From NCBI GenBank assembly GCA_024698705.1, contig JAILQX010000047.1:62001-126000 (forward strand): DNA of 64,000 nucleotides. Reading direction: 5' to 3'. The notes below the pieces were generated by a model. The model was given only the letters and a program-made list of their open reading frames with translations. It was not told the origin of the DNA and searched no databases. Made by a program: the position numbers and the translations under genes. Numbering within the stretch: the first letter of the stretch is position 1; every line of letters begins with the position of its first letter. This document shows, one piece after another, positions 1 through 64,000 of the stretch. This stretch comes from Lachnospiraceae bacterium. GTDB taxonomy: Bacteria > Bacillota > Clostridia > Lachnospirales > Lachnospiraceae.

Positions 1-1
1 C

Positions 2-1492
2 AAGTTCTGTAACGAATATGAGGCACGTGAGGTCATAAAGAAGTACTGTTCGTTCATGCCTACCGAGATATATCTCAGCAAGGAAGGCGATGACAGCACA
101 CAGACAATAAAGGAAGATGAGAAGCTTGACACTGATGAGATAATCGAGACCATCGTTCCCGAGAAGGACGGCGATCCGATCAAACTCAAGATAAAGAAAA
201 GACCGGAACTCATCAATGAGACAAATCCCCTGTGGACACGTCATCCCAATGAGTGTACGAAGGATGATTACCTGGATTTCTACAGGAAGGTATTTCACGA
301 TTATAAGGAGCCCCTGTTCTGGATACATCTCAACATGGATTATCCGTTCAACTTAAAGGGCATACTCTATTTCCCGAAGATCGATATGGAATACGAATCC
401 ATCGAGGGTGTTATCAAACTTTACAATAATCAGGTATTCATAGCCGATAACATCAAGGAAGTCATACCTGAATTCCTGATGCTCTTGAAGGGCGTTATAG
501 ACTGTCCCGATCTTCCGCTCAACGTATCGCGTTCGGCGCTGCAGAATGACGGTTTTGTCAAGAAGATCAGTGAGTACATCACGAAGAAGGTTGCCGACAA
601 GCTGTCAGGCATGTGCAAGACCGAGAAGGAAGAATACGAGAAATACTGGGAAGACATCAGCCCGTTCATCAAGTATGGCTGCTTAAGGGATGACAAGTTC
701 TGTGAGAAGATGAATGATTATATCCTCTTTAAGGACCTTGACGGCAAATACATGACATTGCCCGAGTGTCTTGAGACCAAACCGACAGATGTGGAAGAGG
801 ATGAGGATAAGGAGGATACCGGATCCAAAGAAGATGCCGAAGGTTCAGACGATGGTGAAAAGGAAGAAGAAAAGAAGGAAAAGATCATCTACTATGTGAC
901 CGATGAGCAGCAGCAGAGCCAGTATATCAACATGTTCAAGGCCGCAAAGAAGAATGCCGTCATCCTTAAGCACAAGATCGACCAGCCTTTTGTGTCACAG
1001 CTTGAAAGCAAGAACGAAGGTGTTAAGTTCATGAGGATAGATGCGGACCTGACCGATGATTTCCTCGGAAAGACATCAAAGAAGGCCCGTGAGGAGATGG
1101 ATGCTCAGGCAGAAGAACTTGGCAAGATCTTCAAGAAGGCTCTCAAGAAGGAGAAGATCAGCGTCAAGGTTGAGAAGCTGAAGAACAAGAAGATATCTTC
1201 AATGATCACATTGTCAGAGGAAACACGCCGTATGCAGGATATGATGAAGATGTACGGCATGAGCGGCATGAACATGCCGGGCAATGACAATGAAGGAGAA
1301 ACGCTGGTACTCAATGCGGGACATCCTCTTGTAAAATACATACTTGAGAACAGGGACAATGAAAATGTCACCATGATGTGCGAGCAGCTTTACGATCTTG
1401 CAAAGCTTGCTTACGAACCGCTTTCACCGGAAGCCATGACAAGATTCATACAAAGAAGCAACGATATCATGTGCATCCTTTCAGAGAAATAA
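2..1492 (+). CDS. htpG: Chaperone HtpG (Hsp90), 5' end missing
   Basis: The frame is open from base 2, so the gene enters the window from the left; about 496 residues are visible against roughly 620-680 for the family. What is left is the middle and C-terminal dimerisation domains; most of the N-terminal GHKL ATPase domain lies outside. Recognisable Hsp90 middle-domain stretches are DCPDLPLNVSRSALQ (near bases 500-545) and NDYILFKDLDGKY. HtpG is a cytoplasmic ATP-dependent foldase. An acidic/lysine-rich stretch of about 32 residues (bases 790-885) interrupts the domain between the ECLETKP and YYVTDEQQQSQ segments; it looks like a flexible insertion. A strong terminator follows directly. The identity is secure; the start is not visible. 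Confidence 0.95.
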   Translation, partial: KFCNEYEAREVIKKYCSFMPTEIYLSKEGDDSTQTIKEDEKLDTDEIIETIVPEKDGDPIKLKIKKRPELINETNPLWTRHPNECTKDDYLDFYRKVFHDYKEPLFWIHLNMDYPFNLKGILYFPKIDMEYESIEGVIKLYNNQVFIADNIKEVIPEFLMLLKGVIDCPDLPLNVSRSALQNDGFVKKISEYITKKVADKLSGMCKTEKEEYEKYWEDISPFIKYGCLRDDKFCEKMNDYILFKDLDGKYMTLPECLETKPTDVEEDEDKEDTGSKEDAEGSDDGEKEEEKKEKIIYYVTDEQQQSQYINMFKAAKKNAVILKHKIDQPFVSQLESKNEGVKFMRIDADLTDDFLGKTSKKAREEMDAQAEELGKIFKKALKKEKISVKVEKLKNKKISSMITLSEETRRMQDMMKMYGMSGMNMPGNDNEGETLVLNAGHPLVKYILENRDNENVTMMCEQLYDLAKLAYEPLSPEAMTRFIQRSNDIMCILSEK

Positions 1493-1502
1493 ATACATCC
1501 AT

Positions 1503-1544
1503 AAAAAACGTCCGGATTGGATATACCAGGTCCGGACGTTTTTT
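1503..1544 (+). terminator. Rho-independent terminator of htpG
   Basis: A perfect 14-bp stem, AAAAAACGTCCGGA (1503-1516) with TCCGGACGTTTTTT (1531-1544), has a 14-nt loop and a T-run, and lies 10 bases behind the htpG stop. The flanking A-run and T-run mean it could act in both directions. Confidence 0.9.
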
Positions 1545-1637
1545 ATGCCATGCGATATCGGTATCACATCGCAAAGAAATAAACCATTGGTGAAATTGCA
1601 CAAAAAATTTTCAAAAGGCAAAAAATTTTTTATGTTG

Positions 1638-1737
1638 TCTGCATTTCGTGCTCGAATTTCTGCATTTCGTGCCAAAATCCGTTTGGAAAACCCCTTTTGT
1701 GATAAGTTATCAGCGTAATAAAAAACCGTTTGGAAAA
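1638..1737 (+). repeat. Two pairs of short direct repeats upstream of the surface-protein gene
   Basis: The gap 1493-1895 holds no gene. TCTGCATTTCGTGC occurs twice (1638-1651 and 1659-1672), exactly 21 bp apart, which is two helical turns. CCGTTTGGAAAA also occurs twice (1679-1690 and 1726-1737), 47 bp apart. Tandem, helically phased sites in front of a surface-protein gene suggest an activator or repressor binding region, but that is inference. The remainder up to the ribosome-binding site AAAGGGAG at about 1880-1887 shows only a weak hairpin near 1779-1815 (TCATC/GATGA and AGCC/GGCT arms followed by T5). Confidence 0.55.
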
Positions 1738-1895
1738 AAGCAAGAAGAATAACGAAAAAGGGAACGCCCGTAACATCTGAGCCCTGTCATCTGTTGATGA
1801 TGAGGCTTTTTATATTGGAAAGACTAATCACAACAGACAAACGAATATGGACCGGACGGTAAAAGGTATCAGATTTTATTCAAAGGGAGAAAAAA

Positions 1896-4800
1896 ATGAG
1901 AAAGAACACCAAGAATCCAATTGTAACAAAAGCAGTTGCATTAGCTATGACAACAATGATAGCCACATCTACTGTATCGATCCCCACATTGGCGGATGAA
2001 GAAATGATCCCGGCACCGAAGAAAGATACAAATTCGGTTTCAGAGGCAGCAGATCAGACGTCTGCTGAGGTAAAAGCGGTTGAAAAGGACGTTGAAAAGA
2101 CCAATAAAGCAATAGGCAATGTAGAGGAACCTTCAGAGAAAAGTGTTGTAAAGACAACGGAAAGTGTAGATGCTGCAGTTGCTGCACTTATCACAGCCGG
2201 ATATGAAAAGGAAGATGGCAAGATCGACAAGACTGCTGAGAAACTTGATTCGGATGTTGACAGCGCCGAGACAGATGCTGAAGCACTTACCAAAGATGTT
2301 GATGAAATTAAGAAGAGCGAAGCCGAGATCAAGGACAACACGGATGATATGAACGATCAGGCAGAAGCAGCGGAAAAGGTTGCCGATGATTATGGAAAGA
2401 AGGTTGATGACGCTTCTGCTGAAATAGATGAGCTGAAGGACCAGATCAGTAATGCCAATGATACCGTAACCGCAAATGCTGCATACGATAAGGCAACAGA
2501 GATAAAGAACAGCGCGATCAGTGCATATAATGATGCTGTTACGGATGTGAATGATATTAATGAAAAATATAAAGAAGCAGTTGAGAAATGTGATGCTGCT
2601 CAGAAGGCATATTCAGATGCTATAGCTGACGGAAAAGAAGATGTAAAAAAAGCTAAAGAAGATCTTGAAAATGCAAAAAAAGAAGTTAAGAGTTTAGAAA
2701 AAGCAGCTAAGACAGCGGCAAGTGACGCAAAGAAAGAATATGATAACACCGTAAATGCAGCAAATGCAAAGGTGTATGCAGCACAAACTGCAGTTAACAG
2801 CGCTAAATATGAGAAAGCAAATGCAGAAGGAAAACTGTATTGGGCAAATCTTGGCCTTATTCAGGCCCAGTCAGTGAAGAATGCTGCGGATGCCGAAGTT
2901 AAAAGGCTTGAAAAAAAGATCGAGACTGCAAAGGAGAGTACTATCCCTGAATTGAAGAGCCAGCTTGATTCGGCAGTAAATAAACAAAAGGAGGCAGCAT
3001 CTGCATTAGAAAGCAGGAAGACGGAGGCAGCGACAGCAGCTTCTGACGTAGAAACAGCACAGAAAAATTTTGAAACAGCGCAGACAGATCTTTCAACTGC
3101 ACAGTCGGAAGCAGCAGAGGCGGCAACAAACCTGGAAGCTAAAAAGGCAGAAGTCACAACGTTGGAAGCAACAGAGGCGTCTTTGAAGTCAGCAGCAGAG
3201 GCAGCAGCAACAGATCTGGAAGCTAAACAGCAGCTTGCGAAAGATGCAAAGGATGTTGTGGATGGTCTGCAGAAACGGATAGACGCGATCGATATAGATG
3301 GACTTAAGGCAACATCAGCAGAGGCAAAGACCAAATATGAAACAGCTGTAGCTACCGAAGGATCTAAATCTACAGCAGCAAAGGAAGCAGAAGCTAAACT
3401 TAAAGAAGCAGAAGACGCAGTCAAGGATGCTTTAACCGAAAAGACAGAAGCGGAAGCAGCACTCGCCAAGGCAGAAGATGACAAGAAGGCAGCAGATCAG
3501 GAAGTTGAAGTTGCACAGAAGGCTGTGGATGAATTTACCTACACGATAGAAAAGGATGGTAAAGACGGAAGTCTTACGATCGCACAGAAGGAACTTGAAC
3601 AGGCAAAGACGGATCTTGCAAAGTCAGAAGCGATCGCTGCCATAAGAAAGGTTGAGCAGGAAGAGATAGATCTGTACAACAAATCTCTGGAAACCGATTG
3701 GTGGGGAAACCCGACACAGGATGCAATAATTGCACAGAATCAATTGGGTGCAAAGGATCTTGAGTTAGCACAGAACCTGATCCGTTATCAGTTAAGTGAA
3801 AACGGAGCCGCGAATATCGGTTTCACAATGAATGACAAAAATGAGATCGTTGCTACATATAATGTAGGAGATGAAGAGGTTTCAACCAGATTTGTTTATG
3901 GTTATGAAAGTGTAGATGATTACAATAATCAAGACACATCTTCACACTGGATCGTTATTTCTTCAGTAAATACGACGCCGGTATTTGAGGAGAAGGATGT
4001 TCCTACAGGTGAGAAATACTACGTAGACCATAGAAGAGACGGTTATGAGAAAAGGGTTGACTTATCGATATATGATGATCAGAAATATAAAATTATAAAT
4101 GCGACAAGGAACGATCTTCCGGTGAAGGTAGTGTATGAATGGAAGCAGACAAATAACAGTCGTCGGAATCCCAAATATGGCTGGGTAGAGATTATAGACT
4201 ATTATGAGTTGGAAAGAAAAGAGAAACAGTCTGTTCTGACAGGATATAAGGATTCTTACAGCGAGTACTACAAGGAGACATCATTCTTCGATCAGTACAA
4301 GGATCATACAACAGAAGCAGCACAGAAGGCAAAAAATGATGCCCAGGATAAGGTGGATGCGTTTACTTATACAGTAGAGAAAGATGGGGTGGACGGACCT
4401 CTTACACTCGCTCAGAAGGCTCTTGAAGCTGCTAAGGAGAAAGTTAATAATCTTCCTTCAAAAGAAGAATTGGAAGAAGCTGTAAGATCGGCTGCAGAGA
4501 AATACAATAAAGCCGTAGAAGAAAAGGGAAGTAAGTCAACAGAAGCTCAGACAGCAGCTCAGGAATTAAGTGATGCTAAAAAGGCTCTTGAAGAAGCTGA
4601 AGGTGCCAAGAAAAAAGCAGAAGGAGAGCTTGAGACAGCTATTTCCGATAAAGCCGCTTTAGAAGTAGAGCTTGCGGTTGCTAAGCAGGAACTGGAAGAG
4701 GCTGACAATGCAGTTACTACAGCAGAAGGAGTAAAGTCTAAGAAGGATTCGGAGTATTCAGGCGCACAGAGTGCTACGCAGTCAGCAAAAGGTCAGGTGA

Positions 4801-5960
4801 ATGCTTTGGAGGAACTCAAGTCACAGAAAGACGGACTTGTAGCTAAATATGAACAGGAAAAACAAAATGCAGAAAATGAGTTTGAAAGACTGAAAGGAGA
4901 AAATGAAAAAGCTCAGGATGCACTGGAAAAGGCAAAAAGTGCTAAATCCGACGCAGACAAAAAGGTAACCAGGGCACGCCAAAACTTAAACAATGCAAAA
5001 GGAAGTCTGACATTACTTCAGATAGCATATGGCAAGGCACAGATCGATCAAAAAGCTGCAGAAGGAAATCTTAAAAAAGTCAAGAATGATATAAAAGAGC
5101 TGGAAAAGAAAATTCGAACTGCAGAATCTAAAATAAAAACCAAAGAAGCCAAGCTTGAGACAGCACGGAAAGAAGCAAAGGCTACAATGGACGCTGCGGC
5201 AGAATTATTGAAAGATAAACAGACAAAGTACGGTGACTTAAAACTCAAAGCTGAGGCAGCTAAGAAAGCGGTTGAAGCAGCGGAGTATAATGTTCTGTCT
5301 GCCCAGAGAAGACTTGACAGACTTGCGAATTCCAATACATACGCTGAACTTGTGGGAGACTTCGAGAAACTTAAGGCCGATCTTGAGCAAAAACTGACAG
5401 ATGCTCAGAAAAAGCTTGATGAGAAAAAGAAGGAAGCGGACGATCTTGAAGATAAGGTTAAGGAAGCTAAGAACGAACTTGATAAGACAATAGCAAGGCT
5501 CACTCCTGTTATCGAAGATACAGGTGATGATCCATCAAGTGATGATAATGGCGATGCTTCATCTTCAACATTTACAGCTGCAGCAGGCGCAGCAGGAACG
5601 GATACAACTCTTACCGAAAATGTTCCTGCACCCGGAAATGGAAGCAGAACCAACAATGCTACAGCAATCAATAATGCACCGGTAACAAATAACAGTGTTA
5701 ATATCTCAAACAATGACATGCCCCTTTCACCGGGTACGGACAACAATAATGTTGATGCTGAAAGTGAAAAGAACGCACAGCCTCCGGTTAAGATAACAGA
5801 TAATGTAGCACCTCTTGCAGCAACACCTGAGGATGAAGGAGAGGCAATGAACTGGTGGTGGTTACTTCTTATAGCAGTTGCCGGAGCAACCGGAACAGCA
5901 TTATATGAGAATCACAAGAAGAAGGCGGCTAATGGCAATAAAGGATCAAATAACAACTAG
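1896..5960 (+). CDS. Very large membrane-anchored coiled-coil surface protein
   Basis: The 1354-residue product starts with a Sec signal peptide (basic MRKNTKN, hydrophobic core, likely cut after TLA near residue 33). Most of the rest is Ala/Glu/Lys-rich heptad sequence (about residues 40-540 and 800-1200), predicted to form long coiled coils. A compact non-coiled region rich in Tyr/Trp (about residues 590-800) sits between two copies of a module recognisable by FTYTIEKDGKDG (residue about 549) and FTYTVEKDGVDG (about 825). The C-terminus has a Ser/Thr/Asn/Pro-rich spacer, then one membrane segment (NWWWLLLIAVAGATGTALY) and a basic tail; I see no LPXTG motif. It is probably a fibrous cell-wall-spanning adhesin or stalk. 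Ligand and function are unknown. The next genes encode a two-component pair that could control it. Confidence 0.75.
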   Translation: MRKNTKNPIVTKAVALAMTTMIATSTVSIPTLADEEMIPAPKKDTNSVSEAADQTSAEVKAVEKDVEKTNKAIGNVEEPSEKSVVKTTESVDAAVAALITAGYEKEDGKIDKTAEKLDSDVDSAETDAEALTKDVDEIKKSEAEIKDNTDDMNDQAEAAEKVADDYGKKVDDASAEIDELKDQISNANDTVTANAAYDKATEIKNSAISAYNDAVTDVNDINEKYKEAVEKCDAAQKAYSDAIADGKEDVKKAKEDLENAKKEVKSLEKAAKTAASDAKKEYDNTVNAANAKVYAAQTAVNSAKYEKANAEGKLYWANLGLIQAQSVKNAADAEVKRLEKKIETAKESTIPELKSQLDSAVNKQKEAASALESRKTEAATAASDVETAQKNFETAQTDLSTAQSEAAEAATNLEAKKAEVTTLEATEASLKSAAEAAATDLEAKQQLAKDAKDVVDGLQKRIDAIDIDGLKATSAEAKTKYETAVATEGSKSTAAKEAEAKLKEAEDAVKDALTEKTEAEAALAKAEDDKKAADQEVEVAQKAVDEFTYTIEKDGKDGSLTIAQKELEQAKTDLAKSEAIAAIRKVEQEEIDLYNKSLETDWWGNPTQDAIIAQNQLGAKDLELAQNLIRYQLSENGAANIGFTMNDKNEIVATYNVGDEEVSTRFVYGYESVDDYNNQDTSSHWIVISSVNTTPVFEEKDVPTGEKYYVDHRRDGYEKRVDLSIYDDQKYKIINATRNDLPVKVVYEWKQTNNSRRNPKYGWVEIIDYYELERKEKQSVLTGYKDSYSEYYKETSFFDQYKDHTTEAAQKAKNDAQDKVDAFTYTVEKDGVDGPLTLAQKALEAAKEKVNNLPSKEELEEAVRSAAEKYNKAVEEKGSKSTEAQTAAQELSDAKKALEEAEGAKKKAEGELETAISDKAALEVELAVAKQELEEADNAVTTAEGVKSKKDSEYSGAQSATQSAKGQVNALEELKSQKDGLVAKYEQEKQNAENEFERLKGENEKAQDALEKAKSAKSDADKKVTRARQNLNNAKGSLTLLQIAYGKAQIDQKAAEGNLKKVKNDIKELEKKIRTAESKIKTKEAKLETARKEAKATMDAAAELLKDKQTKYGDLKLKAEAAKKAVEAAEYNVLSAQRRLDRLANSNTYAELVGDFEKLKADLEQKLTDAQKKLDEKKKEADDLEDKVKEAKNELDKTIARLTPVIEDTGDDPSSDDNGDASSSTFTAAAGAAGTDTTLTENVPAPGNGSRTNNATAINNAPVTNNSVNISNNDMPLSPGTDNNNVDAESEKNAQPPVKITDNVAPLAATPEDEGEAMNWWWLLLIAVAGATGTALYENHKKKAANGNKGSNNN

Positions 5961-6008
5961 ACAGAGTCTATAAATAAGCTTTATACGATCTGATACCATA
6001 CAAAGAGG

Positions 6009-6056
6009 TCCCTGCAATATTGCAGGGATCTCACATCCCTTAAATCGGGAGTGAGA
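6009..6056 (+). terminator. Double hairpin behind the surface-protein gene
   Basis: TCCCTGCAATATTGCAGGGA (6009-6028) is a perfect 20-bp palindrome. It abuts a second hairpin, TCTCAC/GTGAGA (6029-6034/6051-6056), extended by TCCC/GGGA with one bulged A. Neither has a clean T-run, so this may be a transcript-stabilising or processing structure rather than a simple terminator. Confidence 0.5.
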
Positions 6057-6094
6057 ATTCAACAAGAAATGAATTATTGAACAAATTTTTATCT

Positions 6095-6131
6095 AAACAG
6101 TGTCCCTGCAGTATTTGCAGGGACACTGTTT
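6095..6131 (+). terminator. Strong hairpin between surface protein and response regulator
   Basis: A perfect 16-bp stem, AAACAGTGTCCCTGCA (6095-6110) with TGCAGGGACACTGTTT (6116-6131), and a 5-nt loop. The A-run on one side and T-run on the other fit a bidirectional terminator. Its core TCCCTGCA/TGCAGGGA matches the hairpin at 6009, so the two are related copies. Confidence 0.7.
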
Positions 6132-6136
6132 CATAT

Positions 6137-6144
6137 GGTACAAT
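6137..6144 (+). promoter_or_regulatory. Possible extended -10 element for the regulator gene
   Basis: TGG followed by TACAAT (6139-6144) forms a TG-N extended -10 box about 40 bases before the response-regulator start. No good -35 box is visible because the preceding bases belong to the hairpin. Confidence 0.35.
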
Positions 6145-6183
6145 TCGCATATCGGTGGTTGTATATTACAGCAAGGAGAGAGT

Positions 6184-6894
6184 ATGCGAATAGCTGTTTG
6201 TGATGATAATAAGCTTGATGCAAAACGTATAGAATGGGCTCTTTTGGATCTTGGAAAGGACATGGATATAACCTATTATCCATCCGGACACGAGCTTTTG
6301 GATGAGATGAAAAGAAGAGATGAAAGAGATCAGTTTGATGTTATCTTTCTTGATATCTATATGCCCGATGAAAATGGCATAGATGTGGCGGACAGTATAA
6401 AAGAGATATCATCTTCTACGGATATAATTTTTTCAACATCCAGCAAGGATCATGCGATCGAAGCGTTCAGGGTAAGGGCGATAGATTATCTGGTAAAGCC
6501 TTATGAAGAGATAGATATCATAAAGGCATTCGCAAGGGTCACCGTTTCGAGAAATGATGCATCCAAGGCACCGGTACTGCTGAATGCCGGTGGCGAGCTG
6601 AGACTGTTCAGACCCGAAACTGTTGTCCGGATAGAGAGTGACGGGCATTATACACGTGTGATCTCTGATGACGGAAATGAAGAGCAGGTGCGAAAGACCT
6701 TTGCGGAAGTGGCAGAGAGGTTTAAAGAGGGCTTTGTAAATATCAAGCGAGGTCTGATGATACGTATGGATCGTATAGAAGCGATAGTCGGCGATGAGAT
6801 CCGTATCTGTGACGGAACGGTCTATACCATGAGCCGGTCGAATAAAGAAGAGATCATTCGCAAATATACTGAATATATGGAGAACAAGCAGTGA
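6184..6894 (+). CDS. LytTR-type response regulator (AgrA/VirR class)
   Basis: The 236-residue product has an N-terminal receiver domain (residues 1-118; acidic CDDNK at the start, phospho-acceptor Asp57 in FLDIYMP, conserved Lys in YLVKPYE) and a C-terminal LytTR DNA-binding domain (about 133-232, with FVNIKRGLMI and MSRSNKEEI). The start ATG at 6184 is chosen because GGAGAG lies 3-8 bases upstream and MRIAVCDDN is the normal receiver start; an upstream GTG at 6100 would begin inside a hairpin. It overlaps the following kinase by 4 bases, so the two are translationally coupled. LytTR regulators commonly control surface proteins, peptides and virulence genes; the adjacent surface protein is a natural but unproven target. 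Confidence 0.88.
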   Translation: MRIAVCDDNKLDAKRIEWALLDLGKDMDITYYPSGHELLDEMKRRDERDQFDVIFLDIYMPDENGIDVADSIKEISSSTDIIFSTSSKDHAIEAFRVRAIDYLVKPYEEIDIIKAFARVTVSRNDASKAPVLLNAGGELRLFRPETVVRIESDGHYTRVISDDGNEEQVRKTFAEVAERFKEGFVNIKRGLMIRMDRIEAIVGDEIRICDGTVYTMSRSNKEEIIRKYTEYMENKQ

Positions 6895-9161
6895 ATAAAA
6901 GTGAATATAAGGGCGGAAAAACAAAACTGACGTCGATCAGGAATAGCTTGTGTTATTGCGGACTCGACAGAGAGCAGTATTTATATATCAGACCACTGAT
7001 AATGAGCAGAAACATAGGGATGCTCAGAATAGCGTCGTTTATCATAGGAGTAATGGGATTATCCTATTCAATTTTGTCGGCTTTCCTGCCTTTGGGCAGT
7101 GCGATGCTGTTCAGTTTTATAGGTATCGGCAGCGCGGTTATATTTTTAGTGCAGCATTTTTGGAAAAACAGGGGATCGGCATTGATACTTATACCTTGTT
7201 ATTTTCTGATGCTGCTTGTTTTTTTCTACGGATCGGCTCTTTCATGTTATCCTTCAAACAGAGAAGATACCGCGACAAGCATAGTCGTATTTCTTGTTCT
7301 CATGCCTATAGCGGTCATAGATGTTGCCTGGCGTATGTATCTCATGGTGCTATTGTCCGAGGCAGGTTTCCTGATCGCATCTTACATGCTCAAACCTTAT
7401 GATGTATTTGTAAATGACATGGCTAATACAGTGACATGTGTTTTTCTCGGTCTCATAGTCTATACGATCAATTCAATAGTAAGTGTCCGTGAGATCAACG
7501 GAGATGTCAGCAATACAAACCTTAAGAATATAGCAGATGAGGCAGTTGCCTCCAAGGAGGCAAAGAGCAAGTTCTTAGCCGAGATGTCTCACGAGATCAG
7601 AACCCCGGTTAATGTTATTCTGGGCATGAATGAGATGATACTCAGAGAATCGGAAGATGAAAGTATACTCAGCTATGCGACCGATATCAAGCTTGCAGGC
7701 AGGGGGCTGTTGTCGATAATCAACAGTATCCTTGATTTTTCCAAGCTTGAGGAGGGCAAGATGGATCTGCTTCACGTAAATTATGAACTTGGTTCTCTGA
7801 TTAACATACTCATCAATTATACAAAACAAAAGGCTCAGAAAAAAGGATTGATCTTTGAGGTTCATGTGGATGAGTATCTTCCGTCAGTTCTTAACGGAGA
7901 TGATGTTCGTATTTCTCAGGTCATCATGAATCTTCTTTCAAATGCTGTCAAATACACTGAAAAGGGAAGGATCATGCTTTCGATGACGGAGATATCGAGG
8001 GACAGTGACAGCATTGATATGAAGATAGTTGTAAGTGACACCGGAATAGGCATCAAAAAAGAGGATATGGGTAGGCTTTTTGAAACCTTCGAACGTCTTG
8101 ATGAGGAGAAAAACCGTCATATCGAAGGTACGGGTCTGGGTATATCGATCAGCGACATGATCCTTAAACTCATGGGAAGCAAGCTCGAGGTCAACAGTAT
8201 TTACGGAGTCGGTTCGGAGTTTTCTTTTGTAATAAAGCAGACTATAGTGGACAGTAAACCGATAGGCGATTATAAGTTATATTTCAAGGATATCAGAAAG
8301 CAGGAAGAGAATACTGTTCATCCAAGAGCTGTGGGTGCGTCCGTGCTTGTCGTCGATGATAATGATATGAATCTGAGAGTTGCCAAAAACCTCATGAAGG
8401 GAAACGGTATCATACCCGATATTGCATATTCGGGATCGGAGGCGATCGAGTTCATGCGAAATAAGCGATATCATATCGTTTTCATGGATATCATGATGCC
8501 CAAACTTGATGGTGTCGAGACTCTTGAGAAGCTTAAAACGGAGAATATACTGACTGAAGGTACTACCATGATAGCCCTTTCGGCAAATGCGATCGTCGGT
8601 GCAAAAGAGAAATATCTGGCTGCAGGCTTTGATGATTATCTGTCAAAACCCATTGAGACTGATGAGTTGGATGCCATGTTTGACAGGTATCTGCCCGAGG
8701 AAGTATTGGTATTTGGCGGAAAAACAGACAATGACGTCATAGATAAAGAACCGCCGGAACGCGAAGCGCCGGATGAACGGTCGACGAAGTCAACGCTTTC
8801 AAGAGCAGCTGTTGCCCGTCTTGAAAGCCTTGGCATAGATACTGAGACAGGACTGAAATACAGCTACGGGAAATATGATTTCTATATGGAGCTTTTGGGG
8901 TTGATCGTTGAGGAATATGAAACCAGGAGCAGGAAAATAGAAGGTTTTAAAGAAGCAGGTGATCTGAGAGAGTACTCTGTACAGGTTCATGCACTTAAAA
9001 GTTCCATGAAAACTCTGGGGGCAACAGACATGTCGGAAACGGCAAGAATGCTTGAAGAAGCAGCAAATAATAAAGACATTTCCTATATTGATGAGCACCA
9101 TCGTGACTTCATGAGAAGTTATGCTTCACTGGTCAGAGATATTTCGGATATTATCGCGTAA
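6891..9161 (+). CDS. Membrane hybrid histidine kinase with receiver and HPt domains
   Basis: The 756-residue product starts with a GTG that overlaps the regulator stop (GTGA). Residues about 50-205 form several membrane segments without a large extracellular sensor. Then follow a HisKA domain with His234 in EMSHEIRTPVN, an HATPase domain (N-box NLLSNAVKYTEKG, G1 DTGIGI, G2 GTGLGISI), a receiver domain (about 482-600, Asp533 in FMDIMMPK) and an HPt domain with His700 in VHALKSSMKTLGA. All phosphorelay residues are present, so a four-step relay is possible. A full relay beside a LytTR regulator is unusual, because AgrA-like regulators normally pair with AgrC-type HPK10 kinases. Confidence 0.9.
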   Translation: MNKSEYKGGKTKLTSIRNSLCYCGLDREQYLYIRPLIMSRNIGMLRIASFIIGVMGLSYSILSAFLPLGSAMLFSFIGIGSAVIFLVQHFWKNRGSALILIPCYFLMLLVFFYGSALSCYPSNREDTATSIVVFLVLMPIAVIDVAWRMYLMVLLSEAGFLIASYMLKPYDVFVNDMANTVTCVFLGLIVYTINSIVSVREINGDVSNTNLKNIADEAVASKEAKSKFLAEMSHEIRTPVNVILGMNEMILRESEDESILSYATDIKLAGRGLLSIINSILDFSKLEEGKMDLLHVNYELGSLINILINYTKQKAQKKGLIFEVHVDEYLPSVLNGDDVRISQVIMNLLSNAVKYTEKGRIMLSMTEISRDSDSIDMKIVVSDTGIGIKKEDMGRLFETFERLDEEKNRHIEGTGLGISISDMILKLMGSKLEVNSIYGVGSEFSFVIKQTIVDSKPIGDYKLYFKDIRKQEENTVHPRAVGASVLVVDDNDMNLRVAKNLMKGNGIIPDIAYSGSEAIEFMRNKRYHIVFMDIMMPKLDGVETLEKLKTENILTEGTTMIALSANAIVGAKEKYLAAGFDDYLSKPIETDELDAMFDRYLPEEVLVFGGKTDNDVIDKEPPEREAPDERSTKSTLSRAAVARLESLGIDTETGLKYSYGKYDFYMELLGLIVEEYETRSRKIEGFKEAGDLREYSVQVHALKSSMKTLGATDMSETARMLEEAANNKDISYIDEHHRDFMRSYASLVRDISDIIA

Positions 9162-9189
9162 TGCGCTTTAATTATCCCGGGTTTTGAGA

Positions 9190-9203
9190 TATACTTTTAA
9201 CTA
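9190..9203 (+). promoter_or_regulatory. Candidate promoter giving a leaderless start for the four-gene operon
   Basis: The 41-base gap behind the kinase gene holds TATACT (9190-9195). The expected transcription start is at or next to the A of the ATG at 9203, and no Shine-Dalgarno sequence precedes that ATG. The -35 region (TTTAAT near 9167) is weak. Confidence 0.45.
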
Positions 9204-12200
9204 TGGAACGGTATACCTATCAATTTGATGAGGTCAGAGGTTCTCTTGTATTTTCGGAACCGAAGATAGAACTTGAACTGAATAAGGGTGATGTTGTATC
9301 GGGGTCTTTTGACATCGAGGAGCAGAGCGGTCTGACGATGGAAGGATATGTGTATTCTTCCAATATTCGCATGCGTGTTGAAGACTCACATATAGAGGGC
9401 GACAATATCACGGTAGGTTATGAATTTGATTCGGTCGGCATGAACATCGGAGATACCCTTCGAGGCAATTTCAACATAGTCACGAACAGGGGCGAGTTCG
9501 TACTGCCGTTCACAGCTACGGTGCGAAGGAACAATATCACTTCTTCACTTGGCAATATCAAAAATCTTTTTCATTTTACGAATCTGGCAAAGAGCAACTG
9601 GGATGAAGCCATAGAGGTATTTTACAGTCCGGATTTCGATCAGATCATGTCAGGCAATGACAGCAGGTACAGAAGCCTTTACAAAGGGCTGACAGCCGGC
9701 GGCAATAAAAACTGCAACCTTGAGGAATTTCTTGTGGGGATCAACAAGAAATCCAAGGTCGAATACACACTCGACAAGGACAGTATAGTCCATGTCAATC
9801 CCAGCGATGACTTAAAAGAAACGATCAACTTAAGACGTAGCGGGTGGGGATATACGCTGATAGGAATAAAGGTGATCGGCGATTATATCAACATAGACAG
9901 GAACCGTATCAGCGGAAGTGATTTTGAAAATGACGTCTGCAGTATCGAAGTGAGCTTCGATACGTCGAAGCTTCATTCGGGCAAGAATCCCGGAAGGATC
10001 ATCTTTAAGACCATCTATGAGGAAAAGACCGTTGAAGTCGAGGTTGTGAAGAATACATTTGCGCGACGCACTTCTGCCGGTCACAAGAAGAAAGTCTTGT
10101 TCTCACTTACGAGACATTATATGGATTATACCATCAAGAAGATCAATATGAGCAAATGGCTGATGCTCACGGATGAGCTTCTCGGACACAGGGTGGACAT
10201 AGATGACGATGACATAGCGAACAGTCTGATGCAGGTACATTCGCTTATCATCCAGGAGCGTTTCAATGAAGCCAAATGGATCCTCGACAAGAGAGTCAAG
10301 AGCCGTATAGAGGAAGCGAACAACGAACTGTATTGCTATTATCTGTACATGAATGCACTCTACAGTGCTGATGATTATTACACCAAGGATATAGCTGACC
10401 AGATACAGAGCATATACAACAACGATCCTACAAACTGGCGCATATCATGGATACTTATGAAGATATCGGATGAACTGAGAAAATCTCCGGGAAAGAGATT
10501 TTCATTTTCACTCGAGCAGATCCGCATGGGTTGCTCAAGTCCGATCATATATCTGGAGGCCATAAAGGCGCTCAGCGAAAGCCCGTCGCTGCTCATGCAT
10601 CTTGAACGCGAGGAGAAACGCATACTTGTGTTCGGAGCGAAGGAGGGCATACTCACAAAGGATGTCATGGCACAGGTGTCATATCTGGTAATGAAGGTCA
10701 AGAACTTCGACAAGTCGTTACTTAAGCTGATGAGGATCATATACGACAAGACGGGAAGCGACGAGTCACTCCAGTCGGTATGTGTACAGCTGATGAAGGG
10801 CGGCAAGACCGGCCCGGAGTATTTTGAATATTACAACGAAGCGGTAGAGAGGAATTTCCCGCTTACCAAGCTTTACGAAGCATATATGATGTCGATGGAT
10901 ATACGCAGGGATGAGCCGATACCGAAGCGCGTACTCATGTATTTCTCATTCCAGTCGGAACTTCCGCCCAAGCAGAATGCATATCTCTATGCGTATATCG
11001 TAAAAAACAAAGAAGAGATACAGGATATCTATCTTGCATGCAAGGATAATATAGACAGGTTTGTGCTCAAGCAGCTCTATCAGGAAAGGATAGACCGCAA
11101 CCTCGCGTATCTTTACAGCGAGATAATACTTGAGGAAATGGATACCGAGGACAACCTGAAACAGTTTTCATCATTGCTGTTCAAGCATCTTCTTACGACT
11201 GATGACAGGAAATGTGTCAGGGCAATAGTCATAGATGACAGATTAAAGGATGAAAAGGTATATCCGTTAAGCGGAGGGCAGGCATTTGTCGCTCTTCTCA
11301 ATCCGGACTCGACGATACTTTTGGAGGATGAACTAGGTAACAGATTCTATAAGACAAAGGAGTATTCGACCGAAAAATTCTTCCTGCCGGGCAGGGTAAT
11401 GGGAAGAATGGAAAATGATGTGACCGACAATCTCGAGTACGATCTGTTTGTATGTGAAGACAGTCCGGATTTTCTTATCATATCCGATCAGAATGTGGAC
11501 AGATACAGATTCATCGAGAGCAACGAGGCGGTGGATGATGAATACAGGGGCAGGCTCAGACTGCCGCTCATAAGATACTACATGGAAAAGGATGACACAA
11601 AGGAAGTCGATGAGATACTGAACCATGTAGGATACGATGATATAGGTTACAAGGATTACAATGAACTCATCAGAACTATGCTTATCCGCGGAATGTATGA
11701 CAGAGCGTTGGATTTTGTGATCCGTTTCGGTGTTGAGAACATCGAACCTAAGATACTCGTGAGACTCACGGGCAGACTGCTCGAGAGAGACGGGTATGTG
11801 GAGAAAAATGAGATGACATATGCGCTAATGAGCGCATTTGACAGAGGAAAATACGACGATCACGGACTGAGTTATCTGACAAGATTTTACAGGGGTCCGA
11901 TAAAGACTCTAAGAAATATCTGGAAGTCAGCCAATAACTTCTATACCGAAACCTATGAGATATGCGAGCGCATGATCATACAGACGCTTGAAACCGGTGC
12001 ATACATCGGAGAAGAGGCGCTTGTCTTAAAGCAATATGTGGAAGGCGGAGCGCGCGTGGAAGTCGAGATGAAGTTTTTGTCGTATTATTCCCACGAATTC
12101 TTTGTCAAGGGCAGACCGGTGGACAGCTACATGTTTAGTGAGATCGAGCGGCTATACAGACGTGAGGGAGAGATCAGCGACGTATGCATGCTGGCATGGC

Positions 12201-12751
12201 TTAAGTTCATGGCGGAGGAACGCGACAGGGGAACGCAGCCTGATGAAGACGATATCGGCATGATAAGCGATGCATTGTGGTATTTGGTCATCAAGAAGGG
12301 TATCATTTTTCCGTTTTTTGCGACATTCAAGGATATATCCGCGGTGGCGGCCCAGATAAGCAATCAGACACTTGTCGAATACAAAGGCACACCCGAAGTA
12401 AAGACAGTGATCAATTATGTAATAAGCAAGGACCGGGAAGAAAACGGCGGGTACAGCAGAGAGGAAATGACAGACATGTACGGCGGTATATATGTCAAGG
12501 CTTTCCTGCTGTATTTCGGAGAATCACTGCAGTATTACATAACGGAGGAGCACGGCGGAGTCGAGCAGTTTACGGAAAGCGAGACAAGAAGCCTTACGGA
12601 GACTGCCGGAGACAGTGACAACAACAGATACTCGCTTGTCAATGATATAGCGGTGGCCGATACTCTCAAGGATTATGACACCACTATGAGACTGCTAGAA
12701 GAATATAAATACAAGGAATATCTGGTAAACAGCATTTTTGATGCCCAGTGA
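9203..12751 (+). CDS. Giant Ig-like / helical-repeat protein of unknown function (DUF5717-like)
   Basis: The 1182-residue protein has no signal peptide or membrane segment and is probably cytoplasmic. Residues 1 to about 290 look like two or three beta-sandwich (Ig-like) domains, rich in alternating hydrophobics and Gly turns (GDVVSGSFDIEEQSG; IGDTLRGNFNIVTNRGEF). From about 295 on it is mostly helical with irregular TPR/HEAT-like spacing, interrupted by a beta-rich segment around residues 670-790 (VYPLSGGQAFVALLNPDS). From memory it resembles the Lachnospiraceae family called DUF5717; that match needs a search. It is the first gene of a tight operon (25, 8 and -14 bases between genes). It has no catalytic motif that I recognise and may act as a scaffold. 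Confidence 0.6.
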   Translation: MERYTYQFDEVRGSLVFSEPKIELELNKGDVVSGSFDIEEQSGLTMEGYVYSSNIRMRVEDSHIEGDNITVGYEFDSVGMNIGDTLRGNFNIVTNRGEFVLPFTATVRRNNITSSLGNIKNLFHFTNLAKSNWDEAIEVFYSPDFDQIMSGNDSRYRSLYKGLTAGGNKNCNLEEFLVGINKKSKVEYTLDKDSIVHVNPSDDLKETINLRRSGWGYTLIGIKVIGDYINIDRNRISGSDFENDVCSIEVSFDTSKLHSGKNPGRIIFKTIYEEKTVEVEVVKNTFARRTSAGHKKKVLFSLTRHYMDYTIKKINMSKWLMLTDELLGHRVDIDDDDIANSLMQVHSLIIQERFNEAKWILDKRVKSRIEEANNELYCYYLYMNALYSADDYYTKDIADQIQSIYNNDPTNWRISWILMKISDELRKSPGKRFSFSLEQIRMGCSSPIIYLEAIKALSESPSLLMHLEREEKRILVFGAKEGILTKDVMAQVSYLVMKVKNFDKSLLKLMRIIYDKTGSDESLQSVCVQLMKGGKTGPEYFEYYNEAVERNFPLTKLYEAYMMSMDIRRDEPIPKRVLMYFSFQSELPPKQNAYLYAYIVKNKEEIQDIYLACKDNIDRFVLKQLYQERIDRNLAYLYSEIILEEMDTEDNLKQFSSLLFKHLLTTDDRKCVRAIVIDDRLKDEKVYPLSGGQAFVALLNPDSTILLEDELGNRFYKTKEYSTEKFFLPGRVMGRMENDVTDNLEYDLFVCEDSPDFLIISDQNVDRYRFIESNEAVDDEYRGRLRLPLIRYYMEKDDTKEVDEILNHVGYDDIGYKDYNELIRTMLIRGMYDRALDFVIRFGVENIEPKILVRLTGRLLERDGYVEKNEMTYALMSAFDRGKYDDHGLSYLTRFYRGPIKTLRNIWKSANNFYTETYEICERMIIQTLETGAYIGEEALVLKQYVEGGARVEVEMKFLSYYSHEFFVKGRPVDSYMFSEIERLYRREGEISDVCMLAWLKFMAEERDRGTQPDEDDIGMISDALWYLVIKKGIIFPFFATFKDISAVAAQISNQTLVEYKGTPEVKTVINYVISKDREENGGYSREEMTDMYGGIYVKAFLLYFGESLQYYITEEHGGVEQFTESETRSLTETAGDSDNNRYSLVNDIAVADTLKDYDTTMRLLEEYKYKEYLVNSIFDAQ

Positions 12752-12775
12752 TACGGATAGGACCGGAGAAAGGTT

Positions 12776-14020
12776 ATGTTTGGCTTAGGCGAAAAATATG
12801 TCGTTGGATACGACCTTTCAAATGAATATGCGCAGATCAGTTACATGACTCTCAGGGATGATATGCCCACAACCGTTTCGCTCACGAGCGGGGCCGAGGA
12901 CTATAACATTCCGGCCTGTCTCTTCAAAAGAAGTGAGGTCAACCAGTGGTTCTACGGTAAAGAGGCCATAAACTACAAAGAGGTTGAAGATGGAGAACTG
13001 GTGGAAGGATTATGGGAAAGAGCACTGGTCGGCGAAAAGATAAAAGTCGTCAATGATGAATTCGATCCGGTGGCATTGCTTGCGCTTTTTGTCAAAAGAA
13101 GTCTCGCATTGCTGGGGGGCATACGGCCCGACAGGATAGCGGGCATGATGTTTACGGTTCCCGAACTGACAAAGAGGGCTCTCGAGGTTCTTGAAACGGT
13201 GACCGGAGTGCTCGGAATGAAGAATACAAGGGTCAGTTTTGAAGGACGTGACGAAAGCATATTTTATTATGTGATCCATCAGCCTGCCGAGCTCTGGAAG
13301 CATGATGCATATGTATATGATTTTTCCGATAACAGCTTAAAGGGCTACAGATTCCATATCAACAGAAATGCCACACCGGCGGTTGCCATGGTCGATCGCA
13401 GGGATTACGGCATCAAATACGGTGATGTCAACAAGGATGAAGCATTTCTTGAGACAGTAAAAAATGATATGGAGGGAAGCGTTGTATCGCTTGCCTATCT
13501 CATAGGAAAAGGCTTTGAGGATGACTGGTGCAGGGAATCCCTCAGGGAGTTATGCAGAAACAGAAGGGCATTCAAGGGCAACAATCTCTACAGCAAGGGT
13601 GCCTGTTATGCAATGATGGAAAAGATGGTCGATTCGGATATGAGCAGGGCACTCATATTTCTTGGCAAGGATAAGCTGAAGGCCAATATCGGGATGAATG
13701 TCACAAAGGCCGGTGAAGAATCGTATTTTGCGATCCTCGACGGAGGAGAGAACTGGTACGATGCAAAGAAGGAATTCGATGTGATCCCGGAGAGAGGCAA
13801 CAGCTTTGAGATAACGGTCACGCCTCTTGACGGGATGAATATAAGAAACATAGAGATAGTGATCGACGGACTGATCATAAAGGAATTAAAGACGACAAGA
13901 CTGCATCTTAAATTTTTTATGGAGAGCGAAAACATGCTCAGGATATGTGCGACCGATATGGGTTTCGGTGAGATATATCCGACTACGTACAGATTATTTA
14001 CCAAGCAGATAGAGATCTGA
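12776..14020 (+). CDS. Hsp70/actin-fold (ASKHA) protein, DUF5716-like
   Basis: The 414-residue protein shows the ASKHA plan. A phosphate-1-like strand-turn is YVVGYDLSNEYAQISY (residues 8-23; compare IGIDLGTTNS of DnaK), followed by WFYGKEA (compare VGEEA), then IAGMMFTVPELTKRALEV (compare the VPAYF region). A phosphate-2-like strand, VYDFSDNSLKGY, lacks the usual GGG. YSKGACYAMMEK corresponds to the GAA adenosine-side motif. The last 100 residues look like a beta-sandwich. Several catalytic glycines are replaced, so ATP hydrolysis is doubtful although nucleotide binding is possible. SD GGAGAAAGG precedes the ATG. From memory it corresponds to DUF5716. Its neighbours suggest it is the core of a multi-protein complex. 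Confidence 0.65.
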   Translation: MFGLGEKYVVGYDLSNEYAQISYMTLRDDMPTTVSLTSGAEDYNIPACLFKRSEVNQWFYGKEAINYKEVEDGELVEGLWERALVGEKIKVVNDEFDPVALLALFVKRSLALLGGIRPDRIAGMMFTVPELTKRALEVLETVTGVLGMKNTRVSFEGRDESIFYYVIHQPAELWKHDAYVYDFSDNSLKGYRFHINRNATPAVAMVDRRDYGIKYGDVNKDEAFLETVKNDMEGSVVSLAYLIGKGFEDDWCRESLRELCRNRRAFKGNNLYSKGACYAMMEKMVDSDMSRALIFLGKDKLKANIGMNVTKAGEESYFAILDGGENWYDAKKEFDVIPERGNSFEITVTPLDGMNIRNIEIVIDGLIIKELKTTRLHLKFFMESENMLRICATDMGFGEIYPTTYRLFTKQIEI

Positions 14021-14028
14021 GGAATGAT

Positions 14029-14862
14029 ATGGGCAACGTGATATTGTGCGCGGGAGCGCTCGTCAAAAATTCATATTATGTGAAAGAGGCGTGCATACGT
14101 CTGTTTTCTGCAGAAGAACTGTGCTATTACGTGTACCATTATGCCTATCTCCTGACAGATGATTTTGTATCGGACAAGCTGGTCAGATGGGTACGTGAAG
14201 AACTCAAACTCGAAAAGACGGCCGATAAGATCGAGAGTATAAGAAACAAGAAAAATGCACTTGAGAATCTGGTGAGGATACTTAATAACGAGATAGGATA
14301 TTATTCCGAGGAAGAATGGAAGGGCCTGATAGCGGAGATAGAGAACAGCAGCACCATGTCCTATGAGGAGAGACGCAAGGTGAGAGCGGACGGACTCCTT
14401 TCGGGAGGTAAGTTCTCACAGGCACTTGAGGAATATGAGAACATAATCCGTGAAGAAAAGATAGATGATGACAGGATGAGGGCAGGCATTTACCACAATA
14501 TGGGAGTATGCTCGGCAAAACTGTTTTTATTTGAACGCGCGGCACATTATCTAGAGGAGGCATACAACGCATACGCCAATACGGAGAGCTATCATGAGAT
14601 GCTCTGCGCGATGAAGATGTATATGGAGCCGACCGAGTATCTGAATTATCTTTCCGAACATAAGGAAAGTTACGAGGATTCGCTCGAAGTCGAGAGAAAG
14701 TTTGAGATACTCAAGCTCAGCTGGGGTGAACAGGCCGCATACAAATATTTCAGGGAACTGGAAAGACAGAAGGAAGACGGAGGCTCGTATTACGAAAGCG
14801 TCGACAGACTGGTCGATGATGTGAAGGAAACATACAGGGGATACATAAATGGAAGTTGGTAA
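14029..14862 (+). CDS. TPR-like helical protein of the four-gene operon
   Basis: The 277-residue, all-helical, soluble protein starts 9 bases after the ASKHA gene, with GAGGAATGAT as the ribosome-binding site. Residues about 115-200 read as tetratricopeptide-like helices: ADGLLSGGKFSQALEEYENI, then GIYHNMGVCSAKLFLFERAA, then HYLEEAYNAY, with the small/large residue pattern of TPRs. The N-terminal 100 residues (CYYVYHYAYLLTDDFVSDKL) form a separate helical domain. A TPR protein beside an Hsp70-like protein is reminiscent of a co-chaperone, but this is inference. Its last 14 bases overlap the next gene. Confidence 0.6.
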   Translation: MGNVILCAGALVKNSYYVKEACIRLFSAEELCYYVYHYAYLLTDDFVSDKLVRWVREELKLEKTADKIESIRNKKNALENLVRILNNEIGYYSEEEWKGLIAEIENSSTMSYEERRKVRADGLLSGGKFSQALEEYENIIREEKIDDDRMRAGIYHNMGVCSAKLFLFERAAHYLEEAYNAYANTESYHEMLCAMKMYMEPTEYLNYLSEHKESYEDSLEVERKFEILKLSWGEQAAYKYFRELERQKEDGGSYYESVDRLVDDVKETYRGYINGSW

Positions 14863-16066
14863 GGGCTTTTTCAAAAGACTCTTCAAAAAAGAATATGAGG
14901 ATGATGACGATCTCTTTACCGAATATGAGATAGATTACGACAAAGAGGACAGTTATACATGGAACTGGGATAATCTGATCAATGACAGGCATCTTCTGAA
15001 ACTCAGCGATGATGTCCAGAGAGAGAAATATATCAGAAGCCTTGTGGAGCAGGTCAAGGATGCCAGTGACAACATGGATAAGCTGAGTGAGGAATACAAT
15101 TCCGTGACCGCGACGCTAAAGGACATGGATGAACTTGAGGCACTTCCGAGACACGAACTGAACGCCCTGCGTGAGATCGCGGAAGAGATGATCACTCTTG
15201 AAAATGAGAGGAGAAAATACCGCAAGACCAAGGCGGCAATGACCGATGAGCAGTTCAGGGCACTGGAGAGATTTGCAGACAGCATGCCCGGGGCATATGA
15301 TGATGTCAAAGAGGCGGAAGAGCAAAGGACAAAGATCAAGGGTGATCTTAAAAAGCTTGATGATGAGAAGCAGGGCTACATGTACAGAAATCATGAGCTG
15401 AAAAAAGAGATCGCCAACGAAAGAGGCATGATGGTGATCTGCCTGTTTGCGGCTGCAGTATGCATAGTGATGCTCCTGGTATTACAATTCGGTTTTAAGA
15501 TGGACACAAAGATCGGATACATACTCATCGCGCTTTTTATCGCGGTGGCCATCACATTTATCTATATGAGATTCCTGGATTCCTCAAAGGAACTGAAGAA
15601 GATCCATCGCAGTATCAACAGACTGATACTTTTACAGAATACCGTGACCATCAGATATGTGAACAACAAACATCTGCTGGATTATCTCTATACAAAGTAC
15701 AATACAACAAGCGCAAAGGAACTCGGAAAGATCTGGGACGCATACGAGGAAGAGCGTGAAAAACGTGCCCAGAACGAGGATAACGAGAAACAGCTGCTCG
15801 CACTCCAGCAGGAGTACAAGAAGAACCTGAAGCGATACAGACTGAACGATATCCATACATGGGTACACAATCCGCTTGCTGTCACGGATCATAAGGAAAT
15901 GGTGGAGGTGAGACATTCCTACATCCTGAGAAGACAGAAACTCAGGGCACAGATGGATTACAACAAGCGTCTCGCAAAGGAAGGTGAGACCGAGATAAGG
16001 GAGCTCATACAGGAATATCCGAGGTATTCGGGAGAAGTCATGGAGATGCTCGGAAGGTATTCCTGA
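14849..16066 (+). CDS. Membrane-anchored coiled-coil protein of the four-gene operon
   Basis: The 405-residue protein begins with a basic/amphipathic segment (KGFFKRLFKKEY) and an acidic patch, followed by coiled coil (about residues 55-190). Two membrane segments (about 192-212, MVICLFAAAVCIVMLLVLQF; about 221-241, IGYILIALFIAVAITFIYM) are joined by a short loop, and a second coiled coil runs to the C-terminus (about 245-400). Both long arms should face the cytoplasm, so it could tether the preceding soluble proteins to the membrane. The 14-base overlap with the TPR gene implies coupled translation. I do not recognise a named family. Confidence 0.6.
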   Translation: MEVGKGFFKRLFKKEYEDDDDLFTEYEIDYDKEDSYTWNWDNLINDRHLLKLSDDVQREKYIRSLVEQVKDASDNMDKLSEEYNSVTATLKDMDELEALPRHELNALREIAEEMITLENERRKYRKTKAAMTDEQFRALERFADSMPGAYDDVKEAEEQRTKIKGDLKKLDDEKQGYMYRNHELKKEIANERGMMVICLFAAAVCIVMLLVLQFGFKMDTKIGYILIALFIAVAITFIYMRFLDSSKELKKIHRSINRLILLQNTVTIRYVNNKHLLDYLYTKYNTTSAKELGKIWDAYEEEREKRAQNEDNEKQLLALQQEYKKNLKRYRLNDIHTWVHNPLAVTDHKEMVEVRHSYILRRQKLRAQMDYNKRLAKEGETEIRELIQEYPRYSGEVMEMLGRYS

Positions 16067-16102
16067 TAATGCGGACAGATCCCGCACATACAGCTGGTAT
16101 CC

Positions 16103-16131
16103 TTGACGTAAATGCCGGCAGGTGATACTAT
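16103..16131 (+). promoter_or_regulatory. Promoter of the amino-acid ABC operon
   Basis: TTGACG (16103-16108), a 17-bp spacer and TACTAT (16126-16131) lie about 40 bases before the binding-protein start. Confidence 0.6.
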
Positions 16132-16171
16132 AGACGGGTTCTGAAAGAATAAATATTTACGGAGGATCATT

Positions 16172-17041
16172 ATGAAAAGATTATTGGCACTTATGGTTGC
16201 CGGCGTTATGACACTCGGTCTGATCGCCTGCAACGATGCAAAGACTGAAACACAGGAAACACCGGAAACCGTAACCGAGGAAGAAACTGACGGTACATCA
16301 GATGCAAAGGCAGAGGATACAGGCGACAGAACGACATTCACGGTCGGCTTCGACGCTGAGTTCCCCCCTTACGGTTACATGGATGACAACGGCGAATATA
16401 CCGGATTTGACCTCGAACTCGCAGAAGAAGTATGCAAGAGAAAAGGCTGGGAACTTGTAAAGCAGCCCATAGACTGGGATGCAAAGGATATGGAGCTTTC
16501 ATCTGGCGCAATCGACTGTATCTGGAACGGCTTTACGATCAACGGAAGAGAAGATGATTATACATTCTCTGTTCCTTACGTAGACAACAGCCAGGTATAT
16601 GTCGTAAAGGAAGGCTCTGACATAAAGAGCGAGGCCGATATGGCAGGAAAGGTAGTCGGAGTACAGGCCGATTCTTCCGCACTTGCAGCACTTGAGGATG
16701 CTGAAGGCAAGGCAGATCTTGCGGCAACATTTGCAGATCTTGTACAGTTCGCCGATTACAATACGGGCTTCATGAACCTTGAGTCAGGTGCGATCGATGT
16801 GCTTGCACTCGATATAGGTGTTGCAAATTACCAGATCTCTTCAAGGGACGGCGGTTATGTTATCCTCGACGAGCAGCTTGCAACTGAGCAGTATGGAATC
16901 GGGTTCCTAAAGGGCAATGATGCGCTTAAGGATGAAGTTGAAGCAACACTTATGGAAATGGTAAATGACGGAACATTCATGCAGATAGCAGAGAAGTATT
17001 CCGATTACGGACTTAAGGAAAGCGTTTGCCTCGGCAAATAA
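16172..17041 (+). CDS. Polar amino-acid ABC transporter, substrate-binding lipoprotein
   Basis: The 289-residue protein has a lipoprotein signal ending in the lipobox LIAC (Cys20), an acidic Thr/Glu linker, and a bilobed SBP_bac_3 domain beginning FTVGFDAEFPPYGYMDDNG and followed by GFDLELAEEVCKRKGWE, both typical of this family. It should capture an amino acid (possibly cystine, glutamine or a charged one; not decidable here) outside the membrane and deliver it to the permease encoded next. SD GGAGG precedes the ATG by 7 bases. The three genes 16172-18526 make a complete importer. Confidence 0.9.
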   Translation: MKRLLALMVAGVMTLGLIACNDAKTETQETPETVTEEETDGTSDAKAEDTGDRTTFTVGFDAEFPPYGYMDDNGEYTGFDLELAEEVCKRKGWELVKQPIDWDAKDMELSSGAIDCIWNGFTINGREDDYTFSVPYVDNSQVYVVKEGSDIKSEADMAGKVVGVQADSSALAALEDAEGKADLAATFADLVQFADYNTGFMNLESGAIDVLALDIGVANYQISSRDGGYVILDEQLATEQYGIGFLKGNDALKDEVEATLMEMVNDGTFMQIAEKYSDYGLKESVCLGK

Positions 17042-17095
17042 AGATTTATCGTGGAAGCGTCCGTTTACCGGAAATACAGAAAATAAGAGGGTTAT

Positions 17096-17746
17096 ATGAT
17101 AGATTCTACTATGTTGGCACAGCTTGGAAGCGGGATGATAAGATCGGTGGAGATATTCTTTCTCACACTGCTGTTTTCATTGCCGCTCGGAATGCTTGTC
17201 GCATTGGGAAGAATGTCAAGATTTAAGATACTGAGTGCTGTCATAAAGGTGTACATCGCTATCATGCGGGGTACACCTCTTATGCTGCAATTGATAGTGG
17301 TTTATTTTGCGCCGTATTATGTATTTGGACTGAACATATCTTCAGGTTTCAGATTTACGGCCGTGATAATCGCATTTTCGATAAATTATGCCGCATACTT
17401 TGCGGAAATATTCCGGGCGGGCATTCAGTCGATACCGGTCGGCCAGACGGAGGCTGCAAAGATACTGGGCTACAGTCATGCACAGACTTTCATGAAGATC
17501 ATACTTCCTCAGGTCATCAAGCGCGTCATACCGCCTGTGACCAATGAGACCATAACACTTGTAAAGGACACATCTCTTTCATTTGTCTTAAGCGTGACTG
17601 AGATGTTCACGATAGCCAAGCAGATCGGAGCCAAGACGGCCAGCATAACACCGCTGATGGTCGCAGGACTTTTTTATTTTATATTCAACTATGTTGTTGC
17701 GTTCGGTATGGACTACTTTGAGAAAAAGATGTCCTATTTCAGATAG
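17096..17746 (+). CDS. Polar amino-acid ABC transporter permease
   Basis: The 216-residue HisM/GlnP-type permease has an N-terminal TM followed by the conserved IMRGTPLMLQLIVVYF segment and the EAA loop (EAAKILGYSHAQTFMKIILPQ) that docks on the ATPase. About five membrane helices are visible. A single permease gene suggests a homodimer. It is 54 bases behind the binding protein and 9 bases before the ATPase gene. Confidence 0.92.
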   Translation: MIDSTMLAQLGSGMIRSVEIFFLTLLFSLPLGMLVALGRMSRFKILSAVIKVYIAIMRGTPLMLQLIVVYFAPYYVFGLNISSGFRFTAVIIAFSINYAAYFAEIFRAGIQSIPVGQTEAAKILGYSHAQTFMKIILPQVIKRVIPPVTNETITLVKDTSLSFVLSVTEMFTIAKQIGAKTASITPLMVAGLFYFIFNYVVAFGMDYFEKKMSYFR

Positions 17747-17755
17747 GAGACCTGC

Positions 17756-18526
17756 ATGGAAAATGATATATTGCTTGAAATAAAAAATTTAAGAAAAAGC
17801 TTTGACAGTCTTGAAGTCATAAAGGATTTTTCGCTGCAGGTAAGAGAGGGAGAGGTCGTTTCGATCATAGGCCCGAGCGGTTCGGGCAAATCCACGATAC
17901 TCAGATGCGCCACGCTTCTTGAAAAGATGGACGGCGGAAGTCTGGAGTATGTGGGACATAAGCTCGCATGGGATAATGACGGCAGGATGGAATATGCCGA
18001 CAAGAAGGAGCTTAAGAAATGTCATGAGTATTTCGGTCTGGTTTTCCAGAATTTCAACCTGTTCCCGCACTATACCGTGATGCAGAATATAACCGATGCG
18101 CCGGTGAGAGTATGCAAGATCCCTAAGGAAAAGGCTGTCCAAAAGGCAGAAGAACTGCTCATGAAACTAGGCCTTGAGGATAAGGCCGATTATTATCCGC
18201 ATCAGCTGAGCGGCGGTCAGCAGCAACGTGTTTCAATAGCAAGAGCGCTCGCGCTTGAACCCAGGGTGCTTTTCTTTGACGAGCCTACAAGTGCACTGGA
18301 CCCCGAGCTTACGGGGGAAGTTCTCAAGGTCATCAAGCAGCTTGCCGAGGCCCATATGACCATGATAATCGTTACACATGAGATGCAGTTTGCAAGAGAA
18401 GTATCCAACAGGATCGTCTTCATGGAGCACGGAGTGATACAGGCGATGGGAACGCCGAAGGAACTTTTTGAGGGCGAAGAGACCAATGAAAGACTTAAGG
18501 AATTCGTGGGCAAATTTGCGGTTTGA
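17756..18526 (+). CDS. Polar amino-acid ABC transporter, ATP-binding protein
   Basis: The 256-residue ABC ATPase has Walker [10 protein letters not shown] (about residues 42-50), a Q-loop in [11 protein letters not shown], signature [15 protein letters not shown], Walker [14 protein letters not shown] and the switch His in IVTHEM. The length and the [14 protein letters not shown] segment fit the GlnQ/HisP subfamily. A small insertion ([16 protein letters not shown]) between Walker A and the Q-loop is common in this group. It energises import by the neighbouring permease. The stop codon overlaps the -35 box of the next promoter. Confidence 0.93.
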
Positions 18527-18551
18527 TTTAAGCGTATGAAACAGCTATAAT
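18523..18551 (+). promoter_or_regulatory. Promoter of the GGDEF/EAL gene
   Basis: TTGATT (18523-18528), a 17-bp spacer and consensus TATAAT (18546-18551). The -35 box overlaps the stop codon of the ABC ATPase gene. Confidence 0.75.
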
Positions 18552-18574
18552 ATGGATAGTGGGGTGCTGTGTGT

Positions 18575-21500
18575 ATGCTTAAGGAAAAGGAAGAATTGTT
18601 TAATAATAATATATCAGAGATAGCAGACGTGAACCGTATGGTTTTCGTGTGCTATTTTATTTGTGTTACGGTCCTTTCCATAGGCGCTGTCCCGATGTAC
18701 TGGTTCGGTGATACAACATGGCATATCGCAGATCCGCTGTTCTATTACCTGAGCATGTGGCTGCCTCTTCTTGCGGCATATTACGCTTTCTTAAGAAGAA
18801 AAGACACGATGCTGATGCGTGGGATAGTCTATGGCGCGGTACTTATATTCTATACATTTGTTTTATTTACCGGTAAAGGCGTGCTTTTCGGACTTATTGT
18901 CCTGCCGATGCTCATGACGGCGGTCGCGTATGCGGATCTCAGGTTTGCAACATTTGTTTCCATCATTTACGTGTGCCTGAACGGATTGAACGTGATATGG
19001 AATTATCTGGTCAACGTTGACAGAGCGGATGTACTTGACCGATTCGTTGTATTTCTTGTAGTGGGAGCCACCGCACTCTTCATGAATATCTGTGCCTATG
19101 TGGTCAAACGCAGACAGGAGCGCAGGACGGCCGAGACCGATAAGGAACGAGACAGGTTTAAGGCTATCGTATCCGTCGGTGTTGCGAAGATATTCGAATA
19201 TGATATCAATAATGACATGGCCATGTTCGTTGACAGTTCCTCAGGTGAGTACGGAACGGAGCAGTATTTCTGTAATTTCGCTTCGATAGCAAAACAGAAG
19301 AGATATATACTGTTCGCGGACTGGTTCAAATTTGATGAGATCCTTCAGGAGATAAAGTCCGGAGCGACCATCATAGACAAGGAACTGCGTGTAAGGGAGA
19401 CCAGGGACGAATATCGCTGGTATAAGATCAGAGGCAGGGTCATTTATGATGAGGACGGACATGCCGAGAAAGCGATCGGTTCCATGGAGGACATAGACGA
19501 CGAGAAGAAACTTGAGTACAGGCGCGCGGACGAGAAGATGAGAGATCCTCTCACAAAACTCTATATGAAGCCGTATATCAACGATAAGATCGACGCATTG
19601 CTCAAGAGCGAGAGCAACGAAAAGATAATGGGCTTCTTCTACATAGACATCGATAATTTCGGCAGTATCAACGATGAGATGGGAGCAGCCTTTGGAGACG
19701 AGATACTTAAGAATATAGCCGAGGATATCTCGGATCTGTTTTATGAGACCGACCTGTTCGGCAGAGTTGGCAATGACGAATTCGTTGTCCTTATGCGCGA
19801 TGTTCCGGATAAAAAGGATATCGAGAAAAAGGTCAAGGACATAAGAAAGGTTACATCAGAAACCTATGTCGGTGAAAATGATAAGCTGGGTTGTACCGTC
19901 AGCATCGGTGTTTCGACATATCCTTACGACGGAGTGACATACACGGAACTCTTTGCGAATGCAGACAAAGCACTGCAGCTGGCACTGAGCAAGGGCAACA
20001 ATCATTATGACATATATAATCCTCTTAAGGAAAATGCATATGCGACTCTCGTATATGAGCAAACAGGACTGAGCAAAAACAACAGATACGATTTCGAATT
20101 CAGTAACTACGGAATGGAATCACTTGCGGAACTTGCATTTAAACTTATAGATGAGAGCAAGGATACTGACAGTGCCATCAATCTTCTTATCAGGCAGATC
20201 GTACGTCAGATGGGCATAGATGCCGTGGTCATCAAAGAGAAGACCGGTGACAATACACTTACGATCCTTTACGAATACGGTATGGAAAACAGTGTATCCG
20301 GAGGGGTCGGTTCGGAGATAGCATACAACAGAAAACAATGGGATGATCTTGAATCCAATTACAAGTTCAGCAACGGTATACTTGCCATTTCCAGCCCGCA
20401 GGATATAGTAGGCGATTCGGAGATGACATTTATGCTTGCTCTCGGCATAGAATCCTATGTCAGTGTCGCATATTATGACAAGGGTGATTTCTGCGGGACA
20501 ATGGACTTCATTGATTTCAACCATGAGAGGATATGGAACGAGACCGACAAGAACACCTTCAAGACCATTGCCAATGTCGTTTCCTCTTATCTGCTCAAGA
20601 TGAAGGCTTACGAGACCGCTTCCGAGACGGTGGAGAGGCTGACAGGTTATGATGTTGTGACCGGCTTATACAAATACGAAAAATTCCTCACTCTTGCAGG
20701 CGATTATATAGCCAATGCTTCTCACGGCAATTACGCCATGGTTTATACCGATATAGGCAATTTCAAATATCTCAATGATACCTACGGTTATGAAAAGGGT
20801 GATCAGGTACTTAAGGAAATGGCAGACACGATCATCGGCTACGACAAGTATGTCATTGTAGCAAGCAGAGTATTTTCGGATAATATGATCACACTTGTAA
20901 AGCTTGGCGATGCGGATGAAGATGCACTGAAGAGACTGCTTGAAAAAGCCGGGATAAAATTCTCCGAAAAGATACATAAGCAATATATCAACAGCCGCCT
21001 GGATGTACGTATAGGCGTATGTACATTTACGATAAGCGGGGCACCCGTACCGATCAAGAATATCATTTCCAATGCAAATATGGCTCGAAAACGCGCCAAG
21101 CTGCCGGGTATGCCGAGGTGCATATTCTATGACGAAAAGATGGGCTTTGAAGCCAAGAACGAGATCGACTATGCCAATGATATGGAAACGGCTTTCAAGA
21201 ACAAAGAATTCGTCGTTTACATGCAGCCTAAGATCAACTTAAAGACCAATAAGATCGAAGGCGCCGAAGCTCTCGTAAGATGGAAGAAAAATGACGGAAA
21301 TATCATTTACCCGAATGATTTCATACCGGTATTTGAGAAGAATAAGAGCGTTACCCAGCTGGATTTCTTCGTGTACGAGGAGGTCTGCCGTTACATAAGG
21401 CAGAGGCTGGATGAAAACCTGCCGATCGTAAGTATTTCCGTAAATGTTTCGCGTGTACATCTGTATGCGATCGATGAGATAATCGATTTCGTAAAGGGGC

Positions 21501-21934
21501 TTCTGACGAGATACAATATACCGCCGGAGTATCTTGAATTCGAATTGACGGAGACATCATTTACGGATAAGGTCGATGACACCATAACGCTGATGACACG
21601 TTTGAGAAAGCTTGGTGTAAAGGTATCCATGGACGATTTCGGTTCGGGGTATTCTTCACTCAATGTTCTTACAAAACTGCCGCTTGACATACTTAAACTT
21701 GACAAAGGCTTCATGAATGATTTTAATAATGATTCAGAGGAGAAGATAGTCATACCGAGTGTTATCGAGATGGCAAAGAAACTCGGACTGGATGTGGTAT
21801 GTGAAGGAGTGGAATCCAGAGAGCAGGTGGATTTCCTGCAAAAGGTCGGCTGCGACTATGCACAGGGCTTCTACTATTCAAAACCCATACCGAATGATGA
21901 TTTCATGGAGATGCTGACGAAACAGTCGGCATGA
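18575..21934 (+). CDS. Membrane GGDEF-GAF-GGDEF-EAL cyclic-di-GMP protein
   Basis: The roughly 1119-residue protein has six or so N-terminal membrane segments (about 20-190), a PAS-like domain (about 205-315), a GGDEF domain (about 322-485; the signature reads GNDEF, so residue 2 is changed), a GAF-like domain (about 515-690), a second, clearly degenerate GGDEF-like domain (about 705-850; VFSDN at the signature position) and a complete EAL domain (about 868-1110; EALVRW, ELTET, DDFGSGYSSL, KLDKGF, EGVE). The EAL residues are all present, so phosphodiesterase activity is likely; cyclase activity is uncertain. ATG 18575 is preferred over GTG 18569 because GGGG at 18561-18564 is correctly spaced. 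The last codons lie in a tandem repeat. Confidence 0.9.
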   Translation: MLKEKEELFNNNISEIADVNRMVFVCYFICVTVLSIGAVPMYWFGDTTWHIADPLFYYLSMWLPLLAAYYAFLRRKDTMLMRGIVYGAVLIFYTFVLFTGKGVLFGLIVLPMLMTAVAYADLRFATFVSIIYVCLNGLNVIWNYLVNVDRADVLDRFVVFLVVGATALFMNICAYVVKRRQERRTAETDKERDRFKAIVSVGVAKIFEYDINNDMAMFVDSSSGEYGTEQYFCNFASIAKQKRYILFADWFKFDEILQEIKSGATIIDKELRVRETRDEYRWYKIRGRVIYDEDGHAEKAIGSMEDIDDEKKLEYRRADEKMRDPLTKLYMKPYINDKIDALLKSESNEKIMGFFYIDIDNFGSINDEMGAAFGDEILKNIAEDISDLFYETDLFGRVGNDEFVVLMRDVPDKKDIEKKVKDIRKVTSETYVGENDKLGCTVSIGVSTYPYDGVTYTELFANADKALQLALSKGNNHYDIYNPLKENAYATLVYEQTGLSKNNRYDFEFSNYGMESLAELAFKLIDESKDTDSAINLLIRQIVRQMGIDAVVIKEKTGDNTLTILYEYGMENSVSGGVGSEIAYNRKQWDDLESNYKFSNGILAISSPQDIVGDSEMTFMLALGIESYVSVAYYDKGDFCGTMDFIDFNHERIWNETDKNTFKTIANVVSSYLLKMKAYETASETVERLTGYDVVTGLYKYEKFLTLAGDYIANASHGNYAMVYTDIGNFKYLNDTYGYEKGDQVLKEMADTIIGYDKYVIVASRVFSDNMITLVKLGDADEDALKRLLEKAGIKFSEKIHKQYINSRLDVRIGVCTFTISGAPVPIKNIISNANMARKRAKLPGMPRCIFYDEKMGFEAKNEIDYANDMETAFKNKEFVVYMQPKINLKTNKIEGAEALVRWKKNDGNIIYPNDFIPVFEKNKSVTQLDFFVYEEVCRYIRQRLDENLPIVSISVNVSRVHLYAIDEIIDFVKGLLTRYNIPPEYLEFELTETSFTDKVDDTITLMTRLRKLGVKVSMDDFGSGYSSLNVLTKLPLDILKLDKGFMNDFNNDSEEKIVIPSVIEMAKKLGLDVVCEGVESREQVDFLQKVGCDYAQGFYYSKPIPNDDFMEMLTKQSA

Positions 21935-21988
21935 CGTGGATGCTTCCGGACAGTCGGCATGACGTGGATGCTTCCGGACAGTTGATGT
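21923..21988 (+). repeat. 28-bp tandem repeat spanning the stop codon
   Basis: Two identical 28-bp units (21923-21950 and 21951-21978) and the start of a third cover the last codons and stop of the GGDEF/EAL gene. The duplication leaves the stop codon in unit 1 intact. Confidence 0.85.
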
Positions 21989-22040
21989 GACACATGGTAA
22001 ATACGGGCCTTGCCCGAAAACAGGAAAGGTTGAAGGAATA

Positions 22041-23498
22041 GTGAAAAAAGACAGTTTATTGAGAAGAATTCTTGTTATGATGCTTGTATGTATCCTGGGA
22101 GTTACACTTCTTACAGGGTGTGAGCAAAAGAACGGCAGGGAAGATACGTCAGTTGAAGACGAAGACGATGCGGATGATGAGGATGACGACAGCGATGATG
22201 GCGACGATCAGGACGACAACTCAGATGATATAAAGCCCGACGATCAGGACGGTACAAATGTCGTTGATGAGAAGGCAACAAAGGCAGATGCCGCGATAGG
22301 AGAATGGGTCATCGTCTACAATAAGTACCACAGTGAGTATGGTTCGGAAGAACCCTATGATGATATCACCATGGCTGAAGATGAAGCGATAGATTCATTT
22401 ATCAGTATAAGAAAAGAAGACGGAAAACTCATAGCCGATTACAAATACGCCGCATATGAAGCCTGTGACAGGATATTGGGCAACGAGGTAGTTGTCAAGG
22501 ACGAGGCCGCATATGAAGGCTGTGAAAACGGGGACTGGTGTTTTGAATTTTTTAATGCATTTGAGGATGATTATGTAAGCCCCAGATTTACCATGATAGA
22601 TGATGAGACGCTCATAGCAGTCAATGAATGGGAAGACGGTGAACCCGGTGACGAACAGTATTATCATTCGATCAGCACATGTGTATATCTCAGAAAAGAT
22701 TCACCGAAACTTGAAAACATGGAGGATCTGAGGTATTTCAATACCGTTACCGTATCGGATGCCAAGAGCCTTCTTGAAAGTATAGATGACAATACGAAGA
22801 TCCTTCTTGAGCCCGGTGTTTACGATCTTTCGGACATTGACGTAAGTAGCATACAGAATGAGCATATCCTGGACAGGGAGGAGAGCGAATCATGGAGAAA
22901 TATCACGATCGCTTATGTTTCCGACTTCTGTATCGAAGCAAAGGACGGAGGCGAAGTCCTCATATGCATAGATGATCCTTATGAACCCGTTATGTGGTTC
23001 TCTTCGGTAGGAGCCTGCACATTGAGAGGAGTTACCGTCGGACACGATGTTGAGCCCGGATATTGTTCCGGATCGGTTATCGGATTTGATTACAGCTCAA
23101 GGGTAAAGATCGATAACTGCAAGCTCTACGGATCGGGTACCTACGGAATAGAGGGCAACGGCAATTACAGAATGGAAGTTGTCAATTCGGAGATATATGA
23201 CTGTACATACGGTCTGATCAGCATGTCAGACAGCTATGATATGCATTTTAACAACACTTCATTCCATGATTGCAGAGAATTCAACATGATCGGTGCTTAC
23301 GGCAACGGTGATTATTATTTTGACGGCTGTACATTTAAGGACAATGTTGTTGACGGATACAGCTCATATTTTGTTAATATGGGTGAATATGTAAATATCA
23401 CATTTACAGATTGTACTTTTGAAAACAACAGTTACGATAAATTCGCAAATCACAAAGTTAAGCAGATCAACTGCAGGATCAACGATAACGGTATCTGA
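22041..23498 (+). CDS. Lipoprotein with acidic linker and beta-helix domain
   Basis: About 485 residues from GTG 22041 (SD GAAGGAA 3-9 bases upstream, and the chosen start leaves a normal lipoprotein signal: basic KKDSLLRR, hydrophobic stretch, lipobox LLTGC). A highly acidic Asp/Glu linker follows (about residues 35-75). The C-terminal half (about 225-485) carries right-handed beta-helix repeats with the pattern of short strands ending in N or D (VKIDNCKLYGSGTYGIEGN, MEVVNSEIYDCTYGL, MHFNNTSFHDCREF, YYFDGCTFKDN, ITFTDCTFENN), typical of pectin-lyase-like folds. The middle part is unrecognised. It is likely attached outside the membrane and binds or acts on polysaccharide. No catalytic site can be assigned. 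Confidence 0.75.
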   Translation: MKKDSLLRRILVMMLVCILGVTLLTGCEQKNGREDTSVEDEDDADDEDDDSDDGDDQDDNSDDIKPDDQDGTNVVDEKATKADAAIGEWVIVYNKYHSEYGSEEPYDDITMAEDEAIDSFISIRKEDGKLIADYKYAAYEACDRILGNEVVVKDEAAYEGCENGDWCFEFFNAFEDDYVSPRFTMIDDETLIAVNEWEDGEPGDEQYYHSISTCVYLRKDSPKLENMEDLRYFNTVTVSDAKSLLESIDDNTKILLEPGVYDLSDIDVSSIQNEHILDREESESWRNITIAYVSDFCIEAKDGGEVLICIDDPYEPVMWFSSVGACTLRGVTVGHDVEPGYCSGSVIGFDYSSRVKIDNCKLYGSGTYGIEGNGNYRMEVVNSEIYDCTYGLISMSDSYDMHFNNTSFHDCREFNMIGAYGNGDYYFDGCTFKDNVVDGYSSYFVNMGEYVNITFTDCTFENNSYDKFANHKVKQINCRINDNGI

Positions 23499-23510
23499 TC
23501 GGACGATAAA

Positions 23511-23539
23511 TTGTAAAAGTGTATATAAAATGATATTTT
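23511..23539 (+). promoter_or_regulatory. Possible promoter of the SEC-C gene
   Basis: TTGTAA (23511-23516), 17 bp, TATTTT (23534-23539). A leader hairpin (GAACGCAG/CTGCGTTTC, 23583-23607) lies just before the ribosome-binding site AAAGGAG. Confidence 0.4.
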
Positions 23540-23627
23540 AAACAGTCATAACAAATGGTAACGCGACAGATGATAATACCCGGAACGCAGCATTAGCCCT
23601 GCGTTTCAGGAAAGGAGATTATACAAG

Positions 23628-24143
23628 ATGGCAAAGACACTTTTGGAAAAATGGAAGGACATGGCTTATTCCGCTCAGGCTGACAAGCAGGCATTGTCAA
23701 GACTCTGGAATGAGTATTTTGAGGTTGAAAAGGGAGTTTATGCTCAGCTGCTCACCGAGAGAAAGGAGCCCGTAAAAGGTTCCGTTAAGGAACTGGCTGA
23801 CAAATACGGCATTTCCCTGATGCACATGGTCGGCTTCCTCGATGGTATCAATGACAGCCTCAAATCCCCCAATCCTATAGATGAGATGGATGAGGATACC
23901 GTGGTTTCTCTTGACTACGATGATGAGCTTCTGTACAAGAACATGGTTGCGGCAGGTGCCAACTGGTTATACGGCCTTGAGCAGTGGGATGATATCTTCT
24001 CAAAGGAGAAGCAGGATGAACTCTACAAGGAGCAGAAGCGTTCCACAACAGTGGTCAACGATGCGCCCAAGATCTATCCCAACGATCCCTGCCCCTGCGG
24101 TTCCGGAAAAAAATACAAGAAGTGCTGCGGCAGAAATGCCTGA
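23628..24143 (+). CDS. SEC-C motif zinc-binding protein
   Basis: The 171-residue cytoplasmic protein ends in the SEC-C motif [15 protein letters not shown] (CxC...CC), the zinc-binding tail known from SecA and many small proteins. The N-terminal 130 residues are helical and not otherwise recognised ([31 protein letters not shown]). AAAGGAG is correctly spaced from the ATG. The gene is monocistronic: an unusual hairpin array and a terminator follow its stop. Function is unknown; SEC-C tails often mediate protein or ribosome contact. Confidence 0.85.
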
Positions 24144-24152
24144 TGCCTTTTC

Positions 24153-24363
24153 GGGATGCTTTCGCATCCCCTCAATGCATATTGCGGGATACTTCGTATC
24201 CCCTGCATTCTACAGGATACTTCGTATCCCCTGCATTCTACAGGATACTTCGTATCCCTCAAATGCTTCCGGCATCCCACAGGATACTTCGTATCCCCTG
24301 CATTCCACAGGATACTTCGTATCCCTCAAATGCTTCCGGCATTCTGCAGGATACTCCGTATCC
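24153..24363 (+). repeat. Array of seven hairpin units (GGATAC-TTC-GTATCC)
   Basis: Seven short perfect hairpins begin at 24153 (variant GGGATGC-TTTC-GCATCCC), 24186, 24215, 24243, 24282, 24310 and 24349 (loop TCC). Spacings are 33, 29, 28, 39, 28 and 39 bp. The 39-bp units carry an extra small hairpin, ATGC-TTCCG-GCAT. The array fills the 3' untranslated region of the SEC-C gene and ends just before its terminator. Open frames run through it in several phases, but they only reflect the repeat. Confidence 0.9.
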
Positions 24364-24380
24364 CACGAATGCCTGACGAC

Positions 24381-24407
24381 AAACAGCCCCTGAACGGGGC
24401 TGTTTTT
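24381..24407 (+). terminator. Terminator behind the hairpin array
   Basis: AACAGCCCC/GGGGCTGTT stem with a 5-nt loop and a T5 tract, presumably ending the SEC-C transcript. Confidence 0.85.
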
Positions 24408-24415
24408 GTATACAT

Positions 24416-24585
24416 CCCCACTGGCAGATATACCCCGCAAACACGACCGGTCTACTAGATTCGCAGCGATCATAAGGACGGGGATATCACTCGGCACGTT
24501 ACACTTACCTCGTGCTATCCCCAATATGATCACTGCTCATCAAGGGACGCGGCCTACCGTTTGGCGGGGCATATCTGCCCGTGGG
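24416..24585. repeat. Nested inverted-repeat element of about 170 bp
   Basis: Outer 22-bp arms at 24416/24417-24438 and 24564-24585 match with two mismatches (each contains GGCAGATAT / ATATCTGCC). An inner pair, GGGGATA (24480-24486) with TATCCCC (24516-24522), is extended by GCACG/CGTGC. No convincing ORF is inside. It could be a folded RNA or a small non-autonomous mobile element. Confidence 0.55.
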
Positions 24586-24762
24586 AGGCTGTATCCGACA
24601 GCGGTATTAAGAAAATGTTAATCTTTTGCACTGTATTATCTTAATAGATGGTGTATATTATAAATACCATGAAGGCGGACAGCAGTTGGCTGCCCTGCCG
24701 GGAAATGCGCCATGAAAGGATCCGTGGGGGTGTGTGATGATCTGCGGCGCAGGGGAGATGTT

Positions 24763-25293
24763 ATGTATTATTTTGAACTATTTGTTAAAAAGACACTCAG
24801 GTATCTTCTAAAGCCACTCAGTTTTATTCCGGCTTTTTTGATGATGTATGTCATTTATAAGTTTTCTTCGCAGAATTCCGCAGAATCTTCTGCTCTTTCC
24901 ATGGAGGTCAGCAGGATACTGGTACTGGCATACAATAAGATATTTCAAAAAGGATTTGATAATACGGTGCTCAATGTTCTCATCGAGCAGATACACCCTT
25001 ATGTAAGAAAGGGAGCTCATGTGACGGAGTATCTTCTGTTGGCCATGAGTGTGGCGTTGCCGTTGTATGTATACAGGCTGAGGGGCTTTTGGCTGACATT
25101 ATTTGCAGGAGTATTCTGCGTGGCATTTGCTGCGCTGGATGAGTTGCATCAGTCAAATGTTGTCGGCCGTGTCTGCGATTATCATGATATATTGATCGAC
25201 AGTATAGGGATACTGATCGGTATCATCGCGATAAGGATCATCTGTTACATCGGTCGCAAGACCCTGTTTTCATGGCTTGTGCTGGACAGCTGA
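24763..25293 (+). CDS. VanZ-like membrane protein
   Basis: The 176-residue protein starts at ATG 24763 (GGGGAGATG 4-12 bases upstream; the open frame extends further but without a ribosome-binding site). Four membrane segments are visible, with the VanZ-family features YKFSSQNSAESS after the first helix, RKGAHVTEYLLLA (the conserved K-x-x-H..EY motif), and ALDELHQ plus DILIDSIGILIG in the last helices. VanZ in enterococci gives low-level teicoplanin resistance; most family members, including probably this one, have unknown roles at the envelope. It stands alone, followed by a terminator. Confidence 0.8.
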   Translation: MYYFELFVKKTLRYLLKPLSFIPAFLMMYVIYKFSSQNSAESSALSMEVSRILVLAYNKIFQKGFDNTVLNVLIEQIHPYVRKGAHVTEYLLLAMSVALPLYVYRLRGFWLTLFAGVFCVAFAALDELHQSNVVGRVCDYHDILIDSIGILIGIIAIRIICYIGRKTLFSWLVLDS

Positions 25294-25352
25294 GGATGGC
25301 TTGTGCAACCAGCAGATAATAGGATATTTACTTATTCCCGTAAGATAAAGAT

Positions 25353-25411
25353 AAAAAGCAAAAGCGGCTTTCGAAACTCAGGTTCGGAAGTCGTTTTTGC
25401 TTGTTTTTTAT
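25353..25411 (+). terminator. Imperfect terminator hairpin behind the VanZ-like gene
   Basis: A long imperfect stem runs from AAAAGCAAAAGCGGCTTTCG to its near-complement ending GTTTTTGCTTG, followed by a T6 run. Confidence 0.6.
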
Positions 25412-25453
25412 GAGATAGGGAGTCGTTTTTGGTTGCATTTTTATGAAACCGTG
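25389..25453. repeat. Diverged 32-bp tandem repeat
   Basis: AGTCGTTTTTG begins units at 25389 and 25421, each continuing with TTG, a T-run and ATGA. It starts inside the terminator arm and leads into the 73-bp periodic region. Confidence 0.5.
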
Positions 25454-25481
25454 ACCTGTTTTGCATATTTTTTTGAGAGAG

Positions 25482-25662
25482 ACAGATAATTCTGTAAAAA
25501 CATTCTTTTTATCTGTATAAAACCGCACTTTGTGACAATTATGTAAACCATCAAACAGATAAAAAGCAGGAAATTATGGAATTATCTGTCGGCAAGGCAT
25601 AATTAATTGCGTTATGTAAACAAAAACACAGATAATTAGACGTTTTCTGCTGTTTTATCTGT
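25482..25662. repeat. Three paired ACAGATAA/TTATCTGT sites with 73-bp period
   Basis: ACAGATAA starts at 25482, 25555 and 25628; TTATCTGT ends at 25516, 25589 and 25662. Each pair spans exactly 35 bp with a different 19-bp interior, and pairs repeat exactly every 73 bp. The 38-bp spacers share TTATGTAAAC at 25539 and 25612, also 73 bp apart. Conserved sites and spacing with diverged interiors suggest binding sites for a dimeric protein. No gene is visible here. Confidence 0.85.
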
Positions 25663-25703
25663 ACCCTCGAAAAAAATACCAATAAATCATATAAAAAGGA
25701 TAC

Positions 25704-25838
25704 CATCAGGCTTCAAGGAAACAATTATTACATCAGTGAAATAAATTACTACATCAGTGTAATTAAATACTACATCAGGGGAAAACTATACATCAGTGAA
25801 TCAAATCTCCACATCAGTGAATCAAATCTCCACATCCG
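25704..25838. repeat. Iteron-like array of CATCAG sites
   Basis: CATCAG (usually ACATCAGTG) starts at 25704, 25731, 25752, 25773, 25791 and 25812, with a variant CATCCG at 25833. The steps are 27, 21, 21, 18, 21 and 21 bp; 21 bp is two helical turns, so most sites face the same side of the DNA. ATCAAATCT follows the last two full sites and recurs at 25918, overlapping the -35 box of the next promoter. Confidence 0.8.
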
Positions 25839-25915
25839 AAAAACTGCTGTCATTCATCATGAAAAATGTTCCATGTCTTATAGGAATTATCTTAAGCCTT
25901 TAGCAAAACTGTCGG

Positions 25916-25944
25916 TTATCAAATCTGATCAAATATGGTAAAAT
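25916..25944 (+). promoter_or_regulatory. Promoter of the 155-residue protein gene
   Basis: TTATCA (25916-25921), 17 bp, TAAAAT (25939-25944) preceded by TGG (extended -10). The resulting leader of about 160 bases is structured: GTTTTG/CAAAAC hairpin (25991-26005), direct repeat TTTTGCAAGACAGGC at 26006 and 26038, and outer arms GTGCTTG/CAAGCAC near 25972 and 26060. Confidence 0.5.
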
Positions 25945-26109
25945 AATCAAGTGTAAATATCATGAAGACAAGTGCTTGGCAGGGCGAACTGTTTTGAAAC
26001 AAAACTTTTGCAAGACAGGCCCCAATAAAGCAAAGATTTTTGCAAGACAGGCATTGCAAACAAGCACCAGATATTTTACAGCGGTTTCTGATACACGTGG
26101 AGGTTACAT

Positions 26110-26577
26110 ATGATTTCTGAACAGATGACAGCAAAAGAAGTATTTGAGAAATATAAAGAGGATATGCTCAAACTTATAGCCTATCAGCCGTGGCTGGAGG
26201 AAAAGAGCGGCAACGCAAAGATGTATGAGCAGTATCAGACAGAAGGGATGACGCAGAATTCCATGAAGTTTCCCGTGTATGACGGTACGCTTTTAAGGTT
26301 TGTAAGAGAAGCGGAGAATACTGTTTTTATGGACAGGAATTATGTATATGTTATCAGTGGCAACAGACTTAAGAGCGCCGAGGATGAGAAGGCATTTGTG
26401 AGGAAACAGACCATGCTCGGCATGGATAACATAGGCGGAGTACTTTCCAAGTATGTCATGGGCGGAAAGGTTAAAGGCAGGATGTGGTCCGATGCAATGG
26501 ATCAGGGGATATTTCTGGAGATCGTCAACAAGCTGAAGGAACTCTACGGAGAAGGACTTAATTTTGAGGTTGGTTAA
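26110..26577 (+). CDS. Conserved small protein of unknown function
   Basis: The 155-residue cytoplasmic protein has no signal peptide or membrane segment. It is mixed alpha/beta with a central block MKFPVYDGTLLRFVREAENTVFMDRNYVYV and a helical C-terminal tail (FLEIVNKLKELYGEGLNFEV). I do not recognise the family. GGAGG lies 9 bases before the ATG. It sits alone behind a long repeat-rich regulatory region (25389-26066), which is out of proportion to so small a gene and suggests tight control. Confidence 0.6.
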   Translation: MISEQMTAKEVFEKYKEDMLKLIAYQPWLEEKSGNAKMYEQYQTEGMTQNSMKFPVYDGTLLRFVREAENTVFMDRNYVYVISGNRLKSAEDEKAFVRKQTMLGMDNIGGVLSKYVMGGKVKGRMWSDAMDQGIFLEIVNKLKELYGEGLNFEVG

Positions 26578-26706
26578 GGCGATGGCCGATCTTCCGGTGA
26601 TCGAAAGATCATCCGAAAGATCAAAACAAACCGGCAGGAAGATTTCAAACTAATTATGGCGTGAATGACTATGCTATGCTACAATATCAATTAGTATGCA
26701 GGCCAT

Positions 26707-27336
26707 ATGGCAAACGGAACAAAGGGACAGGATTCAGGGAGAGAAAACACAACAGTGAGTGAGAAAACCGACAGCAAAAAGAAACTGATCATTGATAAGG
26801 CGACAGAAGTATTTGCGGCCAAGGGATTTAGAAGTGTAACTATGAAGGATATAGTGGAGGCCTGTGAGATAAGCAGAGGCGGACTCTATCTCTATTACGG
26901 TTCCACTGAGGAAGTGTTTAAGGACGTTGTTGCTGCGCAGGATGCGGATGAATCCGATGAAAATGTTGAGAAGTTACTTGCGGAAGCCACTCCTTCACAA
27001 TTGCTTCTCTGGTTTGTCAAGGAGCAGAAGAAGGCTATATTAAGGCGCAAGAATTCTCTTGTTACTGCCAAATATGAATATGCTTTCAGTAACCGCGAAG
27101 CCGGTAATACAAAAGAAGCGAAGGATGCATTTGAGACGGCTGTAGCCGTTCTTGACAATATTTTGAAACGCGGCAATGAGAGCGGGGAATTCGAATGTGA
27201 AGATACCGCAATGTGTGCGAGAAATATGATGTATGCCATTGAGGGTATGAAGGTCTGTGCCGCAGAGTTCGGCCTCAGTGAGAAAAAAGTGGACAATGAG
27301 CTGTTATTTATCATGCAGCAGTTTATGGAAGCGTAG
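26707..27336 (+). CDS. TetR family transcriptional regulator
   Basis: Up to 209 residues. The N-terminal helix-turn-helix is typical: LIIDKATEVFAAKGFRSVTMKDIVEACEIS split by the normal turn, then GGLYLYYGSTEEVF. The C-terminal ligand domain is helical. ATG 26707 follows a -10-like TACAAT (26680-26685) by about 20 bases but has no clear ribosome-binding site; GTG 26755, preceded by AGGGAGAG, is a good alternative and would give 193 residues, a more usual TetR length. The target is unknown; it could act on itself or on the adjacent genes. Confidence 0.85.
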   Translation: MANGTKGQDSGRENTTVSEKTDSKKKLIIDKATEVFAAKGFRSVTMKDIVEACEISRGGLYLYYGSTEEVFKDVVAAQDADESDENVEKLLAEATPSQLLLWFVKEQKKAILRRKNSLVTAKYEYAFSNREAGNTKEAKDAFETAVAVLDNILKRGNESGEFECEDTAMCARNMMYAIEGMKVCAAEFGLSEKKVDNELLFIMQQFMEA

Positions 27337-27345
27337 ACTACAATG

Positions 27346-27380
27346 GTGGAATTTGGGCATGAGCCCCAATTCCACATTTA
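27346..27380 (+). terminator. Hairpin between tetR-like gene and purL
   Basis: GTGGAATTTGGGC (27346-27358) pairs with GCCCCAATTCCAC (27363-27375), leaving a 4-nt loop; only a broken T-tract follows. It probably ends the regulator transcript. Confidence 0.6.
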
Positions 27381-27411
27381 ATTTATATATTATTTAAGAA
27401 AGAGGATTTTC

Positions 27412-30400
27412 ATGAAGACAAGACGTATTTATGTTGAAAAGAAAGAGCCTTATGCCGTCAAGGCGAAAGAGCTTAAGGAGGACATCGAGAATTATCTCGG
27501 TATCAACGTGGCAGGCGTGAGAGAGCTGATCCGTTACGATGTTGAAGGTATCAATGATGATATCTACGCGACAGCGATCAAGATGATATTCAGCGAGCCG
27601 CCGGTTGATGATTATTACGAAGAAGATTTCCCGCTTACAGCGGATGAGCAGGCATTCAGTGTTGAAGCGCTTCCGGGACAGTTTGACCAGAGAGCCGATT
27701 CGGCAGAGCAGTGCCTCGGATTTATAGATGCGGACGTAAAGCCGATCGTAAAGAGTGCGATCACATATGTTGTAAAAGGCAATATCAGTGCCGAAGACAT
27801 GGAGAAGATCAAGGCATACTGTGTAAACCCCGTTGATTCAAGGATCAATGATGCACCCAAGCCGGATACACTGGTTACGGAATATGATGATCCCGAAGAT
27901 GTGAAGATATTTGACGGCTTCAAGGACATGGCTGAGGACGAGCTTAAGAAGCTTTACGACAGCCTGGGCCTTGCCATGACATTCAAGGATTTCCTTCACA
28001 TTCAGAATTATTTTAAAAATGAGGAAATGCGTGATCCCACGATGACCGAGATAAGGGTGCTTGATACTTACTGGTCGGATCATTGCAGACATACAACCTT
28101 CAGTACTGAACTTAAAAATGTGGAATTTGATGACGGTTTCTATCGTGAGCCGATCGAGACCACGTATCAGTCATACCTTGATACAAAGGATGAGATATAC
28201 AAGGACAGAACGGACAAGTTCGTATGCCTCATGGACGTGGCATTGATGGGTATGAAGAAACTGCGTGCCGACGGAAAGCTTGAGGATATGGAAGTATCCG
28301 ATGAGATCAATGCATGTTCTGTCATCGTTCCCGTGGAAATGGATTATGACGGAGAAAAGGTTACAGAGGAATGGCTTGTATTCTTTAAAAATGAAACGCA
28401 CAACCATCCTACGGAAATAGAACCTTTCGGTGGTGCCGCAACCTGTCTCGGCGGAGCGATCAGAGATCCGCTTTCCGGAAGAGGTTACGTATATCAGGCA
28501 ATGCGTGTTACGGGTGCTGCGGATCCCACGGTTCCCGTGTCTGCCACACTTAAGGGCAAGCTTCCTCAAAAGAAGCTGGTAAGAGGCGCGGCTGCCGGAT
28601 ATTCGTCATATGGAAACCAGATAGGGCTTGCAACGGGATATGTAAAGGAGATCTATCATCCGGATTACGTGGCAAAACGTATGGAAATAGGTGCCGTTAT
28701 GGGGGCCGCTCCGAGAAGATGCGTTAAAAGAGAGAATTCGGATCCCGGCGATATCATCATATTGCTCGGCGGAAGAACGGGACGAGACGGCTGTGGCGGC
28801 GCAACAGGTTCCTCAAAGGTACACACCGAGAGCTCACTCAGTACCTGCGGTGCTGAAGTCCAGAAGGGAAATGCACCTACAGAAAGAAAGATACAGAGGC
28901 TCTTCAGAAGAGAAGAAGTCGCTTCACTCATAAAGAAATGTAATGATTTCGGCGCCGGCGGTGTATCCGTTGCCATCGGAGAACTTGCAGCGGGGCTCAA
29001 GGTCAATCTTGACCTTGTTCCGAAGAAATATGCGGGCCTTGACGGGACCGAACTCGCAATATCCGAATCACAGGAGCGTATGGCTGTTGTGGTAGATCCT
29101 GCGGATGTTGATAAGTTCCTTGCATATGCGAGCGAAGAAAATCTTGAAGCGGTATGTGTTGCTACCGTTACAAAGGAGCCGAGACTTGTCCTCACATGGA
29201 GAGACAAAGAGATAGTAAATATCGCAAGAGCATTTCTTGATACAAACGGTGCTCATCAGGAGACGGATGTACGTGTACATATGCCTTCCGAGACCAATAA
29301 GGATATCGATAAGATCGCACTTGATAAGGTTGCCAAAGATATAGAAAACGACGATATTAAGTCAGCCATGACCGATACGCTGTCAGACCTCAACGTATGC
29401 TCACAGAAGGGTCTTGTGGAAATGTTTGACTCTTCGATCGGAGCAGCGAGCGTATATATGCCTTACGGCGGAAAGACACAGCTCACCGAGGTTCAGACCA
29501 TGGTTGCCAAGTTACCGGCCCTAAAAGGAAAGACGGATGTGGTTACCATGATGAGCTACGGATTTGATCCGTATGTATCAAGCTGGAGCCCGTACCACGG
29601 TGCAATCTATGCCATAACACAGTCCATGGCCAAGATCGTTGCAGCCGGCGGTGATTACAGTAAGATAAGATTCACGTTCCAGGAGTATTTCAGAAGGATG
29701 ACAGGCGAGGCAGATCGCTGGAGTCAACCGTTTGCGGCATTGCTCGGAGCTTTTGATGCGCAGATAGGATACGGTTTACCGTCTATCGGCGGAAAAGACA
29801 GCATGAGCGGCACTTTCAACGATATAGATGTTCCGCCGACCTTGGTGTCATTTGCTGTTGATATAGCAAAGACCGGAGATATCATCACTCCCGAATTCAA
29901 AAATGCAGGTGATAAGATAGTAAGATTCAGTATCGAAAGGGATGACTACGATGTTCCTGTATATGAAGAGGTCATGAAGCTCTACGATGAGATCCACAGA
30001 CTCAGCGAAGAAGGGATCATTAAGGCTGCATATGCCCTTGACAGATACGGTGTAATGGCTGCGGCAGCCAAGATGGCATTCGGTAACGGCTTCGGTGTTG
30101 AATTTGAAGGAGATGTCGAAGCAGATAAATTGTTCATGCCCGGTATGGGGGATATCATTGCCGAGATCGAGATCGATAAGCTGGCACACATAGATACTCA
30201 ATACGAGGTTGTCGGCGAGGTAACGGCTGACGGTAACTTCACATATAAGGATGCGGTCCTTACGGGTGAAGAAGCATTGAAGGCCTGGAAAGGTACGCTT
30301 GAGAAAGTATTTCCCACGAAGGCCGTTAAGGGCACGGACAAGGTTGATATGCCTCTTTACAAGGCTGATTCGGTATATATATGCAAGAACAAAGTGGCAA

Positions 30401-31197
30401 GACCTACGGTATTCATCCCGGTCATGCCCGGTACAAACTGTGAATATGATTCGGCTAAGGCATTTGAAAGAGCCGGTGCGGATGTTAAGACGGTCGTATT
30501 CAGAAATATGACCGGTTCCATGATAGAAGAAAGCTTCAAAGCCTACAAAGATGCGATTGACCAGGCACAGATCATCATGTTCCCCGGCGGCTTCTCCGCA
30601 GGTGACGAACCGGACGGCTCGGCCAAATTCTTTGCGACTGCCTTCCAGAATGAAATGATGAAGGAAGCGGTCATGAAGCTCCTCAATGAGCGTGACGGCC
30701 TTGCACTCGGAATATGTAACGGTTTCCAGGCACTCATCAAGCTCGGTCTTGTTCCGCTCGGTGAGATAGTCGGCCAGAAGGCAGATTCGCCTACACTTAC
30801 ATTTAACACGATCAACCGTCATATTTCCAAGATGGTATACACAAAGGTCGTATCAAACAAGTCTCCATGGCTTGCGGGTGCGGAAGTGGGCAAGACATAT
30901 GTAAGTCCTGCCAGCCACGGTGAAGGAAGATTCGTTGCTTCAAAGGAATGGATAGACAAGCTCATTAAAAACGGTCAGGTTGCCACGGTTTACGCCGACA
31001 ATGACGGCAACGTGAGCATGGATGAGGAATACAACATCAATGGTTCCTATATGTCCATCGAAGGCATCACATCACCCGACGGCAGATGCTTCGGCAAGAT
31101 GGCACATGCAGAACGTAGGGATGACTCCGTTGCGATCAACATCTACGGTGAACAGGATCTTGGGATATTTGAGAGCGGCGTGAAGTACTTCATGTAG
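27412..31197 (+). CDS. purL: Phosphoribosylformylglycinamidine synthase, single-chain form
   Basis: The 1261-residue enzyme carries out the ATP- and glutamine-dependent conversion of FGAR to FGAM, step four of purine synthesis. The N-terminal and two AIRS-like halves are recognisable from SDHCRHTTF, NETHNHPTEIEPFGGAATCL, GGRTGRDGCGGATGSSK and GGKDSMSGTF. The C-terminal glutaminase (about 990-1261) has MPGTNCEYD, FPGGFSAGDEPDGSAKF and nucleophile Cys1102 in LGICNGFQ, with His in SPASHGEGRF. It is the long fused form, as in proteobacteria and many clostridia, so no separate purQ/purS is required. It is not in a visible pur operon and I see no purine riboswitch upstream. SD AAGAGGA precedes the ATG. 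Confidence 0.96.
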   Translation: MKTRRIYVEKKEPYAVKAKELKEDIENYLGINVAGVRELIRYDVEGINDDIYATAIKMIFSEPPVDDYYEEDFPLTADEQAFSVEALPGQFDQRADSAEQCLGFIDADVKPIVKSAITYVVKGNISAEDMEKIKAYCVNPVDSRINDAPKPDTLVTEYDDPEDVKIFDGFKDMAEDELKKLYDSLGLAMTFKDFLHIQNYFKNEEMRDPTMTEIRVLDTYWSDHCRHTTFSTELKNVEFDDGFYREPIETTYQSYLDTKDEIYKDRTDKFVCLMDVALMGMKKLRADGKLEDMEVSDEINACSVIVPVEMDYDGEKVTEEWLVFFKNETHNHPTEIEPFGGAATCLGGAIRDPLSGRGYVYQAMRVTGAADPTVPVSATLKGKLPQKKLVRGAAAGYSSYGNQIGLATGYVKEIYHPDYVAKRMEIGAVMGAAPRRCVKRENSDPGDIIILLGGRTGRDGCGGATGSSKVHTESSLSTCGAEVQKGNAPTERKIQRLFRREEVASLIKKCNDFGAGGVSVAIGELAAGLKVNLDLVPKKYAGLDGTELAISESQERMAVVVDPADVDKFLAYASEENLEAVCVATVTKEPRLVLTWRDKEIVNIARAFLDTNGAHQETDVRVHMPSETNKDIDKIALDKVAKDIENDDIKSAMTDTLSDLNVCSQKGLVEMFDSSIGAASVYMPYGGKTQLTEVQTMVAKLPALKGKTDVVTMMSYGFDPYVSSWSPYHGAIYAITQSMAKIVAAGGDYSKIRFTFQEYFRRMTGEADRWSQPFAALLGAFDAQIGYGLPSIGGKDSMSGTFNDIDVPPTLVSFAVDIAKTGDIITPEFKNAGDKIVRFSIERDDYDVPVYEEVMKLYDEIHRLSEEGIIKAAYALDRYGVMAAAAKMAFGNGFGVEFEGDVEADKLFMPGMGDIIAEIEIDKLAHIDTQYEVVGEVTADGNFTYKDAVLTGEEALKAWKGTLEKVFPTKAVKGTDKVDMPLYKADSVYICKNKVARPTVFIPVMPGTNCEYDSAKAFERAGADVKTVVFRNMTGSMIEESFKAYKDAIDQAQIIMFPGGFSAGDEPDGSAKFFATAFQNEMMKEAVMKLLNERDGLALGICNGFQALIKLGLVPLGEIVGQKADSPTLTFNTINRHISKMVYTKVVSNKSPWLAGAEVGKTYVSPASHGEGRFVASKEWIDKLIKNGQVATVYADNDGNVSMDEEYNINGSYMSIEGITSPDGRCFGKMAHAERRDDSVAINIYGEQDLGIFESGVKYFM

Positions 31198-31230
31198 TCG
31201 TCTTATAAATGTAACAGAATATAATATTTA

Positions 31231-31261
31231 AGGAAGCGGTGAATATGACCGCTTCCTTTAT
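31231..31261 (+). terminator. Terminator of purL
   Basis: AGGAAGCGGT (31231-31240) pairs perfectly with ACCGCTTCCT (31248-31257), followed by a short T-tract. Confidence 0.8.
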
Positions 31262-31303
31262 AATATTTTATGGTTCATATAAAAGATACAGGAGGGAAAG
31301 ATC

Positions 31304-31669
31304 ATGACATACGAAGAGGTAGTTAAGAAAGCAAAAGCGATCGTTGCGAAAGGTGATGCAAGCGATATCAGGGAGCATCTGGCGATCCAGTATAACGTGA
31401 CCGGAGAGGGTTCGGGAGTTTTCTACATGGAGATAAAGGACGGACAGATATTTGTGGAGCCTTATGATTACAAGGACAGGGATATACTTGTGACAGCAGA
31501 TGCCAAGACCATACTTGACATGATGTCAGGAAAACTTGATGTCGTAAATGCATATCTTACCCATAAGATATCGGCAGTCGGAAATCTTGGCAAGGTTGAT
31601 ATACTCAAAAAACTGATAGGCAGCGCGAAGAAGACCGAGAAGGCAGCCAAATCACGCCGCCGCGCTTAA
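31304..31669 (+). CDS. SCP2 sterol-binding-domain protein
   Basis: The 121-residue protein resembles stand-alone SCP2 domains: an N-terminal helix, a beta-sheet (GSGVFYMEIKDGQIFVEPYD), then ADAKTILDMMSGKLDVVNAYLTHKISAVGNL, the family's hallmark segment, and a basic tail (AKKTEKAAKSRRRA). SCP2 domains bind hydrophobic ligands in a tunnel; in bacteria the ligand is unknown. SD GGAGGG. It is monocistronic as far as visible. Confidence 0.8.
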   Translation: MTYEEVVKKAKAIVAKGDASDIREHLAIQYNVTGEGSGVFYMEIKDGQIFVEPYDYKDRDILVTADAKTILDMMSGKLDVVNAYLTHKISAVGNLGKVDILKKLIGSAKKTEKAAKSRRRA

Positions 31670-31784
31670 ATATAACATTGTATTCATTAAAAACTTGTAG
31701 TAAAATATATAAGGTTTTTGTAAAGATGGCGTACCATGCGTGTCGGTACGTATACAATATAATGACAGAAAGGTAGTATCAGTT

Positions 31785-33062
31785 ATGGAAAACAAATGGG
31801 TGCGTGGTGCCATACCTGCTCTTTTACTTCACTGCAGTATCGGTACTGTTTATTGTTGGTCAACATTCTCCGGAGAGATTGCGAATTATATCGGTTCAAC
31901 ACCGAGTGCGGTGGGCTGGGCATTCTCACTGGCGATCTTCTTCCTGGGTATGTCAGCTGCATTTCTTGGCGATGTTGTTGAAAAGAATATTCACAGATCA
32001 TCACTTATTGCAACTGTCTGCTTCACGGCAGGTATGCTCGGTACAGGCTTGGGAATCCTGCTTAAGTCATTGCCGTTGATCTTCTTATTCTACGGATGTA
32101 TCATGGGTATCGGTCTCGGTACCGGATATCTTTCACCTGTTAAGACACTTATGCTCTGGTTCAAAGATAAGAAGGGTCTTGCGACAGGACTTGCCGTTGC
32201 AGGCTTCGGCGCTGCCAAGGCTATCGCAACACCTATCATGCAGTTCATTCTTTCAAAGTTTGATAACAACCCGGCTCCTATGTTCTTTATCATGGGCGCT
32301 GTATACTGCGTAATGATGTTTATCGGTCACATTCTTCTCAAGAAACCTTCCGACTGGGTTGAGCAGCATTCCGAGGGTGGAATAAAGGAGTTCTTCAATA
32401 CACTTGGTAATAACTTCAAAACATCATTCGGTAACAAGACATTCGTTGGTATATGGATCATGTTCTATATCAATATCACATGCGGTCTTGCTCTTATTTC
32501 ACAGGAAAAACAGATATTTACCGCAGTAGGATTAAGCCTTGGTGTATGTGCTACTCTCGGTACCGTAACGGCTATTGCAAATGCGGCAGGTCGTCTTGGC
32601 TTCTCGGCATGGGCTGATACACTTAAGGACAGAAATACGATCTACAAGCTGATCTTCATCCTGTCGATCGCATTTACAGGTGCAACAATTCTTACACAGG
32701 GTATCAAAAACGGTGCTGATTCGATAATACTTGCGGTATTATGCGTAGCTTTGCTCATTATGGTCAATGCAGGATACGGCGGTGGTTTCTCCAATGTTCC
32801 CACATTGCTTTCGGATCATTTCGGAATGGGCAAGATCTCTTCGGTTCACGGAATGTGTCTTTCGGCATGGGCATTTGCGGGACTTACAGGTAACCAGGTT
32901 GCCAATCTTATCGTTACCCATACCGGAACAAAGGAGACAAAGAACAATCCTGTAGGATATCAGAATGTTCTTTATTTCACGATCATTCTTTACGTGATCG
33001 CACTTATCGTGTGCTGTGTAATGGTACCGAAGATCAATAACAAAGAAAAAAAGGAAAACTAA
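31785..33062 (+). CDS. OFA-family major facilitator transporter
   Basis: About 425 residues from ATG 31785 (AAAGGT upstream; the frame extends 15 codons further but [20 protein letters not shown] is the normal OFA start). Twelve membrane helices are visible, with features of the oxalate/formate antiporter group: [13 protein letters not shown] in helix 1, [32 protein letters not shown] at the cytoplasmic loop 4-5 region, and [16 protein letters not shown]. It should transport a small organic anion; the substrate cannot be read. It lies 22 bases upstream of the PPi-phosphofructokinase gene and may be co-transcribed with it. Confidence 0.85.
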
Positions 33063-33084
33063 TACAATAAAAAGGAGAATCACA

Positions 33085-34743
33085 ATGAATCTTTCACCAC
33101 TTCAGAAAGCAAGATACGAGTACAGTCCCAAGCTTCCGGGAATGCTCAGAAACGGTATCGCAGATATCTGCGTTAAGGAAGGCAAAGATACTGAAAGCGT
33201 AGCGGATCAGGATAAGATCAAAGCTCTCTTCCCCAATACATACGGTAAGAAGGAAGTTACATTTGAGAAAGGTCAGAATACATCAGTTGCAAAGAAGCAG
33301 GTTGTAGGTGTTATCCTTTCAGGCGGACAGGCACCCGGCGGACACAATGTTATCAGCGGTCTGTACGATGCACTTAAGGCTACAAACAAGGACAATGTCC
33401 TTCTCGGATTCAAGGGCGGCCCGGACGGACTTCTCAACAACGATTACGTAGAGTTTGATGATGCATTTATCAATGCTTACAGAAATACGGGCGGATTTGA
33501 TATCATCGGTTCCGGAAGAACAAAGCTTGAGACAAAAGAGCAGTTTGGCATCGTTGCGGAAAATGCAAAGAAGAACGGACTTACGGCAGTTGTTATCATC
33601 GGCGGAGATGATTCCAACACCAATGCAGCTACTCTTGCAGAGTACATGGCAGCCAATAACACAGGCGTTCAGGTCATCGGATGTCCCAAGACTATAGACG
33701 GAGACCTTAAGAACGAAGATATCGAAGCTTCATTTGGTTTTGATACCGCAACAAAGACATACTCAGAGCTTATCGGTAACATAGAAAGAGATGCAAACTC
33801 AGCCAAGAAATACTGGCATTTCATCAAGGTTATGGGACGTAGTGCATCACACGTTGCACTTGAGTGTGCACTTGAGACACAGCCCAATATCTGCCTTATA
33901 GGTGAGGAAGTTGCAGCAAAGAAGATGTCACTCGCTCAGATCACGAATTATATCGCAGATGCGGTTGAGAAGAGAGGCAATAACGGAGAAAATTTCGGTG
34001 TGGCTATCATTCCCGAAGGTATCGTTGAATTTGTTCCCGAGTTCTCCAAGCTCATCGCTGAGATCAACGAACTTCTTGCAGGCAATAAGACAGATGAGTT
34101 CAATGCACTTCCCGACTGGAATGCAAAATATGCTTTCATCAAGAACGGATTGAGCGCTGAATCATTTGCCGTATTTGATATCCTTCCCCAGGGGATCCAG
34201 CAGCAGCTCTTCCTCGAGAGAGATCCTCACGGAAATGTTCAGGTTTCACTTATCGAGTCTGAAAAGCTCTTCTCTGAAATGGTAAAGACAGAACTTGCAA
34301 AGCGTAAAGCAGCAGGAACATATAAGGGTAAATTCGGTGCACAGCATCATTTCTTTGGCTATGAAGGAAGATGTGCATTCCCTTCAAACTTCGATGCCGA
34401 TTACTGCTATTCACTCGGATACAATGCATTCATGCTCATCCAGTACGGTTATACGGGATATCTTTCAAAGGTTTCCAACATCGCAAAGCCTGCTGAGGAG
34501 TGGGTTGCAGGCGGTATGCCCATAACCAAGATGATGAATATGGAAAGAAGAAACGGTGAAGACAAGCCGGTTATCAGAAAGGCTCTTGTAGAGCTCGACG
34601 GCAAGCCGTTCAAATACTTTGAAGCCAACAGAGAAAAGTGGGCAGTTGAGACTTGCTTCACATATCCGGGTGCGATCCAGTACTACGGACCGGCAGAAGT
34701 ATGCGACCTCACAACAAGAACACTTGCTCTTGAAAAAGGCTGA
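33085..34743 (+). CDS. pfp: Pyrophosphate-dependent 6-phosphofructokinase
   Basis: The 552-residue enzyme reversibly phosphorylates fructose 6-phosphate with pyrophosphate, a glycolytic step that saves ATP. Active-site segments: [12 protein letters not shown] (phosphate loop), [21 protein letters not shown] (GGDD rather than GGDG, the mark of PPi use), [11 protein letters not shown] (catalytic Asp) and [15 protein letters not shown]. The length of about 550 places it in the long PFP group of plants, spirochaetes and clostridia. AAAGGAG is 8 bases before the ATG. A terminator follows. Confidence 0.93.
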
Positions 34744-34812
34744 TCTTACTAATGACAGACTGATATGATGAATGGCCGAACCCGGCCGCACAAAGATCTT
34801 ATCAATGATATT

Positions 34813-34847
34813 AAAGCCATGAGCCCGAAAGGACCCATGGCTTTTTT
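34813..34847 (+). terminator. Terminator of pfp
   Basis: AAAGCCATG (34813-34821) pairs with CATGGCTTT (34836-34844), followed by T-residues. Confidence 0.8.
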
Positions 34848-34862
34848 AGTGCTTTGCCGTAC

Positions 34863-34891
34863 TTCCATAAAATATCAAGATATGCTATCAT
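34863..34891 (+). promoter_or_regulatory. Promoter of glgP-malQ
   Basis: TTCCAT (34863-34868), 17 bp, TATCAT (34886-34891), with TGC directly before the -10 (extended -10). Confidence 0.65.
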
Positions 34892-34937
34892 AAACTATGT
34901 GTGAAATTATGCCCGAAAGGGGTAAGGAGAGAGGAAA

Positions 34938-37247
34938 ATGTCTTTACAGTCTACATTAAAGAGAAATATCATCGAAGATCACATCGAAGATGAACTTGTT
35001 AACATTGCCAAAACCGTGTTTGGCAAAGAACCGAAGGATTGTACCGATAAAGAGATCTATTATTGTACGCTTTATCTGGTGAAGTCTCTCAGCGAATCGA
35101 CGACATGTGTTTCGGGTAAGAAAAAGGTTTATTATATCTCAATGGAATTCCTGATCGGAAAGCTGTTGTCAAATAACCTGATAAATCTTGGAATGTATGA
35201 CAAGGTTAAGCTTGTACTTGAAAAGTACGGCAAAGACATATCTGCGATCGAAGAGCAGGAACCTGAGCCGTCACTCGGAAACGGCGGACTCGGAAGACTG
35301 GCAGCATGTTTCCTTGATTCACTTGCAACACTCGGACTTGCAGGTGACGGAATAGGCCTCAATTACCACTTCGGACTCTTTAAACAGGAATTCAAAGATC
35401 GTCTGCAGTGTGCAAAGCCCGACAAATGGATCGAGCATCCGTCATGGCTCAACAAGACGGATATTAAGTTCGATGTGGTATTCGGAGACAAGAAAGTAAC
35501 ATCGAGACTTTATGATATAGATGTTGTCGGATACGACAGCAGCGTCAACAAACTTCACCTTTTTGATATTGAGACCGTAGATGAGTCTCTCGTTAAGAAG
35601 GGTATAGATTTCAACAAGAAGAAATACGAAAAGAACCTTACGCTCTTTTTATATCCCGATGATTCGGATGAGGCCGGAAATCTGCTGAGGATATATCAGG
35701 AATATTTCCTGGTAAGCAATGCCGCACAGCTCATTCTCTGGGAAATGAGAGAGAACCATGTCGATCTGAGAAAACTCTATGATCATGTTGCGATACAGAT
35801 CAATGACACACATCCTTCCATGATCATTCCGGAGCTTATAAGGATACTGGTCGAGGAAAAGGCATTTTCGATAGATGAAGCAATAGAGGTCGTAAGCAGG
35901 ACCTGTGCATATACGAACCACACGATACTTGCGGAGGCTCTTGAAACATGGCCGCTCAAGTATCTGCAGAAGGTGGTACCTGCACTCGTTCCTTACATCA
36001 AGGAACTGGATAAGAAGGCAAAGGCTAAGTATAAGGATCCCAAGGTAGCCATAATCGACAAGGATAAGAGAGTGCATATGGCTCACATGGATATCCATTA
36101 CGGATTCTCGATCAACGGCGTGGCAGCTATCCATACAGAGATACTTAAGAACACCGAGCTGAAGCATTTTTATGATATATATCCCGAAAAATTCAACAAC
36201 AAGACCAATGGCATCACGTTCAGAAGATGGCTTATGAGCTGCAATAAGGAACTGGATTCTCTTATTTGCGAGACTATCGGCAAGGGATATAAAAAGGATG
36301 CAATGGAGCTTGAGAAACTGCTCGAGTATGCGGACGACAGGGCATTCTTAAAGAAACTCAGAAAGATAAAGGACGGAAAGAAGGAAGCGCTTGCCGCTTA
36401 CATAAAGGAGCATGAGGGTATTGAGATAGATCCGAAGTCGATATTTGATATTCAGATCAAGCGTATGCATGAGTATAAGCGTCAGCAGATGAACGCTCTT
36501 TACATCATCCACAAGTATCTGGAGATCAAGAACGGCAAACTGCCGAAGACACCGGTTACGTTTATTTTCGGTGCAAAGGCTGCGCCTGCATACATAATCG
36601 CGCAGGACATCATACATCTCATCCTGTGCCTCCAGGAGCTCATAAACAATGACCCCGATGTCAATAAGTACATCAAAGTTGTCATGGTTGAAAATTACAA
36701 TGTCAGCTACGCGGAGCGACTCATTCCGGCCTGCGATATCAGTGAACAGATATCACTTGCAAGTAAGGAGGCGAGCGGAACCGGCAATATGAAGTTCATG
36801 CTGAACGGTGCGGTGACACTCGGTACGGATGACGGAGCAAATGTTGAGATACACGAGCTTGTAGGCGACGATAACATTTACATTTTCGGTAAGAAGAGCG
36901 ATGTGGTCATAGAGCATTACGCCAAGGCCGATTATATTTCAAAGGATTATTACAACAAGAGCAAAGTCATAAAAGAAGCGGTTGATTTCATCGTAGGCAA
37001 GCAGCTTATGAAGATAGGCAGTAAGGAACATCTCACAAGACTGTATAACGAACTGCTCAACAAGGACTGGTTCATGACATTGCTCGACCTTGAGGATTAT
37101 ATAAAGGTTAAGGACAGGATATTGAGGGACTACAGCAAGAAGGAACGCTGGAATAAGATGATGCTTGTAAATATAGCAAAAGCAGGTTTCTTCTCATCCG
37201 ACAGGACCATTGCACAGTACAACGAAGACATTTGGCATCTGGACTGA
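34938..37247 (+). CDS. glgP: Glycogen/maltodextrin phosphorylase
   Basis: The 769-residue PLP enzyme releases glucose 1-phosphate from alpha-1,4-glucans. Family segments: [60 protein letters not shown], and the PLP site [15 protein letters not shown] with Lys619. It is a little shorter than the roughly 800-840 of many homologues; the N-terminal regulatory extension of animal enzymes is absent. The ATG follows GGAGAGAGG. malQ starts 33 bases downstream, so both work together in mobilising stored or imported glucan. Confidence 0.96.
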
Positions 37248-37279
37248 AACAGACAAAGCACGGCTGAAATGATAAGGAC

Positions 37280-38785
37280 ATGAAAAATAAAAGAAGAAGC
37301 GGAATCCTGCTTGCGATTTCGAGTTTACCAAGTAAATACGGCATAGGAACCTTCAGCAAGGAAGCATATGAATTTGTGGATTTTCTTACGGAAGCAGGGC
37401 AGTCCCTGTGGCAGATACTTCCCCTGGGACCGACGGGGTACGGCGATTCTCCGTATCAGTCATTCTCCACATTTGCACACAGTCCGTATTATATCGATCT
37501 TGAAGAGTTTATAAATAAAGGCATCCTTAACGAAAAGGAATGTTCGGCATATGATTACGGATCAGGTGATTCCGTTGATTATGAAGTCATCTACAGGGCA
37601 AAATATGAGTTGTTAAGGAAGGCGTTTGAAAGATCCGGATCCGGTAATGAGGATAAGGAAGATTACGAAAGATTCAAATCCGAAAACAGTGACTGGCTGG
37701 ATGATTATGCGCTGTACATGGCGATAAAGAACAGCAAAAAAGGCGTAAGCTGGACCGAATGGCCGAAGGAACTGAAACTCAGGAAGCCTGCCGCACTTAA
37801 GGCGGAGAAGAAAAAACTTGCCGGGGATATCGAGTTCTACTGTTTTATACAATACATCGCATATTCACAATGGAACAGACTAAAAAAATATGCCAACGAT
37901 CACGGCATAGACATAATAGGCGACATACCCATCTATGTGGCAATGGACAGCGCGGATACATGGTCGCATCCGGAACTTTTTGAACTGGATGAGGACTGTA
38001 ATCCGATCAATGTGGCAGGCTGTCCGCCGGATGCATTTACGGCGCTTGGGCAGTTATGGGGGAATCCGCTGTACAGATGGGATTATCATAAGCAGACAGG
38101 CTATGAGTGGTGGATGAAACGTCTTAAACACAGTTTCGAAACCTATGATATAGTACGTATAGATCATTTCAGGGGCTTTGACGAATACTACGCCATCCCG
38201 TACGGAAGAAAAGATGCGGTGATCGGTCAGTGGCAGAAGGGACCGGGACTGGATCTTTTCAGGACCATGAATGAAAAGATCGGCAGGATGCCCGTCATAG
38301 CCGAGGATCTTGGCTTCCTGACGGATTCGGTCGTAAAGATGGTGAAGAAGTCCGGTTTTCCGGGTATGAAGGTCCTTCAGTTTGCATTTGACTCAAGAGA
38401 GGAAAGTGATTACCTGCCTCACAATTATGAGCGGAATTGTGTGGTATATACGGGAACGCATGACAATGATACAACACAGCATTGGTATGATACACTGTCG
38501 AAGCCGGATAAATCATTTGCCAGAAGATATCTTGACATAAGGTCTTCCAAGGATGCGGTTGAGAAGGTGATAAGATCCGGACTCGGAAGTGTGGCCAACA
38601 CCTGTATCATCCCGATGCAGGATTATCTGAAGCTCGGGGGAGAGGCAAGGATGAACTACCCTTCGACACTCGGCAACAACTGGAAATGGAGACTGGATAA
38701 AAATATGATGAACAGCGAATGCGCCGGGCGGATATATAAGTTGTGTAAATTGTACGGCAGAGCGGTCATCAAAAAAACAGTATAG
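37280..38785 (+). CDS. malQ: 4-alpha-glucanotransferase (amylomaltase)
   Basis: The 501-residue GH77 enzyme transfers segments of alpha-1,4-glucan, converting short maltodextrins into chains that GlgP can attack. Signature segments: RRSGILLAISSLPSKYGIG, LPLGPTGYGDSPYQSFS, DIIGDIPIYVA, GCPPDAFTALGQLWGNPLY, VRIDHFRGFDEYYAIP (nucleophile Asp), MPVIAEDLGFLT (acid/base Glu) and TGTHDNDT. The length is typical of the bacterial short form. It lies in an operon with glgP and probably with the following membrane-protein gene (15-base gap). Confidence 0.96.
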   Translation: MKNKRRSGILLAISSLPSKYGIGTFSKEAYEFVDFLTEAGQSLWQILPLGPTGYGDSPYQSFSTFAHSPYYIDLEEFINKGILNEKECSAYDYGSGDSVDYEVIYRAKYELLRKAFERSGSGNEDKEDYERFKSENSDWLDDYALYMAIKNSKKGVSWTEWPKELKLRKPAALKAEKKKLAGDIEFYCFIQYIAYSQWNRLKKYANDHGIDIIGDIPIYVAMDSADTWSHPELFELDEDCNPINVAGCPPDAFTALGQLWGNPLYRWDYHKQTGYEWWMKRLKHSFETYDIVRIDHFRGFDEYYAIPYGRKDAVIGQWQKGPGLDLFRTMNEKIGRMPVIAEDLGFLTDSVVKMVKKSGFPGMKVLQFAFDSREESDYLPHNYERNCVVYTGTHDNDTTQHWYDTLSKPDKSFARRYLDIRSSKDAVEKVIRSGLGSVANTCIIPMQDYLKLGGEARMNYPSTLGNNWKWRLDKNMMNSECAGRIYKLCKLYGRAVIKKTV

Positions 38786-38800
38786 GGAGAAATTATAAGA

Positions 38801-40153
38801 ATGGAAGCGTTAAGAAAAGAAATAGTTAAAAACAAGACCAAAACGGCCATAATAACATTTGTGATAGGCCTGGTACTGACATTGATAATGTTCAAGGACT
38901 GGCTTCCGATAGGAACGATGCAGGATCTTGATACTATCGAAAGCAGCAAGGACATCAAGGAAGGAAGAGCGCGTCTGACAGTTGATTATGTATGGGATTA
39001 TTTTATGTATTATACCGAAGGCAGCAGTGACAAAGAGTCCATAAGAGAGTATCTCGTACCGATCGTGAACGACTGGTCATACATAGGCGTCAGACTTTCC
39101 GGAAAGAGGAATGACAGGGCTTACTCAAACATGAATATCATATTTGACTGGGAAGACAAATATGCAGATGTGGAAGCAGGAGATGCTGAGTGGGAAGAAC
39201 TGTACAAAAGTCTCGATCCAATTGTGATAGAAGGTCATGTCAGGGAACTCAATGATGATGAGATCGGCTACTGGAACGAATACATGGATCAGATCGCCGA
39301 ATATTACAATATGAACGACGCAGATATGGATGAGGCATTTACACCTCTCATCCTCGTTCCCAACAGGGTATCGCTCTATGACAGTGATGAGACATTGGCT
39401 GTTATCCTGACAATTATCGCACTGTGCTGTCTTGCAGCCGGAATAGTATTGCTTGTTTCCGCATTATTTGAGAATCCATTTAAGGAACTTGACAAATACG
39501 GCAGAAAGCACGGCGGTGTTGAAGCGGCAAAAGCAAAGGCCGAATATCTTTACAACAATAAGATGACACGTTACGGCCTCATGGCGGATGAAGAGATGTT
39601 CATGTATGCAGGCAAGAATATGCTTAAGGTCTTTGATGTAAAGGATATTTTGTGGGCATACAAGAATGTGATTACCAGAAAGAACGGAGTCGTGACTGTA
39701 GGAAAAGACTATTACATGATGCTCAAATTCGCCGGCGGCGGACAATTCCAGATACCGGGTACGGAAGCGGTCGTTGACGGAATGCTGGGTGATATACAAA
39801 ATGTCCTTCCGGACATCATAATCGGCTACAGTGAGGACATCAACCGTATATTTGCAAGAGACAGAGGAAAGATGATCGCCGAGGTTGAGAGAAGAAGAAA
39901 TGAGCGACTCGGCAATGCATACGGAAATAACAATTACGGAAGCGGCTCATACGACAACGGCGGCTATAATGATGGCAGTACTTACGGCGGAAATGCAGGA
40001 GATCCTTACGGCGCAGGGAATGTAGGTGATGCATACGACACGGGAAATGCAGGAGATCCTTACGGAACCGGCGGAACAGGAAATGATGTGAACACCGCAG
40101 ATACCAATACTGAGAACGGTGATAACAATAACGGTATGAACTTTTTCTCATAA
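38801..40153 (+). CDS. Membrane protein with low-complexity Gly/Asn/Tyr tail
   Basis: The 450-residue protein has one membrane helix near the N-terminus (about residues 16-35, preceded by basic residues) and a second at about 200-222. The segment between them (about 40-195) is probably extracytoplasmic and acidic. A cytoplasmic domain with a PH-like or YcxB-like beta pattern follows (about 225-365; GLMADEEMFMYAGKNMLKVFDVKDI). The last 75 residues are Gly/Asn/Tyr/Asp repeats (GGNAGDPYGAGNVGDAYDTG), a likely disordered tail. It starts 15 bases behind malQ (SD GGGAGAAATT), so it may be co-transcribed with glycogen genes. I do not recognise a named family. Confidence 0.6.
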   Translation: MEALRKEIVKNKTKTAIITFVIGLVLTLIMFKDWLPIGTMQDLDTIESSKDIKEGRARLTVDYVWDYFMYYTEGSSDKESIREYLVPIVNDWSYIGVRLSGKRNDRAYSNMNIIFDWEDKYADVEAGDAEWEELYKSLDPIVIEGHVRELNDDEIGYWNEYMDQIAEYYNMNDADMDEAFTPLILVPNRVSLYDSDETLAVILTIIALCCLAAGIVLLVSALFENPFKELDKYGRKHGGVEAAKAKAEYLYNNKMTRYGLMADEEMFMYAGKNMLKVFDVKDILWAYKNVITRKNGVVTVGKDYYMMLKFAGGGQFQIPGTEAVVDGMLGDIQNVLPDIIIGYSEDINRIFARDRGKMIAEVERRRNERLGNAYGNNNYGSGSYDNGGYNDGSTYGGNAGDPYGAGNVGDAYDTGNAGDPYGTGGTGNDVNTADTNTENGDNNNGMNFFS

Positions 40154-40171
40154 ATAGATGATGAAAGTACA

Positions 40172-40199
40172 AAAAGAGGAAGCATGGGCTTCCTCTTTT
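40172..40199. terminator. Bidirectional terminator between convergent genes
   Basis: A perfect 12-bp stem AAAAGAGGAAGC/GCTTCCTCTTTT with a 4-nt loop separates the + strand membrane-protein gene from the - strand HAD gene and can serve both. Confidence 0.9.
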
Positions 40200-40212
40200 A
40201 CATTGTATATGT

Positions 40213-40914
40213 TCAGATGGATCTGATGTAGGTCATGAGGTCATCAAATGAACCGTGAGGCCATTTTTCAATGTCATATACCTTGCGGTTGATCATGCAG
40301 TCCGTCAGGAGATAGACGTTCATGCCGATCGTTTCCGCGATCATGTCTTCATCGGTATCATTTCCGATCATCAGACATTCTTCGGGGTTTAAGGCCATGC
40401 GTCTCAATATCTCGAGATAGTATTTGGGATTGGGTTTGCAATATCCGATATTTTCATAGGTTGTGATGAGCTCAAACATATCAGGCTCCAGCCCTGCCCA
40501 GCGTATGCGGCTGTGTGTGGCGACCGCCGGGAAAAGGGGATTGGTCGCAAGTGCGACACGATATCTGCTTTTTACGAGTTCAATGAGTTCTTTTGATCTT
40601 GGGGTATAGCCGCAATAGGATCTTACCTGCTCAAACTCATTTGCATAGAAATCATCGAATATCGGTTTGTCATTTATGGAATCGGGGCCGTATACGGAAG
40701 TGTAGAATTCCCAAAACGCTTCTTCATTCATGCAATGTCCGTCGTTTTTTACCATTGCGGCGGTTCCGCCCCATATATTCTTTATAAGTTCCTTTGTATC
40801 ATATCCGCGTGGTGCCATCTTTGCGGCAACCATCTTAAAATATCCTCCGGTAAATTCATCCTGGTCCATAGGGAGCAGGGTTCCGTCAAGGTCAAAAAGT
40901 ACTGCTTTTATCAT
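40213..40914 (-). CDS. HAD-family phosphatase
   Basis: The 233-residue haloacid-dehalogenase hydrolase has motif I FDLDGTLLPMD (nucleophile Asp and acid/base Asp), motif II in ALATNPLF, and motif III/IV with the Lys of GYCKPNPKYY and MIGNDTDEDM. A helical cap lies between motifs I and II, as in the C1 cap group. The substrate, probably a small phosphate ester, cannot be read. SD AGAAGGAA precedes the start. It follows the CYTH gene on the same strand with 48 bases between, so the two probably form a small operon. Confidence 0.9.
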   Translation of the reverse strand: MIKAVLFDLDGTLLPMDQDEFTGGYFKMVAAKMAPRGYDTKELIKNIWGGTAAMVKNDGHCMNEEAFWEFYTSVYGPDSINDKPIFDDFYANEFEQVRSYCGYTPRSKELIELVKSRYRVALATNPLFPAVATHSRIRWAGLEPDMFELITTYENIGYCKPNPKYYLEILRRMALNPEECLMIGNDTDEDMIAETIGMNVYLLTDCMINRKVYDIEKWPHGSFDDLMTYIRSI

Positions 40915-40945
40915 TGTATTTCCTTTCTTCTGCGCCGCTCGGGCT

Positions 40946-40964
40946 GACGCGCCTTCGGTGCGTC
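40946..40964 (-). other. Hairpin overlapping the CYTH stop codon
   Basis: GACGCGCC-TTC-GGTGCGTC forms an 8-bp stem (one G-T pair) across the end of the CYTH gene, just ahead of the HAD gene's ribosome-binding site. It has no T-run, so it may tune expression between the two genes. Confidence 0.45.
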
Positions 40965-41394
40965 ATATCATATTAGAATTATGGTATTTGGGATCGTTGG
41001 TTACTTCTGTTCCAAACCATATGGGCGGTTCGAAAGCGCTTGCTTCTTCTATTGAGGGAAATTCCACCTCGGCCATGACAAGCGGAGCGAGGGGACCTTC
41101 GAATACATCCAGTTCGATCGTATATTTATTATAAGGGATCAGGTATCTGGTCTTGTCAATTATGCGGCCGTCAGCCTTGGCAAGCAGATGCTCAAAACTC
41201 TCTTTGGTGAGCATAAGATTGGCCTCTTCACGTGCAAGCAGTCCTTCGCCCTTATATGTGAGATAATATCTGTCACCGTCTCTGCGGACCCTCACAACGG
41301 GTGATGTGCACAGATATCCCTGGCAGATATGATTGTGTTCATATTTAGTTAGATCCGGAAGTATATCTATCAAGAATTTTCTTTCTATTTCCAT
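40963..41394 (-). CDS. CYTH-domain protein (triphosphatase-like)
   Basis: About 143 residues from ATG 41394, chosen because AAAGGAG lies 6 bases upstream and the product then begins with the family signature MEIERKFL (ExExK). Further CYTH residues: VVRVRRDGDRYYLTYKG, DKTRYLI, TIELDVFEG and MAEVEFPS. The fold forms a tunnel that binds triphosphates with metal ions; members hydrolyse inorganic triphosphate, thiamine triphosphate or similar. The exact substrate is unknown. Paired with a HAD phosphatase, it may act on phosphorylated small molecules. Confidence 0.88.
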   Translation of the reverse strand: MEIERKFLIDILPDLTKYEHNHICQGYLCTSPVVRVRRDGDRYYLTYKGEGLLAREEANLMLTKESFEHLLAKADGRIIDKTRYLIPYNKYTIELDVFEGPLAPLVMAEVEFPSIEEASAFEPPIWFGTEVTNDPKYHNSNMI

Positions 41395-41534
41395 CTGAAC
41401 TCCTTTCAAAACATATCTCTTATATTTTTTACATACTTTATTTAAAAAAGCAAGTTCAAACTCTGTAAAATATCTTATTTACGTGGTAAAATATATATTG
41501 GTTTTTAAGAAAGACAAGTTTTGGAGGTTAAGAT

Positions 41535-42455
41535 ATGAGGTTAGTAACACGTTCGGATTTTGACGGTTTGGTATGCGGAGCATTGCTCCTTGAAGCAGGC
41601 GTGGTTGATTGCTGGAAATTTGCGCACCCGAAGGATCTTCAGGATGGTCTCGTTGAGGTCAATGAAAATGATGTACTTGCGAATGTTCCTTTTGTGGAAG
41701 GATGCGGACTTTGGTTCGATCATCACTCAAGCGAGTTCGAAAGACAGGAACTTGAAGGCAAATATAAAGGTGAGAGCCGTATAACACCAAGCTGTGCAAG
41801 GATAATATATGAATATTACGGCGGAGCCGAGAGATTTCCCGGTATGGAAGAGATCATGGAAGCAGTCGATAAGGTTGATTCGGGTAATCTCACCATAGAT
41901 GAGGTCATGAATCCCAAGGGATGGATCCTTATAGGTTTCCTTATGGATCCCAGAACCGGTCTCGGAAGATGGAGACAGTTCAGGATACCTAATTACAAGC
42001 TGATGGAAGAGTTAATGGTTGCATGCCAGAACAAGACGACGGCAGAGATCCTTGAGATGGAAGATGTCAAGGAGAGGATCGAAGTATATAATGAGCAGAC
42101 CGAGAAGTTCAAGGAGATGGTCAAAGCTCATACAAGGGTTGACGGAAATCTTATCATTTCGGATCTCAGAGGAGTCGATCCGATCTATACAGGCAACAGA
42201 TTCATGATCTACAGCATGTATCCGGAGCAGAATGTTTCCGCATGGATCGTATCAGGCAAGGGCGGACAGGGATGTTCGGCAGCGGTAGGATACAGTATTC
42301 TCAATCGAACAGCCACACTTGATGTAGGCAAGCTCATGCTCAAGTACAGAGGCGGCGGCCATAAGAAAGTAGGAACATGTCAGTTCTCTGATGAGAACAT
42401 GGACACGGAACTTCCGAAGATGCTTGAGGAACTCAGCAGTATGGCTAACGCATGA
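41535..42455 (+). CDS. DHH-family phosphoesterase
   Basis: The 306-residue protein has an N-terminal DHH domain with RSDFDGLVCGALL (metal-binding Asp residues) and LWFDHHSSE (DHH motif), a further Asp in EAVDKVDSGN, and a C-terminal DHHA1-type substrate domain ending in KYRGGGHKKVGTCQF (GGGH motif). It belongs to the exopolyphosphatase/oligoribonuclease-like group that cleaves nucleotide or phosphate chains, including c-di-AMP/pApA enzymes. Substrate not determinable from sequence. GGAGG precedes the ATG by 8 bases. It is divergent from the CYTH gene; TGG-TAAAAT (41484-41492) in the gap may be its extended -10. Confidence 0.85.
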   Translation: MRLVTRSDFDGLVCGALLLEAGVVDCWKFAHPKDLQDGLVEVNENDVLANVPFVEGCGLWFDHHSSEFERQELEGKYKGESRITPSCARIIYEYYGGAERFPGMEEIMEAVDKVDSGNLTIDEVMNPKGWILIGFLMDPRTGLGRWRQFRIPNYKLMEELMVACQNKTTAEILEMEDVKERIEVYNEQTEKFKEMVKAHTRVDGNLIISDLRGVDPIYTGNRFMIYSMYPEQNVSAWIVSGKGGQGCSAAVGYSILNRTATLDVGKLMLKYRGGGHKKVGTCQFSDENMDTELPKMLEELSSMANA

Positions 42456-42463
42456 TAGATGTT

Positions 42464-42494
42464 TAAAAACCTCTGTGACATACAGAGGTTTTTA
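42464..42494 (+). terminator. Terminator of the DHH gene
   Basis: TAAAAACCTCTGT (42464-42476) pairs perfectly with ACAGAGGTTTTTA (42482-42494) around a 5-nt loop. Confidence 0.88.
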
Positions 42495-42516
42495 ATTGTA
42501 AAAAAGGAGATATGAT

Positions 42517-43068
42517 ATGGCAAAGATAGCGTTATTGTTCGCTACGGGAACAGAAGAATGTGAAGCATTGAATGTAGTTGATATATTGAGAAGAGCGGGA
42601 GAAGATCTTAACATAGTTTCGATAAATGAAACGGTGGATGTGACCGGTGCTCACGGGATCAGGATCATTGCGGATGAAACTATCGATAAGCATGATTTCT
42701 CAAAGGATGATGTGCTTATCATTCCGGGCGGAAATCCGGGGGCATTCAACATAGAGGGCCACCCTCTTGCGGGCAAGGCTGTGGATGATATGAGCAAAGC
42801 CGGCAAGCTGATGTGCGCGATCTGCGCTGCGCCCATGATATACGGACATAAAGGATTGCTTAAGGGCAGGAAAGCCTGCATATACCCCGGTATGGAAGCG
42901 GAACTTGAAGGGGCTGAAGTCAGCATGGATAAGGTGATCCGCGACGGTAATTTCATAACAAGCAGAGGACTCGGTACGGCGATCCCCTTCGCACTTGAGA
43001 TACTTGCGGCGCTTAAAGGCAGGGACGCAGCCGATAAGATGGCAAAAAGCATAGTATTCAACGATTGA
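42517..43068 (+). CDS. DJ-1/PfpI family protein
   Basis: The 183-residue protein has the DJ-1 layout: MAKIALLFATGTEECEA at the start (with the conserved Glu), VLIIPGGNPGAFNI, the nucleophile-elbow segment LMCAICAAPMIYGHKGLLKGRKAC (second Cys at the elbow) and FITSRGLGTAIPFALEIL. Members act as deglycases, glyoxalases or redox chaperones protecting against electrophiles; which applies here is not clear. SD AAAGGAGAT. Single gene between two terminator/promoter regions. Confidence 0.9.
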   Translation: MAKIALLFATGTEECEALNVVDILRRAGEDLNIVSINETVDVTGAHGIRIIADETIDKHDFSKDDVLIIPGGNPGAFNIEGHPLAGKAVDDMSKAGKLMCAICAAPMIYGHKGLLKGRKACIYPGMEAELEGAEVSMDKVIRDGNFITSRGLGTAIPFALEILAALKGRDAADKMAKSIVFND

Positions 43069-43096
43069 ATTGCGTGTGGATTTTAGGCAAATAATA

Positions 43097-43139
43097 TGCT
43101 ATAATATTCGTCGACTGTAATCCGCCTGATACGTGGCGG
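43097..43139 (+). promoter_or_regulatory. Extended -10 promoter and leader hairpin of tig
   Basis: TGC-TATAAT (43097-43105) is an extended -10 with no good -35. The leader carries the hairpin CCGCC/GGCGG (43122-43139). Confidence 0.6.
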
Positions 43140-43176
43140 TGCAAATATTATCCCGATAGGAAGGAAAGAATTAACA

Positions 43177-44463
43177 ATGAGTGTAAATGTAGAAAAGTTA
43201 GAACACGGAATGGCTAAATTGACTATAGAGGTTTCGTCAGAAGAACTCGAAAAGGCAGCAGCTAATGTCTATCAGAAGCAGAAGGGACAGATCTCGATCC
43301 CCGGCTTCCGTAAAGGCAAGGTTCCGCGCCAGATGGTAGAAAAGATGTACGGCAAGGGAGTATTTCTTGAGGAAGCTGCCAATGACATCATACCGGATGC
43401 TTATGAGAAGGCATATGACGAATGCGGTGAGGAGATCACTTCAACACCCAAGATCGATGTGGTACAGCTTGAGGCAGGAAAGCCCTTCATATTTACCGCA
43501 GAGGTGGCTTTAAAGCCTGAAGTAAAGCTGGGCAAATACAAAGGCGTTACAATAGACAAGATCGATACTGCCGTTACGGATGAGGATGTGGATGCAGCAC
43601 TTGAAAAAGAGCGTGAGAACAATGCGAGAAGCATCAGCGTAACAGACAGACCGGTTCAGGATAAGGATGAGACTGTGATCGACTTCGAAGGCTTTGTCGA
43701 CGGAGTTGCATTTACCGGCGGCAAGGGCGAGAACTATCCTCTTACCATCGGTTCGGGAGCATTTATCCCGGGATTTGAAGAGCAGCTGATCGGTAAGAAG
43801 ATAGATGAGGAATGCGAAGTCAATGTAACATTCCCCGAGGATTACCAGGCTGACGATCTTGCAGGCAAGGCAGCGGTATTCAAAGTAAAGATCCACGAGA
43901 TCAAGGTTAAGGAACTGCCCGATCTCGATGATGAATTTGCAAGTGAGGTTTCCGAATTCGATACACTTGCGGAGTATAAGGAAGACATAAAGAAGAATCT
44001 TGCCCAGAAGAAGGAAAAGAGTGCAAGGGATGCCAAAGAAGATGCTGTTATAGATGCCATCATCGAGGACGCTACAATGGAGATACCCGATGCAATGATC
44101 GAAACACAGCAGAGACAGATGGTTGACGAGTTCGCTCAGAACATCCAGCAGCAGGGACTTTCACTGGATCAGTATATGAAGTTTACCGGCATGACCGCCG
44201 ATAAGTTCATGGAGCAGGTAAAGCCTCAGGCAGAGAAGAGGATCAAATCAAGACTCGTTCTTGAAGCCATCGTGGATGCAGAGAAGATCGTTCCCACCGA
44301 TGAAGATTACGAGAATGAGATAAAGGAAATGGCAGAAGCCTACAAGATGGAATCAGATAAGGTTAAAGAGCTTATCGGTGATGCAGGCAAAGAGCAGATG
44401 ATGAAGGATGTGGCTGTTAAGCTTGCGGTTAATTTCGCTGTAGACAATGCCAAGGAAAAATAA
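43177..44463 (+). CDS. tig: Trigger factor, ribosome-bound chaperone and prolyl isomerase
   Basis: The 428-residue protein has the three trigger-factor domains: the ribosome-binding domain with GFRKGKVPR (about residues 44-52, docking on protein L23), an FKBP-type isomerase domain (about 160-245; ETVIDFEGFVDGVAFTGGKGENYPL split by the normal loop, then GSGAFIPGFEEQLIGKK) and a helical C-terminal substrate cradle (about 260-428). It meets nascent chains at the ribosome exit. It is the first gene of tig-clpP-clpX, the order found in many Firmicutes; clpP starts 15 bases later. SD AGGAAGGAAAG. Confidence 0.96.
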   Translation: MSVNVEKLEHGMAKLTIEVSSEELEKAAANVYQKQKGQISIPGFRKGKVPRQMVEKMYGKGVFLEEAANDIIPDAYEKAYDECGEEITSTPKIDVVQLEAGKPFIFTAEVALKPEVKLGKYKGVTIDKIDTAVTDEDVDAALEKERENNARSISVTDRPVQDKDETVIDFEGFVDGVAFTGGKGENYPLTIGSGAFIPGFEEQLIGKKIDEECEVNVTFPEDYQADDLAGKAAVFKVKIHEIKVKELPDLDDEFASEVSEFDTLAEYKEDIKKNLAQKKEKSARDAKEDAVIDAIIEDATMEIPDAMIETQQRQMVDEFAQNIQQQGLSLDQYMKFTGMTADKFMEQVKPQAEKRIKSRLVLEAIVDAEKIVPTDEDYENEIKEMAEAYKMESDKVKELIGDAGKEQMMKDVAVKLAVNFAVDNAKEK

Positions 44464-44478
44464 ATCACGGAGGCGCAT

Positions 44479-45069
44479 ATGAGTTTAATTCCTTATGTCA
44501 TTGAGCAAACCTCAAGAGGTGAGCGCTCATATGATATTTATTCAAGATTACTTAAGGACAGGATCATTTTTCTGGGTGAAGAGGTCAATGAAGCAACGGC
44601 CGCGACCATAGTGGCACAGATGCTTTTCCTTGAAGCCGAGGATCCGCAGAAGGATATCAGTCTTTATATAAACAGCCCGGGCGGCAGTGTTACAGCCGGT
44701 ATGGCCATATATGACACCATGCAGTACATCAAGTGTGATGTATCAACCATCTGTATCGGTATGGCTGCAAGTATGGGAGCATTCCTCCTTGCGGGTGGTG
44801 CTAATGGTAAGAGATATGCCCTTCCGAATGCGGAGATCATGATCCACCAGCCCCTTGGCGGAGCACAGGGTCAGGCAACCGAGATCCAGATCGCTGCCGA
44901 GCATATACTCAAAACAAAGAAGAAATTAAATACGATCCTTGCACAAAACACAGGTAAGGATTATGACATAATAGCTGCGGATACCGAGCGTGACAACTGG
45001 AAGACTGCAGAGGAGGCAAAGGAATACGGCCTCATAGATTCGGTTATCGTTAAACGCGGAGAAGAGTAA
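44479..45069 (+). CDS. clpP: ATP-dependent Clp protease proteolytic subunit
   Basis: The 196-residue serine peptidase has a canonical triad: Ser98 in [11 protein letters not shown], His123 in MIHQPLGG, and an Asp in DTERDNW (about 172). The N-terminal propeptide is very short, and [24 protein letters not shown] is typical. Fourteen subunits form the barrel fed by ClpX, encoded 11 bases downstream. SD GGAGG. Confidence 0.97.
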
Positions 45070-45080
45070 GGATACAGAAT

Positions 45081-46397
45081 ATGGCCAATAAGAACAACAG
45101 TGGACAAGTATGCTGTTCATTCTGTGGGAAGGAGCAAAACCGTGTCAGAAAGATGATCGCGGGTGCTGACGGAGTATATATCTGTGATGAATGCATAGAG
45201 ATCTGTGCAGACATGATCAGGGAAGAGTTTGAAGAGATCGACGAATATGAGACTCCGCAAAAGGGCGAGATTAATCTCCTCAAGCCCGAAGAGATCAAAG
45301 CATTTCTTGATGATTATGTGATCGGTCAGGATCCGGCCAAAAAGGTCTTATCCGTAGCCGTATACAATCATTACAAAAGAGTCACTTCCGATGTGGGGGA
45401 TGACGGTGTCGAGCTTCAGAAATCCAATATAATCATGATGGGTCCCACAGGCTCGGGCAAGACATATATCGCACAGACACTTGCAAAGATAATCAACGTT
45501 CCGTTTGCGATCGCGGATGCAACGACACTTACCGAGGCGGGCTATGTGGGCGAGGATGTTGAAAATATCCTGCTCAAGCTCATACAGGCAGCAGATTACG
45601 ATATCGAGCGCGCTCAATACGGAATAGTTTATATCGATGAGATAGACAAGATAACAAAGAAGAGTGAGAATGTTTCGATAACCCGTGATGTTTCGGGTGA
45701 AGGCGTTCAGCAGGCGTTGCTCAAGATAGTTGAGGGAACAGTGGCAAGCGTACCGCCTCAGGGTGGAAGAAAGCATCCTCATCAGGAACTTATACAGATC
45801 GATACCACCAATATACTGTTTATCTGCGGCGGAGCCTTTGATGGCCTCGAAAAGATAGTTGAGGAGAGACTTAACAGAAAGTCGATCGGTTTCAATTCGG
45901 ATATAGCGGAAAAGACCGGCGGTGAGATAGGCGAGTTATTTGCACAGGCTTCCACAGTGGATCTCGTAAAGTTCGGGCTCATACCTGAGTTTGTAGGAAG
46001 AGTTCCGATCAGAGTATCGCTTGACGGTCTTGACAGGGATTCGCTCGTAAAGATACTCAAAGAGCCCAAGAATGCACTTATTAAGCAATATAAGAAGCTT
46101 TTCGGATTTGATGATGTTGAACTTGAATTTGAAGATGATGCCATCGAAGCCATAGCCGATGAAGCATATACGCAAAAGACCGGCGCAAGAGGCTTAAGGA
46201 CGATCATGGAGAAGGCCATGATGGACGTGATGTTTGTTATCCCTTCGGATCCGACCATAAAGAAGTGTATCATCACAAAGGAAGTCATAGAAGGCAAAGC
46301 CCAGCCTAAGATAATACGTGATGAGAAGACCGGTGCGGCAAAGAATGTTGCCTCCAGAACTTCAAAGAGCGTTCAGGCCAAGAAAAAGATCAGTTAA
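45081..46397 (+). CDS. clpX: ATP-dependent Clp protease ATPase subunit ClpX
   Basis: The 438-residue AAA+ unfoldase has an N-terminal C4 zinc domain (CSFCGKEQ ... [10 protein letters not shown]), Walker [11 protein letters not shown], Walker [10 protein letters not shown], the pore loop GYVGED, the ClpP-docking IGF-type loop (SIGFNSD) and sensor-2 [10 protein letters not shown]. It recognises tagged proteins and threads them into ClpP. The last about 25 residues are Lys/Ser-rich. A terminator follows and separates it from engB. Confidence 0.97.
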
Positions 46398-46402
46398 ACC
46401 GT

Positions 46403-46437
46403 GGGATATCCGAGCTTAAATTCGGATATCCCTTTTT
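46403..46437 (+). terminator. Terminator of tig-clpP-clpX
   Basis: GGGATATCCGA (46403-46413) pairs with TCGGATATCCC (46422-46432), followed by T5. Confidence 0.9.
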
Positions 46438-46448
46438 ATTAAATACCA

Positions 46449-46477
46449 TTGACAAAAGATTAACAGAAGTGTATATT
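46449..46477 (+). promoter_or_regulatory. Promoter of engB (and possibly the ABC operon)
   Basis: Perfect TTGACA (46449-46454), 17-bp spacer, TATATT (46472-46477). Confidence 0.85.
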
Positions 46478-46479
46478 AA

Positions 46480-46502
46480 GTGTACTAGCATAAATAGTAC
46501 AC
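46480..46502. promoter_or_regulatory. Palindromic operator at the engB transcription start
   Basis: GTGTACTA (46480-46487), 7 bases, TAGTACAC (46495-46502) is a perfect inverted repeat directly behind the -10 box, where a bound repressor would block RNA polymerase. The cognate protein is not identified; the half-site shape is compatible with a GntR/YtrA-type or LacI/TetR-type regulator. Confidence 0.7.
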
Positions 46503-46523
46503 CGTATCCGAGAGGACATTTTC

Positions 46524-47117
46524 ATGATCATCAGAAAGATCAATCTTGAAACAGTATGCGGAGTTACGAGTACTTTACCGGTGAACAGCCTTCCGGAGGT
46601 TGCATTTGCAGGCAAGAGTAATGTCGGCAAGTCGTCGCTGATCAATGCTCTCATGAACAGGAAATCCTACGCGAGGACCAGTTCGCAGCCAGGTAAGACA
46701 CAGACGATAAATTTTTACAATATCAACGAAGAGATATATTTTGTTGATCTGCCCGGCTACGGATATGCCAATGCCAATGTAAAGGTCAAGGCACAGTGGG
46801 GGAAGATGATCGAAAGATACCTCAATACATCGAAGGCGCTTAGGAAGGTTTTCCTTCTGATAGATATCAGACATGCTCCGGGAGCAAATGACTGCGATAT
46901 GTACGACTGGATCGTTAATGCGGGTTTTTCACCGGTCATCATTGCGACAAAGTCGGATAAGATCAAACGCAGCCAGCTTGATAAACAGGTAAAGCTCATA
47001 AGGGAGACGCTTGGCTGTGCCAAGGATACAGTGATAATTCCATTTTCTGCCGAAACAAAAGCAGGCAGGGATGAGATATATGCTATTCTCGATGAAATGA
47101 CGGAAGGAAGTCGTTGA
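46524..47117 (+). CDS. engB: Ribosome-biogenesis GTPase EngB/YsxC
   Basis: The 197-residue GTPase has G1 GKSNVGKSSLIN, G2 (Thr in SQPGKTQTINFY), G3 DLPGYG and G4 TKSD, followed by FSAETKAG (G5). It helps assembly of the 50S subunit. It commonly sits beside clpX/lon in Firmicutes; here lon is absent from the gap. SD GAGAGGA. The following ABC permease starts only 10 bases later, so engB may share a transcript with a transport operon, an unusual pairing. Confidence 0.95.
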   Translation: MIIRKINLETVCGVTSTLPVNSLPEVAFAGKSNVGKSSLINALMNRKSYARTSSQPGKTQTINFYNINEEIYFVDLPGYGYANANVKVKAQWGKMIERYLNTSKALRKVFLLIDIRHAPGANDCDMYDWIVNAGFSPVIIATKSDKIKRSQLDKQVKLIRETLGCAKDTVIIPFSAETKAGRDEIYAILDEMTEGSR

Positions 47118-47126
47118 CGGGTTAAA

Positions 47127-48017
47127 ATGGCAGGGAAAGAAAAGGTTATAGAAAGCAAGAGTACAAAAAGAATAAAGAAGAAGTCTTTGCTCTTTATCGG
47201 ACCGAGCTTTCTGGGAGTTTGTATTTTTTTTATAGCACCCATGATAGTCGTTATGGGTTATTCGATGATGGACAATCCCATCAGAAAAAATTTTGTATTC
47301 TTAGATAATTTCAGAGCTACTCTTGCCAACAGGGCATTCAGACTCGCTTTATCAAATACTGCAAAGTTTTCGGCACTCAGTGTTCCTCTTGTGGTGATAC
47401 TTTCACTGCTTGTTGCGATGGTACTCGAAAACATCCCGGGAAGGATGAAGATCAGATCCTTCCTGCTCACTCCCATGATGGTACCGATAGCATCGGTCAT
47501 ACTTATCTGGCAGGTTCTGTTTAACTATAACGGAGTTGTCAATGAGGCAGCTGCAAGACTGAACCTTGCTGAGGTTGACTGGCTCAAGTCCGACAAAGCA
47601 CTTATAGTCATAGTGCTTTTATTTGTGTGGAAGAATCTGGGCTATAACATGATACTCTTCATGGCCGCCATCGCCAATATACCGGCGCAGCTTATGGATG
47701 CGGCAAGACTCGACGGAGGAAATGAGTTTCAGATTTTTTTCAAGATAAAGATACGTTATCTGGCAAGCTCGATATTATTTGTTACGATATTGTCGATAAT
47801 CAATTCTTTCAAGGTGTTTAGGGAGATATATCTTCTTACGGGAGATTATCCGTTTGATTCGCTGTACATACTTCAAACCTACATGAACAATATGTTCAGA
47901 TCGCTGGATTATCAGAAGCTTTCTTCGGCGGCGATACTCATGTCGCTCATCATGATAGTACTCGTGGCGCTTCTGTTCATTGCCGAAAACTATGTCGGAA
48001 GGGATCTGGAGGAGTAA
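47127..48017 (+). CDS. Carbohydrate-type ABC permease (MalF/UgpA-like)
   Basis: The 296-residue protein has six membrane helices and the EAA loop (PAQLMDAARLDGGNEFQIFFKIKIRYL) that contacts the ATPase. The N-terminus KSLLFIGPSFLGVCIFFIAPM is typical of MalF/UgpA permeases. It pairs with the next gene (3-base gap). No ATPase gene is present in the operon; a shared MsmK-type ATPase encoded elsewhere is likely, as is usual for sugar importers of Firmicutes. Confidence 0.9.
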   Translation: MAGKEKVIESKSTKRIKKKSLLFIGPSFLGVCIFFIAPMIVVMGYSMMDNPIRKNFVFLDNFRATLANRAFRLALSNTAKFSALSVPLVVILSLLVAMVLENIPGRMKIRSFLLTPMMVPIASVILIWQVLFNYNGVVNEAAARLNLAEVDWLKSDKALIVIVLLFVWKNLGYNMILFMAAIANIPAQLMDAARLDGGNEFQIFFKIKIRYLASSILFVTILSIINSFKVFREIYLLTGDYPFDSLYILQTYMNNMFRSLDYQKLSSAAILMSLIMIVLVALLFIAENYVGRDLEE

Positions 48018-48020
48018 GCG

Positions 48021-48929
48021 ATGATGAGGATCGGAAGTACAAAAAACATAAAAAAGAGAAAAAAGATCTTCAGAACGATAAGAAGTATCATACTTTGGTT
48101 TGTGGCGGTCGTATACGTGATACCCATCGTGTTTACGATATGCAATTCATTCATGAGCGAGACCGAGATAACATCGAATTACGGCAGGGTCTTCGGAAGC
48201 CTGGCCGGAAAAGGCGGCTACGTATCCAATACGGTGCATCTGAAGTTCATACCGGATTTCGTGTCATTTAAGCAGTATTACACGGTGCTGATCGCAAGTC
48301 CGGATTACCTTTTGAAATTCTGGAATTCGGTCATACTCGTGGTACCGATAGTCGTATTTCAGGTGGTCGTGGCATTGCTTGCGGCATACGGCTTTACCAG
48401 GTACAGAGGCAGGATCAGGGAAATGATATTTTTCGCATATATCATACTGATGCTGATGCCCTATCAGGTCACACTGGTACCGAACTATCTGGTCAGCGAC
48501 AAACTCGGATTGCTGGATACATATTCATCGATCTGGCTGCCGGGGATATTTTCACCGTTCGGAGTGTTTATACTCACAAAGAGCATGAGAAGGATCCCAT
48601 CGGGTATCATAGAAGCGGCCAGGGTCGACGGAGCGGGCGAGTGGAGGATATTTGCCACGATCACGACTCCGCTCATCAAGGGCACGATAGCCAGTGTTGT
48701 GATACTTGTTTTTATTGATTACTGGAACATGGTCGAGCAGCCGCTCATCATGCTTACGGATCAGGATATGCATCCCCTTTCTGTATTTTTGTCAAAGATC
48801 AATGAAGGGGAGATAGGACTTGCCTTTGCGGTGGCGACCGTGTATATGATACCGACGCTGCTGACGTTTGCATACGGTGAGGATTACCTGGTGGAGGGCA
48901 TAAGTTACCAGGGTGGTCTGAAAGGATAG
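48021..48929 (+). CDS. Carbohydrate-type ABC permease (MalG/UgpE-like)
   Basis: The 302-residue partner permease has six membrane helices; IMLMPYQVTLVPNYLVSDKLGLLDTY and the EAA loop IPSGIIEAARVDGAGEWRIF are standard MalG features. The C-terminus (EDYLVEGISYQGGLKG) also fits. It starts 3 bases after the MalF-like gene, so it is translationally coupled. Confidence 0.9.
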   Translation: MMRIGSTKNIKKRKKIFRTIRSIILWFVAVVYVIPIVFTICNSFMSETEITSNYGRVFGSLAGKGGYVSNTVHLKFIPDFVSFKQYYTVLIASPDYLLKFWNSVILVVPIVVFQVVVALLAAYGFTRYRGRIREMIFFAYIILMLMPYQVTLVPNYLVSDKLGLLDTYSSIWLPGIFSPFGVFILTKSMRRIPSGIIEAARVDGAGEWRIFATITTPLIKGTIASVVILVFIDYWNMVEQPLIMLTDQDMHPLSVFLSKINEGEIGLAFAVATVYMIPTLLTFAYGEDYLVEGISYQGGLKG

Positions 48930-49002
48930 AAATGCTAAGCGTCGGCCCTTCGACGCAGTCGAATTCCAATGGGTCGATGTTCAAAGTAAAGAGGTTTATG
49001 AA

Positions 49003-50949
49003 ATGGGTACACCGGATAATTCAGGAACAATAAAGATCAGAAAAGATCTCATAAAAAATATAGCGATCGTCTTTCTGGCGGTAATGTTGCTGCTCACATT
49101 TTTCTCGAACAGCATCATAAATAAGGCTCTGCCTGAGGTGGCCGTCAAATATGTCGAGAACGGGAGTATTTCCGAAAAGGTCAGAGGTACGGGTACGGTG
49201 GAGACCGAGGATCCGTATACGGTCATGATCAAGGAGAGCAGAGTGATCGCAAGCGTCGCTGTCAAGGAAGGCGATGAGGTTGAAAAGGACCAGGTCCTGT
49301 TCTATCTGGAGGACAGTGACAGTGATGAACTTGAGAAAGCCGAGCGTGAACTTGAGGATCTGATCTACAAATATACGACAGGAGCACTCAGCGGAGAAAT
49401 GAGTGCGAGTGCCTACAATGCCGCGACCAATGGTCAGGTGGCAGGAATGGACACATACGAAGCACGTATCGAAGCGGCAAGAGCAAGGGTAAAGGCTGCG
49501 CAGGAGGCGGTCGACAGCGTTGTAAGAGAACAGACAATAGCGAGCGGTAACGTCAGTGTCATATCCGAAGAGGAACTTAACAATACAAAGATAGAACTTG
49601 AAAAGGCAAAGACTGAGCTTGATAATGCAAGAAGTGCTTATGAAGATGTAAAAAAAGTCGTTGACGGAGGAAACGGTGGTGTCGACAGCGCAAAGAGCAC
49701 TATGGAGAGTGCCGAGATAGATATGGCCAATGCAAAGTCAAAATACGAAAGTGAAGCCAATACACTGAAGGGAGCAATAATCTCAAATGACTCCGTCACA
49801 GCTGCCTTCAATGCAAAGAATACAAACTACAATGTAAGTAATGGAACAGAGATCGCAGATATGGTATTTGAATCCGATGATACGGTCAATTCAGGTGTTC
49901 TCAACGACTGGCTGAGCGTACAGACGTCAGGGTATGACAAGTATGATGATTTTACGGCTGCTTACAAAAAATATCACGAAGCCAATACGACCTATCGTGA
50001 TGCCAAGAGTGCATATGATGCGGAGGTCGCAAAGTCTTCGGGATATACACAGGCAGCAGGCCGTCTGCCGGGGCTTGAATCGGCTTACAAGAGTGCGGCA
50101 AATAAGGTGTCGGAACTTGAAACGAAGGTTACAAGATTAAGCAATGAACTCGATGAGAACAGAGAAAATGCAAAGGCGAACAGTGACAGACTGAACGCCG
50201 ATCTGGCAGTAAAGAAGGCGGACGCCGATAAGGAGCTTGCAAAAGCCAAAGAGGATCAGACACAGCTCTTGCTCGATATAAGCAAGACACTTGATCTCTC
50301 AAACCAGAATTCCATAATCAGAGAGCAGAAAGAGAAGATAGAGAAACTTAAAGAAATGTCCACCGGAGCAACGATCACGTCACCTGTTTCAGGAAAGATA
50401 CTTACCATAGGCAAAAAGGCCGGAGAAACGGCGGATGCGACAACGGAACTGGCTACCATCCAGGTAGAAGGAAAACCGATGAGCATGAGCTTTTCGGTAA
50501 CAAATGAGCAGGCGGCAAAGGTAAGCGTCGGAGCTAAGGCAGAACTGCAGAATGCATGGTATTATGATAATGTGGAAGTTATGTTAACCAAAATCGTGCC
50601 GGACAAAACTGAGCCCGGCAAGAAGAAAAACCTTACATTTTCCGTTGAAGGAAATGTTTCCAACGGAGAATCGCTTTCGGTAGCCGTAGGCCAGAGGTCA
50701 AAGGAATATGACAGGATAGTGCCGAACAGTGCCGTGAGGGAGGACAATAGGGGCAAATTTGTCCTTGTGGTGGAAGAGAAGGGAACTCCCTTCGGAACGA
50801 GATACAAAGCAAAACGTGTGGATGTCAACGTCCTTGCTTCGGATGATACCAATACGGCCATCGAAGCGGAGATAGATTACGCATATGTTATAACAACCTC
50901 CAACAAGCCCGTTGGAGCGGGAGATCAGGTAAGACTGGCGGATTCATGA
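49003..50949 (+). CDS. Efflux-type adaptor protein (HlyD/MacA-like) with long coiled coil
   Basis: The 648-residue protein has one N-terminal membrane helix (about 20-38), then a split lipoyl/barrel-sandwich motif: first half VRGTGTVETEDPYTVMIKES and VAVKEGDEVEKDQVLFYLED, second half ATITSPVSGKILTIGKKAGE. Between them lies an unusually long Ala/Glu/Lys coiled-coil hairpin (about 110-455). A beta-barrel and membrane-proximal domain follow (about 480-640). Such adaptors normally serve MacB- or RND-type exporters, yet the neighbours are importer-type permeases. The next gene starts 4 bases inside its end (ATGA overlap). SD is weak (AAAGAGG). Confidence 0.85.
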   Translation: MGTPDNSGTIKIRKDLIKNIAIVFLAVMLLLTFFSNSIINKALPEVAVKYVENGSISEKVRGTGTVETEDPYTVMIKESRVIASVAVKEGDEVEKDQVLFYLEDSDSDELEKAERELEDLIYKYTTGALSGEMSASAYNAATNGQVAGMDTYEARIEAARARVKAAQEAVDSVVREQTIASGNVSVISEEELNNTKIELEKAKTELDNARSAYEDVKKVVDGGNGGVDSAKSTMESAEIDMANAKSKYESEANTLKGAIISNDSVTAAFNAKNTNYNVSNGTEIADMVFESDDTVNSGVLNDWLSVQTSGYDKYDDFTAAYKKYHEANTTYRDAKSAYDAEVAKSSGYTQAAGRLPGLESAYKSAANKVSELETKVTRLSNELDENRENAKANSDRLNADLAVKKADADKELAKAKEDQTQLLLDISKTLDLSNQNSIIREQKEKIEKLKEMSTGATITSPVSGKILTIGKKAGETADATTELATIQVEGKPMSMSFSVTNEQAAKVSVGAKAELQNAWYYDNVEVMLTKIVPDKTEPGKKKNLTFSVEGNVSNGESLSVAVGQRSKEYDRIVPNSAVREDNRGKFVLVVEEKGTPFGTRYKAKRVDVNVLASDDTNTAIEAEIDYAYVITTSNKPVGAGDQVRLADS

Positions 50950-52073
50950 GAAAATACAGGATGATGCAGATCACGGCTGTCATTTTGCTTGTGATAAGCT
51001 GCATCTGCGTGCATATACAAAAGAATAAGTTATATGACCAGCAGGCCGCAAAGAGATGGGCCGAAACAGGTATGAAGCAGATCACCTTTTTTTATCCGGC
51101 GGATAAGAGTGAAGGAAAGGACAAGATGTATTTCCTGAACCTGTGTCATACGATAGAAAGGGCCTATGAGAATTCTTCGATCGCCTCGGAGCTTAATATC
51201 AATGAGGAGGGGCTGTGCTTTCCTTATGCTGTCAGTAATGCGGGAACGGTTGATATATATAACGGAACGAAAAAAGTAACCGCAACTGCGATCGGAGTAA
51301 TGGGGGATTATGCACTGTTCCATCCGATGGCATTGACGGGCGGGGCTTACATAGGCGGTGACGAACTGATGGAGGACGGCATCGTCATAGATGAAAATGC
51401 GGCGTGGGAGCTCTTCGGTTCCGATGACGTAGTGGGCATGCAGGTAGAGATCGGCGGTATACCTCATTTTGTAAGAGGTGTCGTCAAAAAGCCGGATGAC
51501 AGGTTTTCAAAGGCAGCGGGACTCGACGGTATCATATGCTTCACAAGTCTGAACAGCCTCGGGCAATACGGGACGATATCGGGAAGCTATTGTTTTGAAA
51601 CGGTGTTGCCTGAGCCGGTTGACGGATTTGCAATGAAACTGCTAACCGATACTCTGCCGGATCTTGAAAAGGAATATAAGGCCGTTGACAACACGGCTCG
51701 TTTCAAAGCTGCGAACTTAAGGAGTATCATAAAGGATTTCGGGATCCGTTCAATGAACGATCGCGGGATCATTTACCCATACCATGAGAATACGGCGAGA
51801 GCATATGAGGATGTATTTGCGGCCGTATATGTGATACAGGTCATATTGACGACCATCATAGTGATAACCGTCATTATAGATATAAGACATATAAGAAAGG
51901 GAGTAAAATGGAAAGATTTAAAAGAATTTTGTGCATCGCGTTTATCGCATGCACGGCAGTTTTTGTCGCATGTGGCAGAAACAAAGACGGGGGGAAGAAC
52001 TCAGACGGAACAAAAGACAACGAAACGATCGCAAAAGAAGCGAAAAACTACGTCTGGCGCGAAGAGGAAATAG
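50946..52073 (+). CDS. MacB-core-like membrane protein with only two TM helices
   Basis: Up to 375 residues. An N-terminal membrane helix (about 7-25) is followed by an extracytoplasmic domain that resembles the MacB periplasmic core (ATAIGVMGDYALFHPMALTGGAYI; GIVIDENAAWELFGSDDVVGMQVEIGG; VRGVVKKPDD), then a second helix (about 294-314) and a basic tail. True MacB/FtsX permeases have four helices, so the last two are missing. The final about 55 codons overlap the next gene by 166 bases in another frame, and the tail there is a Lys/Thr/Arg-rich reading of that gene's signal region, so the natural end may be earlier. It probably works with the adaptor protein. Confidence 0.65.
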   Translation: MRKYRMMQITAVILLVISCICVHIQKNKLYDQQAAKRWAETGMKQITFFYPADKSEGKDKMYFLNLCHTIERAYENSSIASELNINEEGLCFPYAVSNAGTVDIYNGTKKVTATAIGVMGDYALFHPMALTGGAYIGGDELMEDGIVIDENAAWELFGSDDVVGMQVEIGGIPHFVRGVVKKPDDRFSKAAGLDGIICFTSLNSLGQYGTISGSYCFETVLPEPVDGFAMKLLTDTLPDLEKEYKAVDNTARFKAANLRSIIKDFGIRSMNDRGIIYPYHENTARAYEDVFAAVYVIQVILTTIIVITVIIDIRHIRKGVKWKDLKEFCASRLSHARQFLSHVAETKTGGRTQTEQKTTKRSQKKRKTTSGAKRK

Positions 52074-54313
52074 CGCAGTTAGAGAACGTATCGGCCGTGG
52101 CATTCAAAAATGATAAGGTTTATGTGGTATCGGCGAGCTATCCCGATGCAGATGCCGAATTGATGGGGGCATCAGTTGTTACAGCAGAAGGAACCGAAGT
52201 AAATGATACTGCAGTTGATGAAAATGCAGATGCTGATGGCGAAGTTATGTCAACCGATGCTGACGCCGTTACGCTTGATGATTCACCCGTAAGCATCAAT
52301 GCAAACCTCACAGTCATGGATGAGCAGGGAAATGAGATAAGCAGCACTCCGCTTGAGATGAGCAGCGATACCAGCGTGTATTCATTGGATGTCGATGATA
52401 AGGGAAATGTTTACATACTTTTTGAACGTTATTCATGGGATCCGAAAACGGAATCCGGCGAAGAGAGCTTTTGGATGACTGCAGTTTCGGAATCCGGTGA
52501 GATAAAATGGCAGTATGATATCGCCTCACAGAAACCCGGTTACGACGCGAACGAGTATTTTTACGTGAACAGTATAAAGGCTGTCGGAGACTGTATCATA
52601 TTGTGCAGTACCAACAAGATCATCATTGTCGATCAGAATGGCGAACTTGTGTGTGAGAACAGCGAAGGGTTCAACGGTGACTGGTATGAAGTCGTATGTA
52701 CCAACGATAAAAAAGCATACCTTAAGAGATACAATGAAAAGGGAATATGCTTCAATGAGCTTGATCTGAAGAACGGAAGATACGGTTCGGATATCGAAGC
52801 AAATGACAGGATCGCAATGGGAAGCCTCTATGCCGGAGGAAAATATGACATGCTGATGCAGGATTCCAATGCGGTCTATGCATACAACGTAAAGGATGAT
52901 GAGCCGATAAAACTTGTTGATATGCTCGCTTCGGACATTTCCGTTGCAAATATGAGAAATATGACAATGAAGGACGACAGTAACATACTGGCCGTTTACG
53001 ACGAAGATGATTACAGGATCCAGCATCTTGTAAGGTTTGTTAAGGTCGATCCCAAGGATGTGGTCGATAAGGATACGCTTGTCATCGGCTCACTCTACAT
53101 GCCTGAAGAAGTAAGAAAGCATGTCGTTGAATTCAACAAGAGCAGTGAAACCTGCAGGATACAACTTAAGGATTATTCGATTACATCAGATGAATATGAG
53201 AAGATGATCGAGGCTGTCAACAATGATATCATTTCCGGCAATGAGCCTGATATCTTTATAGGAAATATGTCCCTTCCGATGTCCAGCTACATGGCAAAGG
53301 GAATATTTGAGGATCTGGATCCGTACATAGAAAGCGATCCCGATATCGACAGATCGGATTATCTTGAAAATGTACTCGATACCATGAGAGTTGACGGTAA
53401 GCTCTACGGACTGGTTCCGTCCTTCCATGTGAGCACGGTTCTTGCAAAGACATCGATCGTAGGTAAGAAAACCCACTGGACTATGGATGAATTCAACGAA
53501 CTGATGAACAGCTACGGTGAAACGACCGAGGATTTCGGAAAGTTGGATAAAACGAGCTTCCTCTATACCGCAATGTGGCATAACGGAAATGCATATGTCG
53601 ATCTGAAAAACGGAGAAGCAAAGTTTGATACTCCGGAATTCATAAAGCTTTTGGAGCATACGGAAAGATATCCGGATGAGATCGATTACGACAGTGACGA
53701 GATCCAGGAATACTGGGACAACTACGATACGCTTTACAGAGAAGACAGGGCGCTTCTGATGTCCACATCCATCTATGATTTCAGGGAGATCATCCAGGAT
53801 AAGCAGGGTTCGTTCGGAGAGGAGATATCATATATAGGCTTCCCTACCGAAAACGGTATCGGAGGAAGCATAGAATTTGATTATTCGTTCCTGATAAGCG
53901 CTTCTTCAAAACATAAGGATAAAGCATGGGAGTTCGTAAGATATTTCCTGACAGAGGATTTTCAGGATAATCTTCAGTACAACTTCCCGGTACTTGAAAG
54001 CTCATTTGACAAGAAGGGCGAAAAGGCAACACAGAAGCCCACATATAAAGATGAGAACGGCAAAGACATCGAATACACTGACTATTATTATCTGAACGGA
54101 GTGGAGATCGAACTTGATCCAATGACAAAGGAAGAGGTGGCGGAATTCAAGGATTATGTGAAATCACTCACCACAGCGACCGAGCTGGATGACAAGGTCA
54201 TAAATCTGGTGCTCGAGGAAGCAAAGCCTTACTTCAAGGGACAAAAAAGCGCTGCCGAAACGGCAGCGATAATTCAAAGCAGAGTTCAGGTCTATCTGGA
54301 TGAAAACAGATAA
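51908..54313 (+). CDS. Very large solute-binding lipoprotein with N-terminal beta-propeller-like domain
   Basis: The 801-residue lipoprotein has a signal ending in a lipobox-like VACG (Cys about 22) and SD AAAGGGAG. The C-terminal half (about 385-801) is a type-1 extracellular sugar-binding domain: EPDIFIGNMSLPMSSYMAKGIFEDLDPY split across its usual loops, then YGLVPSFHVSTVLAKTSI, WTMDEFNELM and KDKAWEFVRYFLTEDFQ. The N-terminal half (about 40-380) has repeated beta-strand motifs (SLDVDDKGNVYILFE; VGDCIILCSTNKIIIVDQNGELV; KAYLKRYNEKG) like a propeller. Normal sugar-binding proteins have about 420-450 residues. It should feed the permeases encoded at 47127-48929. The fusion may add ligand sensing or wall attachment. 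Confidence 0.8.
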   Translation: MERFKRILCIAFIACTAVFVACGRNKDGGKNSDGTKDNETIAKEAKNYVWREEEIAQLENVSAVAFKNDKVYVVSASYPDADAELMGASVVTAEGTEVNDTAVDENADADGEVMSTDADAVTLDDSPVSINANLTVMDEQGNEISSTPLEMSSDTSVYSLDVDDKGNVYILFERYSWDPKTESGEESFWMTAVSESGEIKWQYDIASQKPGYDANEYFYVNSIKAVGDCIILCSTNKIIIVDQNGELVCENSEGFNGDWYEVVCTNDKKAYLKRYNEKGICFNELDLKNGRYGSDIEANDRIAMGSLYAGGKYDMLMQDSNAVYAYNVKDDEPIKLVDMLASDISVANMRNMTMKDDSNILAVYDEDDYRIQHLVRFVKVDPKDVVDKDTLVIGSLYMPEEVRKHVVEFNKSSETCRIQLKDYSITSDEYEKMIEAVNNDIISGNEPDIFIGNMSLPMSSYMAKGIFEDLDPYIESDPDIDRSDYLENVLDTMRVDGKLYGLVPSFHVSTVLAKTSIVGKKTHWTMDEFNELMNSYGETTEDFGKLDKTSFLYTAMWHNGNAYVDLKNGEAKFDTPEFIKLLEHTERYPDEIDYDSDEIQEYWDNYDTLYREDRALLMSTSIYDFREIIQDKQGSFGEEISYIGFPTENGIGGSIEFDYSFLISASSKHKDKAWEFVRYFLTEDFQDNLQYNFPVLESSFDKKGEKATQKPTYKDENGKDIEYTDYYYLNGVEIELDPMTKEEVAEFKDYVKSLTTATELDDKVINLVLEEAKPYFKGQKSAAETAAIIQSRVQVYLDENR

Positions 54314-54369
54314 TGAAACGTGACGTTTGATCCGTTAGGTCATAAAGAATTAAACAGGGGATGCAGGTA

Positions 54370-55563
54370 TCAGTTTTCGGTATTTGCATCCTTTTCTATG
54401 AGCGTATCGGTCATAAGCAGACTGAGCAGGATAGCTGCGATCTCCGGATCGAACTGCTTTCCCGCATTCTCATCAAGCTCGGTTTTGATATCATCGGGTG
54501 AAAGAGCATTTCGATAGCATCTGTTTGAGTTCATGGCATCATAGGCATCGGCGACGCAGATGATCCTTGCGATAAGAGGGATATCCGTTCCCGAAAGTCC
54601 GGAAGGATAGCCTTTTCCGTCATATCTTTCATGATGGTACATTGCTCCGTCGGCAACGGAGTCGATAGCCGTAAAATCCCTGAGGATGGCAGCTCCCTTT
54701 GTGGTATGTGTCCTGATGACATCCATCTCTTCCGGTGTAAGTTTGCCGGGTTTGTTGAGAATGTCATCGCTTATGCTGATCTTGCCGACATCATGCAACA
54801 GCGCGATGTAATAAACATCGGATACTTCCTCGTCACTCATGCCCATCTCCTGGGCAAGGCGCTTTGAATAATATGCAACTCTTGAGGAATGTCCTCTCGT
54901 ATATGTATCCTTTGCATCGATGAAATTTGAAAATGTCTTGATCGCCTGTACGATGATGGTACGGTCGCGGTCGCGCATCTTACGGTAATATCTTGCAAAT
55001 ATGCTTACGACCATGGTCGATGTAAGTGCGATCACATAGATGAGTGAAAGAATGAGCAATACATAGTAGAGCGGGAATTCCTTCATCTTAAGTTCGGGTG
55101 TTGCGATTATGGTGAAATCGGTGAACTCTTCATCAAGTTTTGAAAATAATATAAAGCCGAAAGTAACCGGTTCATCCGGTAATATGTCGTAATTGTATTC
55201 TTCGGGTGAAAATGTGACCGTTCCGTCAGGGTTCTCCGTGATCAGCGTGCTCCAGCTGTCATTGATCCTTGAACCTTCGGGAAGTTTGATGCGGACCGTC
55301 CAGTCTACGAAGTTGTGACCGGAGGTGTTATAAATGGTCGCATCATACTGGTTGGCACGTAAACCCATGCTTTCAAGCCATCCCTTGGAAGAAGGCATGG
55401 TGATATAAAGATCTCTCTGTTCGATACCGGGAGTTTCTGAATTCTGGTCAAATATGATCGGTTCCACATCTACGACCTTGTGTCTTAAGTAGAGGAAACC
55501 GCTCAGTAAAACCAGAAAGGTACAAATATATACGATGGTTAAAATGTTCCGGGTTTTGTTCAT
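54370..55563 (-). CDS. Membrane HD-GYP phosphodiesterase (c-di-GMP)
   Basis: About 397 residues from ATG 55563, chosen because GGGAAGG lies 7-8 bases upstream; a second ATG at 55569 is too close to it. An N-terminal membrane helix, an extracytoplasmic beta-rich domain (about 35-175) and a second helix (about 180-205) precede the HD-GYP domain (about 225-390): HSSRVAYYSKRLA, LLHDVGKISI (HD), HHERYDGKGYPSGL (GYP) and VADAYDAMNSNRCYR. It should degrade c-di-GMP in response to an external signal. It is convergent with the ABC operon; its stop lies within a small hairpin (GGATGCA/TGCATCC, 54359-54391). Confidence 0.92.
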   Translation of the reverse strand: MNKTRNILTIVYICTFLVLLSGFLYLRHKVVDVEPIIFDQNSETPGIEQRDLYITMPSSKGWLESMGLRANQYDATIYNTSGHNFVDWTVRIKLPEGSRINDSWSTLITENPDGTVTFSPEEYNYDILPDEPVTFGFILFSKLDEEFTDFTIIATPELKMKEFPLYYVLLILSLIYVIALTSTMVVSIFARYYRKMRDRDRTIIVQAIKTFSNFIDAKDTYTRGHSSRVAYYSKRLAQEMGMSDEEVSDVYYIALLHDVGKISISDDILNKPGKLTPEEMDVIRTHTTKGAAILRDFTAIDSVADGAMYHHERYDGKGYPSGLSGTDIPLIARIICVADAYDAMNSNRCYRNALSPDDIKTELDENAGKQFDPEIAAILLSLLMTDTLIEKDANTEN

Positions 55564-55681
55564 ATTCATTCCTTCCCTAATGTATAATTTTATCAATATT
55601 TTCGGCAAAATACAATACGGTAAGAGACAAACGGACACACGATTCAACGACAAACGGACAATCGGATGGGAGCGGTTATAA

Positions 55682-55710
55682 TTGCATTTTGAATAGTTAC
55701 ATGATATAGT
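55682..55710 (+). promoter_or_regulatory. Promoter of the cystathionine-type enzyme gene
   Basis: TTGCAT (55682-55687), 17 bp, TATAGT (55705-55710), 44 bases before the ATG. Confidence 0.7.
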
Positions 55711-55754
55711 AGTCTTAACCGGGTTTAACCACATAATATTGAGGGCGGGTTAGT

Positions 55755-56933
55755 ATGAGAGACGAATGTTACTATAATGATTATGATAGAAAAGACAATC
55801 TTCATTTTGATTCGAAGGTTGTACACGGTGCTTTGGGCTGCGACCCCATGACGGGCTCGCTCAGTTTTCCGATATTCCAGACAGCTACATTTAAGCACAG
55901 GGAATTCGATGTGGGAACAGGATTTTATTATTCGAGACTTCAGAATCCCACAAGGCAGGAACTGGAGCGTACCATGGCCATACTGGAGGAAGGCTCGGAA
56001 GCATTTGCATTTACTTCGGGACAGGCAGCCAACATGTCGGTCTTCGGTATGCTTAAGGGCGGCGATCATGTCATTCTTTCGGATGATCTTTACGGAGGCA
56101 CCTACCGTATAGCTGAGGATATATTCAGAAGTCTGGGGATAGATTTTGAATATGTGGACATGTCGGATATAGAGAACCTTGAAGCGGCCATGAGGGACTG
56201 CACAAGGATGGTATTTCTTGAGACCCCGACCAATCCGATGATGAGGGTTTCGGATATCAGAAAGGTGGCTGAGGTCGCTCACAGATACAATGCCGTATTT
56301 GTTGTGGACAATACATTCCTCACACCTTATTTCCAGAGACCGATCCCGCTCGGTGCGGACATCGTCGTACATTCCGGTACAAAGTATATCTGCGGACACA
56401 ATGATGTCATTGCCGGCATCGTGGTCATAAAGGACGAGACATATTCGGATCATTTCAGACTTCAGTTAAAGAGCAGGGGCAACGGCCTCGGACCCATGGA
56501 TTCCTGGCTGCTCATCCGCGGTCTGAAGACGCTCTCGCTACGTATGGAGAAGCATGATGCGAATGCGAAGATAGTTGCGGAGTGGCTGCGCAAGCATCCC
56601 AAGGTAAAGAAGGTTTATTATGCGGGCTTTGAGGATCATAAGGGATATGCGATAAGCAAGTCCCAGTCTACCGGATTCGGCGGCATGATCTCATTTGAGC
56701 TTGACAGTATGGAGAGTGTAAGAAAACTGCTTTCGGATGTGAAGATGGTATTATTTGCGGAAAGCCTCGGGGGAACCGAGACTCTGGTCACCTATCCGCT
56801 CACGCAGACTCACGAATCCATACCCGCGGATATCAGAGAACAGCTCGGTATCAATGAAAGGTTCATAAGGATATCAATCGGTATAGAGGATGTCAGAGAC
56901 ATCATAGCAGATCTGGAGCAGGCACTTGCCTGA
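55755..56933 (+). CDS. Trans-sulfuration PLP enzyme (cystathionine lyase/synthase type)
   Basis: The 392-residue Cys/Met-metabolism PLP enzyme has the substrate tyrosine region FYYSRLQNPTRQELE, the cofactor segment FTSGQAANMSVF, FLETPTNPMMRVSDI, VVDNTFLTPYFQRP, PLP Lys210 in HSGTKYICGHND, and LGGTETLVTYPLTQTH. The family includes cystathionine gamma-synthase, gamma- and beta-lyase, methionine gamma-lyase and O-acetylhomoserine sulfhydrylase; which one cannot be settled by eye. It is monocistronic, ended by a strong terminator. SD is GAGGGCGGG. Confidence 0.9.
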   Translation: MRDECYYNDYDRKDNLHFDSKVVHGALGCDPMTGSLSFPIFQTATFKHREFDVGTGFYYSRLQNPTRQELERTMAILEEGSEAFAFTSGQAANMSVFGMLKGGDHVILSDDLYGGTYRIAEDIFRSLGIDFEYVDMSDIENLEAAMRDCTRMVFLETPTNPMMRVSDIRKVAEVAHRYNAVFVVDNTFLTPYFQRPIPLGADIVVHSGTKYICGHNDVIAGIVVIKDETYSDHFRLQLKSRGNGLGPMDSWLLIRGLKTLSLRMEKHDANAKIVAEWLRKHPKVKKVYYAGFEDHKGYAISKSQSTGFGGMISFELDSMESVRKLLSDVKMVLFAESLGGTETLVTYPLTQTHESIPADIREQLGINERFIRISIGIEDVRDIIADLEQALA

Positions 56934-56954
56934 TACAAAACACATGGAAAATAA

Positions 56955-56986
56955 ACATGCAATGCCCCAAGGGGCATTGCATTTGT
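56955..56986 (+). terminator. Terminator behind the cystathionine-type gene
   Basis: ATGCAATGCCCC (56957-56968) pairs with GGGGCATTGCAT (56971-56982), leaving a tight loop. Confidence 0.8.
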
Positions 56987-57052
56987 GTGTCACGACCGGG
57001 AAAAGCAAAGATGCAAGGGTCGCGGACAAAAGAAAGGATAAGTTAAAGCAAT

Positions 57053-57922
57053 ATGATAATCCCGTTTACAAAGATGCAGGCATATGGAAATGATTACGTA
57101 TATGTCAATGCGGACAAGGTAATGGTCGACGACTGGTCGAAGCTGGCAATTAAGATATCCGACAGGCACTTCGGTGTCGGCAGCGACGGATTGATACTCA
57201 TCTGTCCGTCAGATGTGTGCGATTTCCGAATGAGGGTATTCGATCCTGACGGTACGGAGTGCGAGATGTGTGGCAATGCCTTAAGGAGCGTTTCGAAATA
57301 CGTATATCACTACGGAATGACCGATAAGACGAAATTCTCAATAGAGACCATAGGAGGCTTGCAGCAGGTCGGGCTCGATGTTAAGGACGGGGAAGTCGTG
57401 AACATCCATGCGGACATAGGAAAGCCTGTATTTGATATGGACAGGATACCTGTCGTTCCGGAGCCGGAGATGATGAATGCAATGTCGGGGGCTAAGGAAT
57501 TCTTCAGTGTTCCCGTACAGATCGATGACAGAGAATTCGTCATGTCATCATTGTCATGGGGCAATCCTCACACGGTCATGTTCATAGATGATGTGGACAC
57601 GCTTGATATTAAAAAATACGGCCCGCTGATCGAAAACCATAAGATATTTACAAAGAGGACGAATGTTACATTTGCACAGGTAACAGATGAGAACAATATA
57701 AAGATAAGAGAATGGGAAAGAGGCGTCGGAGAGACCATAGGCTGCGGTACCGGCTGCTGTACGGCGGTCGTATTTGCTGCAAGACTCGGTCTTACAGGCA
57801 GACACGTCGATGTGATGCAGATAGGCGGTATGCTGCACGTGGATTGGGATGACGACGATCATGTCCATATGGTCGGACCGTCACACGTTGTGTATGAAGG
57901 AGAGTATATCTATGAAGCTTGA
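57053..57922 (+). CDS. dapF: Diaminopimelate epimerase
   Basis: The 289-residue enzyme converts LL- to meso-diaminopimelate for lysine and peptidoglycan. The two catalytic cysteines are present: Cys73 in CEMCGNALRS and Cys231 in GETIGCGTGCC. KMQAYGNDYVYV at the start and SWGNPHTVMF are also diagnostic. It overlaps murE by 11 bases, and the pairing makes sense because MurE adds the product to the muropeptide. SD AAAGGA. Confidence 0.95.
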   Translation: MIIPFTKMQAYGNDYVYVNADKVMVDDWSKLAIKISDRHFGVGSDGLILICPSDVCDFRMRVFDPDGTECEMCGNALRSVSKYVYHYGMTDKTKFSIETIGGLQQVGLDVKDGEVVNIHADIGKPVFDMDRIPVVPEPEMMNAMSGAKEFFSVPVQIDDREFVMSSLSWGNPHTVMFIDDVDTLDIKKYGPLIENHKIFTKRTNVTFAQVTDENNIKIREWERGVGETIGCGTGCCTAVVFAARLGLTGRHVDVMQIGGMLHVDWDDDDHVHMVGPSHVVYEGEYIYEA

Positions 57923-59468
57923 CAAACTGCTTTCGGGCATAAAATATGACATATTGCAGGGCAATATCGATATCGATATATCGGATGTCGAATACGACAG
58001 CAGAAAGGTGAAGGAAGGCGCATTGTTTGTATGTCTCAGCGGCTTTGAGACAGACGGACACGCTTATATCAATCGCGCTCATGCGCTCGGAGCCACAGCA
58101 GTCCTGGTTGAGAAAGGTCTTGAAGCATGTCATGAGGCAATGCAGAAAAAAGCGACAGAAGACGGTTTCGGAGATACCTATGTGCCCTGTAACATGACAG
58201 TTGTCAAGGTTGATGATGCAAAGAAGGCGCTTGCGCTTCTGTCCGCAACATGGTTCGGAAATCCGGCAGACAGGCTCACGATAATCGGTCTGACAGGGAC
58301 AAAGGGCAAGACGACCACGGCTCATATGATCAAAAAGATACTTGAAACCGCCGGTCATAAGACAGGTATGATCGGAACCATAGGAACATATATCTGCGAT
58401 GAAAAGATCGAAACAAAGAATACCACACCGCAGTCGTATGAACTGCACAGCCTGTTTGCAAAAATGGTTGACAAAGGCTGCGATCATTGCGTAATGGAAG
58501 TATCAAGCCAGGCGCTCAAACTGGACAGGACCTTTGGGATAAAGTTTGAGTACGGTGCATTTTTAAATATCTCGCCGGATCACATCGGTCCCGGAGAACA
58601 TGTGGATTTTGAAGATTATTTCGAATGCAAGAAGAAGTTGTTTTCCCAGTGTAACGCCCTTGTTATAAATACGGATGACAAGCACGGCAGGGAACTGGCG
58701 GGAGGCGAGGCTGCACTTCGCGTCCCTTCGGGCAGGGTCTATACCGTTTCCACATATGAGAAGGCAGACTGGTACACGACGTCACACGAAGACATATGGA
58801 AGCCTGACCTTCTTGGAACAAAGATAAGTGTCAGATCGGATGAGATACCGGAAAGCGAAGGGGATTATATCATTCCGATGCCGGGGCGTTTCAATGCGGA
58901 AAATGCGCTCATCGCGATCGCCATTTGCGCAAAGTGCGGTGTTAAGAGTGAAGATCTGGCCGAAGGCCTTAAGAATACAAGTGTCAAAGGCAGGACCCAG
59001 GTCATCAGGGAAGCATCGGATACGGCCACATTTATCATAGATTATGCTCACAATGCTCTCAGTATGGAGAGTCTGCTCAGCATGCTCAAGGGTTATAAGC
59101 CCAACAGGCTTATCTGTCTCTTCGGGGGGGGAGGCAACAAGCCCAAACAGCGAAGATACGACATGGGTGAGGCAGCGGGCAAATATGCGGATCTGACGAT
59201 CCTCACGGAGGACAACCCCAGATACGAAGAGATTGAAAATATCAACAACGACATCATAGTAGGTCTGAACGTACACCATGGCAAATACATGATCATAATA
59301 GACAGAAAGAAAGCCATCGAGTACCTTATCGATAACGCCAAGCCCGGTGATATCGTTGCACTCATCGGCAAGGGTCATGAGACTTATCAGGATGTCAAAG
59401 GCGTGAAAACGTATTTCAGTGAAGAAGAGATCATAAAAGATTACGTGAAGAACAGGAAAACGGAGTAA
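57912..59468 (+). CDS. murE: UDP-MurNAc-tripeptide synthetase (MurE)
   Basis: The 518-residue Mur ligase starts at ATG 57912 (GGAGAG 6-11 bases upstream), inside the last codons of dapF. Visible: N-terminal UMP-binding domain (DVEYDSRKVKEGALFVCLSG), ATP loop GLTGTKGKTTTAHM, the Glu/His region DHIGPGEHVDFEDYFECKK with the lysine that becomes carbamylated nearby, FIIDYAHNALSMESLL, and TEDNPRYEEIENI. DNPR is the motif of ligases that add meso-diaminopimelate rather than lysine, which agrees with the overlapping dapF. It acts in the cytoplasm. Confidence 0.95.
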   Translation: MKLDKLLSGIKYDILQGNIDIDISDVEYDSRKVKEGALFVCLSGFETDGHAYINRAHALGATAVLVEKGLEACHEAMQKKATEDGFGDTYVPCNMTVVKVDDAKKALALLSATWFGNPADRLTIIGLTGTKGKTTTAHMIKKILETAGHKTGMIGTIGTYICDEKIETKNTTPQSYELHSLFAKMVDKGCDHCVMEVSSQALKLDRTFGIKFEYGAFLNISPDHIGPGEHVDFEDYFECKKKLFSQCNALVINTDDKHGRELAGGEAALRVPSGRVYTVSTYEKADWYTTSHEDIWKPDLLGTKISVRSDEIPESEGDYIIPMPGRFNAENALIAIAICAKCGVKSEDLAEGLKNTSVKGRTQVIREASDTATFIIDYAHNALSMESLLSMLKGYKPNRLICLFGGGGNKPKQRRYDMGEAAGKYADLTILTEDNPRYEEIENINNDIIVGLNVHHGKYMIIIDRKKAIEYLIDNAKPGDIVALIGKGHETYQDVKGVKTYFSEEEIIKDYVKNRKTE

Positions 59469-59501
59469 TAAGACGGCTGGATCATCGAAAGGGATCATTA
59501 T

Positions 59502-59981
59502 ATGGCTTCAAAAGAGGAAAAGACAAATGTGATGAGGCTTCTGGATCAGAAGAAGATAGCCTATAAGCATTACACATATGAAGGTGACGGAACAATGACA
59601 GGTGAGGAGATCGCAGGCATCCTCGGAGAGGATCCCGATCGTGTATTCAAGACACTTGTGACCACCAACGGAAAAAATACTTATTTTGTATTCATGGTCC
59701 CCGTAAACTGCGAACTGGACTTAAAGAAGGCAGCAAAAGCCGTCGGAGAGAAGTCCATAGAGATGGTCAGGGCAAAGGAACTTCTCGGCCTTACAGGCTA
59801 CATACACGGCGGCTGTTCACCTATAGGCATGAAAAAGCAGTTTAGGACAACCTGCCACGAAACGGCACTTAACTGTGACACGATCCTGTTCAGTGCAGGC
59901 AAGATAGGATATCAGGTCGAAACGGCTCCGAGAGAACTCGAGAAGTTTATGAAAATAGAGTTCGCGGATATCACGATCTGA
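59502..59981 (+). CDS. ybaK: Cys-tRNA(Pro)/misacyl-tRNA deacylase, YbaK type
   Basis: The 159-residue protein is a YbaK/EbsC editing domain: VMRLLDQKKIAYKHYTYE, TGEEIAGILGEDPDRVFKTLV, FVMVPVNCELDLKKAAKA, the catalytic-Lys region and GYIHGGCSPIGMKK followed by DTILFSAGKIGYQVETAP. It hydrolyses misacylated Cys-tRNA(Pro) and prevents mistranslation. It lies 33 bases behind murE and may be co-transcribed. An imperfect hairpin (TGTTCGA/TCGAACA, 59993-60012, followed by A residues) comes after it. Confidence 0.92.
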   Translation: MASKEEKTNVMRLLDQKKIAYKHYTYEGDGTMTGEEIAGILGEDPDRVFKTLVTTNGKNTYFVFMVPVNCELDLKKAAKAVGEKSIEMVRAKELLGLTGYIHGGCSPIGMKKQFRTTCHETALNCDTILFSAGKIGYQVETAPRELEKFMKIEFADITI

Positions 59982-60060
59982 TAAATAAAACGTGTTCGAA
60001 GACTATCGAACAAAAAGCATTTCATAAACTCAAAAAATCCCTAAATATCAAAATTACATA

Positions 60061-60088
60061 TTGACATGTACCATAATTGTAGTAATAT
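60061..60088 (+). promoter_or_regulatory. Promoter of the metal-resistance operon
   Basis: Perfect TTGACA (60061-60066), 16-bp spacer, TAATAT (60083-60088). Confidence 0.85.
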
Positions 60089-60094
60089 GAATAT

Positions 60095-60126
60095 ATGAAC
60101 AGTCATTCATGTGAATAAACGTTCAT
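60095..60126. promoter_or_regulatory. Tandem ArsR/SmtB-type operators
   Basis: ATGAA-CAGTCA-TTCAT (60095-60110) and GTGAA-TAAACG-TTCAT (60111-60126) are adjoining inverted repeats with TGAA/TTCA half-sites, like those bound by SmtB/CzrA repressors. They lie at the predicted transcription start, so the ArsR-type protein encoded next probably represses its own operon here until Zn or Cd binds. Confidence 0.7.
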
Positions 60127-60202
60127 ACGAACAAGAGACCACAAACGATGTAAATTATTTTCTGTTTATCATCACCAGTTTTCGAAAAGGAGCCGGACCT
60201 AT

Positions 60203-60493
60203 ATGAAGATGCCTTCGGAGGAAGAGATATATGATCTGTCAGATTTCTTTAAGATCTTCGGTGACAGTACCAGGATCAAGATACTGTCAGTACTGAGACA
60301 GGGTGAGAGCGGGGTACAGTCTCTTGCCGATAAGGTAGAGATGTCACAGTCTGCGGTCAGTCATCAGCTGAACACCTTAAGACTTGCTAATCTGGTAAAA
60401 AAGCGCAGGGAAGGCAAAACCATTTTCTACAGCCTTGCAGACGATCATATCGCGACGATACTTGATATGGGACTTGAACATATAAACGAATAA
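60203..60493 (+). CDS. ArsR/SmtB metal-sensing repressor
   Basis: The 96-residue winged-helix repressor has LSDFFKIFGDSTRIKILSVL, recognition helix MSQSAVSHQLNTLRLANLV, and a wing RREGKTIFYSL. The last helix reads DDHIATILDMGLEHINE, which fits the alpha-5 zinc site DxHx10HxxE of SmtB/CzrA; the alpha-3 CxC site of CadC/ArsR is missing. This predicts a Zn (or Co) sensor. SD AAAGGAG. The next genes encode the HMA protein and the P-type ATPase. Confidence 0.92.
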   Translation: MKMPSEEEIYDLSDFFKIFGDSTRIKILSVLRQGESGVQSLADKVEMSQSAVSHQLNTLRLANLVKKRREGKTIFYSLADDHIATILDMGLEHINE

Positions 60494-60541
60494 GTAAGGA
60501 CAAAATTTATCAAATCATTACATACAAAGGAGATATATATC

Positions 60542-60763
60542 ATGGTAAAGACATTTATTCTTGAAGACCTGGATTGTGCACATTGTGCAGCAAAGATCGA
60601 GGAAGAGGTAGGAAAGCTTGAAGGAGTTCTTAAGAGCACATGCACATTCCTTACACAGAAGCTTACATTGGAGATTGACGAATCCAAGGCAGGAAGCATC
60701 ACAAAGGATGTAAAGAAGGTTGTTAAGAAATTTGAGCCTGATGTTACGGTTGTAGAACAATGA
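60542..60763 (+). CDS. Free-standing HMA metal-binding protein
   Basis: The 73-residue protein is one heavy-metal-associated domain. The metal site is DLDCAHCAAKIE (Cys12 and Cys15) and the fold pattern is beta-alpha-beta-beta-alpha-beta. The Asp before the first Cys (DCxxC) is typical of Zn/Cd/Pb domains, in contrast to the MxCxxC of copper chaperones. It probably hands metal to, or regulates, the ATPase encoded 82 bases downstream, which has no N-terminal HMA domain of its own. SD AAAGGAG. Confidence 0.9.
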   Translation: MVKTFILEDLDCAHCAAKIEEEVGKLEGVLKSTCTFLTQKLTLEIDESKAGSITKDVKKVVKKFEPDVTVVEQ

Positions 60764-60844
60764 TATTAGATGTCTCCGGTAGTCCGGGGACATCTGTTTA
60801 TGCAGAAATATTTGCCTTCATAAGGCATTTACCCGGTGAGGATC

Positions 60845-62731
60845 ATGAGTAAAAGATTAAAGAAAAGGTTGATCAGAATAGTTATCTGCCTCGTTGCATT
60901 TATTGCAGCAATGGTAGCCGACAGACTGATCATAAAGGAAGAAGGCGGGATACCGTATTACGTCATGTTCGCGGTGATCTACATCGCGATAGGCTATGAT
61001 GTCATAAAGAAAGCATTTACCAAACTCATACACGGCAAACCTATGGATGAAAACTTTTTGATGGTGATAGCAAGTGTAGGAGCATTCTTTATAAGCGAGT
61101 GTGACGAGGCGGTCGCTGTAATGCTGTTCTATCAGATAGGTGAATGGTTCCAGGCATATGCCGTAGGCAGGTCAAGGGCTTCCATAAAGGACCTGATGGA
61201 TATAAGACCGGATTACGCAAATCTCATTACGGATGATGGAGAGAAGACCGTGGATCCGACAGAGGTTTCGCTTGGAGATATCATTCTTATCAAGCCCGGT
61301 GAGAAGGTTCCGCTCGACGGCGTTATCATTGACGGAAATACGACATTGGATACAATGGCACTGACAGGTGAAAGTGTTCCGAGAGAGGCATTGTGCGGAG
61401 ATCGGATCATATCGGGATGTATCAATCTTACCAATGTTGTAAAGGTTAAGGTTGAAAAGGAATTCGGCGATTCTACTGTCGCAAAGATACTCGATCTTGT
61501 GGAAAATGCGACAGCCAAGAAGGCCAAAACAGAAAATTTCATAACAAAGTTTGCAAGATATTACACACCTGTGGTGGTCATTCTTGCACTCAGTGTCTTG
61601 CTGATACCAACGCTTATATTCGGAGGAGAATTCCTGACTTGGCTCTACAGGGCACTGTCATTTCTTGTAATATCATGTCCGTGTGCATTGGTCATAAGCA
61701 TTCCTCTGGGATTCTTCGGAGGAATAGGCGGTGCGGGCAAGGCGGGTATTCTTGTTAAGGGCAGCAGTTATCTTGAGATGCTTGCCGATGTTGATACCGT
61801 AGTCATGGATAAGACGGGGACGCTGACAAAGGGCGTATTTGATGTTAACAGCATCGTCGCAAAGCGTGCAGACGAGGCGGACAGGATGCTTGAGCTTGCG
61901 GCGCTTGCAGAGAGTTATTCGTCTCATCCGATCTCACTGTCCCTTAAGAAAGCATATGAGAGCAAAGGAGAACTTGATAAGAACAGGCTCGGAGAGGTCA
62001 GCGAGATAGCGGGTAAAGGTGTTGTCGCAGAGGTGGACGGCGCCAAGGTATATGTGGGTAACGCGGGACTGATGGAGTTGTATGAGTTCAAAGCGGACAT
62101 GCCGGAAGATGAAGGTCAGACGATCTGTCATGTGGCAACAGAGAACGGATACATGGGTTATATACTGATATCCGATGAGGTAAAGCCGGATGCGGCCGAT
62201 TGTATCAGGAAACTTAAGGATAACGGTGTAAATAAAATAGTTATGTTAACCGGAGACCGTGAGAACGCCGCAAAGCGTGTTGCAGGTCAGACAGGCATCA
62301 CAGAATACTATGCGGGTCTTCTTCCGGGAGACAAGGTTGACAGGGTAGAAGATATAATGGGAGGTCATACGGGCGACGGCAAGGTGGCATTTGTCGGGGA
62401 TGGCATCAATGATGCGCCGGTGCTCGCAAGAGCGGATGTAGGCATCGCTATGGGCGGACTTGGCTCCGATGCAGCCATTGAAGCGGCCGATGTGGTCATC
62501 ATGAACGATGAACCCGTAAAGATCGCGCTTGCAATGAAGATCGCGCGGAAGACAAAGATCATAGTCAAAGAGAATATCGTTTTTGCGATAGGTATAAAAG
62601 TTCTGATACTTATATTTGCGGCACTCGGATTTGCTTCTATGTGGGCTGCGGTATTTGCGGATGTAGGGGTGGCTTTCCTTGCGATCCTGAACTCCATGAG
62701 GACATTGCGTATCGCAAAGAGCGATCGGTAA
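60845..62731 (+). CDS. Zn/Cd/Pb-exporting P-type ATPase (ZntA/CadA type)
   Basis: About 628 residues from ATG 60845 (GGTGAGGA upstream; GTG 60836 is possible but poorer). It has the P1B layout: N-terminal membrane helices, actuator TGES (ALTGESVPRE), CPC in VISCPCALVISIPLGF, phosphorylation Asp322 in DKTGTLTKG, SSHPIS (HP motif), MLTGDRENAAKR and VGDGINDAPVLARADVGIAMG. CPC with the SPL/IPLG environment points to Zn/Cd/Pb rather than Cu. The usual N-terminal HMA domain is absent and is replaced by the separate protein encoded just before. Gene symbol left open because cadA and zntA are not separable by eye. Confidence 0.93.
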   Translation: MSKRLKKRLIRIVICLVAFIAAMVADRLIIKEEGGIPYYVMFAVIYIAIGYDVIKKAFTKLIHGKPMDENFLMVIASVGAFFISECDEAVAVMLFYQIGEWFQAYAVGRSRASIKDLMDIRPDYANLITDDGEKTVDPTEVSLGDIILIKPGEKVPLDGVIIDGNTTLDTMALTGESVPREALCGDRIISGCINLTNVVKVKVEKEFGDSTVAKILDLVENATAKKAKTENFITKFARYYTPVVVILALSVLLIPTLIFGGEFLTWLYRALSFLVISCPCALVISIPLGFFGGIGGAGKAGILVKGSSYLEMLADVDTVVMDKTGTLTKGVFDVNSIVAKRADEADRMLELAALAESYSSHPISLSLKKAYESKGELDKNRLGEVSEIAGKGVVAEVDGAKVYVGNAGLMELYEFKADMPEDEGQTICHVATENGYMGYILISDEVKPDAADCIRKLKDNGVNKIVMLTGDRENAAKRVAGQTGITEYYAGLLPGDKVDRVEDIMGGHTGDGKVAFVGDGINDAPVLARADVGIAMGGLGSDAAIEAADVVIMNDEPVKIALAMKIARKTKIIVKENIVFAIGIKVLILIFAALGFASMWAAVFADVGVAFLAILNSMRTLRIAKSDR

Positions 62732-62750
62732 AGCAAAAAAAACATGCCCG

Positions 62751-62783
62751 GGTCACAGCCTGTAAACGGCTGTGGCCTTTTTT
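62751..62783 (+). terminator. Terminator of the metal-resistance operon
   Basis: GGTCACAGCC (62751-62760) pairs with GGCTGTGGCC (62768-62777; one G-T pair), followed by T6. Confidence 0.9.
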
Positions 62784-62812
62784 GATGCAGAATTTGTATA
62801 ATTTGCTATGGA

Positions 62813-62839
62813 AATCCGTTCGGATTATGATATTATAAT
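62813..62839 (+). promoter_or_regulatory. Promoter region of the malic enzyme gene with palindrome
   Basis: TATAAT (62834-62839) is a consensus -10; no good -35 is seen. AATCCG-TT-CGGATT (62813-62826) is a perfect palindrome just upstream, where the -35 would be, so an activator may bind there. Confidence 0.5.
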
Positions 62840-62888
62840 GCTTGTTAAAATTGTTTTTATAAGGTAAGACCTTGGAACGGAGAGTAAT

Positions 62889-64000
62889 ATGACTATCGCG
62901 GAAAAAGCATTGATGCTTCATGAACAGTGGAACGGTAAACTTGATACAACGGCCAAGAGTGCGGTCAAGACAAGAGAGGATCTTGCTCTTGCTTACACAC
63001 CCGGAGTTGCGGAGCCCTGCAAGGTTATAGCACAGGATAAGGAAGCGGCTTACAAGTACACATGGAAAGCCAATACCATCGCAGTAGTATCCGACGGAAG
63101 TGCGGTACTCGGACTTGGCAATATCGGCCCTGAGGCTGCCATGCCCGTCATGGAAGGCAAAGCCGTACTGTTCAAGGAATTCGGCGGAGTTAATGCTGTG
63201 CCGATATGTTTGGACACTCAGGATACAGAGGAGATCATCAAGACGGTGACATACCTGGCACCAACATTCGGCGGTATCAATCTTGAGGATATTTCGGCTC
63301 CGAGATGTTTTGAGATAGAGAAGAGACTTAAGGAAACACTGGATATCCCTGTATTTCATGACGATCAGCACGGAACAGCAATAGTTGTTCTGGCCGGCAT
63401 AATCAATGCCCTCAAGATCGTAGGCAAGAAGAAAGAGGATTGCAAGATCGTTGTAAACGGTGCGGGAGCAGCGGGAGTGGCGATCACAAAACTTCTTCTG
63501 AATTACGGATTTAAAAATGCCATACTCTGCGACAGAAAGGGTGCGATCAGCTCAAAACGCGATGATCTCAACTCTTCAAAGAAAGAGATGCTTGAGCTCA
63601 CCAATCCGGCTGATGAAAGCGGATCACTTAAGGATGTTATAAAAAACGCTGATATTTTTATCGGAGTTTCCGCCCCGGGTACGGTTACGGGTGAAATGGT
63701 AAAGACCATGAATAAGGATGCCATCATCCTTGCCATGGCAAATCCGGTTCCCGAGATAATGCCTGATGAAGCAAAGGCTGCGGGCGCAAGGATAGTCGGA
63801 ACCGGAAGAAGTGATTTCCCGAATCAGGTCAATAATGTGGTAGCATTTCCGGGTATCTTCAAGGGAGCACTTGAAGGAAGAGCAAAGCAGATCACCGAGG
63901 AAATGAAACTCGCTGCAGCGCTTGCGATAGCTTCACTGGTCCCCGAGGATACATTAAGTGAAGACAATATCATGCCGGAAGCATTTGATCCGCAGGTTGC
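62889..64000 (+). CDS. NAD-type malic enzyme, 3' end missing
   Basis: From ATG 62889 (SD GGAGAG) the frame stays open to the end of the window: about 370 residues, close to the usual 385-440. Diagnostic segments in order: LALAYTPGVAEPCK, SDGSAVLGLGNIGPEAAMPVMEGKAVLFK, DISAPRCFEIE, VFHDDQHGTAIV (metal and substrate site), VVNGAGAAGVAI (NAD-binding GxGxxG), VGVSAPG-type segment and ALANPVPEI-type segment (read as AMANPVPEIMPDEA). It oxidatively decarboxylates malate to pyruvate. The short bacterial form without the phosphotransacetylase fusion cannot be ruled in or out, because the end is cut off. Confidence 0.93.
   Translation, partial: MTIAEKALMLHEQWNGKLDTTAKSAVKTREDLALAYTPGVAEPCKVIAQDKEAAYKYTWKANTIAVVSDGSAVLGLGNIGPEAAMPVMEGKAVLFKEFGGVNAVPICLDTQDTEEIIKTVTYLAPTFGGINLEDISAPRCFEIEKRLKETLDIPVFHDDQHGTAIVVLAGIINALKIVGKKKEDCKIVVNGAGAAGVAITKLLLNYGFKNAILCDRKGAISSKRDDLNSSKKEMLELTNPADESGSLKDVIKNADIFIGVSAPGTVTGEMVKTMNKDAIILAMANPVPEIMPDEAKAAGARIVGTGRSDFPNQVNNVVAFPGIFKGALEGRAKQITEEMKLAAALAIASLVPEDTLSEDNIMPEAFDPQV

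Follow-up and report, generated by a model that had tools for sequence, protein, structure and literature searches.

What could an operon of four closely packed genes do when two of its products belong to protein families that are function-less by name? The Lachnospiraceae count among the chief bacterial families in animal guts, and the window discussed here, a stretch of 64,000 nucleotides from one of their members, contains such an operon. An earlier note had proposed that it encodes a membrane-tethered chaperone-like or cytoskeletal machine built around an Hsp70/actin-fold protein. The four genes are as follows:

Gene A, 9203-12751, plus strand: open reading frame of 1182 aa, DUF5717_N and DUF5717
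Gene B, 12776-14020, plus strand: open reading frame of 414 aa, DUF5716
Gene C, 14029-14862, plus strand: open reading frame of 277 aa, degenerate TPR-like helices
Gene D, 14849-16066, plus strand: open reading frame of 405 aa, two hydrophobic helices

An open reading frame check of the window reproduced these coordinates and the gaps of 24, 8 and -14 bases (A-B, B-C and C-D), in agreement with the tight four-gene operon described in the earlier note; its size is about 6-7 kb. Promoter-like sites in the window are somewhat more frequent than in shuffled sequences (21 vs 13.3, sd 3.5), terminator-like sites are near expectation (7 vs 4.6, sd 2.7), and scans for Rfam families and tRNAs found none in the window. 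The resemblance of genes A and B to DUF5717 and DUF5716, suggested in the earlier note, was confirmed by Pfam. Gene A matches DUF5717 (PF18984 and PF18983) with 896 and 286.7 bits at a curated cut-off of 25 each (E 2.9e-269 and 2.7e-85), and gene B matches DUF5716_C (PF18980) with 308.8 bits at a cut-off of 34.7 (E 3.8e-92), making both of them plain members of the DUF5717_N, DUF5717 and DUF5716_C families. The open-access literature searched, outside which most subscription papers lie, provided neither a function for these families, as the note had assumed, nor one for the A-D operon, nor a paper linking DUF5716 or DUF5717 to Hsp70 or to the larger operon described below.

The AlphaFold2 model of gene B is confident (pLDDT 91.6, pTM 0.88) and combines an Hsp70 nucleotide-binding domain with the beta half of a substrate-binding domain (SBD-beta), delimited with AlphaFold2 and Foldseek:

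Gene B nucleotide-binding domain, about residues 8-298: degenerate, without subdomain IIB
Gene B SBD-beta, about residues 299-414: lidless

In a Foldseek search of the PDB with this model, the best 50 of 391 matches (E up to 1e-3) were all Hsp70s or Hsp70-containing entries, with a best E of 6.6e-19 and TM scores by query of up to 0.65, so that the suspected ASKHA-type fold was borne out. By sequence, gene B has no PDB match at E up to 10 and none to PF00012 with the limit set at E 1. Because the PDB sequence search was empty, the Hsp70 identity of gene B is drawn from its fold and from its ortholog in other families, Hsp70-2, which matches PF00012 with E 1.8e-14.

The features that gene B has lost were traced in an Hsp70 alignment of 128 rows. 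One DnaJ row was excluded from the residue counts and the tree; it stays in the replacement survey and the subdomain lengths, whose medians are unaffected. K70, E171, T199 and D201 of DnaK, the catalytic residues of Hsp70, are missing throughout gene B (K70 in 0/38 rows, the other three in 0/39), as are T11, G342 and S343 (0/39 each). Most replacements at the lost positions are variable, with S or D at 171 and G at 343 recurring. The residues kept are G341 (39/39), D8 (34/39) and D194 (23/39). Subdomain IIB, the docking site of GrpE on Hsp70, is shortened to a median of 30 aa (19-36), compared with 90 in DnaK and a range of 85-122 in DnaK and other Hsp70s. The SBD-alpha lid is reduced to a median of 2 residues, and it is likewise absent from Hsp70-1, -2 and -3. 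Judged by its model and alignment, gene B is a pseudo-Hsp70. The Hsp70/actin-type fold proposed earlier stands, but with the catalytic residues, subdomain IIB and the lid gone, gene B resembles neither a working Hsp70 nor an actin-type ATPase. Within gene B, SBD-beta scores 0.505 for conservation, and the lobes of the nucleotide-binding domain score 0.474 and 0.495; with no concentration in SBD-beta, these values give no particular preference to a peptide-binding role.

The descent of gene B was examined in a tree of 66 of the 128 rows, chosen by fixed-step thinning and comprising 8 Hsp70-1, 8 Hsp70-3, 7 Hsp70-4, all 18 Hsp70-2, 17 of the 39 gene B sequences and 8 DnaK. Gene B groups with Hsp70-2 of genomes G694 and G724 (SH-aLRT 98 and 99). 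Topologies that join it to Hsp70-3 or place it outside Hsp70-2 are rejected (p-AU 1.6e-47 and 1.6e-4, respectively). Predicted fold and computed descent together mark gene B as an Hsp70, the ortholog of Hsp70-2. K70, T199 and D201 are present in 0/18 Hsp70-2 sequences, and all catalytic residues are kept in 20/20 Hsp70-1 and 19/19 Hsp70-3 sequences. The computation thus indicates that Hsp70-2, the ancestor of gene B, was catalytically dead already within the larger operon.

Other families of the order carry this larger orthologous locus; 24 of their regions were fetched and 20 counted; L041, L051, L052 and L056 were not extended and were left out. There, gene A is divided over two genes and accompanied by Hsp70-1, a GrpE-domain protein, Hsp70-2, Hsp70-3, a fusion of Hsp70 with VWA, a TPR protein and sometimes gene D; the three Hsp70s other than Hsp70-2 keep the catalytic residues. 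From family to family the locus sits at the same position in the genome. A valS match in G732 (E 8e-34) was set aside, since it probably stems from a paralogous synthetase. Hsp70-3 was found in 39/87 other-family genomes of the order vs 0/9 of the window's family, and in 0/299 genomes of that family when as many as four candidates from each genome were assessed among the matches listed. In a named scan for Hsp70-3 covering at least 80 loci, 27 showed 63-87% identity and bore Clostridia or Bacillota titles, and 53 showed at most 33%, as expected of general Hsp70s. Two Hsp70 pieces of the window genome were rejected as Hsp70-1, -3 or -4, one being DnaK/HscC-like (L107) and the other a C-terminal piece of DnaK (L113). 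The GrpE-domain protein is present in 16/16 other-family control genomes vs 0/47 of the window's family, and its loss coincides with that of its docking subdomain in gene B. By these sequence comparisons, neither the live Hsp70s nor the GrpE-domain protein nor the GrpE-docking subdomain of gene B survived in the window's family.

Gene B itself is present in 293/299 genomes of the family, with a single match in 286 of those 293, and no relatives on viral contigs were confirmed. Since gene B is near-universal and both Hsp70-3 and the GrpE-domain protein are absent from the family, the window operon looks like the stripped-down core of a four-Hsp70 machine, in which the scaffold and the dead Hsp70 were kept and the live ones lost. 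Beyond what the earlier note proposed, the full chaperone machine, with three intact Hsp70s, a GrpE domain and a VWA domain, sits in other families and is reduced here. Three genomes of the same family, G426, G488 and G621 (89-98% complete), gave no match to gene A or gene B, which suggests that the operon may be dispensable in some members.

Genes A, B and C are adjacent and in this order in 38/38 family genomes, which argues that their clustering is not due to chance. These genomes, a non-random sample from the top of the search listings, supplied 33 short loci (L002-L034) as well as 20 extended ones (L057-L076), with 15 genomes common to both; the window (L001) is excluded from the family counts. 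Partial distance correlations given RecA, a thin control as the sole one, are 0.81 for A-B, 0.71 for A-C and 0.47 for B-C, which speaks for joint evolution of the three. Neither of the two findings that the earlier note named as refuting it, a second protein lacking the ASKHA fold or an unconserved gene order, was seen for A-B-C. Less constant is gene D, which is present in the window and in 11/20 extended family loci, missing from 9/20, and represented by orthologs in 5/20 regions of other families.

The model of gene A (mean pLDDT 83.4, pTM 0.54, leaving the relative placement of its domains uncertain) contains both domain types claimed for it, Ig-like and helical-repeat. AlphaFold2 and Foldseek place two Ig-like domains at about residues 15-119 and 187-283. 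Next comes an alpha-solenoid, made up of 290-658 and 729-1052 and interrupted by a beta insert (661-725), and then a beta-sandwich (1056-1130) and C-terminal helices. Gene C consists of a conserved N-terminal segment and degenerate TPR-like helices; its Pfam match to TPR_2 is weak in the window (10.8 bits, cut-off 27), and an ortholog from another family matches TPR_19 strongly (72.9 bits, cut-off 25). In gene D, a simple hydropathy scan located the two predicted transmembrane helices at residues 194-212 and 222-240, both flanked by long helical, coiled-coil-like stretches. Membrane tethering is consistent with this hydropathy, but the gaps in the distribution of gene D make it a putative tether in many lineages and not in all.

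Known Hsp70s provide the closest comparison. Bacterial DnaK and HscA share with gene B the nucleotide-binding domain, the SBD-beta topology and, via Hsp70-2, common descent, but they differ in their catalytic residues, subdomain IIB, lid and PF00012 match. Fungal Ssz1, whose chains are among the Foldseek matches of gene B, is described as a lidless Hsp70 that retains SBD-beta, has lost ATP hydrolysis and is nevertheless an active chaperone in a fixed complex, the ribosome-associated complex (PMC7083937). Its origin is probably separate. This parallel lends weight to a relay like that of fungal Ssz1/Zuo1/Ssb, in which gene B would hold clients with low affinity and pass them to the general DnaK/GrpE, replacing the lost Hsp70s. 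Such a relay also agrees with the live Hsp70s of the ancestral operon and with the general DnaK found in 5/5 family genomes searched with PF00012 (in pieces in G495). On the other hand, Ssz1 can still bind ATP, and its partner Zuo1 carries a J domain and acts on the ribosome; nothing similar was seen for A-D. Pfam listed no J domain in the four window proteins or in 10 other-family operon proteins (for the TPR protein, among the best 25 of 29 matches), and the examined loci show no gene-order tie of A-D to dnaK. A relay is therefore considered unlikely, though still worth keeping in view. Retention of D8, G341 and D194 could instead point to a sensor that binds nucleotide or another ligand in an altered pocket and is not a scaffold, but the absence of all seven other residues and the mostly varying replacements make this very improbable. 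Actin-like polymerisation would suit the ASKHA fold and a partner with putative membrane helices. Nevertheless, the top 50 structural matches are Hsp70 entries and not MreB, ParM or FtsA, SBD-beta is present and the phosphate-binding residues are gone; no result pointed to a cytoskeleton, and of that part of the earlier proposal only the faintest chance is left.

Defence systems are usually patchy in distribution, and the near-fixed, mostly single-match presence of gene B counts against such a role, as does the constant genomic place of the locus. A conflict system with an effector under the control of Hsp70, GrpE and FNIII/TPR proteins was predicted by Kaur et al. 2020 (PMC7159879). That work describes a GAP1-N2 HSP70/GrpE theme with Hsp70, GrpE, a second Hsp70 in a subset, and FNIII proteins with a J domain or TPR, as well as vWA proteins in other themes of the class. 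Similar components occur in the larger operon: Hsp70s, GrpE, Ig-like domains plus helical repeats, TPR and VWA. Moreover, PADLOC matched 4/5 proteins of the relatives, best of all PDC-M61B, a candidate defence family, with Hsp70-3 (E 3.9e-11) and the VWA fusion (E 2e-7), and more weakly the TPR and GrpE-domain proteins. However, PADLOC matched none of the four window proteins at E up to 0.01, and a GAP1-N2 protein was found in 0/9 genomes by a search whose working is shown by a positive in one of 14 control genomes. Unlike GAP1-N2 systems, the larger operon has no GTPase among its scanned proteins and contains four Hsp70s, one of them dead, and the A-D operon is nearly fixed in one family, the Lachnospiraceae. 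Defence is accordingly rated as improbable.

The preferred reading, with a probability of roughly 55%, is that the operon represents the conserved A-B-C core, with a gene D tether in many lineages, of an ancestral dedicated four-Hsp70 machine, acting as a holding or assembly platform. Gene A would act as the scaffold of a putative A-B-C(-D) complex, and gene B as a nucleotide-independent subunit that may bind gene A or peptide via the conserved surfaces of lobe II and SBD-beta. Gene C could serve as an adaptor, and gene D would anchor the assembly at the cytoplasmic side of the membrane. In other words, we think of the operon as providing a scaffold for holding or assembly that needs no ATP and is tethered to the membrane wherever gene D exists; the platform would be constitutive, with a client needed nearly family-wide.

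Nearly every sampled member of the Lachnospiraceae carries this operon, for which the open-access papers searched gave no function. More tentatively, and with doubt prevailing, it may be a family-wide core organ: an Hsp70-derived, nucleotide-free structural complex that shed its motors and exchange factor while the dead Hsp70 became indispensable, descended from a new kind of chaperone assembly. If this is true, the ancestor would have brought three live Hsp70s and a dead one together with a dedicated GrpE domain and a VWA domain in one scaffolded complex. Within the order, the full four-Hsp70 machine persists alongside the reduced dead-Hsp70 core, which makes it testable which role of an Hsp70 selection keeps once the ATPase is gone.

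The earlier note had described a tight operon of four genes around an Hsp70/actin-fold protein. Four ORFs, all on the forward strand and separated by 24, 8 and -14 bases, were indeed found, and its naming of the first two products as DUF5717 and DUF5716 agrees with Pfam.

Genes of the window operon
9203-12751, + strand: gene A, ORF; Pfam DUF5717_N and DUF5717
12776-14020, + strand: gene B, ORF; Pfam DUF5716_C
14029-14862, + strand: gene C, ORF; no Pfam family over the cut-off
14849-16066, + strand: gene D, ORF; no Pfam family over the cut-off

In the open literature searched, no function was found for DUF5717 or DUF5716 (one paper carries either DUF name, unrelated by title), and the three Pfam accessions of DUF5716_C, DUF5717_N and DUF5717 are not mentioned. 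By eye, a response-regulator-like gene and a hybrid-kinase-like gene lie 5' of the operon (6100-9161); a 1121-aa product resembles a membrane GGDEF/EAL protein (18569-21934), and the start of a 1354-aa ORF resembles a signal peptide (1896-5960).

The central protein, B, is an Hsp70 by its modelled fold. Its AlphaFold2 model (alignment of 39 sequences; mean pLDDT 91.6, pTM 0.88) is Hsp70-like, in line with the ASKHA fold proposed earlier. Foldseek returned 391 PDB matches at E <=1e-3, and each of the best 50 is an Hsp70 or an entry that contains an Hsp70, with Ssz1 in RAC among them; query-normalised TM is up to 0.65, at 9-13% identity. The single hydrophobic stretch given by a hydropathy scan (98-116) corresponds to a helix of the model, and no lid is present in B. 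Catalytic residues were read from an alignment with DnaK, with labels that we take to follow E. coli DnaK numbering. T11, E171, T199 and D201 are each found in 0/39 B sequences and K70 in 0/38, while D8 (34/39), D194 (23/39) and G341 (39/39) are kept. Judged from these residues, B is a catalytically dead Hsp70.

Other families of the order carry a larger version of this operon, described from 20 regions in eight families, several of them close relatives (e.g., G726 and G756); domains were named by Pfam in the G713 operon, supplemented by D of G717 and the short X of G694.

Genes of the larger operon
Hsp70-1: 554-581 aa
X: C-terminal GrpE domain; between Hsp70-1 and Hsp70-2
Hsp70-2: 472-535 aa
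Hsp70-3: 539-572 aa
Hsp70-4: C-terminal VWA domain

This order holds in 18/20 regions, the exceptions being G707 (contig end) and G755 (an unrecognised gene in the Hsp70-2 slot); extra genes are inserted in some regions (G722, G743, G773). Gene A is split, its N-terminal part encoded by one gene (about 400 aa) and its C-terminal part by another (about 900 aa), or is a single frame in some. C with strong TPRs occurs in 17/20 regions and D in 5/20. The VWA part carries a DTTGS motif in 18/19 genomes with Hsp70-4, G755 not fitting the pattern. Hsp70-2 is matched by both DUF5716_C (E 2.2e-33) and HSP70 (E 1.8e-14), and B is thereby tied to Hsp70 by sequence. All scored residues are kept in Hsp70-1 (20/20) and Hsp70-3 (19/19), and in Hsp70-4 wherever the row covers the position (18 or 19). 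In Hsp70-2, K70, T199 and D201 are absent (0/18), with E171 in 2/18 and T11 in 8/18. Subdomain IIB is the GrpE docking site; its stretch has a median of 30 residues in B, 90 in DnaK and 89 in Hsp70-2. Because Hsp70-2 lacks the catalytic residues but has IIB, and B lacks both, the ancestral operon had already lost catalysis in this protein, and the loss of IIB followed in the window's family. The GrpE-domain protein is likewise gone in the family where B lost IIB.

The two operons occupy the same genomic place, since they have flanks in common, which we presumptively name cobD and valS. A cobD-like gene lies 5' on the opposite strand in 9/21 family loci and 10/20 other-family regions, and a valS-like gene 3' in 5/21 and 4/20, all minimum counts as the regions are short; neither is near the window operon.

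Descent was assessed in a tree of 66 Hsp70 rows, whose long branches were flagged by the tree program. B is monophyletic (SH-aLRT 97) and is joined by Hsp70-2 of G694 (98) and G724 (99), and the live Hsp70s are separated from all Hsp70-2 and B sequences with branch support 100. Grouping of B with Hsp70-3 (p-AU 1.6e-47) and placement outside Hsp70-2 (p-AU 1.6e-4) were both rejected. G694, the nearest lineage outside the family, looks intermediate between the larger and the reduced operon, because live Hsp70s and IIB are kept but X is short (279 aa). Its Hsp70-4 (L037:1343-3384) and C (L037:208-1231) are each in two ORFs, through assembly errors or ongoing decay. The valS-like gene 3' of its operon (L077) is followed by a TPR protein and by genes that we take to be spoIIAA-spoIIAB-sigF-like; a related TPR gene is also 3' of the operon in G717, G724, G755 and locus L065.

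The Hsp70-3 profile (mean column identity 79%) matched 39/87 other-family genomes of the order, a positive control, and 0/9 family genomes; at the same threshold it matched 0/299 family genomes. The X profile matched 16/16 other-family control genomes (best match 108-602 bits), and no match of that strength occurred in 47 family genomes. Nine of these gave no more than 22-30 bits, in alignments to the final 66-185 positions, as would be expected of general GrpE; in the window's genome the weak match lies directly beside dnaK. Hsp70-1 and Hsp70-4 were presumably lost as well, given their absence from the operon and the PF00012 results in five family genomes, which comprise DnaK, MreB-type proteins and, in two genomes, a second Hsp70 copy or more. 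The extra Hsp70 pieces of the window's genome are DnaK/HscC-like. One, beside a DnaJ gene (L113, G000:C17:224717-225505), is a partial second dnaK copy that scores 570 bits to the genome's own DnaK and may be genuine or may come from a contaminant contig.

The family corresponds to group f1 of the genome collection used, which we take to be Lachnospiraceae; the NCBI boundary differs, with Candidatus Epulonipiscium placed within Lachnospiraceae. The comparison families sit in the order Lachnospirales. DUF5716_C is present in 293/299 sampled family genomes (a single match in 286, two in 7), in 243/246 with completeness >=90% and contamination <=5%, and in 5/398 of a phylum-wide sample, all five from the family. 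DUF5717_N exceeded the cut-off in 10/291 of a class-wide sample, all from the family, with one further match under it (G886), and across the order in 50/96 genomes (9/9 family, 41/87 others). From these counts, the operon is an order-level trait, close to fixation in one family and patchily distributed elsewhere in the order. Among the six family genomes without DUF5716_C, three have A, which in G495 and G525 reaches the contig end on the side where B is expected. The other three (G426, G488, G621; 89-98% complete) match neither A nor B and, if the losses are real, would be natural knock-outs.

Conservation of gene order, proposed as a check, was observed for A-B-C, adjacent and in the same order in 38/38 family genomes (33 short loci and 20 extended ones, with 15 genomes represented in both), which were taken from the top of search listings and are not a random draw. 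D as the fourth gene held in part, following A-B-C in the window and in 11/20 extended family loci and not in the others. Its two predicted TM helices were recovered by hydropathy scan as a close pair, also in 11 family relatives and five other-family orthologs. A membrane protein of 375-440 aa with 3-4 hydrophobic stretches lies just 5' of A in G722, G732, G743 and G773, from two other families (L053:1821-2993 and the genes before the N-terminal A gene in G722, G732 and G773). These proteins are homologous to each other and unlike D, and are perhaps an alternative tether.

In the AlphaFold2 model of A (pLDDT 83.4, pTM 0.54), two Ig-like domains are followed by a long alpha-solenoid that carries a beta insert, then by a beta-sandwich and by helices at the C-terminus. 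Its structural matches include ciliary central pair entries, the CEP192 SPD-2 domain and solenoid complexes (Ctr9/Paf1, SKI, IFT-A); TM by query is <=0.17 among the best 50 listed, so the Ig-like and helical-repeat description stands at the level of domain types. Across 21 family genomes, distances correlate for A-B (r 0.89), A-C (0.84) and B-C (0.69). Given RecA, a single-gene control that leaves part of the shared history in the values, partial correlations are 0.81, 0.71 and 0.47, reached by 0, 0 and 1 of 2000 permutations.

The operon is most simply read as encoding a scaffolded complex with a dead Hsp70 as a fixed subunit. The main rival is a relay to the general DnaK, which would work by analogy with Ssz1/Zuo1/Ssb; the main text of a 2024 survey of DnaK duplication contains neither "Lachnospir" nor "Clostridi". 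A conflict system is improbable. Operons with a similar parts list are described as such by Kaur et al. 2020 (PMC7159879), and the PADLOC candidate family PDC-M61B matches Hsp70-3; however, the marker GAP1-N2 was found in 0/9 genomes tested, and near-fixation in one family argues against defence.

Under the scaffolded-complex reading, live Hsp70s of an ancestral complex would have acted on a client, with dead Hsp70-2/B as its fixed subunit, and in the window's family the fixed part alone would be left. We think that, independently of ATP, this remaining complex holds or assembles its client, and does so at the membrane in lineages with D.
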